Positions 1 through 64,000 of a stretch of DNA of 64,000 nt are shown here, in pieces (within the stretch, counting starts at the first letter, position 1; every line of letters begins with the position of its first letter). Location of the stretch: assembly GCA_019454045.1 (NCBI GenBank), contig SKCR01023813.1:330075-394074 (forward strand). The letters run 5' to 3'. The translations under genes were made by a program, and so were the position numbers. The notes below the pieces were generated by a model. The model made no database searches. It had not been told where the DNA came from and saw only the letters and a program-made list of their open reading frames with translations. This stretch comes from Zanthoxylum bungeanum (lineage: Eukaryota; Streptophyta; Magnoliopsida; Sapindales; Rutaceae).

Positions 1-102
1 TATGATTTAGGTTTTATTTGGTATTGTCATTAAAAAAATATGATGAACAAACGATGATTCATAAACGATTTTATGTAATTTTGTCTTATGTTTGAAAATA
101 AT

Positions 103-516
103 TGTAGTAGGTTTAGTGTCATTAAACATCAATTTAACATGTTTTTTAACAATCAAACCACAAAATTCAAAAGTATATCTAACATACAAACCCTAGAATT
201 TTAAGAACTCGAAAAACATGATTTAAGATGTCCAAGTCGAGATGATTCTCTGTCCTTAAGAATTTATTAGCCTCCGTCTCTGGTGTTCTACGGATTTGAA
301 ATGGCCAATGTTCTCCCAGGATTCCTTGGATGCTTCTTGTTCAAGGAGCACTCCTTAACAAGTGTTTGAACTTGGAATATGGTGGAACTCTCTCACAAAA
401 CAATGGAAATTGACTCAAAGAAATTCAGATGCCTTTTTGTGCAACCCTCCAAAGGGTTATACCCCTCTCATCCAAAAGACATGTCCATCATATTAATATT
501 AGAAGAATTTTCAACA
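103..516 (-). repeat. 3' LTR of Copia copy A, with internal deletion
   Basis: Begins TGTAGTAGG and ends ATTTTCAACA on the plus strand. It matches 5473-5975 throughout, except that about 80 bp containing the TTTATAAA box of the other LTR (near 5838-5846) is missing here, along with a shorter deletion near the end. This LTR therefore lacks its apparent TATA region. Confidence 0.88.
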
Positions 517-1091
517 ATCCCCCACAATTCTTCAAATATTCATGTAGACACTTGAGAGAGTTACCGTGAAATAAATCTGCATCGAAATAGGTAGCTTTCG
601 CCTTGAACATTTCCTAATGAATGACAATCGGATTTACTTGGCAAACTAGTGACCCATAGTCTTGAACTGTTCTGCCGTTGGTGTAAACCAATACAATTGC
701 CAACACACAGCTTTACTTCGACCATTTTCCCGTTCTACGGTTGTGTTCATTTCGACCCTGAACAGCGGTCATGGATTCCTCAAGCACTTTAGGGAAATCA
801 GCCTATAAAATCCCATGGAAGCGGCCTCACTTCTTACTTGAAATAGATGATCTACTATGAAGAGGTAATCTGCCTTTACCCCCATTAGGACTCATCTAAT
901 AATATAGTGATCATTAAAAGCCTTAGCTTATTCTAACATTGACAGACAACACTCGGCGTCATTATCGGAATGGGAAAGAGTGCAAAACTCTTCAGTGCTT
1001 GTTTTGAATTGCACAAAGTTTCAGTTGTCTCTTTTGAACCTACATCTTGGGATCTCCAGTCAGCTAGGTTGGGTTTCCACAGTGACAATTC

Positions 1092-4000
1092 TTAATTTAT
1101 AGGCTTCAAGCCCATTCCCCTCGATGACTTCTCAACATGCTCTCTAGGTAAACCTTTAGTTAGTGGATCTGCTAGGTTTTCCTTCGACTTAACATAATCG
1201 ATTGATATTATGCCACTTGAGAGCAGTTGACGTATGGTATTATGTCTCTGACTTATGTGTCGAGACTTACCATTATACATTGTATTTTGGGTTCTCCCAA
1301 TAGCCGATTGGCTGTCACAATGTATGCTTATCATTGGCACCGGTTTGGGCCAACTAGGAATATCCTCCAGGAAGTTTCAAAGCCATTCTGCTTCTTCCGT
1401 TGTTTTGTCTAACGCTATGAACTCCGATTCCATAGTAGACCGGGCAATACATGTTTGCCTCGAGGATTTCCATGACACGACTGCATTACCAAGCGTGAAA
1501 ACAAATCCACTCATAGATTTGGAATCCACTGTATCAGATATCCAATTAGCATCACTGTATCCCTCTAGAACAGTAGGATATCTCTCGTAATGTAGCCTAT
1601 ATTTTGAAGTTTCTCTCAGATACCTCAAAAGTCTTACTATGGCTTTCCAGTGGTTATGTCCTGAATTGCTCGTATATCTGCTAAGCATGTTCACAGCTTG
1701 AGCGATATCAGGTCGTGTGCAATTCATGAGATACATTAGACTTCTAATGATTCTTGAATACTCTAATTGCGATACGCTTGAGCCAGTATTCTTCGATAGA
1801 TGAAGAGTTAGGTCCATATGGGTTCTAGCCACATTTAGATCCCCTTTGATATATTTCTCAAGTATCTTCTCAATATAATGAGTCTGAGATAAAATATATA
1901 TGTCTGATGTCCTAGAAATCTTAATTCCTAGGATCACACCAGCTACTCCCAAATATTTCATATCAAATTTGCTGGATAACACATTTTTGGTAGACTGAAT
2001 AATTTCATGATTACTACCAATTATCAGCATATCGTCTATATAGAGACACACAATGCCATATCTTTTTTGAGTTGATTTGATGTACACACACTTATCACAC
2101 TCATTGGTTTTGAACCCACTTGACAACATCTCTTTGTCAAATTTTTCATGTCATTGTTTAGGTGCTTGTTTTAATCCGTACAAAGATTTTACAAGTTTGC
2201 ACACCTTCTGTTCTTGTCCAGGAACATTAAACCCTTCTGCTTGTTCCATGTAAATCTCTCCATCCAATTCACCATTCAAAAATACCGTCTTTACATCCAT
2301 TTGATGTATTTCAAGACCAAATATAGCTACTAAGGCTATGAGCATTTTTATCAATGTGATACGAGTCACTGGTGAATAGGTGTCAAAGTAATCAAGGCAT
2401 TCCTTTTGTCTATAACCTTTTATGACAAGTCTTGTCTTGTACTTGTATATTGATCCATCTGATTTCATCTTCCTTTTGAATATCCATTTGTAGCCCAGTG
2501 GCTTACAACATGGAGGAATATCAACCAACTCTCAGTTGGTTCTGTAGGATTGAATCAATCTCACTATTAATAGCCTCTTTCCACAGAGGTGCTTTCGGAG
2601 AAGACATTGTTTTTTTTATAGCTTTGAGGCTCATTTTCTAACAAGTATGTCAGAAAATCGGGACCAAACGACTTAGACGTTATAGCTCTTTTGCTATGTC
2701 TAGGTTCGATTGTCTCAATATTTTCACGTTGATCTGATTCTTGGTCAACCTGATCATGGTGTTTGACAGTATCAATCGTTTTTTTGAGAGACTATGTTCT
2801 TTGTCTTTCCTTACAAGGAAACGTCTCTTCAAAGAATGTGGCATTCATTGACTCAATTATCATACTCAGATTGATGTCAGGAATCTCAGACTTGTGTACC
2901 AAGAGTCGATACGCACTACTGTTGCGAGCATATATAATGAATATACAATCAACAGTTTTTGGTCCTATTCTAACCTTCTTAGGTTTAGGAACCATTACTT
3001 TGGCAAGACACCCCCACACTTTTAGCTATTTGTAGGAAGGTACGTGACCTTTCCACAACTCATATGGTGTCTTGTCCAATCTTCTGTGAGGAAGCTTATT
3101 TAGAACGTAGTTCACGGAAAGCAATGCTCTCCCCACAAGTTCTGAGGTAAACCAGAACTTGTCAACATGGCGTTCATCATTTCCTTCAATGTTCGGTTTT
3201 TGCACTCAGTAATCTCGTTTTGTTGAGGAGAATAAGGAGCAATGGTTTCGTGAATAATTCCATGCACAGAACAATATTCACCGAATGGTGAAACATATTC
3301 ACCACCTCTATCACTCCTGATTCTTTTGATTTTCTTGCCAAGTTGATTTTAAACTTCGTTCTTATATTGTATAAAGCTCTCAATATCTTCAGCTTTGCTC
3401 CTCAACAAATACACATAACAGAATCTTGTGCTATCATCGATAAAAGTGACAAATTACTTTTTACCGCCTCTTGTTTGTACAATATTCATATCACACACGT
3501 CAGTGTGTACAAGTTCTAAGAGTTCAGAACTACGTTCTATGAAATGAAATGATGTTCTATGCATTTTTTCTTTAACACATGCTTCACACTTATGTTGGCT
3601 ATCAATTGCAAATTTAGGTATAAGGTCCATGTTAATTAATTTACGCATTATATCATAATTAACATGTCCTAACCTCTCATGCCATACATTTTGTGACTCA
3701 ATAATATAAGCAGAAGTTTTAGCTTTATTAATAACACGATTGACAGTCATTACATTTAGTTTGAAAAGGCCCTCAGTGAGGTATCATTTTCCTACATACA
3801 TATCATTCTTAGTCATTATAAATTTATCAGAAACAAATACAAGCTTAAAACCAGCCTTATTAAGGAGAAAGCCCGAGATACCAAATTCTTCCGAATATCT
3901 GGAACATGCAGTACATTCTTCAATGTAAGCTCATTTTCGGATGTCATCTTCATAACCACTGTGTCTTGTCCAACCACCTGAGAGGTAGACGGGTTTCCCA

Positions 4001-4410
4001 TTGTCAGATGATCGCCGCCATCGACATTCTGATACGAGGAAAACATCTTGCTATCTGCACAGATATGACGAGTAGCCCCAGTGTCTACCCACCATTCTCT
4101 TGGATTCCCAACTATGTTGGCTTCGGTTACAAACCATGTCTTGGTACACATTATACATGGTATTTTCAAGTCCACCCAAAAGGTAGTTCTTGCACAAGAA
4201 GTCGCTAGACGACCATGTCTCTTCCCGCAGTTGCTTGGCTATTTTTGATTCACCCTCCACAGGATCCGGAGGATCTTTGAGGTATTTAGCCAAGTGCAAA
4301 GTTATCAGGTAGAACAACATTTTGCTCTGCCACTGTTTAAAGTTTGCCCCACCAAATTTTTCCGGCTTTTCTCCATGGGAGAGCGGTATTGTGATGTTTC
4401 CGCTAGCCAT
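1092..4410 (-). pseudogene. Copia gag-pol remnant, copy A
   Basis: Broken polyprotein read from 4410 down to 1092. Gag begins with the MASGNITIP start at 4410, runs about 85 residues and is then cut by a deletion near 4131-4140 that joins it directly to the protease region. The gag C-terminus and zinc knuckle, present in the sister copy at 14222-20474, are absent. Protease keeps [15 protein letters not shown], with the catalytic DTGA. The pre-integrase HHCC domain follows (about 3454-3750), then integrase fragments, reverse transcriptase with a YIDDM-type catalytic motif (about 2030-2045, altered from YVDDM), and RNase H ending in a conserved ADPLTKGLP stretch. At least five separate frames are needed to read through, so it cannot make a working polyprotein. 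Confidence 0.9.
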
Positions 4411-5029
4411 ATGTAACTGGAAAATGAACAGAGGTCAATAAGTCTACAAAAGATAAATTACACAACGATCAACAAATGATCTTGTTTTAAGTGATATATC
4501 AAGTGTCCACTCGTTGTTCTATTGTACAGATGTACCAATAGACACAAGTCCTTGAATTTCGACTAAAGTTTCTTATGAAAAGTAAATTAAGGAATATTCT
4601 CAGAGGACGAGGGGGGTCCAGAGTAACCATTTATATCCCTGACCACTTAAGCTCTTATCGCTTTTTTGACATAATATCTTTTAAATACTTTCTCAATAGA
4701 ATCTCTTAGCAATTCAAACTCAGCAATACACTTTCACTTTTACAATACAGAATTCGATATGTGTAGATATATATGTATGTGTCAGACAATATTGGATGGA
4801 ATTACTTGTGTAAAATTACACTTTAAATTCTCAACCAAGTATGCAACAAACGATTGGTTTTCAACTTTATCACTATGTGTATACTTGTGATAATTGAACA
4901 GCCTAATAATAATTTAAACCTATACTACCAAGATTATTGTGATTCAGTATATGGTTTACTAAGTTAATATTATTAATACTTGAATTAATCTAAGTCTTTG
5001 CAATTTATTACAATTCCAGGACAGATTCG

Positions 5030-5385
5030 TTAGTGTCGCGTTCGTATCTACGTTCGAACGAGACTGTCCAGTGTATGTACGTTCATGTTGCATTCTAGAA
5101 CGCGTTCGAACGAAGTGTTCCAGAGAGTTCTCGTTCGTTTAGCGTTCGAGAACGTGTTCAAACGGAATAATTCCAGAGACTTTGCGTTCGAGTTACGTTT
5201 AGGACGCGTTCGAACGAACTAAGTCAGAAGGTCTGCGTTCGATTTGCATTTGAATACGCGTTTGAACGTTCTTAGGTAGAAAGCTTGCGTTCAAGTTGCG
5301 TTTGAAGACACGTTTGAACGTTCTTATGAAATTTTAGATTTTTACCTTCGCGTTCGTCGGGCGTTCGAACGCTCTACGTATTTTT
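5030..5385. repeat. Leader array of CGTTCGAACG palindromes (copy A)
   Basis: About seven imperfect units with a centre close to CGTTCGAACG, spaced roughly 50-55 bp apart, between the 5' LTR and gag. Examples are 5051-5060, 5101-5112, near 5206, 5258, 5312 and 5362. The sister element has the same array at 19570-19850. It sits in the untranslated leader of the element RNA. Confidence 0.85.
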
Positions 5386-5472
5386 CATGCACAAACAATA
5401 TTTTTCCAGAAAATTTTCTTATCTAAGCATGCGAATTACTATCTAACAACACTAATAATAAGTTCTTAAGAT

Positions 5473-5975
5473 TGTAGTAGGTTTAGTGTCATTAAACATC
5501 AATTTAACATGCTTTTTAACAATCAAACCACAGAATTCAAAAGTAGATCTAACATGCAAACCCTAGAATTTTAAGAACCCGAAAAACCTGATTTAAGATG
5601 TCCAAGTCGAGATGATTCTTTGTCCTCAAGAACTTATTAGCCTCCGTCTCTAGTGCTCTACAGATTTGAAATGGCCAATGTTCTCCCAGGATTCTTTGGA
5701 TGCTTCTTGTTCAAGGAGTACTCCTTAACAAATGTTTGAACTTGGAATATGGTGGAACTCTCTCACAAAACAATGGAATTTGACTCAAAGAAATTCGGAT
5801 GCCTTTTTTTACTACTGAAATTGGACAAGGAGCCTCCTTTATAAAGGAATGGAAGGGTGCCTTAAGGGCACCCTTTGGGTTGGGGTGCAACCCTCCAAAG
5901 GGTTATACCACTCTCATGCACCCCTCTCATCCAAAAGACATGTCCATCATATTAATATTAGAAGAATTTTCAAAA
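5473..5975 (-). repeat. 5' LTR of Copia copy A
   Basis: Pairs with 103-516. On the minus strand it reads from about 5975 downwards and contains a TTTATAAA TATA-like box at about 5838-5846. The right edge is 5974 or 5975, because a one-base difference separates the terminal bases (CAAA here, CAACA in the other LTR) from the ATAAT duplication. Confidence 0.9.
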
Positions 5976-5979
5976 TAAT

Positions 5980-6515
5980 TGCAATACGTTTATTAGGTTT
6001 TGGTCAAATCTCAAATTTTAATGATTTTGTTATCTTATTACAAGTCAAATTACAATATCAACCACATCATTACTTGTCAATATTCATTTAGGATTATGTC
6101 GAAAAAAAGATGGTTGCAAGAAGAAGTGATTTTTTTGTTTTTTTTTTTTTTTTTGTTTTTTGTTTTTTTTGTTTGTTTTTGTTTTTGTTTTTTTTTTTAT
6201 GATTATTGTTTTGTTAGAGCCTGTTGATATTAGAAACTGGTTTTAAACTATATATGGCAATGCATCTTTTATATTGGATACATTACAAATGATATATGTA
6301 AAAGATTATGTTCTCAAGAAAGTGAATGTGAAAAAGATGGGCCTCTCACCCTCGGAAAGAACAGGAGAATATGGCTGCATTTAGCAAAATCGAAAAATGT
6401 AATGAATTGGATGTTAAGGTACTTTATGATTATATTTCTTTAGCCTTTTTCGTATTTTTTAATGTTTCCTAACTCGTGAAAATATACAAATCTTAAAATT
6501 TTATTTATCAGTCCA
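5980..6515. other. AT-rich spacer between two retrotransposons
   Basis: No gene is visible. It holds a T-rich simple-sequence tract (about 6127-6200) and otherwise unremarkable AT-rich sequence. Bases 6511-6515 (GTCCA) are the left target duplication of the next element. Confidence 0.7.
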
Positions 6516-8294
6516 TGATCAGTGAGATCACACACGTAACGCAAGCGCACGTATCGCTCAAGTAGTATAAAAATATCGATCTCACGAGGACTTAATTTCT
6601 ATTGTTATTAATTATTGATTCTATTTATTTACATGTATCTAATTAGGATGAGAATGGAATGATTGCTTGATTGGTTGATTGAATGTGGATTTGCTAAATA
6701 AATAAAAATACAAAATAAAACAAATGAAATTAATAATAAAGAAAATAAACATCTAGGGTTGTGATTCCACACAATATTATTCTAATGATGAATTGATTCA
6801 CTTATATATGTGTAATAAATTAGTTTGTTAACCTGGAACACGAAGATATGCAAAAGCCTCTTCCGATGGTCAGATGCAAACACCCAAAGTAACCCAATTA
6901 ACTATATTCTTATGTTAACCAAGTTACCCGAATTCATTAAGTTCAAGTTCTAATTGTGGCTACCCACGCCCGACAGGTATATGTCTATCCTGGAAAGAAA
7001 TCTACTATAAGGGAAATTTTTCCTAAGGTGAGATCGTGAGCTATTGAATCTAAGGCTGAAACCTAAAATCTATTTTCCAAGTTCATTTTAAGTTTACCAC
7101 ATCAATCTTATTGGTGATCAGACAACAAGAAGCATTAAGGATAAAATTCAATAATCAAGCCTAAAACATTACATATAATATAATTAAATCAGTTATTAAA
7201 CTCATGAATATTGTGCTTTATCACTTCCCTAGATTAAAAATAAAAATATGGGGTTAGAGGATGTACATTTACTATTTCAAATCTAGAAATCTATCTTATT
7301 ATAATATATAAATTTTCATTATATTACCAACCGACCATATATGCGGTATCCTGATTAAGTCATTTGTTAATTAATTCCAATCAACCATAAAAGCGGTATC
7401 CAATTAAGTCAAGTTAGAATTAATTTAATTAAGTCCAACAGACCGTAAAGGCGGTATCCAATTTGGTCAGGTTTTAAGATAATTTATATATTATAATTTA
7501 AGGGAGATTAATCTAAATAATCATAATAAAAGTTTCACTCTTCCCCCAGCGGAAATTAACTACAAAATATAAAAAGAAAGATAAAATAAATAAACTACTA
7601 TTACTACTAGAAATAAAAATACATAATTAAAATTTTAAAAATAAATACAAACAAGATACAATCCTTAGATCCTTATTAAGAACCTTAAAGAAAGTATGAA
7701 TTTGGAAAATGAAATCAGCTTCAATTTATAGGTAAATTTTGGCCTTACGTGTCGCGACGTAGAAGCTTTGCGTGTCGCGATTCGCCATTGATACTTGACA
7801 TGTGTACGTGGCTTTGATGAGATGATGACACATGGCACACAAATATTGGCAGCTGCATTATTGGCTTGGCATCGCGACTCGTGAAGGCTTGGCATCATGA
7901 CGCTGACGTCATACTGACGTAAGGAATGATGCGTGTTGGCGGGCTGAATTATTATGCTGAAGGCATGATGACGTGGCGATGGCGCACGTGATGACGTGTG
8001 TGATGATGTGGCGATGACGCGTGTCGGTAGAATATTAAATGAGACTGACATCATGATGACAAATGTCGGCATGATAGTACTTGTGGCACGTCGCGACACA
8101 GAAAGTATGGCGTCGCGACGCACGATTCTATTTTTGCCATTTTTGTCTGTTTTTCGCTTTTTTAGCCCTAAGTTAATTCCATTAAGTCCCAAAACTTCAT
8201 TTATCTACAAAAGAAAATATTCATAAAACTCGAGAAATCATACAAAATATTAGGTATAAGGGGCGGTAAATAGTAATATATTTTCCGCTCATCA
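6516..8294 (-). repeat. 3' LTR of the minus-strand gypsy element
   Basis: About 1.78 kb, ending CCGCTCATCA on the plus strand (TGATGAGCGG on the element strand). Around 7325-7470 are three tandem copies of a module containing GCGGTATCC. Between 7735 and 8130 lies a CpG-rich stretch full of TGACG, CACGTG and CGTCGCGACG-like motifs, which falls in U3 on the element strand. The open frame at 7665-8192 is a by-product of this composition. Confidence 0.9.
7735..8130. promoter_or_regulatory. U3 cluster of TGACG, ACGTG and CGTCGCGACG motifs
   Basis: Repeated TGACG (as-1/TGA-factor type core), ACGTGGC/CACGTG (G-box-like) and CGTCGCGACG palindromes occur within 400 bp of otherwise AT-rich LTR. The second LTR has the same cluster at 12860-13230. 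On the element strand a canonical CTATAAAT box follows, at about 12849-12856 in the 5' LTR, so the cluster occupies the enhancer position. Factor binding is inferred from motif identity only. Confidence 0.6.
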
Positions 8295-8389
8295 TACCCT
8301 CAAACCTAACATTTTGCTAGTCCTCGAACAAAACAAACAAAATAAAATGAAATAAACAGTTAAAACTAAATTAAACTAAGCCACTTTCG

Positions 8390-9015
8390 TAGGGATCACG
8401 GTTGCATTTAGCGTATGCAACAAGCCTTTAAACCCCTATGTGTCCCTAATGGACAAGTTATAGTCTCGTGAAGGCTTACAGTGACGATACCAACAAACGT
8501 CAATTACATGCACAATCAAACACACAAAAAAACAAAAGAAAGAAAGAAATAAAATAAATATATACAATGTCCTCAGAGAATGTCTAGCAACAAAGTTAAA
8601 GGAACCTTCAAAATACATAATACAACTAGAATCCAATCATTTGAACAAAGTATCTAAATCATACTCTGAGTGTGTGTGAATAGCTCTGCAAACAGCTTCG
8701 ATTATAAGTTATTAACTAGGTGAGTTTGTCTCAATTCTCAGTAGTTGATGGGTCAAACCAACCTGACTATCTAAAATTGTTATGTTTGCTACAATATGCG
8801 CAAAGTGAGGTATGTGATTTTTTTTTCTAATATAACATCTTCAATCCTTATAGAAAGCTTTGGGTCAGTGACTCCCAAACCAGTTGACTTTAGGGCACTG
8901 GGTGTTAAAACACCATACGGACTTAATTACTCGGATTTCAGATGTTAAAAGTTCTACCATTTGATGCGAACAATCTCTACTTACTGAGGCAAGATGCCTG
9001 ATTACTAAGTAAGAA
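8390..9015 (-). other. Conserved structured 3' non-coding modules of the gypsy element
   Basis: Upstream of the polypurine tract on the minus strand, three blocks recur in the other gypsy elements of this window. Block C, 8390-8448, holds the stem GTTGCAT..ATGCAAC enclosed by an outer TAGGGA..TCCCTA pairing. Block A, about 8858-8950, contains the palindrome at 8901-8914 (GGTGTTAAAACACC). Block B, about 8962-9012, contains CTTGCCTCAG on the minus strand. None is coding. Their conservation across elements with quite different LTRs suggests an RNA-level role. Confidence 0.7.
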
Positions 9016-11045
9016 ATCATCATACCACATATCATAAATAAATGCAGACAGAAACATATATTCAGGAAAACGGTCATCATCAACCTCTGATTATTTCAAC
9101 TAGTCACTTTGTCAATTCCTTATTATCTAACTGCTAAAGAATTATTTTTTAAGTGCATATGAGTCTGACCTAGATATTAGGCTCAAAGTCTAGGATAAAA
9201 GTGAAATTAACATTTATCTTTTCCTAGAACTTTTTACTAAGACAAACAATCTAATCATTAGAATCATTGTTTTTTTATATTTTGGTATTTTTGAATTAAA
9301 CATACAAAAATTAAAACATGCAAGACACGCAAAACACGCTACATGCAGGGAAGAAAAAATAACGGAGAAAATAAATAAAAATAAACAACCTCACCCCCAA
9401 ACCTAAACCTAACATTTTCCCTAATGCGTTACAAAACAAAAGAAAGATGAAAGAATAATGTCAGTATTTCCCAAATTTCATCACCCTAAACTAATACTTC
9501 AACAACTCACAAATCACAAACAGCCTTTGCCCCCAAAGCTACGTATTCAACCACCAAAATTTTTCAATCCACCATAATCAAATTAACCACACTAAATATT
9601 CACAGCCACAACTCACAAAATCAACTACAAACAACACACCCACAAACTACAAATCACAAATTTTGACTACAAATATTCACAAATTTTGCACAAATACAGT
9701 GATAAAATTAAAATGAAAAGAGAAATGGAGCGAGGGAACCTGATTTTTTTTAGCAAATTGCGTCCTAAATCTAAGCAGCTCACGTGAAAATGGAGGAAGT
9801 TTGAGTCCCAAATCCGAGCTTTACACGCGTAAATGATGATTGGGTTTTGTTTGGGAAGAAATTTCGCGGGTTTTAATGAGTTTGGTTGAAGGATTTTGGT
9901 GAGTTGAAGGACAGATTTCTGGAGGAATTTGAAAGAAAATGAAGAAAAATGAAGATGAGTTGTGAAGAAGATGACTGGTGGTTGCTGATTTCAGATCTAG
10001 AATTGTGTTTCCGTCGCGACGCGCAGCGTGTTCTGCGTCATGACGCGACGCTCTAAAAATGGGGGTGCTCACGTGTTTAGGTTAGCGCGTCGCGACAGAG
10101 TTGATTCCTTACTCTGCCATCTCGGATGAATTGATTTTTTATCTTCGTGATTTTATCAAACTTTATTCCGTAATAACCATATTTTTGCTGGTTTGCTCTG
10201 CTTTAAATGCTCCGTCTGTGTTTTTCCATGCAAAAATAACATACAAAATTAAAATTGCTACAATATGTATACACAAAATACAAAAATAAAAATTTAAATG
10301 AAAATAAAAATTTTGCATGGGTTGCCTCCCCGCGAGCGTTAAATTTATTGTCTTCAGCCAGACGTGACTGAAGTCCATCCGTCAATGAGGCTTCAGCGTG
10401 GTTTTGGATGTCTGATTGAGGAAAATCCCATGTGCGTTGCTTTTGAAGGGTCTCTTCCAACGATAAGGTGGCCAAAAGGATTTTGTCTCATTCAGCGCTT
10501 GTGCCATATTCTTAAACTTTGTCGCACCAGTGGTCTGCAAAAGAAATGAAAATAAATCAAGAGGACTCGTATGGTTCTTGACTTTGAATGATTGTTCCAT
10601 TCTGTCAAGCTTCTGGACGGTGTCCTTGATGTGTACTCCCTAATACAATGATGTTTCTCCTGAAGTCATGAGATTTTCAATATGGTCAGACATGTGCTCG
10701 TCCTTTTGTTCTGCTTCTTGCTTCACTTTTTCTTCACATATATACTTCATAATTTCATTATTCAGCTCTTCATCTGTCATCTATGAAATGTATGCTCCAA
10801 GATCCTCATTTATTGGTGTGAATGGTACATACAGCTCTACTACTTGTTACTCCTCAGAGATCGAAGAAATATCTAGATCAATTTGAGATTCTACTTGTTC
10901 GGGCTCCTGAAAGGATACCTCTCACTCTTGATATTGCTCAACCTATTCCTCTGTTAAGGTGTCATCGTGAAATGCTTGGTACTCGAAGGCTTCGTCGGTG
11001 TCATATGAAAATATTTCGTGAGGTGTAGCTCTGATTTTCTTGGAA

Positions 11046-11504
11046 TTATTTCACTTGATCTGCCAGTCTCTGTAAAGTTGCCTCTTGACTCCGAAACAAG
11101 TCATCCAACCATTCATTTCTTTTCTTGAGCATGTCCACCATCTGTCTTATCATCCGTTTTTCCTCTGATGAATATGATTTTTGAGGAAGATCATACGTTG
11201 ATGGTGGATAAGATTGAGAATATGGTTCAGTGAAATTTGCTGGTTCATCATACCATGAATGATTCTGATAGTTCTGCTACCCTAAATTGTAGTTGTACGT
11301 GCAATGATTGCTAGGGTGGTTACCATCACATATCTCATATCTCTGAAATGGTTGAGCAAATGTTGTGTTATTTCTCTCTGACATCCCTAGATAGCTGTTG
11401 GGCTGGACAACAGGCCTCAGAAAATCGGACTGCTACTTCCTGATTTGGGGTGTATCTTCACCTCTTAAAGCTCGTAATGCTTCTATCGCCCAATAAGGAT
11501 CCAT
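11046..11504 (-). pseudogene. Gag-like pseudogene of the gypsy element
   Basis: Reading from the ATG at 11504 gives a 152-codon frame starting MDPYWAIEALRALRGEDTP, with two internal TAG stops and a TAA at 11046. Near the middle is YEICDGNHPSNHC, which matches the CX2CX3HX4C knuckle of Athila-type gag proteins with the first cysteine replaced by tyrosine. A basic/acidic helical stretch follows. It lies just inside the 5' LTR and primer-binding site, where gag belongs. This is probably a truncated gag; the assignment rests on the knuckle-like spacing and position. Confidence 0.6.
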
Positions 11505-11640
11505 TTTCAACCACCTGAAAAATAAAAGAAAGAAATAAAAATTACAAATAAAACTAAAGAAAATTAGATACAAGTAAAATAGATAGCTTCAAAATTAATT
11601 ACGCAAGAAAAATAACTCACCGACAACGGCGCCAAAAACT

Positions 11641-13409
11641 TTATCGGTGAAATCACACACGTAACGCAAGCGCATGTATCACTCAAGTAGTATAAAAATA
11701 TCGATCCCACGATGACTTAATTTCTATTGTTATTAATTATTGATTCTATTTATTTACAAATATCTAATTAGGATGAGAATGAAATGATTGCTTGATTGGT
11801 TGGTTGAATGTGGATTTGCTAAATAAATAAAAATATAAAATAAAATAAAGGAAATTAATAATAAAGAAAATAAACATTTAGGATTGTGATTCCACACAAT
11901 ATTATTCTAATGATGAATTGATTCACTTATATATGTGTAATAAATTAGTTTGTTAACCTGGAACACGAAGATATGCAAAAGCTTCTTCCGATGGTCAGAT
12001 GCAAACACTCAAAGTAACCCAATCAACTATATTCCTATGTTAACCAAGTTACCCAAATTCATTAAGTTCAAGTTCCAATTGTGACTACCTACGCCCGACT
12101 GTTATATGTCTATCATGGAAGGAAATATACTCTAAGGGAAATCTACACTAAGGTGAGATCGTGAGCTATTGAATCTAAGGCCGAAACCTAAAATCTCTTT
12201 TCCAAGTTCATTTAAGTTTACCACCTTAATCTTATTGGTGATCCGGCAACAAGAAGCATTAAGGATAAGATTCAATAAACAAGATTAAAGCATCACACAT
12301 AATATAATTAAATCATTTATTAAACTCATGAATATTGTGCTTTATCACTTCCCTAGATTAACAATAAAATATTGGGGTTAGAGGATCCACCTTTTCTATT
12401 TCAAATTTAGAAATCTCCCTTATTATAATATATAAATTTGTATTATATTACCAACCGACCATTAGGCGGTATCCTGATTAAGTCATTTGGTAATTAATTC
12501 CAACCGACCATGAAGGTGGTATCCAATTAAGTCAGGTTAAAATTAATTTAATTAAGTCTAACCGACCATAAAAGCGGTATCCAATTAAGTCAGGTTTTAA
12601 AATAATTTATATATTATAATTTAAGAGAGATTAATCTAAATAATCATAATAAAAGTTTCACTCTTCCCCCAAAGAAAATTAACTACAAAACATAAAAGAA
12701 AGATAAAGTAAATAAACTACTATTACTACTAGAAATATAAATACATAATTAAAATATTAAAAATAAATACAAACAATATACAATCCTTAGATCCTTATAT
12801 AGAACCTTAAGGAAAGTATGAATTTGGAAAATGAAATTAACTTCAATTTATAGGTAAATTTTGGCCTTGCGCGTCACGACGCAGAAGCTTTGCGCGTCGT
12901 GACGCGCCATTGATGCTTGACACGTGTACGCGGCTTCGACGAGATGATGACACATGGCACGCGGCTGTCGGCAGCTGAATTATTGGCTCGGCGTCGCAAC
13001 GCGTGAAGGCTTGGCGTCTCGGCGCTGACGTCATGCTGATGTAAGGAATGACGCGTGTTAGTAGGCTGAATTATTGTGTTGACGTCATGATGACGTGGTG
13101 ATAATGAACGTGATGACGCGTGTCGGTAGAATAGTAATTGAGGCTGACATCATGATGACAAGTGTTGGTAGAATAGTACTTGTGGCGCGTCGCAATGCAG
13201 AGAGTATGCGCATCGCGACGCATGATTCCATTTTTGCCTTTTTTGTCATTTTTTCACTGTTTTAGCCCCAAGTTGATTCCATTGAGTCCCAAAACTTTAT
13301 TTATCTGCAAAACACAAAAAAACACATCAAAACATTCATAAAACCCGAGAAATCATACAAAATATTAGGTCAAATGGGCAGTAAATAGTGATATATTTTT
13401 CGCTTATCA
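11641..13409 (-). repeat. 5' LTR of the minus-strand gypsy element
   Basis: Pairs with 6516-8294. On the element strand it has the CpG-rich U3 cluster (12860-13230), a CTATAAAT box at about 12849-12856, then the three tandem GCGGTATCC modules (about 12450-12600) in R/U5, and ends next to the primer-binding site at 11640. Confidence 0.9.
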
Positions 13410-13414
13410 GTCCA

Positions 13415-14221
13415 CTCGAAGTTGCAAAGTATATTAAATTTATATTAATTTGATTATACGATTGAAACATATGTCAAACGTTTGATATGCATCCGATACA
13501 GAATATGTGTATATTTTCTACACTTTTGGTATACTTTATAATTTTTGGATGTACCGAAAAATAAAATTAGATTATTTGTGTTTTTTTGATAACGTGCCAA
13601 ACATTAAATATACGATTGATAATTTTCATTTCTTAGAGAAATTATCAATAAGCAGACATAGTTTCAACTAGAGGTAACAAAACAAATCAACGAATCGAAT
13701 TTGTATCGAATTTTAAATGAATCGAATCAAAATGTGATATATCTATATTTTATTCATTTATTAAATGAATCTTAATATCAGGATTCATATTTGATTCATT
13801 TAATAAATAAATCGAATACGAATATTCGTTTGGTCATGAAATTATTTTATGACATAAATTATCATAAATTATTTATGTTAATTCTTAATATATATATATA
13901 CACAGACACAAAAAATTAATAGATTTATTAAAAATGACTCATCAAATATTGACAATATTATTTTTATGTTGTAATTAGCAACAAATTCTTGAACCTTATT
14001 TGAAAAATAACAACTAGTAAAAGAAAATAATAAAACAAAACATAAACGAATCAGTAATCTTAAATTTATATTTGATTTGTTTAATAAACGAATCAAATTG
14101 AATTAATTCAGTTATTAAACGAATTTATTTTTCAAAATTCATATTCGCTTTAAAGCGAATTTATTTTTCAAAATTCGTATTCATTTTAAAGCGAATTGAA
14201 TCGAACTGATAAACAAATCTT
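13415..14221. other. AT-rich spacer with CGAATCGAAT-type repeats
   Basis: No gene. From about 13680 to 14216 the motifs GAATCG, CGAATT and TTTAATAAA(T/C)GAATC recur in both orientations, resembling the interior of a non-autonomous hAT-like element. I could not match terminal inverted repeats or an 8-bp duplication, possibly because the Copia element at 14222 is inserted at its edge. Confidence 0.45.
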
Positions 14222-14742
14222 TGTACCCAAATAATGTCATTAAACAGCAATTAACATGCGAAATAACAAATCAAACAACCAAGAGATCTATATGCAATAA
14301 AAACCCTAAACCAAATAATATTCGAAGACAAAACAAGAAACGGAGATTACTGAATTGTCCAAGTCGAGATGATCTCTGTCCTTAAGAACTTATTGGCCCC
14401 GTCACAGGTGCTCTACGGATTCAAATAGCCAACGTTCTCCCAGGATAACTTGGATACTTCTTGTTCAAGGAGCACTCCTTAACAAGTAAACAAACTAGGA
14501 AGATGGATGTAACTCTCTCTCAAAGAAAACAATGAAAACCAGTGACTTTACTTGTCTAATTCGGATTTTATTTTTCCAACCCTGAAATAGAAGTTAAAAT
14601 CTTCTTTTTATAAGGAAGGGGGGGTGCCAAAGGGCACCCCTTGGGATGGGATGCAACCCTCCCAAGGATTGCACCCTTCCCATGCACCTTATGAAAGAAA
14701 AAGACATAAAAGTCCTTAATGAAAATTTAAGAATTTCCAACA
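14222..14742 (-). repeat. 3' LTR of Copia copy B
   Basis: Starts TGTACCC and ends TTCCAACA on the plus strand. On the element strand a TTATAAAAAG box (about 14608-14618) lies upstream of R. At 14382-14395 it has TTAAGAACTTATTG, the exact reverse complement of a sequence beside the 5' LTR (19936-19949). Confidence 0.95.
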
Positions 14743-15320
14743 ATCCCCCACAATTCTTTAAATATTCATGGAGACACTTGAGAGAGTTACAATGAACTAA
14801 AACTGCATCGAAATAGGTAGCTTTCGCCTTGAACCTTTCCTAGTAAATGACAATCGGATTTACTAGGCAAACCAGTGACCCATAGTCTTGAACTGTTTCG
14901 CCGTTGGTGTAAACCAAGACAATTGCCAACACACAGCCTTAATTCGTCCATTTTCCCGTTCTACGGTTGTGTTCATTTCGGCCTTGAACAACAGTCATGG
15001 ATTCATCAAGCACTTTAGGGTAACCCGCCTTTAAAGGTTCCCATGGAAGCGGCCTCACTTCTTACTTGAAATAGGTGATCTACTATGAAGAGGTAATATG
15101 TCTTTACCCCCATTAGGACTCATCTCCTAATATAGTGATCATTAAAAGCCTTAGCTTATCCTCATCAATGACAGACAGCACTCAGCGTCATTATCGGAAT
15201 GGGAAAGAGTACGAAACTCTTCAGTGCTTGTTTTGAATTGCACAAAGTTTCTGTTGTCCCTTTTGAACCTAGATCTTGGGATCTCCAGTCAACTAGGTTG
15301 GGTTTCCACAGTGACAATTC

Positions 15321-18300
15321 TTAGATTATAGGCTTCAAGCCCATTCCCCTCGATGACTTCTCAACTTGCTCTCGAGGTAAACCTTTAGTTAGTGGATCCG
15401 CTAGGTTTTCCTTCGACTTAACATAATCGATCGTTATTATGCCACTTGAGAGCAGTTGACGTATGGTATTATGTCTCCGACGTATATGTCGAGACTTACC
15501 ATTATACATTGTATTTTGGGCTCTCCCAATAGCCGATTGGCTGTCACAATGTATGCTTATTGCTGGCACCGGTTTGGGCCAACTAGGAATATCCTCCAGG
15601 AAGTTTCTAAGCCATTCTGCTTCTTCCGCTGTTTTGTCTAACGCTATGAATTCTGATTCCATAGTAGACTGGGCAATACACGTTTGCCTCGAGGATTTCC
15701 ATGACACGGCTGCATTACCAAGTGTGAAAACAAATCCACTCGTGGATTTAGAATCCATCGTATCAGATATCCAGTTAGCATCGCTGTATCCCTCTAGTAC
15801 AGCAGGATATCTCTCGTAATGTAGCCCATATTTTGAAGTTTCTCTCAGATACCTCAAAACTCTTACAATGGCTTTCCAGTGGTTATGTCCTGGATTGCTC
15901 GTATATCTGCTAAGCCGATTCACAGCTTGAGCGATATCAGGTCGTGTGCAATTCGTGAGATACATCAGACTTCCGATGATTCTCGAATACTCTAATTGCG
16001 ATATGCTTGAACCATTATTCTTTGATAAATGAAGAGTTAGGTCTACAGGGGTTCTAGCCACATTTAGATCCCCTTTGATATATTTATCGAGTATCTTCTC
16101 AATATAATGAGTCTGTGATAATATATATCCGTCTGATGTCCTAGAAATCTTTATTCCTAGGATCACATCAGCTATCCCCATATCTTTCATATCAAATCTG
16201 CTGGATAACCCGTTTTTGGTAGATTGAATCATTTCATGATTACTACCAATTATCAGCATATCGTCTACATAGAGACACACAATGACATATGCTTTTTGAG
16301 TTGATTTGGTGTACACACACACTTATCACACTCATTGGTTTTGAACCCATTTGACAACATTTCTTTGTCAAATTTCTCATGCCATTGTTTCGGTGCTTGT
16401 TTTAATCCGTACAAGGATTTTACAAGTTTGCACACCTTCTGTTCTTGTCCAGGAACACTAAACCCTTCTGGTTGTTCCATGTAAATCTCTTCATCCAATT
16501 CACCATTCAAGAATGCCGTCTTTACATCCATTTGATGTATTTCAAGACCAAATATAGCTGCTATGGCTATGAGCATTCTTATCGATGTGCTCCGAGTCAC
16601 TGGTGAATAGGTGTCAAAGTAATCAAGGCCTTCCTTTTGTCTATAACCTTTTATGACAAGTCATGCCTTATACTTATCTATTGATCCATCCGTTTTCATC
16701 TTCCTTTTGAATATCCATTTGTAGCCCAGCGGCTTACAACCTGGCGGAAGATCAACCAACTCCCAAGTATGGTTATGTAGGATTGAATCAATCTCACTGT
16801 TAATAGCCTATTTCCAAAGAGGTTCCTCCGGAGAAGCCATAGCTTTTTTATAGCTTTGAGGCTCATTTTCTAACAAGTATGTCAGAAAATCGAGACCAAA
16901 CGACTTAGACGTTTCAGCTCTTTTGCTACGTCTAGGCTCGATTGTCTCAGCATTTACACGTTGATCTGATTCTTGGTCAACTTGATCACTGTCCTTGACA
17001 GTATCAACTAATCTTTTGAGAGACTCTGTGCGCTGTCTTTCCTTACAAGGAAACGTCTCTTCAAAAAATGTCGCATTCCTCGACTCAATTATCATGTTCG
17101 GATTGATGTCAGGAATCTCCGACTTGTGTACCAAGAATCGATACGCACTACTGTTGTGAGCATATCCAATGAATATACAATCAACAGTTTTGGGTCATAT
17201 TCTAACCTTCTTAGGTTTAGGAACCATTACTTTGGCAAGACACCCCCACACTTTTAGGTATTTATAGGAAGGTACGAAACCTTTCCACAACTCATATGGT
17301 GTCTTGTCCAACCTCCTGTGAGGACGCTTGTTTAGAACGTAGTTCGCGAAAAGCAAGGGTTCCCCCCACAAGTTCTGGGGTAGACCCGAACTTGTCAACA
17401 TGGCGTTCATCATTTCCTTCAACGTTCCACAATTCCGTTCTGTTGAGGAGAATAAGGAGCAGTGGTTTCGTGAATAATTCCGTGCACAGAACAATATTCA
17501 CCGAATGGTGAAACGTATTCTCCGCCTCTATCATTACTGATTCTTTTGATTTTCTTGCCAAGTTGGTTTTCAACTTCGTTCTTATAGTGTACGAAGCTCT
17601 CAATAGCTTCTGCTTTACTTCTCAGCAAGTACACATAGCAGAATCTTGTGCTGTCATCGATAAAAGTGACAAAGTACTTTTTACCGCCTCTTGTTTGCAC
17701 AATATTCATGTCACATACATCATTATGTATAATTTCTAGCGGTTCTGAACTGCGTTCTATTGAATGAAATGATGTTCTATGCATTTTTGCTTCAACACAT
17801 GTTTCACACTTATGTTGGCTATCAATTGCAAATTTAGGTATAAGGTCCATGTTAATTAATTTACGCATGGTATCATAATTAACATGTCCTAACCTCCCAT
17901 GCCATACATTTTGTGACACAATAATATAAGCAGACGAACTAGCTTTATTAATAGCACGATTAACAATCATTACATTTAGCTTGAAAATGCCCTCAGTTAG
18001 GTATCATTTTCCTACATACATATCATTCTTAGTCATTACAAACTTGTCAGAAACAAATACAAGCTTAAAACCAGCCTTACTAAGAAGAGAGCCTGAGACC
18101 AAGTTCTTCCGAATATCTGGAACGTGCAGTACATTCTTCAATGTTAGCTCATTTCCGGATGTCATCTTCAGAACCACTGTGCCTTGTCCAACCACCTGAG
18201 AGGTAGACGAGTTTCCCATTGTCAGATGATCGCCGCCATCGACCTTCTGGTACATGGAAAATATCTTACTGTCTGCACAGATATGACGAGTAGCCCCAGT

Positions 18301-19221
18301 GTCTACCCACCATTCTCTCGGATTCCCAACTATGTTGGCTTCGGTTACCACTGCTGATAGTTCCATCTCTGAGATATCATCAGTCAGCTGCTCACCTTCA
18401 GTAACATGGGCCTCATTTTTCTTTTTCTTGCCCTTGTCCTGAGGCTTTTTGTTCCTGCAGTCCTTTGACATATGACCGCTCTTTCCACAGTTGTAGCATT
18501 TTCCCTTGAACTTCTTGTTCCCAGAGTCAGCTCAACTGTTTTTTCTCTTTTTGCTACCCTTTACACCTTCAATGATGTTGGCCTTAGACTCCAGAGTCTT
18601 GTAGCTGGCCTTCTCGGACATCCTGTTGTCCTCCTCGATTCTCAATCGAACACTGAGGTCTTCAAGGCTCATCTGCTTCTTTTTGTGTTTCAGATAGCTT
18701 CTGAAGTCCTTCCATGATGGAGGCAACATTTCAATTATGGCGGAAATTTGAAACGTCTCACAAAGTTTCATTCCATCATCCAGTATTTCATGAATGATCA
18801 ATTGCAGTTCACCCAACTGAGACATCACCGTCCTTGAATCTACCATCTTGTAGTCCAGGAACCTACCCACGACAAATTTCTTTTGTCCGGCATCTTCAGT
18901 TTTATACTTCTTCTCGAGAGATTCCCAGAGAATCTTCGCAGAAGTCATGCCTTGGTACACACTGTACATGGTATTGTCAAGACCACCCAAAAGGTAGTTC
19001 TTGCATAAGAAGTCTCCAGACATCCAAGTCTGTTCTCGCTCTTCCTTGGCCAATTCGGATTCACCCTCCACAGGACCCGGAGGATCTTTGATGAATTTTG
19101 CCAACTGGAGAGTTGTCAGGTAGAACAGCATATTGCTCTGCCATTGTTTGAAATTTGCCCCACCAAATTTCTCCGATTTTTCTCCGTGAGAGACCGGTAC
19201 CGTGATATTTCCGCTAGCCAT
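15321..19221 (-). pseudogene. Copia gag-pol of copy B, nearly complete but broken
   Basis: Gag starts at ATG 19221 (MASGNITVP; an in-frame upstream ATG at 19248 is less likely because the sister copy starts at the same MASGN). Gag runs about 230 residues to an in-frame TGA at 18532, then continues in frame into a zinc knuckle ([14 protein letters not shown], about 18470-18505). Protease has [16 protein letters not shown] near 18004 precedes the pre-integrase HHCC domain and integrase core (17419-17970). The end of integrase (17195-17494) and a connector (16808-17134) are in other frames. A CGA-to-TGA stop sits near 16666 in KA*LVIKGY of reverse transcriptase. Catalytic YVDDM is at about 16260-16275. 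RNase H runs to the stop at 15321. All domains are recognisable, but at least five lesions prevent a full product. Confidence 0.92.
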
Positions 19222-19559
19222 ATGTAACTGGAAAATCAACAGGGTCAATTAGTCTACGAAAGACAAATTGCACAACGATCAACGAATGATCTTGTTCAAA
19301 GTGATATACGATAAATGTAGATATATATGTCAATCAAGATTGGATGGAATTACTTGTGTAAAATTACACTTTAAATTCTCAACCAATTATGCAACACACA
19401 ATTAATTTCAACTTTATCACTAAGTGAATGCTTGTGATAATTGAACAACTTAATAATAACTTAAATCTATACTACCAAGATTAATGTGTTTACAGTATAT
19501 GATTAACCAAGTTAATATTAAATAATACCAAGTTTATAAGTATTACAGGACTATTTCGT

Positions 19560-19860
19560 TAGTGTCACGTTCGTAGCTACGTTCGAACGAGACTGTCCAG
19601 TGTGTGTGCGTCCGTGTTGCGTTTGATAACGCGTTCGAACGAAGTGTTTCCAGAGAGTTCACATTCGTGTAGCGTTCGAGAACGCGTTCGAACTGAATGG
19701 TTCCAGAGAGTTTGCGTTCGAGATGCGTTTAAGACGCGTTCGAACGTTCTTCGGCAAAAGGCGTGCGTTCGAGTTGCGTTTGAAGACGCGTTCGAACGTT
19801 CTTACGAAAATTCAAATTTTTGCCTTCGCGTTCGTCTGGCGTTCGAACGCCCTACAGGTT
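19560..19860. repeat. Leader array of ACGCGTTCGAACG palindromes (copy B)
   Basis: Six units centred near 19575, 19632, 19682, 19734, 19788 and 19838, period about 50-57 bp, each built around GTTCGAAC. It lies in the 731-nt leader between the 5' LTR (from 19953) and the gag ATG at 19221. Matches the array at 5030-5385 in copy A. Confidence 0.88.
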
Positions 19861-19935
19861 TTTCATGCACAGTCCGAATTTTTCCAGAAAATAAACAAAC
19901 CCTAACATGCGAATTGCTATCTAACAACAATAGAG

Positions 19936-19952
19936 CAATAAGTTCTTAAAAT
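19936..19952 (-). other. Presumed primer-binding region, self-complementary to the LTR
   Basis: The position directly inside the 5' LTR should hold the tRNA primer site. It does not read TGGTATCAGAGC (the usual initiator-Met type). Instead bases 19936-19949 are CAATAAGTTCTTAA, the perfect 14-nt complement of TTAAGAACTTATTG in both LTRs (14382-14395, 20114-20127). In copy A the same stretch lies beside the 5' LTR near 5455-5470, with a matching LTR segment. Confidence 0.6.
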
Positions 19953-20474
19953 TGTACCCAAAATAATGTCATTAAACAGCAATTAACATGCGAAATAACA
20001 AATCAAACAACCAAGAGATCTATATGCAATAAAAACCCTAAACCAAATAATATTCGAAGACAAAACAAGAAACAGAGATTACTGAATTGTCCAAGTCGAG
20101 ATGATCTCTGTCCTTAAGAACTTATTGGCCCCGTCACAGGTGCTCTACGGATTCAAATAGCCAACGTTCTCCCAGGATAACTTGGATACTTCTTGTTCAA
20201 GGAGCACTCCTTAACAAGTAAACAAACTAGGAAGATGGATGTAACTCTCTCTCAAAGAAAACAATGAAAACCAGTGACTTTACTTGTCTAATTCGGATTT
20301 TATTTTTCCAACCCTGAAATAGAAGTTAAAATCTTCTTTTTATAAGGAATGGGGGGTGCCAAAGGGCACCCCTTGGGATGGGATGCAACCCTCCCAATGA
20401 TTGCACCCTTCCCATGCACCTTATGAAAGAAAAAGACATAAAAGTCCTTAATGAAAATTTAAGAATTTCCAACA
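19953..20474 (-). repeat. 5' LTR of Copia copy B
   Basis: Pairs with 14222-14742, differing at three substitutions and one indel. TATA-like TTATAAAAAG is at about 20339-20349 on the element strand. The TSD ATCTT follows at 20475-20479. Confidence 0.95.
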
Positions 20475-20525
20475 ATCTTAACCTAGACTGTGACCCCTAA
20501 TTTCGGCTCGTTTAAAGATTGTGCC

Positions 20526-21055
20526 TAGGGATGGCAATTTCCGGATCCGGACCCGGGTCCGGCCGGACCCGGATCCGGATCCGGAAGAGATTTCACTTCC
20601 CCGGGTCCGGTTCCGGACCCGGGTAAATATTCCCGGGTCTACCCGGTCCGGACCCGGGTAGACCCGGTCCGGACCCGGTTACCCGGATTCTTTTTTTTTT
20701 TTTTAATTTTTTTTAATTTTTTAAAAATTTTAATTGTATTATTTTATATTCATATTTGTATTTTATTAGTTTTATTTCAATTCTTTTATTAAATTCTATT
20801 ATTTATATATATATATGCCCATATATATTTATATTTTTTATTAAAATCTAATTTATTTTTTAATTTTTTAATTTATTTATTTTTTAATTTTTTCCGGACC
20901 CGGGTCTACCCGGGTCCGGACCTGCGATCCGGGTCCGGACCCGGGATCACCCGGGTCTTAATATTAAAGACCCGGGTCCGGATTTTTTGATTCCGGACCC
21001 GGGTCGTCCGGGTCCATCGGACCCGGGCCGGATCCGGGTATTTTTGCCATCTCTA
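20526..21055. mobile_element. Non-autonomous hAT element (MITE-like), 530 bp
   Basis: Terminal inverted repeats TAGGGATGGCAA (left) and TAGAGATGGCAA (reverse complement of the right end), flanked by the 8-bp duplication ATTGTGCC (20518-20525 and 21056-21063). Subterminal regions on both sides are packed with CCGGACCCGGGTCCGG-like GC palindromes (20543-20690 and 20893-21040) around an extremely AT-rich core. No coding capacity. Diagnostic of hAT by TSD length and terminal sequence. Confidence 0.94.
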
Positions 21056-21267
21056 ATTGTGCCATGGTTTGATAATTTCTTATTTAGCGACAACTCAGCC
21101 ATAAAAACCAGCTGCAAATTTCTTATATCTGGCACATTGTTGTTGATACAGATTTTGGATTCTACGAATTCATCTACTTTATTTACTGGTTAGTACCACT
21201 GTTTTTGAAAATTCGCATTTGGCTGTTTTGTAATTTTGAAGAAGTGACTTTGGCTTTTGCTTATTGT

Positions 21268-21480
21268 TTTTTTAGGTCTCGAGCTATGCATATGACTCTC
21301 CTGTATTGGGTACAAGTGATCAATTTGAAGATTCACTTCATTTATAAACGGAACCAGAGAAATTATTTGTTGAAGATAGGGATCGAGAGAAAGAAGAGAA
21401 ATTGATTATAATTAGAAAAGTTAGAAGTAGAGGTGAAAAGGATGTTCATGTTGCTGAGCTTCAATAGGATTGGAGGAAGG
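21268..21480 (+). pseudogene. Possible decayed coding exon, unrecognised
   Basis: After a T-rich stretch ending in TTTTTTTAG (acceptor-like, about 21265-21275), one frame reads VSSYAYDSPVLGTSDQFED, then after a stop TEPEKLFVEDRDREKEEKL and further charged residues, with only a few stops (TAA, TAG, TAA) interrupting about 75 codons. The residue composition looks protein-like, unlike the flanking AT-rich sequence. I do not recognise the family. It could be an exon remnant of a lost gene or chance. Confidence 0.3.
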
Positions 21481-22339
21481 AAAAGCCCATCTTTCGAGTG
21501 TTGGAAAAATAAGATGGTTTGCTATTTTGAATCATGATTTTGAGTGTGATTCACTTAGTAAAAGTAAGAAGTCATACGTGATTCAGATTCTCCTCCGTGA
21601 GTATTTCGAAACCATATATTTATTTGTTCAAAATGATATTCAGGTGAATGAGAAATTATCTCTCAAGTGTCACCTATTGAGATAGAAAAATAAGAGAAAA
21701 GTGGACAATGCCACATCGGAAATATAATAAAGACTAAGTGAGTTTATATATGATTACTTAAGTGCAGTTTTAAATGAAGTGTTAGGATTGAGAATGATGA
21801 TAATTAGTAATCAATAAGTTAATATTTATTTATTTTTAAAAAAATTATAACATGTGTGACAATATATTATTGGTTTATTGCATGAGTGATGTGATATTAT
21901 CATTACATAGTAGAATTTTTCCTATTAAATATTTTTTTGTACTATTGTTGTATGAGTGACGTGATACCATCAAATAATAAATATATAACATATGGAGTTG
22001 TATTTAATATAATTATCATTTAGTTAAGTTGTTTTTTTACTATTTAACAAGCGTGATAAAATATGATTGAAATGTTTTCTTTTTCACAAATGAAAATTGG
22101 TTCATGTTTGAATACCAAAGTGATTGAGAAACAAAACCTATACCACGAGGTCATTCCTGCTTATTCCTATTACAGGCTTAGTCATCATCGATAATTAAAA
22201 AAAAAAAATTAAACATACTTGTAACAATCTCCACAAATGGTTCATGATATTATGGATAATTATACAGAGCAAGCAAATGTAGCAAAAATGATTATATGTA
22301 AAATCAGAGGGGAAAGGCACTTACTGCTTACTAGTAGCT
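21481..22339. other. Spacer downstream of the receptor kinase
   Basis: No convincing gene. Between about 21850 and 22030 a degenerate repeat containing ATGAGTGA(T/C)GTGATA occurs twice (near 21883 and 21952). A related stretch follows the hAT element at 25843 (ATGAGTGACGTGATATCACC). This suggests fragments of a dispersed repeat on both sides of the kinase gene. The kinase's 3' UTR and polyadenylation signals should lie near its 22339 side. Confidence 0.45.
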
Positions 22340-24733
22340 TCAGCTTTCAGTGAGTGTAATGAATGAAGAGGAGAATGGGGGAGTAAGAACTTCCAGATAA
22401 CCTTCTAACATTTGCAAGACCATCTTCATTGTAGGCCTTTTTGAGGGATCTTCTTGAATGCACCACATTGCTATCATCAACCATTTATGCAGCCTTGATT
22501 TGTCAGCCATTGCAGCTTCATCATTGTCTACCAAAACATCCAGTCTCCCTTCAACATAGCAGTCATAAGCCCAGTCAGTTAGTATTGCAATTCTTTCGTC
22601 CTCCATCTCCATCTCCACGCTTCTCCTACAGCAAATGATTTCCAATAACATAACACCATAACTGTAAACATCCACTTTGGCAGAAATAGGCACATTCTTG
22701 AACCATTCTGGAGCCACGTATCCTCGAGTTCCTCTGATCATTGTACGTGTTCGAGACTGATCATAGAGTAACAGTTTGGATAATCCAAAGTCTGAAATTT
22801 TCGCTGTGAAGTATTCGTCTAGAAGTATGTTTTGAGGCTTTATATCACAGTGGATGATCGGCACATTGCATTCTTCGTGTAAGTACACAAGCCCTCTTGC
22901 AATCTCCAGAGAAATCCTGACTCTTAGACTCCAGTCAGGTTTCGGAATTGCAAAAATTAAGTTTGCCAAAGTCCCATTGCTCATGCATTCATACACTAAA
23001 ATCCGGTTAAGACCTTCATCACAATATCCAAGTAACTGGACTAGATTCTTGTGATGAGTTTTTCCGATTGCAGTGACTTCAGTTTTGAATTCCCTTTCCC
23101 TTTCTTGTGCTAACTTGTCCAATTTTTTGACTGCTATGGCATTTTGTGAATTGGATTTGAGAAAACCTTTGTAAACAATGCCGAAAGAACCCCTGCCTAG
23201 TTCTTCCTTGAAACCGTTTGTTGCTTTGTAGAGTTCGTTGAGCGAAAAGAAACACATATTTGTTTCAGAAATACTTGAATGTTGGACATTACTTCCATCT
23301 TTTCTCTTGCGCCACACGATGACACCAAGAACTATTGCCAGTAGCAAAAGGCAATTGAAGAATACAGAACCTCCTATTAGAAGTGCTCCTAATACAGTTG
23401 GTATTCCTTTCTTGCTGCCAGGATTGCCATGGAAACCAGGAAAATCTGCTTTCCTTACTTTGAAGAGAACTTTTGTGAATCCGACATTTTCAGCACGCCC
23501 ATTGGAGAGAGGCAATCTCTTCTTCCAGCAATTTGTTGTGCCATCATATATTGCAACAGCACATGAGCAATCATGCAAGCAAGATGCTTCACACTCTTTT
23601 TGGTCATATGGTCCCAGCCTTTCATAATCTCCCAGAGGAAAATTTACCCTATTGAATTCCCTTATTTCAAACAACTCATCTGCATCTCTTGATCCATCAT
23701 CTGGTCCACAGCCGCTCCAGTAATTTGGATTGCAACCGCTAAATCTGTTATTTGAATCCACAAATACATACCCAGGTGGGCAGTCACAATAAGGTCTCCC
23801 ATTTTGAAGAGAGCAGTAGCTATTGAAGCCACAAGCACCACTACCCCATTCATTAAATATAGCATTACAAATGTTGCCAGGAAGAATTCGTAGAGAAGAC
23901 CAGTTCTGATTTGAATCAGAATTCTTTGGGTAAGCATATTCTGCGAAAACTCCATCATAGTCCAATGTTGCTCGAAAATAAAGGTCTTCTCTAGGATTCA
24001 ATTGACTCCATAGAGGCAACTGGACAATTTGACCATTATTTTTTTCTATGTAAATATTAGATGATGCATTAAAAACCAGCCGATGACCAGACTCGGAAGA
24101 ATTTTCGCTGTAAGTATTACTACTGTAATAACTATTGTATTGGAATCGGCTTGGCCAGGCTACAGGAATGAGCTGAAGGTTTCCATTTGAAAAATGGAGC
24201 TCAAACCTACCTTTGGAGAAGTTGGTTTCTGTCAACTTGGAAACCAACACGCTACCCAAATCTAATATTTGTGTTGGCAAGATGGTGTCTGTTGGATTTT
24301 GAAAACTTTGCCAAACATAATCGGAATCATTTCCCGAGCCTCTAAGCACAAAATTACCTGTATCAAGCATAGCAGCATCTGATGCACTTCTGTCAGGATT
24401 TTGATTCCATATTGTTTGGCCTCGAGGATCTTTAAGCAAAAGGCCGGTGGCAGTGAATTCAAGTGTTGATCCTCCGGGAGCTGGGCGATCTCCATTGGCA
24501 TACCAGACGATGGTTTTTTCAGGTATTTTGTTGAACCAAATGGAAAGCAAGAAATGGTCCGAATTGTTGAGTTGCTGAAATCCGAAAGCAAAATCTCCTG
24601 AAGGTGAAACCCATGAAGAGTTGTTACTGCTGCTGCTTGATAGAGTTGAACCCAGAGTTATGTTGGCCGCAGACAAATATGGTAGCAGTGGAAGACAAAG
24701 TAAGATACAACAAGAGAGAGCCACGGAAGCCAT
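22340..24733 (-). CDS. G-type lectin S-receptor-like serine/threonine kinase (LECRK-like)
   Basis: Single uninterrupted frame of 797 residues from the ATG at 24733. An upstream in-frame ATG at 24811 would add 26 residues ahead of the signal peptide, so 24733 is preferred (MASVALSCCILLCL, a hydrophobic signal sequence). Order, in preferred numbering: B-type lectin domain about 25-150, EGF-like cysteine-rich stretch 289-320, PAN-type cysteine motif 375-430, one membrane segment 444-473 followed by RKRK, and a kinase domain 509-780. The kinase has the glycine loop GRGSFG, the VKK lysine (about 536), HCDIKPQN in the catalytic loop (non-RD: cysteine in place of arginine) and DFG (648-650). Family members are plasma-membrane receptors in defence and stress signalling. 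The intronless structure is usual for this family. It lies between two non-autonomous hAT insertions and is the only intact ordinary host gene here. Confidence 0.95.
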   Translation of the reverse strand: MASVALSCCILLCLPLLPYLSAANITLGSTLSSSSSNNSSWVSPSGDFAFGFQQLNNSDHFLLSIWFNKIPEKTIVWYANGDRPAPGGSTLEFTATGLLLKDPRGQTIWNQNPDRSASDAAMLDTGNFVLRGSGNDSDYVWQSFQNPTDTILPTQILDLGSVLVSKLTETNFSKGRFELHFSNGNLQLIPVAWPSRFQYNSYYSSNTYSENSSESGHRLVFNASSNIYIEKNNGQIVQLPLWSQLNPREDLYFRATLDYDGVFAEYAYPKNSDSNQNWSSLRILPGNICNAIFNEWGSGACGFNSYCSLQNGRPYCDCPPGYVFVDSNNRFSGCNPNYWSGCGPDDGSRDADELFEIREFNRVNFPLGDYERLGPYDQKECEASCLHDCSCAVAIYDGTTNCWKKRLPLSNGRAENVGFTKVLFKVRKADFPGFHGNPGSKKGIPTVLGALLIGGSVFFNCLLLLAIVLGVIVWRKRKDGSNVQHSSISETNMCFFSLNELYKATNGFKEELGRGSFGIVYKGFLKSNSQNAIAVKKLDKLAQEREREFKTEVTAIGKTHHKNLVQLLGYCDEGLNRILVYECMSNGTLANLIFAIPKPDWSLRVRISLEIARGLVYLHEECNVPIIHCDIKPQNILLDEYFTAKISDFGLSKLLLYDQSRTRTMIRGTRGYVAPEWFKNVPISAKVDVYSYGVMLLEIICCRRSVEMEMEDERIAILTDWAYDCYVEGRLDVLVDNDEAAMADKSRLHKWLMIAMWCIQEDPSKRPTMKMVLQMLEGYLEVLTPPFSSSFITLTES

Positions 24734-25131
24734 TGCAAGATGTTGCTGTGAAAAAAGAGAAGCCTTTACTTTTACTTCAAGAACATATATGGGATCTCCG
24801 TTGTTAGTCAATCACAACGAGGGCGGTATCAAATCACACGCTTTGAATCTGGAAGTTTGAAAATTCCAATTGAAAGTATGTGGTTCATATGAGTACGCGT
24901 AGGTGATTTTCTTTTTTTCAATTTCATGGCTTCTTCTTGGAAGTCAGATATAAGTAGATCAATTCAAGGCTCAAGGCCGCAGCTATGATTTTTAAACCCC
25001 TGAGAGTAGTTATCACGGCATTGATTTAACATGATTTTGACTACTTAAGATGAACACCAAAGTTTACGAAGTCAGAAGAGTTTGATCTTATTTTCATAGC
25101 AGTAAATCTTTGGTAGAAGGAAGACATGAGT
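24734..25131 (-). promoter_or_regulatory. Upstream region of the receptor kinase
   Basis: About 400 bp lie between the kinase start and the hAT insertion. A CATATATG sequence at about 24784-24791 is a weak TATA candidate some 50 bp upstream of the ATG. The hAT element at 25132-25842 sits within 400 bp of the start codon and could affect expression. Confidence 0.35.
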
Positions 25132-25842
25132 TAGGGGTGGGCGCGGTTCGGTTTGGTTCGATTTTTAACTTACGGTTCGGATTTTTTTCTTCTCCAACCA
25201 AACCCTTAAATAACGGTTTGGTTCGGATTGAAAAATTTTTAAACCAGAGGTTTACGGATTGGTTTGGTTCGGTTTACGAATTATTATATTTAAAACAAAT
25301 TTTCATCCACTTAAGTGAAGACAAAAAAAAAAAAAAAAAACAACAACTAGTCTATCCAACAAATAGTATGAAGTGCTAGGGTGTAAGCTGTGACTTCGGG
25401 GAACACATGCACTCCATTAAGGATTGAAAAATGAGGCACAAGTAATTCTTATATTTTTTAAAAATTACCTTGAATAATGATGTTACCATAATTCTAATTA
25501 AGAGACAAATTCAACATCTTACTTTCAAGAATAATGATGCTACCATAAAACAAAAAATTTAAGAATAAAAGTATTAACATACTAATAAAAAGAAAACATA
25601 TAATAAAATTAAAAGAAAAATACAAATTTTTTTTTATAAAAATATATAATTTTTTAATTATAACGGTTCGGTTCGGTTTAACATGTGCGGTTCGGATTAG
25701 CTCCTGAACCGAACCGTAAACTGTTTGGGGTGGGCCAATCCGAACCGCAAACCGAACAATTAGAAAAAAAATCGTAAATTCGGTCCGGTTTGGTTCGGTT
25801 TGCGGTTTGGTTTGGTTCGGTCGGTTTTTTTGCCCACCCCTA
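25132..25842. mobile_element. Non-autonomous hAT element, 711 bp
   Basis: Terminal inverted repeats TAGGGGTGGGC at both ends, flanked by the perfect 8-bp duplication ACATGAGT (25124-25131 and 25843-25850). Both subterminal regions contain repeated GGTTCGGTTTGG motifs, with an AT-rich core. No coding region. Related in plan, not in sequence, to the other two hAT elements. Confidence 0.94.
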
Positions 25843-25850
25843 ACATGAGT

Positions 25851-26149
25851 GACGTGATATCACCAATAAATTAGTAAATGACATCTATGATTTAATATCC
25901 ATATTTTTAGTTGTTTTTTAATATTTTAATACACGTGGCAATAGATGATTGGATTGTTACACGAATGACGTGGTACCTCCGTTGTATTGTAGATTTTCTC
26001 CTTCATAAGACAAATCAGAACGAAAGATAAGGATTTCTTTTATACAATATCGTGCCACATGTTTAAGTAAAAAAAGAATCCTTGTTAATTAGAGCACAAG
26101 TTTATTGTGATTAAACACATTGTATAGTGATTTCTATTATTATAATTAT
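25851..26149. other. AT-rich spacer
   Basis: No gene. Begins with the ATGAGTGACGTGATATCACC repeat fragment also seen near 21883-21975. The remainder is unremarkable. Confidence 0.6.
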
Positions 26150-27163
26150 TGTTGATGGTGATTTTTTTACCATGATGAAGATTTAAATGCTAAGAAGGAG
26201 TATAATTGATAGTCTACTTAGCCAAAAATGAATAATATGAGCTTAAGGGCTCGGAGAGACGGACAAAATTTGACCGAATGACCCGACCCCATTATAAGAA
26301 AGGGTTCATGCAAAGGTTGAGTGTGTTGATGATGAAGTAGGTTGGTACACTGATCCGACCTAAAGAAAAAGTGTTGGATTTGGGCTCATTTGAGTATTTG
26401 TGGAAACCCGACATGGTTAAAGACGTCAGAGTGAGTTTTGACCCCGATGAACGAAGATGGAATCACAGGCCAATCTGCGCTTGAGTCAAGTGATGTATGA
26501 TCTAAAGTGAGAAGATACCATTCTAGAAGGCTAATGATGACTATGGGAAAGCAGTGGTTCACCGTGAAAGTAGCCTCTGTCAGCCGCCATAGGCCGATGT
26601 AGTGGCAGGGAAGTGGTAGAGCATAGCCACCATAGGTCGCCATTGACCGATGCAGTGACATGGAAAATGGCCAATTGGATTGGTCGAATTATGGGTAGTT
26701 GATGAGAGTTGGGAATAGTGGATTTGGAAGCATATATAAAGAGGTTGAAGTCTCAGATTCAAGGATTATCAAAATTTACATCTCAACAATTAAGGAGAAA
26801 CTAAGAGGCAAAAATCTAGTGATAGAGGGAGAAAGTTGGTCGGTTGTTTGACTATTGAGAGAACTGTAACGGGCTAGTATAAGACCCGAGGTATTATAAC
26901 TCTTTGTAAGTTCATTACCTCATTTGTAGCTCAGGTCGGCCTTGACTCCGAGAAGTAATAAAACACACCTATTTTTCTCTCGTGAACGTAGGTTGGAGCC
27001 ACTCTCCGCCGAACTACGTAAATCATTGTCTCTGTCATTTATATGCCTGCTTGCTGAGTTTGTATTTGGTTACCTATTAACCAAATAAATTCACTGCTGT
27101 TGGAGGTTTATTCGAGGGGTTAATTTCCTATATTTTCATTTGAACGAAAAATAGTCGTCAACA
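26150..27163 (+). repeat. 5' LTR of the outer gypsy-type element
   Basis: About 1.0 kb, TG...CA ends (TGTTGATGG to GTCAACA). TATATAAAG near 26733 gives a likely start site about 30 bp downstream. The ORFs on its minus strand (26386-26762) are incidental. Confidence 0.8.
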
Positions 27164-27459
27164 GTTAGCGCCGTCTGTGGGGAACAGTCCGAAAAATAAC
27201 AAACACACTAAGACAATGGCAGGAGATGAAAACTATAGAGCGTCGGAAAATGGATAAAAAAAAATAGAACAGTACAAAAAGAAACAAACACACTAAGATG
27301 ATGGCTATAGATGGAAGCCACAGATTGAGGATGCAAGAATGACAGAGATCATCAAGTCAGATGCCTATCATTTAGAGCAATTGGATGACACCTGATGGAA
27401 TGAGGAGATGTTGGGGGCATCATCAAACAAGAAGCTTGGAAGGCGAGCTACATGGCGTG

Positions 27460-28320
27460 GTTGGGTGTGAGGACCTATTTGCCTATCGTAGCCTATGGAT
27501 GATCATAGCATGTATGGTGTCAAGGCTTGTGAGGCGTTTGACATCCCCATTTGAGGTGCATAGCGCAGGGAAGGCTCCAAGGCATGCGTGGCATTTGGAG
27601 CCTCATGGTAACCATAGCACGGGTGGCTGAAGACTAGCGTGGTGTTTGGAGCTCGGGGTAACCATAACACGTATGGTTAGAGAGCCTCTGTGAAGATTGC
27701 AGTCTTAGGGTCTGCATAGCATGGGGAAAGGTCATGCCTCTATGACATTTTGCCACCCCAATCTAGGATCCATAACATGAGGTTAATATTGGTCCCTGAG
27801 GCGATTGAGTTAAGAGGTATATAGCGCATAAGGCCATTGGATCTTCGTGGCTAATTATAGCTCGTAAGGGTTAGAAGACTCCGGGTCAAAATTTCTCCCA
27901 TGATGCCGTGTTGTTTTATTAATGGCACGAGGATGTGAGCTTTCCATCGTCATTTGTTTTTTATTTTGTATTTTTTCACAGATCATTCATTTCCGAGATT
28001 TTAGGATGCGTGAGAGCATGTATGAGCTTCTTCAAGTTTAGAGCAAAATGAGGGAGCATTCCCTTGTGGCCAAGTGATTTGTATTGGCTCATGATTGGAT
28101 TATGTCCCGCCGATGCCCTATTATTGTGTATTGACGCAAAAAGGGTTCATTCCCTTACGACTAAGTGACTTAGATGGTTCGGGGTCATAATTTCTCCCCC
28201 GAGGCCTTACTATTTTAATAATAGCCCAATGATGAAAGCTTTTCATCATAGCCTATGTTTTATTTTACAGGTCTTTGCAGATCATTCCCTTATGGGATTG
28301 CAGGATGTTGAGAGCATGCA
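27460..28320 (+). repeat. Tandem duplications in the interior of the outer element
   Basis: Two scales of duplication. Around 27578-27682 a unit of about 55 bp with GTGG(C/T)(A/G)TTTGGAGC and GGTAACCATA occurs twice. At 27879-28022 and 28168-28318 a block of about 145 bp repeats, each copy starting near GGGTCA(A/T)AATTTCTCCC and ending AGAGCATG, with a CACAG/TACAG acceptor-like site inside. No long frame runs through them. Confidence 0.6.
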
Positions 28321-28549
28321 TCAGCTCGAGGTGGCACGGGATGAGCTTCTTCAAGCAGAGAAGCCAGTGGATGGACTTGCCAAAGTTAGCTCGGGTCAAC
28401 CTCTTCGGTCAGAGAAGGCCTAGTGGAAGAGATGAAGAAGTTATGAATCAGAAGCAGAGATGTTAGATCAGGGTTATGAACTCAACGTAGATTTTCACAA
28501 GAATGAACACTGAAGGTTGCAGTTGTGGTACCTGTTATGAGGTGGTGCA

Positions 28550-30658
28550 TGATGAGCAGAAAATATATCAATATTTACCGCCCCTTTAACATAATATTTT
28601 GTTTCGTTTCTCAGGTTTGATGAACGTTTTGATGTGTTTTAGTTTATTTTGCAGATAAAATAATATCGGGTCTCAATGAAATCATTTAGGACGAAATATG
28701 GGTCAAATAAGGGAAATTATTGGACTTGATATTTTAATTTTGGAGATTGGAAACTTGAAAGGGCGTTTTTGACAAAGTGCAGTTTTGGAAAATCCAGTTT
28801 TGCACATCTGTAGTAATGGGGGTATAACTTTTTACTCTGTTATCTTATTGCGCTGATTCAAGTTCCAGATTAAAGAAGACTCAAAGATCTACAACTTTGA
28901 AAGACAAAATATTTTTGAATTCTGAAGATTTCATGACCGAAATTGATGAACCATCCAGAAGTGTGTTGTGTGTAATTATTAAAGTCATTTTCAATCATTT
29001 TAAAAGCAAAAAAATAAATTAATAAATAAATAATAAAATTATCAAATCATCACCAAACATGATAAGAAATTAGTGGAGCAATTAATAATGGATTTGGTGG
29101 AGTGATTAGTGGAGAATTTGATGGATGATTTGATGGAGGTAAAATTTTGCCTATAAATACCAAGCAATTTCATTTGTAAAATTCATACTTTCTTCTTTGA
29201 AATTCCTAAAGAATAAATAAGAAGATTGTATCTGTTTGTTTATTTACAGCTTTCAGTAATTAATTTCCGCTTTCACACTTTCTTTTCTTTATTTTTCAGT
29301 TTTTACTTTCCGAATTTACTTTTACGCACAATCTTTTCCTTTCTTTACTTTTGCAGTTTTTATTTTTCAAGCAATGAGGAGGTAATTCCCCTTTGCTGGG
29401 GTGAAAGGTAAAGCTTTTATTATTGCTATTTAGATTAATCTCATTAATTACAATATATAAACTATTTAAAACTTGACTTAATAAGGATACCGCTATATTG
29501 GCCGGTTGGTAATTAATTATAAATTGGTTTTAACCTGACTAGTATGGATACCGCCTGGTTGGTCGGTTGGTAATTAATTATTATTTGACTTAATCAGGAT
29601 ACCGCCTATATGGCTGGTTGGTAATTATCACGCAAAGTTAATATATTATATTAAATGAGATATCTAAAATAGTAGTAATAAAAGTTGATCCTTTAACCCT
29701 AACATTTTCTTTTATTGTACTTTTACTTTATTTAATTTCAGTAATTTACTTTTCAGCAATTTACTCTTCAGCAATTTACTTTCAGTAATTTACTTTTATT
29801 TTTTTTACTTTTTACATTTTACTTTTACTTTTTACTTTTTTTACTTTTCAGCAATTTACTTTTCAGTATTTAATTTTCAGTATTTTACTTTATATCTTTT
29901 ATTTTATTTAAATTTTTACTACCTGTAAATATGTGTCGTAACTAAGCCAGTTATCTGGGGTTGTGATGAAATCCAATATCACCGGTTTATAACGGGTTAG
30001 ATTATAGCTTGGGTAATATAAAGGTTTATTTATTGAGTCTTAATCTTAATGCTTTTTATTAACTGGCCATTAATAAAATTGATTAGGTAAACTTAAAATG
30101 AACTTGGAAATGGATTTTATGTTAAAGACCTTAGACTCAATAGCCCACAATCTTCATTGAGGATATAAACCTTTAATAGATTTCCTTACAGGAGGAATAT
30201 ACCTGTCGGGCGGGGGTAGCCATAATTGGAACTTAAACTTAATGAATCCAGGTAATTTGGTTGACATCGACATATGGTTCAATTGGGTTATACTGGGTAT
30301 TTGTAATCGACCATCGGAAGAGGCTTTTACATAATTTAGTGTTCCAGGTTAATAAATTAATATACTACCCAACTGTAAGATAATCACTTCATCTTTAATA
30401 GATATTGGAAGGATTCACAACCCTGGATAGTTTTTAAATTTGAATTTTCTTCAATCTACTTTCAAGAAATTGTATTTACTTGTTTTAAGTTTTAAAGTCA
30501 CCACCCAATCAAACAATCAATCTATTAGATACTTGTAAACATTTGACCTCATAAAAAATTAATAGCAAAGGTTTTAAGTCCTCGTGGGATGACTACTTTT
30601 TATACTACTTGAACGATATGTGCGCTTGCGTTATACGCGTGTGATTACGCATCGGTCA
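28550..30658 (+). repeat. 5' LTR of the LOG-bearing gypsy element
   Basis: About 2.1 kb. TATA box CTATAAATAC near 29150. Three tandem modules starting GGATACCGC at 29485, 29546 and 29597, each with a GG(C/T)(C/T)GGTTGGTAATTA core. A TTTACTTTTCAGCAA-type low-complexity tract runs 29700-29895. The first few hundred bases differ from the 3' LTR at several percent of positions, so the insertion is older than Copia copy B. Confidence 0.93.
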
Positions 30659-30684
30659 AGTTTTTGGCGCCGTTACCGGGGACT
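30659..30684 (+). other. tRNA primer-binding site of the LOG-bearing element
   Basis: AGTTTTTGGCGCCGTTACC immediately follows the LTR end at 30658. TGGCGCCGTTNCCGGGGA is the conserved primer site of Athila-like plant gypsy elements. It recurs on the minus strand at 11623-11640 and, degenerated (TTTTTGGCACCGTTGCTGG), at 54730-54749. Confidence 0.85.
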
Positions 30685-30789
30685 TATTTATCTTTCACTA
30701 TTAGTTTTGGGGTTAGATACGTTACTTGTATCTAATTTCTTTTTACTTATTGTTTTTGTTTTCTTATGTTTCAGGTTCTCAGAAACTAC

Positions 30790-33292
30790 ATGAGACGAAT
30801 CAAAAGCTTTGAACTCCGACCGCTTGACCCAGAAATTGAAAGAACCATAAGACAGTTGAGAATGGAAAGGCGAGAAGGCTAAGAAGCTTTAGTCAACATG
30901 GAACCTGAACCTTTGAACGTTGCATCACCGATTCCCATTCGAGACAGAACCATTCCGGTGGTTGACGACTTCATTTCCTGTATTGTACTTCCTCCTTTAC
31001 CAGCAAATACGTGTGACATCAAAACATGCATCCAGATGATTCAGCAGTTAGTACAGTTTGGGGGAAATGCAACTGAAGATCCTAATTCCCACATCAGCAA
31101 CTTCCTGAAAGTTTGCGGTACTTTCAATTACAACCGAGCAGCTGAAGAAGCAATGAGACTGCAGGTTTTTCCATATTCCCTGAAAGACAGAGCTAAAGCT
31201 TGGCTACATTCGTTACCAGCAGGTTCTATCACAACTTGGAACACTCTAGCCACCAAATTCCTTGCAAAGTACTTTCCACCAGCCAGAACTGCAAAGTTGA
31301 GGAATGACATCACATCCTTCGTGCAACAAGATTCAGAATCCCTTTTTGAAGATCAAGCCTGGGACTTAATTGAAGAAATGGCCAACAAAAACTCCTTGTA
31401 GCCAACAGAAATGAGCATGATCCAAAGAATTGCAGGAATTTATGAAGTTGGAGCCAACACAGCACTGAATTCCAAGCTGAATGTGATTTGCAAAAATCTG
31501 GAAACTCTTAACATGAAAGTTAATGGTGGATCCACAAGTTCACCATTTGGAGGAACATCTGAGTCAGAATCTTTCAACCAACATAAAGAAACGATGAATT
31601 ATGTCAACAATTTCAATAGACATGAGAACAATCCATATTCCAACACCTACAACCCAGGGTGGAGAAATCATCCCAATTTCGCATGGAGCAACAATTCAGG
31701 GCAAATGAACAACCCACCACCTGGATTCCAACAACAGAACAAAGGCCAGGAGCAGACAAATGAATCAGGAATAACAGAAGTGTTGACCCACTTGAAAAAG
31801 ATAGAAGCAAAACATGACTCTCAAGAAGCAAGATATGATGCTATGTTTCAATCCCAAGCATCATTAATTCAAAGTCAATCTGCTTCTATTAAATTGGACA
31901 ACTGGCCAATGCTCAGAGTTACAGACCGCCAGGTAACCTTCCTAGCAACACAGAGCCAAATCCAAGGAACATGGGAAAGGAGCAATGCCATGCCATCATG
32001 TTAAAAAATGATACTGAAATCAACAAAGATGTTGGAATCAAGGCAACAACAATTGAAGATAATCCAAAAGAAACAAAGCAACAGATGGAGGAAAAAGAAC
32101 AGATAACTTCACCTCCACCTTTTCCTCAGCATCTTCAGAAGAATAAACTGGACAAGCAATTTGCTCGATTCTTGGAGGTGTTCAAAAAGCTGCATATCAA
32201 CATTCCATTTGCAGAAGCGTTGGAACAAATGCCCAGCTATGCCAAATTTATGAAAGACATTCTCACGAAAGCGGAGATTGGGAGATTATGAGACAGTAGC
32301 ATTATCAGAAAAATACAGCGCCATCATTCAGAGAAAACTTCCTCCAAAGTTGAAAGATCCTGGCAGTTTCACTGTTTCTTGCATCATATGAGAACATGAC
32401 TTCGGTAAGGCTCTGTGTGATTTAGGTGCTAGTGTTAACTTGATGCCTTTTTCTATTTTCAGGAAACTGCAGATTGGAGAAACAATGCCCACTTCAGTCT
32501 CTCTACAACTTGCTGATAGAACGCTCGTATTTCCAAAAGGCGTAGTTGAGGATGTGCTGGTCAAGGTTGACAAATTCATTTTCCCAACAGATTTTATTGT
32601 CCTTGATATGGAGGAAACGCAGACGTCGTGCCAATCATCCTCGGGAGACCATTCTTGGCTACAGGTCGAACCATTATTGATGTACAAAAGGAGAACTAAC
32701 CATGAGGGTACAGGACCAAGAAGTAACATTCAATGTTTTTAAAGCCATGAATTTCCTGAATGACAAGAATGAGGAATGTTTCAGACTTGATGTGATACAT
32801 AGTACCGATCAGAACTCTGATGAAAGACAAAGTTCTACTGACAAACTTAAAATATGTCAATTACCTGTGGAGCCTGAAGATAAAGCGCATTGCGTACTGA
32901 AGAAGCATATTCTTGCACTACAAGCAACAGAAGAGAAAAAGTTCCACCGGCTCAACGAATTGGAGGAATTTCACATATAGCCTTTTGAGGATGCCAAATT
33001 GTACAAGGAAATGGTAAGGAAAAGACATGATGAGAAGTTAGTGTGCATACAACTGGAACCAGGGCAGAAGGTACTGTTAAACAAATCAATGGTGAAATTC
33101 TTCCCATGGAAGCCAAAATCACGGTGGTTAGATCCATTTGTGATCACCAAGGTTTTACCAGACAGAGCCGTTGAGATATATGATCCCGACTCCAACAAAA
33201 CTTTCAAGGTTAAAAATAAGCGTGTTAAGCACTACTGGGGAGAATCATTTGAGCGACAAAAAGAAAGTGTTACACTTTCAGATCCAGCTTAA
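30790..33292 (+). pseudogene. Gag-pol remnant with RT-RNaseH-integrase core deleted
   Basis: Gag begins at ATG 30790 (MRRIKSFELRPLDPEIERT) and meets an in-frame TAA at codon 31 (30880-30882). The same frame then continues through the retrotransposon gag domain (FPYSLKDRAKAWLHSL, about 31165-31212), hits TAG at 31399-31401 and continues to 32004. A frameshift leads into 31971-32291. The protease region at about 32400-32620 retains CDLGASVNLMP with its catalytic aspartate. The next recognisable segment (32999-33292) is the integrase C-terminal tail (LLNKSMVKFFPWKPKSRW, then VKHYWGE). Reverse transcriptase, RNase H and the integrase catalytic core are missing. The AGGGAGGCAACCCATGC sequence at 33339-33355 is the usual end-of-pol landmark in this group and is also present near 10315-10330 on the minus strand. 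Confidence 0.9.
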
Positions 33293-33430
33293 CGTTCGAG
33301 ACGTCACGTCTAGCTGACGACTTTAAACTTAGCGCTCGCAGGGAGGCAACCCATGCAATTTTTGTATATATTATGATTTGGTGTGATTTAATTTGGTGTG
33401 TTTAGTTTTTGCAGATTAAGACATTTCAAG

Positions 33431-33979
33431 ATGGAAGAAGCTCTCGCAAATCTTCACAAGCAATTTCCTTCTCTCCCTCAAAAATCTCTGATAAAAGTCT
33501 ACAAAGCTCGCTTGGAACGGATGAGACTACTGATGATCAAAGGTATTCCTACTGACATTCGTTGGATTATTGAAGCACGGGTCCGATTGGTAGGTGAGTC
33601 TTCTAACTATTTTATTTCACATCTGCCTGGTTTTGGAAGAAGCACCTATGCAAAGAAACGTAGAGCTAAGCAAATGGGTGTTTGTTACAAATGTGCACGC
33701 TGGAATTGCAATACTCGTTGTCGTTATTTAGGAATAGTGTCTGATAATCGCGAAGACAAAATTAAATTCATTAGGGATGGCTTGAGTAAAGAGTCTTTAG
33801 ATGATATATCTTCGACTCTTGAGACGCATCCCAGTGGATATGTTCACCTAGCCTTTCACAAATTACATACACAATTTCAAAAAGAAAGACAACTGTTAAG
33901 TCTTGGGAATCTGACTCAAAAAGACCCTGTTTACCAATTTATAAGAAAATTGGATGGGAAGCTTGTCCCTGACGCATAG
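33431..33979 (+). CDS. Accessory ORF of gypsy elements, unrecognised, CX2CX4CX3C protein
   Basis: Intact 182-residue frame from ATG 33431 (MEEALANLHKQFPSLPQ); an in-frame ATG at 33398 would add 11 residues, but a TTTTTGCAG acceptor-like site at 33414 lies between them, favouring 33431. I do not recognise the family. It is basic, has a helical N-terminus, a Y-A-K-K-R-R-A-K stretch, then CYKCARWNCNTRC (CX2CX4CX3C, a plausible zinc site) near residues 86-98. A second half rich in charged residues follows. A clear homologue, now broken by stops, is at 57950-58290 in a different gypsy element, at the same position after pol. Conservation of the cysteine block in both suggests a real element-encoded protein, perhaps nucleic-acid binding (inference). 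Confidence 0.8.
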   Translation: MEEALANLHKQFPSLPQKSLIKVYKARLERMRLLMIKGIPTDIRWIIEARVRLVGESSNYFISHLPGFGRSTYAKKRRAKQMGVCYKCARWNCNTRCRYLGIVSDNREDKIKFIRDGLSKESLDDISSTLETHPSGYVHLAFHKLHTQFQKERQLLSLGNLTQKDPVYQFIRKLDGKLVPDA

Positions 33980-34170
33980 ACTTCAATCAAGCCGCTACTT
34001 TTCTTGTACATTTTATATCTCTTTGTCTTTTCCTGATAATTGTAATGTATTTTGTTGTTTTCTTTTATTTTCTCCGACAGAATCCAGACTTTTTTTACTA
34101 TCACGATTTGTTTTACTGTTTAACTAATAATTGTCATTTGGCAGGTACTAGTGCTATTATTTTACTCACC

Positions 34171-34178
34171 CTTTTCAG
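34171..34178 (+). promoter_or_regulatory. Splice-acceptor-like site before LOG
   Basis: CTTTTCAG after a pyrimidine-rich stretch (34160-34178), 52 bases before the LOG ATG. Another candidate, TTTGGCAG, ends at 34144. Together with the acceptor-like TTTTTGCAG ending at 33414 before the accessory ORF, these would allow spliced subgenomic RNAs from the 5' LTR promoter. Prediction only. Confidence 0.35.
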
Positions 34179-34230
34179 GTGTTATAAATTCAACTCATCA
34201 TTGCACTTTTGAAGACATCCAGAGTAAAAC

Positions 34231-34884
34231 ATGGAAGCCACTTCGAGAAGACGAGTTGAAAACATTTGTGTGTTTTGCGGTAGTAGTGTTGGTACTAAAC
34301 CACAATACGTAGAAGCAGCACGGGAATTGGGTCGAGTCTTAGCTGTAAGGAATATGCACTTAGTATATGGCGGAGGCAATCTTGGACTAATGGAGATCGT
34401 TTCAAAGGTCGTACAAGAAGGAGGCAGTCACGTTTTAGGAATCATCCCAAAACCCTTGGCAGAGGCAAATCTTATTGGATCATCAAACGGAGATGAACTG
34501 ATCGTGCCTAGTATGTCTGAACGATTGGTAGAAATGATCAACCGTGCTGATGCTTTTATCGTTTTGCCAGGTGGCTTGGGCACATTGGAGGAAATTGTTA
34601 TAGTGTTATCTTGGGCGAACTTGAACATACACCAGAAACCAATTGGGATGTTTAACGTTGATGAATTTTATGATTTTCTTTGTGTGTTTCTTGTTGATGC
34701 CCGAATAAATGGGTTCGTGTCAAAACCTTTAAAAGAACTACTCTTTACTGCCAGAACTGCTCCGGATCTAATAGACCAACTCTTAGCCTATGAACCACAA
34801 GTTGACCCTATCCTTTCAAAGATAAATTGGTCCGAGGATGATCGTGGTAAAAGGCGTCGTGTTAATCTGGATCTTAACCTTTAA
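34231..34884 (+). CDS. LOG: LOG: cytokinin riboside 5'-monophosphate phosphoribohydrolase, intronless cargo
   Basis: Intact 217-residue frame. LOG enzymes release active free-base cytokinins from nucleoside monophosphates in the cytosol and nucleus. Evidence: ICVFCGSS near the N-terminus, LVYGGGNLGLM (usual form GGGSVGLM), HVLGIIPK, the catalytic-site signature PGGLGTLEE (about residues 114-122), NVDEFYDFL, and a conserved terminal Trp (about 201). The arginine of the usual MHxRK segment is kept (MSERL) but the lysine is leucine. The last 16 residues are unlike ordinary LOGs: basic KRRR then LDLNL, an LxLxL pattern like EAR repression motifs. Plant LOG genes normally have several introns, and none is present here, which points to capture of a processed copy. 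It sits inside a retrotransposon between the accessory ORF and the 3' modules; the related element at 47696-62195 lacks it. Confidence 0.93.
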   Translation: MEATSRRRVENICVFCGSSVGTKPQYVEAARELGRVLAVRNMHLVYGGGNLGLMEIVSKVVQEGGSHVLGIIPKPLAEANLIGSSNGDELIVPSMSERLVEMINRADAFIVLPGGLGTLEEIVIVLSWANLNIHQKPIGMFNVDEFYDFLCVFLVDARINGFVSKPLKELLFTARTAPDLIDQLLAYEPQVDPILSKINWSEDDRGKRRRVNLDLNL

Positions 34885-34946
34885 CTTTTCGTGTAGAATT
34901 TCAGCTAACCAGGTACGACCTTCTTAACTCTCCTTTTACTGTTTAA

Positions 34947-34984
34947 GACATTGGGGACAATGTCTCATTTAGGTTTGGGGGAGG
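34947..34984 (+). other. Hairpin plus internal polypurine-like tract
   Basis: GACATTGGGGACAATGTC (34947-34964) forms a 7-bp stem with a GGGA loop. It is followed at once by TTAGGTTTGGGGGAGG, nearly identical to the true polypurine tract at 36183-36197. The same arrangement occurs at 58473-58509, and as the minus-strand motif at about 9387-9412. This looks like a second, internal polypurine tract. Confidence 0.7.
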
Positions 34985-35159
34985 AAATTAGTTGATTAGT
35001 ACCTTGTTTTTTTTAGTTTGTGTGTTATTTTTATTTTTAGTCCTTAATTTTTTGAAAAATACAAAAAAAAATTGAAATTTTTTCAAAAATTACAAAAATA
35101 TTTTGCGTTTTTGTATTTTTATTTTGACTAAAAAAGGTGAAATTGGTAAGAGATGACTG

Positions 35160-36140
35160 AGTAAGGAGTTTTCACTCCTGAGACGTATCTTAAACCATTT
35201 TTGAAACAAGTTAATTTTTATTTATTTCCTTTTGAATTATTTAATTTGTGAATTCTCCATAAAACTGATTAAAATGAATCTTCACATGCTTAGTTAGCAG
35301 ATATTATCAACATGCATAGTAACATACAGACATGAGTTAAAATTGAAAAGTTTGTAATATTAAGTGCTATAGTTTAATTGGAGGAAGTATCTCAAAAGGC
35401 AATGGAGTAAAAAAAAAAAACGTCTGAGATCCGAGTTATTAAGTCTGTAAGGGTGTTTTAACACCTAGTGCCCTAAAGCCAACTGGTTTGGGAGTCATTG
35501 GCCCAAAACTCGCTACATGGATCAAAGATTCTGCAAAAATATATATCTCTGAAGTCTGAGTAAATAAGTTCGTAGGGGTGTCTTAACACCTGGTGCCCTA
35601 AAGCCAACTGGTTTGGGAGCCACCGACCCACCACTCGCTAAATAGGCGGAAATTGTATATAAATAAATAAAAAATCAAAGAAAAAATCAGAAAAATGAGA
35701 AAATTTATTCCATTGCTACAAAAAGGTGTGAATTCCGATAAAACTTTAGGACGAAAATATTACTCTCTTATCAACTGCACTTATGACTGTTGTGGGTGAA
35801 AATGAGTTGTTTAATATTTTGTTGGCTGTGTATATGGAGAATGGTAAATATAATCGGAGAATTTACATATTCGGTAATTTAGAAAGAAACAAAACAACTA
35901 GTAACTTGGAGTAGAAGTTTCACCTGATTAGTCACTAACTTTCTTTATTCTATTTTCTCTTGTCTTTTTGCTTTTGTGTGCATTAGTTTTACTACTTTTT
36001 TACTTTGTAAAATGTTTGTGGGTATCATTGCTGTAAACCCTCATGTGACTACAACTCGTCCACTAGGGACACCTAGAGGTTTAAAGGCTTGTTGCATACG
36101 CTAAATGCAACCGTGATCCCTACGAAAGTGGCTTAGTTTA
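35160..36140 (+). other. Conserved structured 3' non-coding modules
   Basis: Four recurrent blocks between LOG and the 3' LTR. Block D, 35160-35290, with GGAGTTTTCACTCC. Block A in two tandem copies, about 35424-35528 and 35549-35645, containing GGTGTTTTAACACC (35452-35465) and GGTGTCTTAACACC (35577-35590). Block C, about 36040-36135, with GTTGCAT (36091-36097) pairing to ATGCAAC (36105-36111) inside a TAGGGA..TCCCTA outer stem. Blocks A and C match 8390-8950 of the minus-strand gypsy element; A and D match 58765-59825. Confidence 0.75.
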
Positions 36141-36182
36141 AATTTTTTTTTTTTGTTGTTTTGCTCGAGGACTAGCAAAATG

Positions 36183-36197
36183 TTAGGTTTGGGGGTG
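36183..36197 (+). other. 3' polypurine tract
   Basis: TTAGGTTTGGGGGTG directly precedes the 3' LTR start at 36198, the expected position for plus-strand priming. The minus-strand gypsy element has the same motif at 8295-8313. Confidence 0.85.
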
Positions 36198-38338
36198 TGA
36201 TGAGCGGAAAATATATCAATATTTACCGCCCCTTTAACATAATATTTTGTTTAGTTTCTCAGGTTTGATGAATGTTTTGATGTGTTTTAGTTTATTTTGC
36301 AGATAAAATAATATCGGGTCTCAATGAAATCATTTAGGACGAAATATGGGTCAAATAAGGGAAATTAATGGACTTGATATTTTAATTTTGGAGATTGGAA
36401 ACTTGAAAGGGCGTTTTTGACAAAGTGCAGTTTTGGAAATTCCAGTTTTGCACATCTATCGTAATTGGGGTATAACGTTTTACTCCGATATTGGATTGAG
36501 CTGATTCAAGTGCCAGATTAAAGAAGACTCAAAGATCTACAACTTTGAAAGACAAAATATTTTCGAATTCTGAAGATTTCATGACCGAAATTGATGAACC
36601 ATCCAGAAGTGTGTTGTCTGTAATTATTAATGTCATTTTCAAAGCAAAAAAATAAATTAATAAATAAATAATAAAATTATCAAATCATCACCAAACATGA
36701 TAAGCAATTAGTGGAGTAATTAATAATGGATTTGGTGTAGTGATTAGTTGAGAAATTAATAATGGATTTGGTGGAGAATTTGATGGATGATTTGATGGAG
36801 GCAAAATTCTGCCTATAAATAGCAAGCCATTTCATTTGTAAAATTCATACTTTCTTCTTTGAAATTCATAAATAATAAATAAGAAGATTGTATCTTGTTT
36901 GTTTATTTACATCTTTCAGTAATTAATTTCCGCTTTCGCACTTTCTTTTCTTTATTTTTCTGTTTTTACTTTCCGCAATTTACTTTTACGCACAATCATT
37001 TCCTTTCTTTACTTTTGCAGTTTTTATTTTTCAAGCAATGATGAGGTAATTCCCCTTTGCTGGGGTGAAAGGTAAAGCTTTTATTATTGCTATTTAGATT
37101 AATCTCCCTTAATTATAATATATAAACTATTTAAAACTTGACTTAATAAGGATACCGTTATATTGGCCGGTTGGTAATTAATTATAAATTGGTTTTAATC
37201 TGACTAAGTATGGATACCGCCTGGTTGGTCGGTTGATAATTAATTATTAATTTGACTTAATCAGGATACCGCCTATATGGCTGGTTGGTAATTATCACGC
37301 AAAGTTAATATATTATATTAAGGGAGATATCTAAAATAGTAGTAATAAAAGTTGATCCTCTAACCCCAACATTTTCTTTTATTGTACTTTTACTTTATTT
37401 AATTTCAGTAATTTACTTTTCAGCAATTTACTCTTCAGCAATTTACTTTCAGTAATTTACTTTTATTTTTTTTACTTTTTACTTTTTACTTTTTACTTTT
37501 ACTTTTTACTTTTTTTACTTTTCAGCAATTTACTTTTCAGTATTTAATTTTCAGTATTTTACTTTATGTCTTTTATTTTATTTAAATTATTACTACCCGT
37601 AAATATGTGTCGTAACTAAGCCAGTTATCTGAGGTTGTGATGAAATCCAATATCACCGGTTTATAAGGGGTTAGATTATAGCTTGAGTAATATAAAAGTT
37701 TATTTATTGAGTCTTAATCTTAATTCTTTTTATTAATTGGTCATTAATAAAATTGATTAGGTAAACTTAAAATGAACTTGGAAAATGGATTTTATGTTAA
37801 TGACCTTAGACTCAATAGTCCACGATCTTCCTTGAGGATAGATAACCCTTTAATAGATTTCCTTACATGATAGGAATATACCTGTCGGGCGGGGGTAGCC
37901 ATAATTAGAACTTAAACTTAATGAATCCAGGTAATTTGGTTGACATAGACATATAGTTCAATTGGGTTATACTGGGTATTTGTAATCGACCATCGGAAGA
38001 GGCTTTTACATAATTTAGTGTTCCAGGTTAATAAATTAATATATTACCCAACTGTAAGATAACCACTTCATCTTTAATAGATATTGGAAGGATTCACAAC
38101 CCTGGATAGTTTTATAAATTTGATTTTTCTTCAATCTACCTTCAAGAAATTTTATTTACTTGTTTTAAGTTTTAAAGTCACCACCCAATCAAACAATCAA
38201 TCTATTAGATACTTGTAAACATTTGACCTCATAAAAAATTAATAGCAAAGGTTTTAAGTCCTCGTGGGATCGATACTTTTTATACTACTTGAACGATACG
38301 TGCGCTTGCGTTATACGCGTGTGATTACGCACCGGTCA
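36198..38338 (+). repeat. 3' LTR of the LOG-bearing gypsy element
   Basis: Pairs with 28550-30658, including the CTATAAATAG box (about 36811), three GGATACCG modules (from 37150), the TTTACTTTTCAG tract (about 37375-37565) and the CGGTCA end, followed by the target duplication GTGCA (38339-38343). Confidence 0.93.
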
Positions 38339-38461
38339 GTGCAGAGTTGCGATTCTGTACTTGATCAAGAATGAGCATCAGCATGAGAAAAAACCACTAT
38401 CTTTTATAAAATTCTCGACATCAACTTGCAAACTCGTTGATACCAAGAACTAGATGACATA

Positions 38462-39562
38462 TGTTGATAGTGGTTTTTTACTTTGAGGAATATTCAAATA
38501 TTGAGGAGATGTAAGATATGTATTGTACTTAACCCAAAAATACATAATAGGGACCTAAGGACTCATAGAGACAAATGAAATTTGACAAAAGTACCTAACC
38601 CCAATACACAGATGGATTCATGCAAGGGATGACTATATTGATGATGAAGTAGGTTAGTATGCCGACCCGACCTAGAGAAGAAGTGGTGAATTTAGGTTCA
38701 TTTAAGTATTTTTTGAAACCGACCCCAATGATCTACAGTTAGCAACCCGACCTAGTTAAAGAAGTCAAGAAGTTTGACTAAGTATCATCTACTTTGATAT
38801 GCCGACCTGAGAAACGAAGATGGGATCACATACCAATCTGCGTTTAAGTCAAGTGAAATGTGCCATAAAAGAGAATATACCTTCTAGAAGGCTAATAATG
38901 ATTATGGGAAAGTATTAGTTCACTGTGAAAGTAGCCTATGCCAGCCATCATAGGCTGGTGTAGTGACGGAGCAGAGCTGTCATAGGCCGCCATAGGCTGG
39001 TACAGTGATAGGAAAAATGGATAATTTGATTGGATGAATTGTGGGTAGTTGAAGAGAGTTGTTACTGCAATGATGACATAGTGACATGAGCCGACGTCAC
39101 GGACAGTGGAATAGTAGATTTGGAAGACTATATAAAGAGATTGAAGTCTCAGATTTAGAGAAAGAAAAAATTAACATCTTAACACTTAGAGAGAAACCAA
39201 GAGCCAAAAATCTAGTGATAGAGAGAGAAAGATGGTCGGTCGTTTGAATATTAAAAGAATTATAACGGACTAATATAAGAACCGAGGAGTTGTAAATACT
39301 TTATAAGTTCGTTACCCAACTTGTAGCTCGAGCCGATCTTGACCCTAACCAAGAGTAAAATACACCCACTATTTTCTCTCGTGGACGTAGGTTGGAGCCA
39401 CTCTCCGCTGAACCACGTAAATCATTGCCTCAGTGGTTTATCTATCTGCTTGCTGAGTTTGCATTTGGTTCCCTACTAACCAAACAAATTTACTGCTGAT
39501 TGAGGTTTATTCGAGGAGTTAATTTCTCATATTATAATTCAAATGAAAAACAACGATCAAAA
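38462..39562 (+). repeat. 3' LTR of the outer gypsy-type element
   Basis: Aligns with 26150-27163 from TGTTGATAG to GATCAAAA, with TATATAAAGAG near 39128. It carries extra sequence in U3 (about 39060-39110, including GACGTCA) missing from the 5' LTR. Confidence 0.78.
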
Positions 39563-41090
39563 GTAAATATATGCACATAATCATTCATTTAATAATAATT
39601 ACATTCAAATAGCAAATAGTTAATTGGAATTTTTATATTATTTGAATAAACTCTCACCGTTGATGATGCACCATATGCAGTCAATGACTTGAACTCCACG
39701 ACAACAGTTGGATTGATCACTTTATATTATGGGGTGTTTGAGAATTATGACCTTGGAGCAATTACTACAAGGAGAGTGAATTGGCCTGGTAACAATCTGA
39801 TGAATATTTTCACAAGCTCTGAAGGAGAGTGAATTGGCTTTGTAATAATCTGATGAATGCTTTCACATGCTATCAAATTTACAGTTTATAAGAGGGCAAG
39901 TTTCATAATCTATTATATAACCTAAAGAAAAATAATAACAATGACATGAACAATTGCCGTATCAGGAATTCTAAGATACATTTTTTTTTTTTTAATCTTA
40001 TCTCAAAGACCGGCTTTAGACTTATATTTTTGATACATTGGATGTGAAATTAATTATTTGAAGAAAAGATAGATTCACTGAACACATTTACCAATCCTAT
40101 ATTTATATAGTGATCTTTCATCTTTTATTAAAAAAAATTAGAAGAAAACACTATATAATACATTTAAATAATCAAATTCATTGATACATGTATTGCACTT
40201 CCACAAAATAAGGACATGAACTCAAATTAGGAGTGATTTAAGGTAAAGTTTTGGAAGACTTTACAAAATTTAATAGAGTATAGATGTAGATAACTTGACA
40301 ATAAAAAGGGTTTAGGATTTGATTATGAAGTCCTGAATTCGAGTTTATGGATGTATTTCTTGTAAGAATCTATAATAACTGATTATTTATATGCTCCGCT
40401 TAAGTTTAGGTCGGATGATTTAATGACAAAATTACCGATGTTTCAAAAAAAAAATATGTTTGGATGTGCAAGACATGAAACAAAAACAGACACTACAATC
40501 TAAAATTCAACTAAACTCAATGTCTTATTCATTTCCTCGTACCATTCAAAAGAAAGTACAAACTTGATTAATCATCACATCATATGTATATTTGTTGTGC
40601 AATTTGTATATGCACCACGTGAATAACAAAAATAAAATAAAATAATAGTAATATAATTTATTTAACACAGGTATTAGCATCAGCCCTTTTCGAGAGGGAT
40701 CATGAATATTATAAGATTCCCATTTTCCTATCTTGTAATTAATTAATTAATTCCACTAACAATTAATAATTCACTTTTTTCCCTTGCGAAAGACCAGAGC
40801 AATTTCTTTGGTGGAAATTATGAAAATTAAAATGTGATTGAATATAATCTGTGGCTGAGATTCAATTTTTTATTAACTATTAATACTTAATAACATGCTT
40901 AATTTTGGTCAGATAAAAATTTGCAGCCAAATAACTTGACAAAAGAGCTCCCAGTTTATAGGCTCTTCAACTTAAATATACAAACAAAATATTATTGCAT
41001 ATGCTTTAATCTAATAACATTCCATTCTACGATTTCATACATAAAAAGGCAACAAGAAAAGGAATGTGTATACACTATATTTTTATATTT
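39563..41090. other. AT-rich intergenic stretch, no gene seen
   Basis: No coding region or RNA gene is supported. At about 40300-40460 a segment with CCTGAATTCGAGTTT (degenerate B-box-like), CTTGTAAGAATCTATAATAACTG and a 3' A-run resembles a decayed SINE, but no A box or target duplication is clear. Confidence 0.5.
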
Positions 41091-41189
41091 AGCCCGATGA
41101 TGAGTCTCTTACGGGGACACCTTCTGAAAGTTGGGGAAATTACAATGATGAATGTCAGGAGGGAAAGGAACTCCAAGGAATCCAGAAAA

Positions 41190-41620
41190 TATAGCTAAAA
41201 AACCGACCAGACATCATTTATGTCCGACATACTTTCTCTCTGACTAGAACATTCGGCCGGATATACCTTTAAAATCCTAATTTCGGCCGGACATGATACA
41301 GTTGTCAGTGAACAAGCAGATTATCAGTTACTGAAGTTAAAGGATGTGATTATGTCCGGCCGGACATTAATTCAAGTCGAATATCCGGTCGGACATGTAT
41401 CGAGCTGTCAACATATGTGCAAAATTCAAACAATAAGAATTACATGGTTGATTACGTCCGGCCGGAGGTACATTCCAAAATGTACATCCGGCCGGACATG
41501 TCTCGAACTGTAACTGGCTCAACAGATTGATAATAATTGGAGAATGTGAGGGGATTCTATCCCTCTCCTTCCATTCTCAGTCCCCCTCTTTAGCTATAAA
41601 AAAAGGAGTTCCCTTTACAA
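41190..41620 (+). promoter_or_regulatory. Palindromic CCGGCCGG repeats upstream of a TATA box
   Basis: At least six units resembling TGTCCGGCCGGACA (perfect 14-bp palindrome at 41353-41366) are spread over 350 bp, followed by AGCTATAAAAAAAGGAG near 41590. The pattern resembles the U3/promoter end of an LTR (possibly a solo LTR running about 41090-41990), but I could not define both ends. The 79-codon frame at 41723-41962 downstream has no recognisable domain. Confidence 0.45.
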
Positions 41621-42296
41621 TGAAAGGGGATTCAAAGGCTAGAGGTTGGCAAGAAGAGAGAACAACCTTAAAAGAACCCTAAAAACAGTAACCTTGCAGG
41701 TGAGAAGAACACCTACTTTCCATTGGAGTTCCATACTTTCTGGTGCGAATCCAACAGCGACCCAATACTCAAGAGGATTTTCAAAGCCACTATAGACTCA
41801 AAGGTACTACCTGAGGGCACCCTCTTTAATATTTCTACATATTTGAGTCAGAGTTGGCATGTGGTGAGAAGATATTCATCTCATCAACTGAGTTATCCTC
41901 ACCCTCATATCATGTTAATTCAAATCAAAATGGAAAAGAAAAGTTCAAAAGTTCCAATATAAAGAAACTTCCACCGAAATTCAATCCCTCTAAAGCCAAT
42001 AACACACAGAGCTAACGCATTTAACTACAGAACACAATGCAAATTCCATAATGAAGAGAAAAGATAAGCATATCATCAATAGGAGAAGCACTTCTTACAG
42101 ATAAATGGATTAGCTCTTTAAAGACTTATCAAAATAACACAGTTGCATCACCAAGTTAATGCTTCATAATGAAGCAAACTATTTCATTTCAAAACCTAAA
42201 CAATTTAAATTGAATAGTTTTGTTTAATTTTCTATTTTATTTACGTAAGACATCAACTTAGGTCTCAAATGTTGATTGAAGTCTCAAGGGCAGAGG

Positions 42297-42609
42297 TGTT
42301 GTGATTCTATGGTCACTGAAGAGTGTTTATGAGGAAAAACTGAATCTATTACTACAAAGTGTTTACAAACATTAAAAAAAAACCTCACTCTCTCTTACAC
42401 TCTCTAAGCTTTCTCCTATTGAAGTTTAATGTTTGGGATGTCATAAGCTCACAAATGAGCTCTATATTTATAGCAAAAATCTTGCTCAAATTTTTCCACA
42501 CATGAACAGTGTCCACCAAAAGTTGTTTGGAAGATTGCTCAAAGTTTCTACAAATATTATCTTCCACCTAAAGTTATTTGTACATCATGCATGACAGTTG
42601 GATTCTACA
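42297..42609 (-). repeat. 3' LTR of the small-LTR Copia element
   Basis: 313 bp, TGTTGTGATTC to GATTCTACA, matching 47111-47436 at clearly less than full identity. The promoter region includes CTATATTTATAG on the plus strand (about 42460-42472). Confidence 0.9.
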
Positions 42610-42642
42610 ATTATCCTCCTCCAGCTACATCTATAACGATTT

Positions 42643-45600
42643 TCATTTGACATCTATCCCGGCTATGTCTCTGCACAGCTCTAGCTTGTCTCGAGTAACC
42701 ACCTTTGTTAACATGTCAGCTGGATTCTCATATATATAGATCTTCATTAGTCTCAACAGTTTTTGATCCATCACCTCACGTATCCAATGATAGCGAATAT
42801 CAATATGCTTCGTCCGAGAATGATACATTAAGTTCTTGCTCAAGTCTAGAGCACTCTGACTGTCACAATGTATCTTGTATTCTGTCTGCTTGATCCATAA
42901 TTCTTGGAGAAAATGATTTAACCACAACATTTCCTTTCATGCTTCCGCTGCTGCAATATACTCAGCTTCTGTTAAGGACAATGCAATACACTTCTACAAT
43001 CTTGACTGCCATGACACAGCTCCCCTAGCAAAAGTGTAGAGAAAATCTGATGTAGATTTTCTACCATCAAAATCTCATGTCATATCTGAATCTGTATAGC
43101 CTTCCAAGATTGGATCAGCTCCCCCGTAGTACAGACATAACTTCGATGTACCCTTGAGGTACCTGAGAATCCATTTGACTGCCTCACAGTGTTGCTTTCC
43201 TGGGTTAGAGAGAAAATGGCTCACTACACCCATTGCATGAGCAATATCTGGCTTGGTACATACCATAACATACATTAAGCTTCCAACTGCTAAAGAATAT
43301 GGCACTGATGATATCTCATCTATCTCTTTCTTGGATGAGAGACACGATCTCTTGCTCAATTTGAAATGGTGCGCTAACGAAATGCTGACAGGTTTGGCAT
43401 TTTGTATATCGAATCTCCTGATTATCCGTTCAATATAACTCTCATGTGAAAGCCACAACTTTTGTTCTGTGTGTCTCAAACTATTTGCATTTTCAAAATC
43501 TATTAAGTTGGTTCCAAGTCTTTCATGTCGAAAGACTTAAAGAGCACTTTTTTCAGCTGGCTGATCTTCACTGCATCTTGTCCAATGATCAACATGTCGT
43601 CTACATATAGTAGAATAGCAACGAAATTTCTATTCGGAAACCTTTGAATGTAGACACATTAGTTCGTTGTATTTCTTTTGTAGTTTTGACTCACCATGAA
43701 CGAGTCAAACTTCTTGTACCACTGCCTAGGTGCTTGCTTGAGGCCGTACAAACCCTTTTTTCTGTAGAAATACTTTGACTACTAACCGAGTTTTGTGTTT
43801 CACCATATTTCTGCTGCCATCTTTCTTTAGCTCGAACACACATTTTTTCTTCAGTGCCTTCATATCTTGCGGGAGCTTTCATAAGTATGATTCTTCTGTA
43901 GAGATTCCATTTTATCATGCATTGCGTGCAGTCATTTTCCTTTGCCTTTATGAGATACAACTTCCTTGAAACTTTCTGGCTCCCCCTCGTTAGTAAGCAG
44001 AATATAATCAAATCCTGCGTATCTGTTTGATGAAATTTGGCATCGTTCAGATCTTCGTACTAGAGGTTCACTGGTTTCTGGATGTGTGTCATCATCCAGA
44101 TCTGTGGATGATCTTGTAGCCTCTGATGGAGCGGGTTGCAGCTCCCCTGCTCAACACCATCTTCCTTCTCTGGTTCTGCTTCTGACATATCATGCACCCC
44201 ATCAATATCTATGGCCACTCGTGTTGGTGTTGGGGTTGTGTCTGGATTTGAATCGGTTTTTTCGGCACTGGAATTATAAGACATTTTGGGCTTTTCAATG
44301 TCTTCTATTATCTGGCATTCAAGAAACACTACATCACTGCTTCTGATGACTTTCTTTTCCTTCGGGTCCCATAACCTGTATCCAAATTCCTCATCTCCAT
44401 AGCCTATGAAGATGAATAGAGTAGTCCTTGCATCGAGCTTCTGCCCGAGCTCCTTGGATACGTGTGCAAAGGCTAAACAACCAAATGTTCTAAGGTGAGA
44501 ATATGAGAGATTCTTACCGGTCCACACTTTCTCCAGAATCTCAAAATTCAACGGTACATATGGTGATCTGTTGATCAGGTAGCAGGCGGCACGAACAGCT
44601 TCTCCCCAGAATGGCTTTGGCAGCTTAGTCATACTGATCATGCTTCTGACTTTCTCTATAATGGTGCGGTTCATTCTTTCAGTAACAACATTATGTTGTG
44701 GAGTGCGTGGAACAGTCTGTTCATGTCGAATGTCGTGGCTTCCACAGTAGGCATCGAACTCTCTGGAAGTGTACTCGCCTCCATTATATGTGTGGAGGCA
44801 CTTCAGTTTCTTTCATATTTCACGATCTACCATGGCATGAAATAGTTTGAAATAATCCATAACCTGATCCTTTGTTTTCAGAAAATACACTCATACTTTC
44901 CGAGAAGCATCCTCAATGAAAGTCAAAAAGTATTTGTTACCGCCTAGTGAATTAACCTCCAAGGGACCACAAACATTAGAGTGCACTAGACTGAGCAACT
45001 TTGATCTTCTCGTAGAAGAGAATTTAAATGAGACTTTATGTTTCTTACCGAATAAACAGTGATTGCAAGGATCTAGAGCAGCATTCTTGGAGACAATGAT
45101 TAGGTACTTCTTTGTCAAGGTAGACAATCATTTCTCACTCATGTGACTGAGTCTCTAGTTCCGCAGATTTTGAAAAGCCTCATATTCAGGTACATTGAGG
45201 CTCTCTACACATATCTTCACATGATTCTTATATAAAGTACCACAAATATGTCATCGGGCTATGACCATTGCATCTTTTATTATTTTCCATATGTCATTGC
45301 TAAAGTGGCTAGCATAGCCTTATTTGTCAAGGGCTACCCCCGAAAGTAGATTAAGTCGAAGTTCTGGAATATGTCTCACCTCCTTCAGGATTATTATATA
45401 ACCATGCATTTGTTCGCATATGAATTTCACCAATTCCCACTATCTGAGAGGAACTGGTATTTCCCATCTTCACTGCTCCAAAGTCTCATGATTTGTATGT
45501 TGTGAAGAAATCCTTGTGAGAGGTGACGTGGTAGGATGCTACAGTATCTACCACCCACTCAATATCTTGAGTTGCAGTGTAAAGGCATGATTCTTCCTGG

Positions 45601-46451
45601 ATATAGTAGATAGCTATATCTCCCGAGGTAACTATTAGTGTCTCCACATCATTGTTCTTCGGCTGGGAATTGCCATGACCCTGCTCTCGTTGTAACTTTC
45701 AGTAATTCTTCTTTAAGTGGCCTTCTATGCCACAATGGTAGCACTTGTATGTAGGTTTTCTTCTGTCTATGGATTTGCCTCTGCTTTTACTTCTACCTCT
45801 CATTCTACCTCAATTTTTATCTTGTTGTCTTCCTCGATTCTCCGTGACAAGGGCTTGTGTCTGATCTGTGCCCACATCTTTTCTTCTGATCTCCTCATTT
45901 GACAAGGTATCTTTTACCATAGGCATGGTAAGTTTACCTTCTGGATCTGAATTACAGAGAGTAACCACCAATATTTCTCAGCTATCAGGAAGAGAACTGA
46001 GTAGTAAGATGGCTTGAACTTCATCTCCTTGTTGCATGTCTAATGCAGACAACTAGTTCATCAGGCTCTGGAACTCATTGGTGTGTTCTGCAATGGAAGT
46101 TCCACTCTGTAGCTTCAGGTTCACCAAACGCCTCATTACTAAGGCTTTATTCCGAGATGTCTTGGCCTGGAATATGTCTTCTAATTTTATCCACATTTCA
46201 TAAGTATTTGTATCATGTGCTACGTGGTGGAAGACACTATGGCCGATCCACTGTCTAATCTGACCCAGAGTTCTGTTATTGAGTTTATTAAAGTCATACT
46301 CTTTAACAGATTCTTGTCTCACTCCCTTCACCTCGATAATATCAAAAAATTCTTTACAGTGCAAATAATCTATCATTCGAGGTCTCCAGAGAGAGTAATT
46401 GGTTGCTGTCAGTTTGATCATCGTACCAGAAGAAGAATCTTCCATTTTCAT
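42643..46451 (-). pseudogene. Copia gag-pol remnant of the small-LTR element
   Basis: Gag starts near 46451 (MKMEDSSSGTMIKLTATNYSLW) and reads about 130 residues. Beyond it a zinc knuckle CYHCGIEGHLKKNY (about 45700-45750) has its last cysteine replaced by tyrosine and is followed by a stop. The protease site reads VVDTVAS (about 45530-45560): the catalytic DTG has become DTV. Pre-integrase (44891-45127) and the C-terminal part of integrase (44060-44674, KPFWGEAVRAACYLINRSP) follow. Most of the reverse-transcriptase fingers are missing, although YVDDM remains (about 43590-43605). RT/RNase H fragments continue at 43075-43479 and 42643-42930. Not functional. Confidence 0.88.
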
Positions 46452-46659
46452 TTTAAGTTTAAAATTTAAAATGGAAATATGACAAAATTAGGGCTGATTT
46501 TTATAAATCAGATGTAACCGTTGTGTCCGGAATGGTCGAAAATGACGGACTAGATACGTTATTGGTCCAAATCCGACTCAGGGGCCGATTTATAAATTTC
46601 TAAAATTTTTGAGGCTAAAATATAAATTTCAGAGACTTTAGGAGGATTAATGAAATTTA

Positions 46660-46870
46660 TTGGATACGCTGACGTGGAAGAAATGGGACCCGCTTACTGA
46701 TGTGGCTGACACATGGCACTGATGTGACTGTTGACTGCTGATGTGGATGATGACTGTGCGATGATGTGGTCGCTGACTTATCGTGATGTGACTGCTGACT
46801 GTGCGCTGACTGTGTACTGATATGATTGCTGACTTGGTGCTGACGTGCCACTGACGTGGTCATCTTCAAC
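46660..46870. repeat. Degenerate (G/A)CTGA(C/T)GTG repeats in the Copia leader
   Basis: About a dozen short units resembling GCTGACGTGG/ACTGATGTGG lie between the primer site and gag, giving a spurious repetitive ORF on the minus strand (46657-46935). It occupies the same leader position as the CGTTCGAACG arrays of the other Copia family. Confidence 0.65.
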
Positions 46871-47110
46871 CTTTGGCTGGCGCGTGTTGCGCATGGCTGC
46901 GCGTGAACATACTGATGGAAGGTGCGTACGGGCAATCTGGATCCCCGTTCGATCGCCGGAAAATATCATTGTGCTCGTCTCGACGTGAACAAGCTGATGG
47001 TATGCTCAAAATGGATTTTTGAAAACTTTCCTGAAATCTAAATTTTCCAAACCAAGTTTCGTTCTTCGATTTTACGACCATAGTGTATAACAAAAGCTAC
47101 TGATATCACT

Positions 47111-47436
47111 TGTTGTGATTCTCTGATCACTGAATAGTGTTTATGAGGAAAAATCGAATCTATTAATAGACTTTACAAAATGTTTATAAATTTTACAAAA
47201 AAATCACTCTCTCTTACACTCTCTAAGCTTTCTTCACTTGAAGCTTAATGTTTGAGATGTCATAAGCTCACAAATGAGCTATGTATTTATAGCAAAATTC
47301 TTACTCAAATTTTCTACACATGAACAGTGCCCACCGTAAGTTGTTTGGAAGATTGCTTAAAGTTTCCACAAATCTTATCTTCCACCTAAAGTTGTTTGTA
47401 CATCATACATGACATGCATGGCAGCTGGATTCTACA
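47111..47436 (-). repeat. 5' LTR of the small-LTR Copia element
   Basis: 326 bp pairing with 42297-42609. The extra length comes from small indels, including a GACATGCATG duplication near the right end. TSD AGAGG follows at 47437-47441. Confidence 0.9.
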
Positions 47437-47695
47437 AGAGGCTTGTGTAATATTCACTGGGTTCTTCGGTTCTTTTTGTCAAATACATGGTGTCTATAAG
47501 AAATGGCCCTATTTCAACTTAGTTTATGAAATGCATGCATAATTAATAAATAGATATAAGAATTAAAGTTGAAGTAGTTGATAAGTTTAAGATGATTACC
47601 TTAAAAATAAATTGTTGCAAGAAAACCTTCATATCTAAATCCCAAGGAATAAAGCCATTATCCCAATCACACATATCAACAACTTAAGAACATAA

Positions 47696-48590
47696 TGATG
47701 AACAGTAAAAAATATACATTTATCAAAAGAAAAAATTAATCATTTTACACTTCTAGTTTCTTTAATCCCCTTAATTTAGCACATTTGTGAAATAATAATT
47801 AAATTTATGTTTTATATATTTTTATTGTGATTTTTATTTCTTATATAGGTGAAATAATATTTTGGATACATACTTAGAAAAATGGACGTGACATTTGGAT
47901 TTTGGAGGCCAGAAACTTGAAAGGGTGTTTTAACAGTATACAATTTCAAAAATTTCAACTGTGCACAATTTTCGTATTTTGGCCATAACTTTTTACTCCG
48001 ATATCAGATTGAGGTGATTTCAGTTCCAGATGAAAGAATACTCAAATATCTACAACATTGATCTATAAGATTTTCAAGTTCTGAGGTTTTCAAGGTCGAA
48101 ATTGGTGAAGAAGCCAATATGTATTGCATGTAATGTTAAATATTAGAAAACAAAATAAAAAAATAAAAGGTAAAATAAAATAAAATTTGAAATGTCACAA
48201 TCCACCTTTAGGTGAATTGTGACAAATGATCAACAAAAATCAAAATCAAAATCAAAAAAGAAAAAAGAAAAAAGAAAAAAATTAGTAAAAGTTTATTGTT
48301 TGTATTTGATTTGGAAAGTTGTAATTAATAATTAAGGGATGAGCACTTCTACTATAAATTGATGTGCTCATCTCTCATTTTGGTCATGCTTTTTTCATTT
48401 TATCTCTTGAAGAACTTGGAAGAAGTGTCTTATATGTTTTATTTTTCAAGCTTTCTTGTAATCTTTTTTCTTTCAGTAATAAAATTATACAAGTTTTTAT
48501 TCAAATCATGAGTAGATAATTCCATTATGTTAGAATAAAAGGTGAAACTCTAAATATGAGAATATAAATTAATTTTACGTATATTATAAT
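47696..48590 (+). repeat. 5' LTR of the old gypsy element, first part
   Basis: Shares blocks with the LTR of the LOG-bearing element (GGAAACTTGAAAGGG-type, CATAACTTTTTACTC, CAGTTCCAGAT..AAGA). The remaining part, 54150-54726, has two copies of a TTACCGC(T/A)TTTAT(A/G)GCT module and the CTAACCCCAACATT stretch. Confidence 0.8.
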
Positions 48591-49902
48591 TGAAAGTACC
48601 TACAAGCAATAGCGACAAACAATCTTTATACCCAAGAGGGGGGTGAATTGGGTTATCGCTATAAATGCGGAATTATAAAATCTTTGCCGATTTTAAGCTC
48701 TTATTACCAAGTGGGAGTTATAGGCCAATTTTCTCTATTCTAATAAATATCCTATATGCAATTTTCTAATCAATAAGTGTAAATACAAAATAACTTGCAA
48801 ATAGTAAAAGAGTATGGAAAGAGAGATACGACACCGCGATATATAGTGGTTCGGCCAAACGTGCCTACGTCCACTCCCCCAAGCCTCGCTTGAAGATTTC
48901 TACTAAAATCGAGTTTCCGTGGTTCACTCGCAACCAAGAGTTTTCCGCAAAGGTGCACTCCAAACCCTTTTACAATTTTGAGTTTTGTTCGTAGGCTCAC
49001 TCACAAACCTTTACAATTACCCAACCAAATGGGATTTCACAAATCACAAGTGTTTCGTTAAGAAGAATTACAAACACACTTGGGCACTCACAAATAATAA
49101 GAAGATTGTGTGAGAGCAAAACCCAAGTGATCTAAGCTCACTAAATGATATGAAGATGTATGTGAGCTTGGATGAATGTTTAAAGTGTGTGAACGTTTTG
49201 GACACTTTTTTCTTGCCTTAGAGAATGTATGAAGATTGTGTATTAAGTCTCTTACCTAAGGCAAAGGAGTTGTGGTCTTATTTATAACAAAATGCAAAGC
49301 TATCCCCAACTACAGCAAAACCGGCGAGAAGACCGGCATGCCGGTCTAGGGTTTCAATATCTCCCAACGGCTATATAACGTTCGAAAAACTAGCCGTTAG
49401 ACCGGCGAGCAAACCGGTATGGAGACCGGCGAGGACCAGCCCGATTCCAGAGAGCAGGATTTTCTTGCCAATACCGGCATGAAGACTGGCGAGGTAACCG
49501 GCACGGTATGGCCCAGTTCCGGTAGGCATGCGAAACAGGGGAAGGCCGGTTTAATGACCAGTAATGGGGACCGGTATGGTCCATGCCGGTTCCAGAAGGC
49601 TTCCCTAAATACTAAAATGCAGATTTGAAGGTTTTAATGCATTTTGTACATGCCCCTAATGCATCTAAGTGAATGTGCATGATCCCTATGAGCTTAAGCA
49701 CTTGAATATTACATCTCACATTACAAATTAAATCCTAAGCTAAGACTTTTGCAATATAATCTTCATTTTGCCGCAAGTCTTCACATTCTCGCTCTTCACC
49801 TCATATGCTTCGACACTTTTTGTATTGCTTCGTGATTGTACGTCGAAGTCGTCGATTGCGTTGACATCATCAAAATCCAATTAAGCGACCAAGTCGCCAA
49901 CA
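48591..49902 (-). repeat. 3' LTR of the nested SIRE-like element
   Basis: Begins TGAAAGTACC and ends CGCCAACA on the plus strand. At 49315-49590 it carries more than a dozen ACCGG(C/T) motifs in two orientations, also present in the partner LTR at 53560-53830. Confidence 0.92.
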
Positions 49903-51005
49903 ATCTCCCCCTTTTTGATGATGGCAACCCCTTAAAACTTGTTGATACTTGTGAGCTTCTTGGAGTCCAAATTTGACAATTTTGCTCCCCCTCAACATAA
50001 GCTCCCCCTCAATGTGTAATTGTCTTCAAAATAGCTCTATAAGACTTAGACAAACACATTAGTACAATTACTCCCCCTTAAACCAAGGGTGAGGGTAAAA
50101 CAAGTTTTAATCTCATTTCTAATGATTTCTCCCCCTTTGACATTATCAAAAAGTGGAGAAGCAAAATTAAGTTCTAAAATGAAATACCAAAATATGTGTG
50201 CAAAAATGATAACAAATTTAAAAAAAATATGCACATTTGGCATTTCCCCCTTTTTGCCATAAAAAAAAAATCAAAATTTATGCATAAAATAGTATTTTTC
50301 AAAAGATAGATTCTCATGAATACCATTTACAATCTAAGAGCATCTTAATCATGATTTCTCCCCAAATTTGATACCAATTAAAAAATATATCAATAAATCC
50401 ATTTGAATATCATATCACTTTTAAGCATTCTTTCAAAATGAGTCATTATATATCATGATACCAATTAAAACCAATGACTTCAATGCATTTTAATGATTGT
50501 ATTCTTATGAATATCTTACCAATTACTAAACAATCAAAATCCATGCTTTTCATGATTATTCAATTATGTTCTAATACATACATTTCATGATATTCATCTA
50601 AGATTATGTCAATTACATGCATTTCATTTTCAATCAATTAGTTCATATGGCAAGGCATATTCAATCAAGTGATCACATATATTGCATTTAACTCAATAAA
50701 TTTCATGTGATACCAAATGAAATAGAATATGGGTTTAAATATGTGATTAAGGCACTTAGTGATATCAAATGAAAATCGGTACCAATAGAAGTTTAATACA
50801 TTGCCTAATCACTTTGTATGCTTTAAAAATATTTTAACCAAAGTGAAATATGCATACATATAGAAATTGGAGGAAATGGTACCAATGTTTCCGTGAATAC
50901 GGAGTTTACCTTTACCGTTGCGAATCCTCATCTCTTTGAGCTTTTGGGATCAATTTTGCAATTTGTCTTTAAAGTTCCATTCCCAAAGCTCCCCCTACAT
51001 ATTTG
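49903..51005. other. Non-coding interior of the SIRE-like element
   Basis: AT-rich with clusters of CTCCCCCT on the plus strand (AGGGGGAG on the element strand), repeated near 49905, 49985, 50004, 50072, 50131, 50246 and 50990, like multiple polypurine-tract-like motifs. No domain of pol is detectable. Confidence 0.6.
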
Positions 51006-52781
51006 TCAATTACACTTTGGTACCCAAACTTTCTTGGGTCCATTGGGGTTAGTTTTGATTCCTTGAGGAATCCATGCATTTTTAATCACATTCTTATACA
51101 TGTATTCAAAAATTTTATGTCCATTTTCATTGCAAGCATGACATGTGACATTTTCATTTATAACATTCTTATCATGAGAATCAGAAGCCTTAACAAAATA
51201 ATTTCTCAAAAATTTTCTTTTAATATAAGGCCTATATCCTAATCCTTCTCTTTTAAATGCACATTTTTGGGATCCAATAAGCATATTAAAATTTTTATGT
51301 CCCAATGTGAATTTGCTAAGTATGTTTTGCAAATCTACAATCTTAGTATTTAATAAGACATTTTCATTCAATATAGATTCGCAATCGCATGTCTTAGAGC
51401 TAGATGGCATATTTGATATGGCATTTTCAAGTTCTAGCTTTTTAATCTTTAAACATGCATTTTCATCATTTAAGCATGCAATTTCTTTTTCATATTTGGC
51501 CTTTAAGCATATAATCTCATTATCTAAAACATGAATTTTATCCATATAACATGCATGTTCAATTTTAAGTGTAGCATGCTCATTTTTGACCAATTTTAAT
51601 TTCTTTTTAAGCATATCACATAATTCTTTTAAACCATTAAAAGCATCAAGTAATTCAGAATTGTGTACCTATTCTTCTTCGCTTTCTTCTTCAATTTCAA
51701 ATCGGATGTCTTCATCCGTAATAGCCATAAATGCTATTGATTTATCTTTGACTTCAACTTCTTCCTCCTCGGATGAGCTTGAATCACTATCGCTCCAAGT
51801 TGAAGTTGCTTTCATTGCCTTTTTCTTTGTTTTTCCTTTCATTTTCCTCAATGGGCAATCGGTAGCTATGTGACCCGGTTTGTTGCATTCATAACACACA
51901 ATTTTCTTGTTCTTTCGCGGCCATTTTTCTTCTTTCTTTTCATCCGTCTTTGATTTTCCCTTTCGATTTACGGACTTAAGAAGCTTCTTCAAGTTCTTAT
52001 TTAATTGAGCCAACTCATCATCACTATCTTCTTCTTCACTTGAGCTTGACTCATCTTCTCTTCTTGCTTTTAAGGCCAAGGATTTCCTTGTCCTTTTCTC
52101 ATCTTCCTCCTTTTTGTCCATTTTGATCTCCATTTCATACTCAAGTAATTTTCCAACTAAGTCATCCATCTTCAATGTGTTTATGTCATTTGCTTCTTTA
52201 ATGGAGGAGGTATAGCTTCTAAATTCCTTTGGGAGTGATCTCAAGATTTTCTTCACTTGATCCGATGTCCCAATGACTTTTCCCAATGCTCCCAAATGAT
52301 TGATGATGACCGTAAACCTCGAAATCATGTGATCGATTTCTTCCCCGGATTCCATCTTGAAATTGTCCAATTCGCACATGAACCGGTTGATCTTCGATTC
52401 CTTCACTTGACTTGTGCCATCATTGACCATTTCCAATGACTTCCATAAATCATATGCGTTGCCATACTCTGGAAGTTTGTTTATTTGCTCCCGATCAATG
52501 CCACATTGAAGTTGGTTGAGAGTTTTAGCATTTTGTGATGCTTGCTTTAAATCCTCAGTATCCCATTCTGAACTTGGCTTCGGAATTTCAACCCCATTTC
52601 TATCATTTTTCATTGGCATACTGGCACCCCGTGTGATGACCAAATAGGATGGCGGATCATTGGCTAAGAGATAAGTTAACATTCTTGACTTCCAATAGTT
52701 GTAGTCTGTTCCGGTGTAAAACGGAGGTCTAGTTGTTGAATATCCCTAGGCAAAATTTGAAGAGTGGCTTGTAGATCCCAT
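51006..52781 (-). pseudogene. SIRE-like gag with two in-frame stops
   Basis: Start ATG at 52781 (MGSTSHSSNFA), then a TAG at codon 12. The same frame runs on through the gag core (DYNYWKSRMLTYLLAND; KSLEMVNDGTSQVKESK; about 52700-52150), an acidic/serine-rich linker, a zinc knuckle CYECNKPGHIATDC (about 51850-51895) and an acidic tail to a TAG at 51669. It continues in the same frame into a coiled-coil-rich segment (MLKKKLKLVKNEHATLK, 51614) with a second knuckle-like CHACNENGHKIFEYM and ends near KVWVPK at 51006, just where protease-integrase normally begins in SIRE-type elements. Only point stops break the gag. Confidence 0.88.
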
Positions 52782-52836
52782 AGTCTATTCTCGGACGGTT
52801 AAGTCTTTCTTGAGAATACCTCGCTCTGATACCAAC

Positions 52837-54144
52837 TGAAAGTACCTACAAGCAATAGTGACAAACAATCTATATACCCAAGAGGGGGTGAATTGGGTTA
52901 TCGCTGTAAATGCGGAATTATAAAATCTTTGCCGATTTTAAGCTCTTATTACCAAGTGGGAGTTTTAGGCCAATTTTCTATATTCTAATAAATATCCTAT
53001 ATGCAATTTTCTAATCAATAAGTGTAAATACAAAATAACTTGCAAATAGTAAAAGAGTAGGGAAAGAGAGATACGACACCGCGATATATAGTGGTTCGGC
53101 CAAACGTGCCTACGTCCACTCCCCCAAGCCTCGCTTGAAGATTTCTACTAAAATCGAGTTTCCGTGGTTCACTCACAACCAAGAGTTTTCCGCAAAGGCG
53201 CACTCCAAACCCTTTTACAATTTTGAGTTTTGTTCGTAGGCTCACTCACAAACCTTTACAATTACCCAACCAAATGGGATTTCACAAATCACAAGTGTTT
53301 TGATAAGAAGAATTACAAACACACTTGGGCACTCACAAATAATAAGAAGATTGTGTGAGAGCAAAACCCAAGTGATCTAAGCTCACTAAATGATATGAAG
53401 ATGTATGTGAGCTTGGATGAGTGTTTAAAGTGTGTGAAGGTTTTGGACACTCTTTTCTTGCCTTAGAGAATGTATGAAGATTGTGTATTAAGTCTCTTAC
53501 CTAAGGCAAAGGAGTTAGGGTCTTATTTATAACAAAATGCAAAGCTATCCCCAACTACAGCAAAACCGGCGAGAATACCGGCATGCCGGTCTAGGGTTTC
53601 AATATCTCCCAACGGCTATATAACGTTCGAAAAACTAGCCGTTAGACCGGCGAGCAAACCGGTATGGAGACCGGTGAGGACCAGCCCGGTTCCAGAGAGC
53701 AGGATTTTCTTGCCAATACCGGCATGAAGACCGGCGAGGTAACCGGCACGGTATAGCCCGGTTCTGGTAGGCATGCGAAACAGGGGAAGGCCGGTTTAAT
53801 GACCGGTAAGGGGACCGGTATGGTCCATGCCGGTTCCAGAAGGCTTCCCTAAATACTAAAATGCAGATTTGAAGGTTTTAATGCATTTTGTACATGCCCC
53901 TAATGCATCTAAGTGAATGTGCATGATCCCTATGAGCTTAGGCACTTAATATTACATCTCACATTACAAATTAAATCCTAAGCTAAGACTTTTGCAATAT
54001 AATCTTCATTTTGCCGCAAGTCTTCACATTCTCGCTCTTCACCTCATATGCTTCGACACTTTTGTATTGCTTCGTGATTGTACGTCGAAGTCGTCGATTG
54101 CGTTGACGTCATCAAAATCCAATTAAGCGACTATGTCGCCAACA
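52837..54144 (-). repeat. 5' LTR of the nested SIRE-like element
   Basis: Pairs with 48591-49902. Contains the ACCGG array at 53560-53830. The primer site lies immediately left at 52817-52834 and TSD ATAAT follows at 54145-54149. Confidence 0.92.
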
Positions 54145-54149
54145 ATAAT

Positions 54150-54726
54150 ATATGAATTGTAATTTGAAAACTAATATTTAATGTTCTCTTATATTTGCGA
54201 GTGTCTTGATTCTCTGTAAACAATCAAATCTTGGTCAGCACAGTTAATACTTTACCACATATTATATGATAGAGTAATTTAAATCTGGATTAATTATTGA
54301 TAAATTGTGTTACCGCTTTTATAGCTAATTTTATATATTTGGCATAATTGAGTACCTAATTAGGCTTGTTATAAACAAATATTGTTACCGCATTTATGGC
54401 TGGTTTTTATATTTTTGGCATAATTAATCCCTGAAGTAAATTAATTGGCTAATAATGATAATTTATATATTATAAAAAGTAAGATTTCTTTATATTTAAA
54501 ATATCAATAGTGGATCCTCTAACCCCAACATTATATTTTATTGTCGTAGTCCAATTTAAATTTGTCCATCACTTCAAATAATTTATCTTTCTTATTTTCA
54601 CTCAAAGTATTATTTTATTTTACTAAATCTATTCCCTGTGAATCGACCACAGACTTACCGGGTTATTTTATTACTTCGACACTCTTATACTTGGGAGTAA
54701 AGAACCACTATGTGATGAGTGTGTCA
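54150..54726 (+). repeat. 5' LTR of the old gypsy element, second part
   Basis: Continuation of the LTR after the Copia insertion, ending GTGTCA at 54726 followed by AGTTTTTGGCACCG. Contains two tandem modules with TTACCGC and TTTTTGGCATAATT (54310-54425), the counterpart of the three modules in the other gypsy LTRs. Confidence 0.8.
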
Positions 54727-55399
54727 AGTTTTTGGCACCGTTGCTGGAGAATATAATTTAGTAGATAGAATAATAATTTATTTTTTTATATTTTCTGCAT
54801 CTCATTTTTTTCTTCTTTTTTGCAGTTGTATAGATCCAATATGTCTTTATTGATCCTAAATGAATTCTGAACCTAAACATCTCACGTATAGACAAATTAT
54901 ATATTTGATTCTTCAAGGTTACATGAGACAGAAAACTCAATTAAAATGGAGCTTGTATTTTGCCAAAAAATTTCTTGAACCATCCCCATCTAGAGATTCT
55001 TCCATAATTTTTTTTAAGAATCTAATTCGAGAAATTAAGGCAGCTAAGTGAGAAATTCAATTGAGATCTGAATTGACAAGAATGGGAGGACGATTTTAGG
55101 ATCTAATTATTACATTTTTCCCTTTATCATTTATCTTTTTTTTTCTTTTTCACTTGTTTATTTTATCTCTTCTTTTTGTAAATATAGCATTTGCATATTT
55201 AAATTTTTGCATATAGTCTGCATTTAGGTTGAATGAGACATTGGTCTTGATCATCTAGCAATAGATTAAATAGAGAGTCTCAATCACCTCAATCGTAAAT
55301 TAAAATGACTAAAATAAAAACCCACCTAACCGAGATGAAAATCCAATTGATCAGGTAGAACGTGAGTCTCAGCATGGCGATCTTAATCTTCCTATGACA

Positions 55400-57910
55400 C
55401 TCAGAGAATTCATGAATCCCACTAGGACATGATCACTTTCTTGCATTCATTCCCCCTAGATGCATCACGTTTCAATTTTAAATCACGTGTCATCCAACTT
55501 TTACCCATATTCCACGGTCTAGAATCAGAAAATCCTTATCATCACTTAAGAGAATTCGAAGAGGTATGTAATACTTGCACAAACCAAAATTGCAGCATAA
55601 ATATAAATCGACTCAAGTTTTTTCCCTTTTCTTTAAATGATAAAGCTAAAATTTGGCTGCAAAACTTTAGGTCAGGATCCATCAGAACATGGGATAATTT
55701 GTAAGAGTAATTTCCGGAAAAAAAAAATTATTTCCTCCTCACAAGACAAACTTATTCAAGTGGAGAATCACAACTTTCACACAAAAGTCGGGGGAAACAT
55801 TTAACCAATATTGTGAGAGATTCAAAGAAATGTTAAATTAGACTAGTAGTGGAAATGATGTGTAATGGTAAATTTAAGGACAAAAGTCTTGAAGATGCAC
55901 TAGAACACCTTGAACACATAGCCAAGAATGCACAACAATGGGACACAGTTGGCTCTTATGAGTCATCTGTAAAACCACAGTCATCTGGTATATGCATGTT
56001 TAACCTTAGGGAAGACGATGACGTTTCTAATAAATACGCATCTCTAACCAAAAAATTTGAGGCATTAGAAATGAAGAAGAGTGATCATGTCAAGTCAATT
56101 CAAGAAGTCACATGTCATATCTGTAATTCAAATAAACATGTCACACAAGTTTGTCAAACCTTGCCAGCCTTGCAAGAATGTCTCCATGACCGAGTCAATT
56201 CCATAAACACCTTCAAGAGACCAATCCAAACCCATACTCCCAAACCTACAATTCTGGTTGGAGAAACCATCCAAATTTCAATTGGAGGAATGATAACCAA
56301 ACACAATCACCGCAACAACCTCCCTAAGTACACCAGAATTTTTAAAATTCTCAGAATTATGCACCATATGTCTCACCACTTAGGAAAACCCTTGAGGATA
56401 CTTTGCATGTATTCATTCAGAAACATGAAGTTATCAATAACCAAAATGTGCAAACATTGATTGATTTGAAAGATACTTTTGCCAAAATCACATCTACATT
56501 GACCATTAATGAGAAAGAAAAGTTTCATGAAAAACCATAGCCAAACCCTAAGAGTCATCAAAATCCTCACGATGGTAGTTTTGGTAGTCAACACATAGAC
56601 CAAGTCAAATATGTTATTACTCTTCATAGTGGTAAAGTCATCCATATACCCATTCTTGAACCTTGTGAAGTTGAAAATGAGCCAGCTTCGGAGGGTAAGG
56701 AAGATATTGATGAACCATTATCTATCTTTAATGATATTGATTTTTCACATGCACCCTCATTTCCTCAAGCATTGAAAATAAAGAAATTGAATCATTCCCC
56801 AAAAATATATGAAATATTCAAATAGGTGAAGGTCAATATTCATTTGTTAGATGTAATCAAACAGATACCATCTTATGTCAAATTTCTGAAAGACTTGTGC
56901 ACCGTTAAAAGAAGACATCAGGTAAGAAAGAAAGCTTTTCTAGCCGAACAGGTAAGTTCCATTCTCTTAACCAATAATACATTAAATACAAAGATCCTGA
57001 TTGTCCAAATATTTCATATATTATTAGAAATCATAAAATTGAACATGCATTGCTTGATCTTGGAGCTAGTGTCAATTTTCTTCAATTTTTAGTTTACCAA
57101 CAACTTAATATTGGCGAGTTAAAATCAACTTCAACTACTCTTTTATTTACCGAGAGATCAGAAAAGGTACTGAAAGGAATTGTGGAAGACATGTTATTAC
57201 AAGTCGATAAATTCATATATCTTGTGGATTTTATTGTCTTGAAAACATAACCTGTAGCAGACAGTTATAAGCCAATTATGTAATACTTGGTCGTCCATTT
57301 TTATCAACGGCTAATGCTTTAATTAATTGCAGGAATGGAATCATAAATCTAACATTTGACAATATGACGTTGGAGCTTAATATTTTTAACATGTGCAAAA
57401 ACTCATACGATGAGGACAGTGAAAACGAGAGCATGGAATTAATTAACCAATTTTGGAAGAATATATTTGGGGGAATTTATCCGACCATATGGAAATTTGT
57501 ACAACTAATTTTCTTGAATCAAGTATACAGTTAGATTCAGATATTTCTAATGATTTTTTTACTTGATTCTACACAGGTACTGGAAGACGATGGAGAGAAA
57601 TAAAATTTTGAGAACAGTGAATACTAGAAGAAGAAAAGTATGAGGAAGCACCCAAATTGGAATTAAAGACTCTGCCAAAATGATTGAAATATACATTTCT
57701 TGGAGATAAGCAGACTTACCTTACGGTAATTTTTCTTCTTTACAAACGATCAAGAATATAAGTTATTAAATATGTTAAAAGAACATAAATATGAAATTGA
57801 ATTGACTTTAAAAGATATAAAAGACATTAATCTTTTAAAAAGCATATGCAGAATACATTTAAAAGATAATTTCAGGACATTAATCCTTAGAGAAATAAGT
57901 AGTTAAAACA
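55400..57910 (+). pseudogene. Gag-protease-RT N-terminus remnant of the old gypsy element
   Basis: Fragments in several frames. Gag core 55429-55704 (FHGLESENPYHHLREFEEVC; FSLNDKAKIWLQNF), then 55849-56460 with the zinc knuckle CHICNSNKHVTQVC (about 56112-56153). The protease region near 57045-57085 reads LLDLGASVNF with its catalytic Asp, followed by ILGRPFLST in another frame. At 57690-57905 the start of reverse transcriptase (EYKLLNMLKEHKYEIELTLKDI) is recognisable, after which RT, RNase H and integrase are missing. Many stops; not functional. Confidence 0.85.
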
Positions 57911-57949
57911 TGAGTTCTTAAATTTATTGATTCATTCATCTCTTGCATA

Positions 57950-58290
57950 CGTGGTTTGGATGAAAGCACATATGCTAAGAAACGAATAGCTAAACAATTA
58001 GGTGTTTGTTATAAATGTGCACGTTGGACGTGCAACACTCGTTGTCGTTCTTTAGGAATGATGTCTAATAATCGCGAAGAAAAGAATTCAATACATTATA
58101 GATGGCTTGAGTAATGAGTCATTAGATAATATATCATTGATTTTTGAGACGCATCCTAGTGGATTTGATAGATTACATACATAATTTCAAAAAGAAAGAC
58201 AACAATACAGTCTCAGGAATCTAACTTTAAAAGACATTGTTTGCCACTTTATAAGAAATTTGGGTGGGAAGCATATACCCGGCCCATAGA
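57950..58290 (+). pseudogene. Broken homologue of the CX2CX4CX3C accessory ORF
   Basis: Matches the middle and end of the ORF at 33431-33979 at DNA level: STYAKKR.AKQ.GVCYKCARW, the four cysteines with the same CX2CX4CX3C spacing, LG...NNREE, ETHPSG, and the final FIR..GGK...GP. A frameshift and stops interrupt it, and the N-terminal third is missing. It lies directly after the deleted pol and before the hairpin/polypurine motif at 58473, as in the LOG-bearing element. Confidence 0.85.
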
Positions 58291-58469
58291 AGGCGTTTAA
58301 GCCATTACTGGACGTAAAACCAGAGAAATATGTGAGCCATAATCACAACTACCAGTTACTGTTTTGATTTCCTTTTACTGTTTTAATATGTAACCTTTCT
58401 TTTAGTACCAGTATTGTAGATTCAATTATCATTTCCACACTATGTCTTCCAAACTCTACTTCTTCTTAT

Positions 58470-59461
58470 TCAGACATCGGAGACAGTGTCTCAATTTGGT
58501 TGGGGGTGAGATAGTTGACTAGATAGTTTTCAGTTTTGTATTTTATCATTTTTTGTGTGTTTCCTTTTTGTAAAAAAAATATTTTTATTTTTATTTTTCT
58601 GTTGTTGTTTTTAAGAAAATATATTTTTTTTGTTTTTTTTTTTTGTTTTGTTATTATTTTATATGTTAAAAATATAATTTTTTTGTTGATTTTCTTTTAT
58701 TAAAAAAAACTACACACAAACCAACAATAAATTTTTGACTAACCAAATGGAATTGTTGTTCAGAGATGGCAGTGTAAAGAGTTTTCGCTCCTGAGACGCA
58801 TCTCAATGTGTTTCGTAACAAGTTATTTTTGTTTATTTATTTTTGAATTATTCAAATTTGTGAATTCTCTATAAAATTGATTAAGTTTAATTTCCATATG
58901 TCCATTTGACAGGTATTATCAACATAAACAGTAACATATGATCGTGGGTTATAAGTGAAAAATGGTAATATGCAGTTCTCTAGTTTGTTGGAGGCAGCAC
59001 TTAAGGCAGTGTAAATTCTATTTTTATTCAAAAAATAAGCTTTTTGTTAGTAACTGGACATCTTGCCTCAGCAAGCAGTGATTGTTCTCGTAAAACAGTA
59101 GGGCTTGAGTTAGTTTAAAAAACAATAATAATAATCAAGCTTTTACTTAGTAGCCGGACATCTTACCTCAGCAAGTAGTGATTGTTCGCATAAAAAGGTA
59201 GAGCTTAAGTTTGTTAAAAAAAGTGTGAATAAGTTCAATTTTGTAGCCTATCTAACTCGAGCAATTAAGTCCATATGAGTGTTTTAACACTTAGTGCCCT
59301 AAGACCAACTAGTCTAGGAGTCACTGACCCAAAGCTCGTTACATGAGTTAAAGAGAAAGATTAAGGGAATCAAACACTTATTCTTTTTAACATCTGAGAT
59401 CCGAGCAATAAAGTCCGTATGGGTGTCTTAACACCTAGTGCCCTAAAGCCAACTGGTTTGG
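58470..59461 (+). other. 3' non-coding modules of the old gypsy element
   Basis: A GACATCGGAGACAGTGTC motif (58473-58490) with GGTTGGGGGTGAG after it; block D (58765-58885); block B twice (about 59045-59120 and 59148-59215, each with CTTGCCTCAGCAAG or CTTACCTCAGCAAG); block A once complete (about 59255-59352, palindrome AGTGTTTTAACACT at 59278-59291); and a second copy (from 59390, palindrome 59422-59435) cut by the solo LTR and finished at 59784-59825. Confidence 0.72.
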
Positions 59462-59783
59462 TGTTGGGGCGGATGTGGAACCCCTAGGGTCAGATCGGTG
59501 TCTTGAGAAGCGGAAATGGGTCTTACCCATGGATATCAAGGATAGGTGATTTTAAAATTATTTTATAGAATATTATATTCCGTTACGAGTCCGTAGGAAA
59601 AAAACGGGGACTAAATCGGAGTTCGAAAACTCCGGAACGGACAAAATGAAGTTTAATCTAATTATGCGAAATAACATTACCATTAATAAAGTTGAAAAGA
59701 AAATGTTGTTATTTTATTAATAAATAATAAATATAATGTACAATACATTATTCGGATTGACGCTCCAAGCACCAACTCCAACA
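59462..59783. mobile_element. Solo LTR, 322 bp
   Basis: Starts TGTTGGGGC and ends CTCCAACA, inserted inside a conserved module so that the original sequence can be read across it. Flanks TTTGG (59457-59461) and TTTGA (59784-59788) are a 5-bp duplication with one G-to-A change. No interior or second LTR, as expected after LTR-LTR recombination. A piece of similar sequence (GAGTCCGTAGGAAAAAACGG) recurs at about 62200-62265. Confidence 0.8.
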
Positions 59784-59984
59784 TTTGAGAATCACTGACC
59801 CAAAGATCGTTACAATGATTGAAGATGTATTATCCACTGAAAAAATTATATTTTTGTATTTATAAATAAACTCTCATTACCAAAAAGATGTGAACTCTAA
59901 TATTATTTTAGGAAGAAAATATTACTCTCGTTTCAACAAGACCTGTGAATATTGTGGGCATAATGAATTGATTAGACTTTGTCT

Positions 59985-61930
59985 TAGACCCGGCCGGCGG
60001 TTCGGTTCCGGTTCGGAACCGAACAGAATCGGCCGGTTACCGGTTCCACAAGTGTGGAACCGGAACCGAAAACCGAACCGGAACCGAACCGTCGGTTCGG
60101 TTCGGTTCTTTTTTTTTTTAATTAATTAATTAAAATAAAAAAATGAGATTAAATTTATATAAAATTTTTTTTATTACACTGAAGAGCTTGAGCTTAAATT
60201 TTTAAAAATTTAAGTTGCCTACGTATCCTCCAAGGGTGAGAGGAATCAAACTCACGTAGTTCCATTACAAGTTTTAGTCTTTTAGACATATCCCCTTTGT
60301 AAATTATAATTTTACAATTATCAATCATCATTATCGGTTGATCCTTCGGCTCCGGTTCCGCTTGCACTTGTTGCAGAAGCATTATCGAACAAATCTTCAC
60401 AATCATCGGGGGCATCTTCTTGTTGTCTCAGATCAGCTCGAGTCCAATCATCCACATAAGCTGTTGCTTCTAGAGTGCTTGGATGTAATTAAGATCGCCT
60501 AGCTTCCAATATATTACCTCCCAACTGAAGGCTTGCTCAACCGCAACGGTGGAAATATGTGCTGCCAAGATCTCTTTAGCAATAATAGATAAAACAGGAT
60601 ATATATTTCGATGCCGGTTCCACCATTCAAGGATTTTAAATCATTGATGGATGAAGTATTTGCAGATGCATTATCAAATCCAATTGTTAAAATTTTTTCT
60701 CCTAAACCATATTCATCAAAAATTACCTTCATCATTCTATAAATATTATGTGCAGTATGTTGGTCATCAAAAACTCTAAATGCAATAAGTCGTTTTTGCA
60801 TGGTAAATGATGCATCAATCCAATGACAAGTCACACCCATGTATGAGTGTGTTTGCCAATGATCACTCCAAATATCAGAACATACAGAAATACGACCTTT
60901 CATCTCTTTAAATATTTCATTTAAAATAATTTTACCATCTTTGTATAATTTAAAAATATGACGTTTTGTTGTGTTTCGAGTCATTCTACATGCAGAAGGG
61001 TTTAAAGCATTATGCACGTTAGTAAAATGGAGTTTTTCACCAAAGCTTAAAGAAAGATGTGCCATACAAGTTAATTTCGCAAATTCTTCTCTATTTTTTG
61101 CATCAGAATATTTAAATAAATCTAAAGCACTCGTACCTCTACTTGATGATGCGTACCTGGCCATTTGAGTTTGCGTCGTATCAATGCCAATTCAACCGGA
61201 TGATGTTTTTCCATGTGCTTGATCATATTGCCATATCCACCAGAAAATTTGTAGATAACCCCACAATAGTTGCAAACTGCTCGTTGTGAATCATCTTCTA
61301 GGCGTTCCAAATTAAAATGAATTTTGAAAATATTTGAGGACCGAGCCTTAACTTCTCTTCTCCGTGATTGTGCACTGACACTAGGGCCGCTCTCTTGGGT
61401 TGGCATATTTGACATTATGTTCTCAGATGAGCTTGCCATTTTTCGTTTGAGAAATTAGGAAGAAAAATAAGAAAATTGAATAATTGCGAATAAGAGAATT
61501 ATAGAAAATGAGAGAGTTGAGAATTTGGTGTGATGAAATTATGAAAAATGAATCATATTTATAGAATTTTAGAATTTTTTTGATACCAAAAATGCCCCTA
61601 AATATAACCATTTTATTACCGTTATTAGGGGTACATTAGTAATTTTTATTTTATATAATAAAAATATATATATTTTAATATTTTTTAATTTTTTTTTTAG
61701 GACCCTAACGGCTAGTAGCCGTTGGGGGCCGTAGGGTTCCTGTTGGAACCCTACGGTTCCAACAGGAACCCGACGGTTCCAACCGGAACCGTTCGGTTCT
61801 GGTTGGAACCGTCCGAACCGGTGGAACCGTACAGTTCCACCGGTTCGGACCGGTTCGAGTTGGGGTGGAACCCCAACCGAACCGGCCCCATTCCGGTTCG
61901 GTTCCGGAACCGGAACCGTGGCCGGGTCTA
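59985..61930 (-). mobile_element. hAT transposon with internally deleted transposase
   Basis: Terminal inverted repeat TAGACCCGGCC at both ends (59985-59995 and 61920-61930) with the perfect 8-bp duplication CTTTGTCT (59977-59984 and 61931-61938). Subterminal zones (59995-60110 and 61720-61920) are packed with GGTTCCGG/GGAACCG motifs in both orientations. It carries a transposase remnant on the minus strand. Confidence 0.95.
60310..61439 (-). pseudogene. hAT transposase remnant (BED finger, N-terminal catalytic part, C-terminal dimer domain)
   Basis: Starts at ATG 61439 (MASSSENIMSNMPTQ). A BED-type zinc finger CNYCG...HMEKHH lies at about 61200-61280. After a frameshift near 61150 the frame 60514-61164 gives the region with DIWSDHWQTHSYMGVTCHWID and FDNASANTSS, typical of hAT transposases. 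A large middle part is missing, and the sequence resumes in the C-terminal dimerisation domain (ISTVAVEQAFSLGGNILEARRS, about 60495-60560), followed by an acidic tail with a stop. The element cannot move itself. Confidence 0.88.
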
Positions 61931-62085
61931 CTTTGTCTTATGTGTGTATGGAAGAAGGATAAATAGTACAAGTGAATTTACTTATTTGAAAATTTAGAAA
62001 GAAATAAAAAATAATTATTAATCTGGATAAAAAAAATTTAGTTTTAGCTTAAATTACTAGAGACTATAAATAAGCCGGTTGGATG

Positions 62086-62195
62086 TGATGAATACTAAAA
62101 AAATGTACATTTATTAAATGAAAAAATAATCATTTTACTCTTGTAGTTTCCTTAATCCTCTTAATTTAGCACATTTTTGAAATAATATTATATTT
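62086..62195 (+). repeat. Truncated 3' LTR of the old gypsy element
   Basis: Only the first 110 bp or so match 47696-47810 (TGATGAA..., AATCATTTTAC, AATTTAGCACATTT). The match ends abruptly near 62195 where GAGTCCGTAGG sequence begins. The preceding bases show no convincing polypurine tract. Confidence 0.7.
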
Positions 62196-64000
62196 AGTTA
62201 TGAGTCCGTAGGAAAAAACGGGATCCAAATCGGAGTCTGGAAATTCCGGAATGGAGAAAATGAAGTTTCAGCTCTCATGGACAGTAGTTGTCAGCGTGTC
62301 GCAATGCTCAGGCTTGGGAGTCACAACGTCCAATCTGCGAATGCTCAGCGTCGCAAAGTGCAAGGGTAAGCATCGCGACGCCCGAAGCTCTGAGGGCTCA
62401 GTGTCGCAACATTGCCCTCTGTAAAATATTGGCAGAGAGTATTTTTGCCTTTAATCCAATTCTAAACACTTATAATTTTCTCCAAACACTTCAATACACC
62501 TAAAAGTCCAATTTTAACATCAAACTAACATTAACACATAGATAGAATCGTATATCATCATTTGAAAACACGTAGATAGAATCGTATATCATCATTTGAA
62601 AACATATATCATATAATCTGAAATCATATTTTGAAAACAGGGTTGAAATATGAAGCATAATAATATCTGTATAAGATCGTCCAAAACCATATAGAACATC
62701 CATTGCGGATCGCATATGGATCGGAAAATATCTGTAACAGGCCCCAGCCACACGTCCACATTATACACCTTTCCAAACCCAAGTTATCTTATTTCAATAA
62801 ACATTTAGTTCATCTTAAGAATCTTGCCAAAGCACAACATATATACATACTTCATCCTTTGAGATTCGGCCAAGTAGGCCACTCACAACCAATTGAATAA
62901 TCAGTTAATTTAACATCAAAAACTACAATTAAATATTACATGGATTAATCCTCACACTAGCTATACATAAAAATCAAGTCTCCCATCCTTTGATTTTTGG
63001 CCATAACCCATCTACTACAGCATTTGAATGATTCCCATATAGACAATTTCGCCCACAAATCCGCAAAAACTCGTCCGTAATGGGTAGGATTTGGTAACTT
63101 TTTAAGCGGATTTGGTAAATTAAAAAAAAAAAAATCTGCTGCGGGTTTGGTACGAATTTGGTAATTAAGCAAAACATGAGGATACCCGCAATGGGTATCC
63201 GCCATCAGCAAACTTAAATTTTTTGTTTTATATTTTTTAGGGCAAAGAAAATCCACTTATATAAAATGACTCACATTCTGGAGTTAACTTTATCATTTTT
63301 TTTTTAATTACTTCTGGTCTTGTATTGATTTAATCTGTGGTTTTTTTTTTGTCAATTTTATCATTTTTTTTTTTTTGAATTGCTTTTGGTCTAATATCCT
63401 CTTTAATATTTGCGACTTCATATTGACTTCAAACCAAACTTTATAGACATGTAAAGAAATTATAAATGATTTTATATTCTGTTTAATTTGGTTTTCATAT
63501 TACAGATGAAAAATATTTTATCATCGAAAATTTATTTACATATAGTACGGGTTTGGTAATGGAAAACCCGCACCAAACCCTACCCACACCCAACATTAAC
63601 TCTATGGTTTATATTGCACATAATAAATATAACACATCAAGACCATTCGGCCAACTAGTAAGTGTTCATTTCATATTAAAACCACGCCAGATACATCATT
63701 AGGTGGCCTACCATGCTTAATCATGCTAGATATGCCCACAAGCTCCTCATAGATCCGAAAATAAAAGAAGAAAATGCATGCTAAAAATTTGAAAATAAAA
63801 GAGAAAGAAGGGCTAGGAAGCTTGCTTGCTTGATTTTACTTGAGAGAGAGCTTCCAAATCTCTGTGTGTTGGCGAGTGGAAGAGAAAAAGTTCATTGTTG
63901 TTGTAATGGAAGCTGATCGAAATCGCGAATGAAGAGAGAGATGATGAATAGTGACATTTCTATAGCACAAGAGAAGATTTTTTATAGTTAAAATTTTAAA
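62196..64000. other. Mixed LTR-derived fragments and AT-rich DNA
   Basis: 62200-62265 resembles the inner part of the solo LTR. 62283-62420 has a cluster of CGTCGCGACG-like motifs like the LTRs at 7735-8130. 62536-62604 holds two tandem copies of a unit of about 34 bp (GATAGAATCGTATATCATCA). TGTAACAGGCCCC at 62731 could be the start of another LTR running past the window end. At 63077-63595 GGGTAGGATTTGG and its inverse CCAAACCCTACCC enclose AT-rich DNA, as in a small hAT-like element, but no terminal repeat or duplication was found. No gene is supported. Confidence 0.45.

What the first reader, a model, noticed from the sequence alone, without database searches (positions are those of the whole stretch)
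34231..34884. An intact, intronless LOG cytokinin-activation gene carried as cargo by a gypsy retrotransposon
The LOG frame lies wholly between a gypsy element's LTRs (28550-30658, 36198-38338), whose ends are proven by the GTGCA duplication. It lies downstream of the pol remnant, on the same strand, and has no introns, whereas plant LOG genes normally have several. The related element at 47696-62195 has the same neighbours on either side (accessory ORF, then the hairpin/polypurine motif) but no LOG, giving an empty-site comparison. A retroelement spreading a hormone-activating enzyme under an LTR promoter could affect host growth or the tissue in which the element is active.
Basis: partly seen in the sequence, partly recalled or inferred. 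Interest (0 to 1): 0.93.

Follow-up and report, generated by a model that had tools for sequence, protein, structure and literature searches.

The report
LOG hormone gene kept by retrotransposon
An abundant plant jumping gene carries its own copy of an enzyme gene of the kind that activates the growth hormone cytokinin, and its spreading lineages have kept that gene's protein sequence intact; such elements were noted before, but the selection, the shared tail and the virus-like partner gene appear to be new.

Summary
A 217-codon LOG-type frame (34231-34884) lies between the LTRs of a Ty3/gypsy element with a GTGCA target duplication. It is not a one-off: the host genome (3.96 Gb) gave 150 scored full-length matches, 143 without an in-frame stop. 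Of 78 loci chosen by noncoding DNA beside LOG, 75 hold LOG sequence, 72 at least 90% of it, 21 strictly open. Variants private to one copy look neutral (ratio 1.00); variants shared by four or more copies are depleted in amino-acid changes (0.36, 0 of 2000 permutations), with no depletion in controls. So LOG is a maintained element gene. Several copies share the window's RT-less pol. The listed LOG relatives sampled form one clade apart from cellular LOG1/3/8 types, and 79 of 96 end in an LxLxL tail (0 of 120 cellular). The neighbouring ORF matches carlavirus nucleic-acid-binding families and is also constrained. LOG domains in gypsy elements of Citrus and Populus are in print, so the kind is known. 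Expression, enzyme activity and any effect on the plant are inferred, not shown.

The parts
28545..28549 (.). target-site duplication, left copy (GTGCA)
   Evidence: read directly
28550..30658 (+). 5' LTR, TG...CA
   Evidence: 94.2% to 36198-38338; K2P 0.035
30665..30682 (+). primer-binding-site-like stretch TGGCGCCGTTACCGGGGA, 6 bases after the LTR (tRNA-Asp type as in Athila elements, recalled)
   Evidence: read directly; assignment recalled, not tested
30898..32004 (+). gag (two frames 30898-31401 and 31411-32004)
   Evidence: PF03732 Retrotrans_gag 52 bits for 30898-31401; the second frame has no Pfam match
32440..33292 (+). pol remnant: protease-like end running into integrase-C-terminus-like frame; no room for RT, RNase H or integrase core
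   Evidence: frames; identity of the pieces by eye, no Pfam match; alignment continuous through it in L002, L003, L004, L006, L007
33431..33979 (+). accessory ORF, 182 aa, Carla_C4 / Viral_NABP-like with C-x2-C-x4-C-x3-C and basic stretch
   Evidence: PF01623 E 3.3e-6 and PF05515 E 4.1e-6 (scanned as 33398-33976), both above curated cut-offs
34231..34884 (+). LOG-type phosphoribohydrolase frame, 217 aa
34840..34881 (+). codons 204-217: basic plus LDLNL (LxLxL) tail, not seen in the cellular LOGs examined
   Evidence: pLDDT under 50
34947..34984 (+). hairpin GACATTGGGGACAATGTC followed by internal purine-rich GGTTTGGGGGAGG
   Evidence: read directly; fold z -2.02
36187..36197 (+). polypurine tract GTTTGGGGGTG before the 3' LTR
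   Evidence: read directly
36198..38338 (+). 3' LTR
38339..38343 (.). target-site duplication, right copy (GTGCA)
   Evidence: read directly

Best explanation
A high-copy, RT-lacking (non-autonomous) gypsy family, Athila-like by recalled features, carries LOG as a resident element gene after pol. Shown by sequence: family-wide presence, purifying selection on inherited changes, neutral decay of single copies, intact LOG motifs and a confident LOG fold model. Inferred: the LTR transcript yields a LOG enzyme that frees active cytokinin from its riboside monophosphate. The resulting local cytokinin would favour dividing, meristem-like cells in which the element (mobilised in trans by an RT-bearing partner) can copy itself and reach the germ line.
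For: Presence: 150 scored full-length matches, 143 of 150 stop-free (window included, picked by protein score). In 78 loci picked by neighbouring noncoding DNA: 72 with at least 90% of LOG, 3 partial, 3 without. Selection: spectrum-matched permutation on 70 rows gives N/S ratio 1.00 for singletons, 0.80 for variants in 2-3 copies, 0.36 for variants in 4 or more (0 of 2000 permutations as low); in that last class six pseudo-frames of two spacers give 0.86-1.12 and two wrong LOG frames 1.41 and 1.58. Dropping doubtful and duplicate rows gives 0.35 (68 rows) and the sample farther from LOG alone 0.27 (33 rows), each 0 of 2000. Ancestry: LOG-less L012, L016 and L022 align only from 34871 or 34840, inside the LOG 3' end, which points to loss. 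Enzyme: model pLDDT 85.8, best PDB match At2g37210, TM 0.95 by target length; R98 at 90% or more and E120, E121, P113, G114, G115 invariant in 33 aligned LOGs, relatives and cellular. Non-autonomy: five of seven other copies fetched with the upstream part (L002 and L003 99.8% alike, probably one locus) align through the same pol remnant.
Against: No expression, enzyme or hormone data. 51 of 78 loci carry a near-full-length but broken LOG. Of 21 open copies, 7 differ at one or more of the eight motif positions scored. The Lys of cellular MHxRK is Leu here, so substrate choice may differ. Selection on a trans-acting product in a non-autonomous family is hard to explain unless there is cis-preference or the constraint comes from an RT-bearing sister lineage, which I did not find. 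Shared variants may partly predate the loss of RT. The full extent of pol was seen only in the window copy.
Confidence: 0.6

Rival explanations
1. LOG is a resident, selected element gene, but its substrate or role is not cytokinin: it acts on other nucleotide monophosphates or nucleotide signals (SLOG-type chemistry), for example to tune nucleotide pools or blunt a nucleotide-based immune signal.
For: Selection shows function, not which function. The clade is separated by long branches from cellular LOG1/3/8 types, and MHxRK has become MSERL. Pfam also scores SLOG cluster4, as it does for cellular LOGs.
Against: Catalytic motif and fold stay those of type-I LOG; no direct sign of another substrate.
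Confidence: 0.22
2. Passive transduction: a LOG cDNA was captured by chance and rides along without use to the element.
For: Gene capture by plant LTR elements is known (PMC7264820, part 1 of 3 read). Most sampled copies are broken (51 of 78).
Against: Inherited variants are constrained at 0.36 while singletons are neutral, with no depletion in controls. The gene is present in copies whose LTRs and upstream parts differ, and most near-full-length listed relatives share a tail.
Confidence: 0.07
3. Ordinary host LOG gene or retrogene into which LTRs were inserted, or a retrogene later exapted by the host.
For: The window copy is intact, and a single intact copy could be host-used.
Against: 150 scored places and 75 of 78 loci sharing the neighbouring element DNA hold LOG. 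Clade apart from 13 cellular LOGs, UFB/SH-aLRT 98/96.
Confidence: 0.03

Closest known systems
Gypsy elements with a LOG/YgdH domain in Citrus sinensis, C. clementina and (without their n5 filter) Populus trichocarpa (PMC9289625: abstract, section 12 and found passages read; it cites Steinbauerova et al. 2011, not held, whose abstract I recall as 'two Athila-like elements with similarities to LOGL4')
   Same: LOG-type domain inside a Ty3/gypsy element
   Different: That screen used reverse transcriptase as marker, so RT-less families like this one would be missed by its design. The parts I read report no selection test on it, no tail and no virus-like partner ORF.
Cellular plant LONELY GUY enzymes (LOG1/LOG3/LOG8 types; 2a33, 1ydh)
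   Same: fold, length, PGGxGTxEE and MxxR motifs
   Different: 36-44% identity to the eight cellular rows aligned; separate clade; none of the 120 cellular LOGs listed has the LxLxL tail
Phalaenopsis gypsy elements with an AlkB-type RNA demethylase (PMC9289625)
   Same: enzyme gene retained as an additional ORF in a plant gypsy family
   Different: different enzyme; giant elements with an RT domain; activity shown in vitro there, not here
Carlavirus cysteine-rich nucleic-acid-binding protein (Pfam Carla_C4, Viral_NABP)
   Same: basic stretch plus cysteine cluster; both Pfam cut-offs passed by the window ORF
   Different: weak similarity (27 bits), different kind of genome; structure model too poor to compare

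Membership tests
LOG (cytokinin riboside 5'-monophosphate phosphoribohydrolase, type I) | LOG/Lysine_decarbox domain above curated cut-off | tested here: met
   PF03641 113 bits, TIGR00730 156.7 bits; the bacterial equivalog NF058542 scores 106.8 against a cut-off of 300, so that model is not met
LOG (cytokinin riboside 5'-monophosphate phosphoribohydrolase, type I) | PGGxGTxEE and upstream MxxR motif, type-I fold | tested here: met
   window sequence; (fold from a predicted model)
LOG (cytokinin riboside 5'-monophosphate phosphoribohydrolase, type I) | hydrolysis of cytokinin riboside monophosphates | not testable with these tools
   needs protein
Ty3/gypsy LTR retrotransposon | paired LTRs with TSD, PBS, PPT, gag | tested here: met
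   PBS tRNA assignment recalled
Ty3/gypsy LTR retrotransposon, Athila lineage | RT/RNase H/integrase placing it in the Athila lineage | tested here: not met
   RT region absent in this copy (frames, no pol domain); the Athila label rests on PBS, gag look and 3' ORF position (recalled), so I call it Athila-like only
Autonomous element | complete pol | tested here: not met
   about 1.4 kb between gag frame end and accessory ORF; remnant shared with L002, L003, L004, L006, L007
Carlavirus-type nucleic-acid-binding protein | Pfam Carla_C4 / Viral_NABP above cut-off | tested here: met
   27.4 bits each, against 20.9 and 23; relative P0179 misses both cut-offs narrowly
Carlavirus-type nucleic-acid-binding protein | same fold and nucleic-acid binding | tested here: inconclusive
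   model pTM 0.30, not searched; binding not testable here
EAR repression motif (LxLxL) proteins | LxLxL motif | tested here: met
   LDLNL at the C terminus; 79 of 96 near-full-length relatives
EAR repression motif (LxLxL) proteins | binding to TOPLESS-type co-repressors | not testable with these tools
   motif meaning recalled

The most novel reading that the evidence does not exclude
The element's LOG is an old, dedicated host-manipulation protein: a cytokinin-activating enzyme that gained a nuclear, co-repressor-recruiting tail (KKR...LDLxLxL), kept by selection in a retroelement clade spanning several eudicot orders, and used together with a carlavirus-like nucleic-acid-binding ORF that counters silencing. 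That would be a retrotransposon with a virus-like accessory programme acting on host hormone state and defence.
Probability: 0.15. Interest if true: 0.88.

Novelty: new variant of a known kind. Interest (0 to 1): 0.62.

Why it matters
It shows, with a test that uses the copies' own neutral decay as baseline, that a retrotransposon has kept a hormone-enzyme gene functional while spreading. That makes 'do transposons steer host hormones for their own spread?' testable. It also warns annotators: genomes with such elements can show many spurious 'LOG genes' (for example the Populus entries named LOGL10, possibly element-borne; their surroundings were not seen).

Tried and rejected
Rejected: chance ORF (domain scores); single captured copy; clean empty site in the second element; LOG-less close copies as pre-capture state (in L012 and L016 only about 14 bases of LOG remain, in L022 about 45, so the case is firm for L022 and weaker for the other two).

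Led nowhere: host cellular LOG exons (lists of 150, apparently filled by element copies); relatives in viral contigs for LOG and the accessory ORF (two pattern matches each, none confirmed); accessory ORF against solved structures (best E 0.097); accessory ORF structure model too poor to search. Steinbauerova 2011 not held. Paper searches: (LOG in elements) found nothing; others gave nothing on LOG in elements beyond PMC9289625, judged from listings; 31 and 84 (carlavirus-like ORF in elements) nothing relevant; 80 (EAR motif with retrotransposon) six listings, none on this subject by title.

A first, cruder shared-versus-singleton test also showed some shift in the spacer control (Fisher p 0.09, 0.026, 0.18 in three pseudo-frames). 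The spectrum-matched permutation replaced it; there the spacer controls lie at 0.86-1.40 in all classes. Rows left out: one search dropped L040 and L050 by name; one search dropped L050 and L075 (under 80% identity) and kept L040; both left out loci with under 90% of LOG and the repeat places L039 and L041. L085 (same LOG as L082) was kept and dropped; one search repeats the test without L040 and L085. Contig pairs L012/L016, L031/L038 and L082/L085 are 99.9% alike, probably one locus each, so independent LOG-less cases are two and partial ones two.

Full report
1. What is in the window. The frame 34231-34884 codes for 217 aa with a type-I LOG domain, closest among solved structures to At2g37210. 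It lies between LTRs 28550-30658 and 36198-38338 with GTGCA on both sides. Order on the + strand: LTR, PBS-like site, gag (PF03732), a short pol remnant, an accessory ORF, LOG, a hairpin with a purine-rich stretch, PPT, LTR. LTR divergence is K2P 0.035, about 1.4 My at 1.3e-8 per site and year, and up to 7 My at slower rates; the rates are recalled.

2. It is a family trait. The host genome search scored 150 matches, window included, all spanning residues 1 or 2 to 217 at 89-100% identity, with a stop in 7 of 150. That list is chosen by protein score. For a sample chosen without LOG I used noncoding DNA downstream of it. Of 78 loci (window included, two repeat places removed), 72 hold at least 90% of LOG, 3 part, 3 none; 21 are open without any indel. 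By query: the farther spacer gives 34 of 40 near-full-length (9 open, 3 partial, 3 none); the adjacent one 38 of 38 (12 open). Three contig pairs are 99.9% alike, so the LOG-less loci are two independent cases. They still align from within the last 14 (L012, L016) or 45 (L022) bases of LOG, which points to deletion, firmly only for L022. L050 and L075 carry a LOG only 71-72% alike, so more than one LOG-bearing subfamily exists. The LTRs of several copies diverge strongly from the window's while the LOG part stays.

3. Selection. If LOG were cargo, inherited and private variants would show the same amino-acid/silent balance. I permuted each variant among LOG sites of the same base and CpG/CHG context. 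Singletons: N204 S65, ratio 1.00. Variants in 2-3 copies: N82 S41, 0.80. Variants in 4 or more: N60 S74, 0.36, 0 of 2000 permutations as low (70 rows). In the last class six pseudo-frames of two spacers give 0.86-1.12, and the two wrong LOG frames 1.41 and 1.58. The accessory ORF gives 0.31 (18 rows, 0 of 2000). Without L040 and L085 LOG gives 0.35 (68 rows), and without the window as well 0.35 (67 rows); the farther-spacer sample alone gives 0.90, 0.48 and 0.27 (33 rows). Copies die neutrally, while the spreading lineages keep both proteins. Limits: the majority base stands in for the ancestral one; copies are related; the sample leans to the window's kin.

4. Non-autonomy. Between the end of the second gag frame and the accessory ORF only about 1.4 kb remains. 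Of seven other copies fetched with 1.5 kb upstream, five (L002, L003, L004, L006, L007; L002 and L003 are 99.8% alike and may be one locus) align through the same pol remnant; L005 and L008 have another upstream part and lack the accessory ORF. In 39 loci of the adjacent-spacer sample (window left out) LOG is open in 12, the accessory ORF open in 1 and absent in 18. No RT-bearing sister was found, nor could I fetch longer stretches.

5. Relatives. The protein search listed 120 of 1577 relatives: unnamed contigs at up to 86% identity, and named plant entries from Xanthoceras, Populus, Paulownia and Reevesia at 48-54%. Element context of these was not visible to me; some are large clusters (P0104 with 39, P0110 with 205 member sequences), which fits repeats but does not prove it. 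In a 35-row tree (20 relatives thinned at 80% identity from the 96 of near-full length, the window, 13 cellular, one bacterial) the relatives and the window form one clade (UFB/SH-aLRT 96/90), split from the cellular LOG1/3/8-type rows (98/96). LOG5 and LOG7 types were not deliberately sampled, so the donor is open.

6. The tail. 79 of 96 near-full-length listed relatives have LxLxL within the last 16 residues, and 95 of 96 a basic pair in the last 20, against LxLxL in 0 of 120 listed cellular LOGs. The model leaves the tail disordered. The EAR meaning is recalled. In the 21 open copies LxLxL is unchanged in 20, and 1 has a Leu-to-Phe change. Within the tail alone the shared-variant counts (N3 S5) are too few to test.

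7. Accessory ORF. It passes both Pfam cut-offs for carlavirus-type nucleic-acid-binding proteins. 384 relatives were found, 120 listed, the named ones in Xanthoceras, Populus, Acer, Orobanche and Rhamnella. A silencing-suppressor role is inference.

8. Prior work. PMC9289625 (abstract, section 12, passages) reports the LOG/YgdH domain in gypsy consensuses of Citrus and Populus and cites a 2011 report that I recall but could not read. PMC7264820 (part 1 of 3) reviews additional ORFs. No paper on the carlavirus-like ORF in retroelements turned up in the held library.

9. Verdict. Real, family-wide, selected; kind known, variant and evidence new. The hormone mechanism is the best guess, not shown.

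Noticed in passing
33431-33979 and relatives: Accessory ORF with carlavirus nucleic-acid-binding similarity (C-x2-C-x4-C-x3-C), with relatives in several plant genomes and constrained in shared variants (0.31).
   Followed up: partly
47696-62196: Second, LOG-less relative whose 3' LTR is cut off after about 111 bases and which contains a nested repeat pair of 97.6% identity (48588-49904 / 52834-54146).
   Followed up: partly
6518-8294 and 11643-13409: A repeat pair (88% alike) that matches the LOG element's LTRs in part, at about 72-83% and in opposite orientation: another relative of this family nearby.
   Followed up: no
22340-24811 (- strand): Intact 823-aa frame that looks like a G-type lectin receptor kinase (by eye), the only obvious host gene I saw.
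   Followed up: no
L005, L008 upstream of LOG: LOG joined to a different upstream part without the accessory ORF; the two L008 frames scanned have no Pfam match. Suggests recombination between element families.
   Followed up: partly
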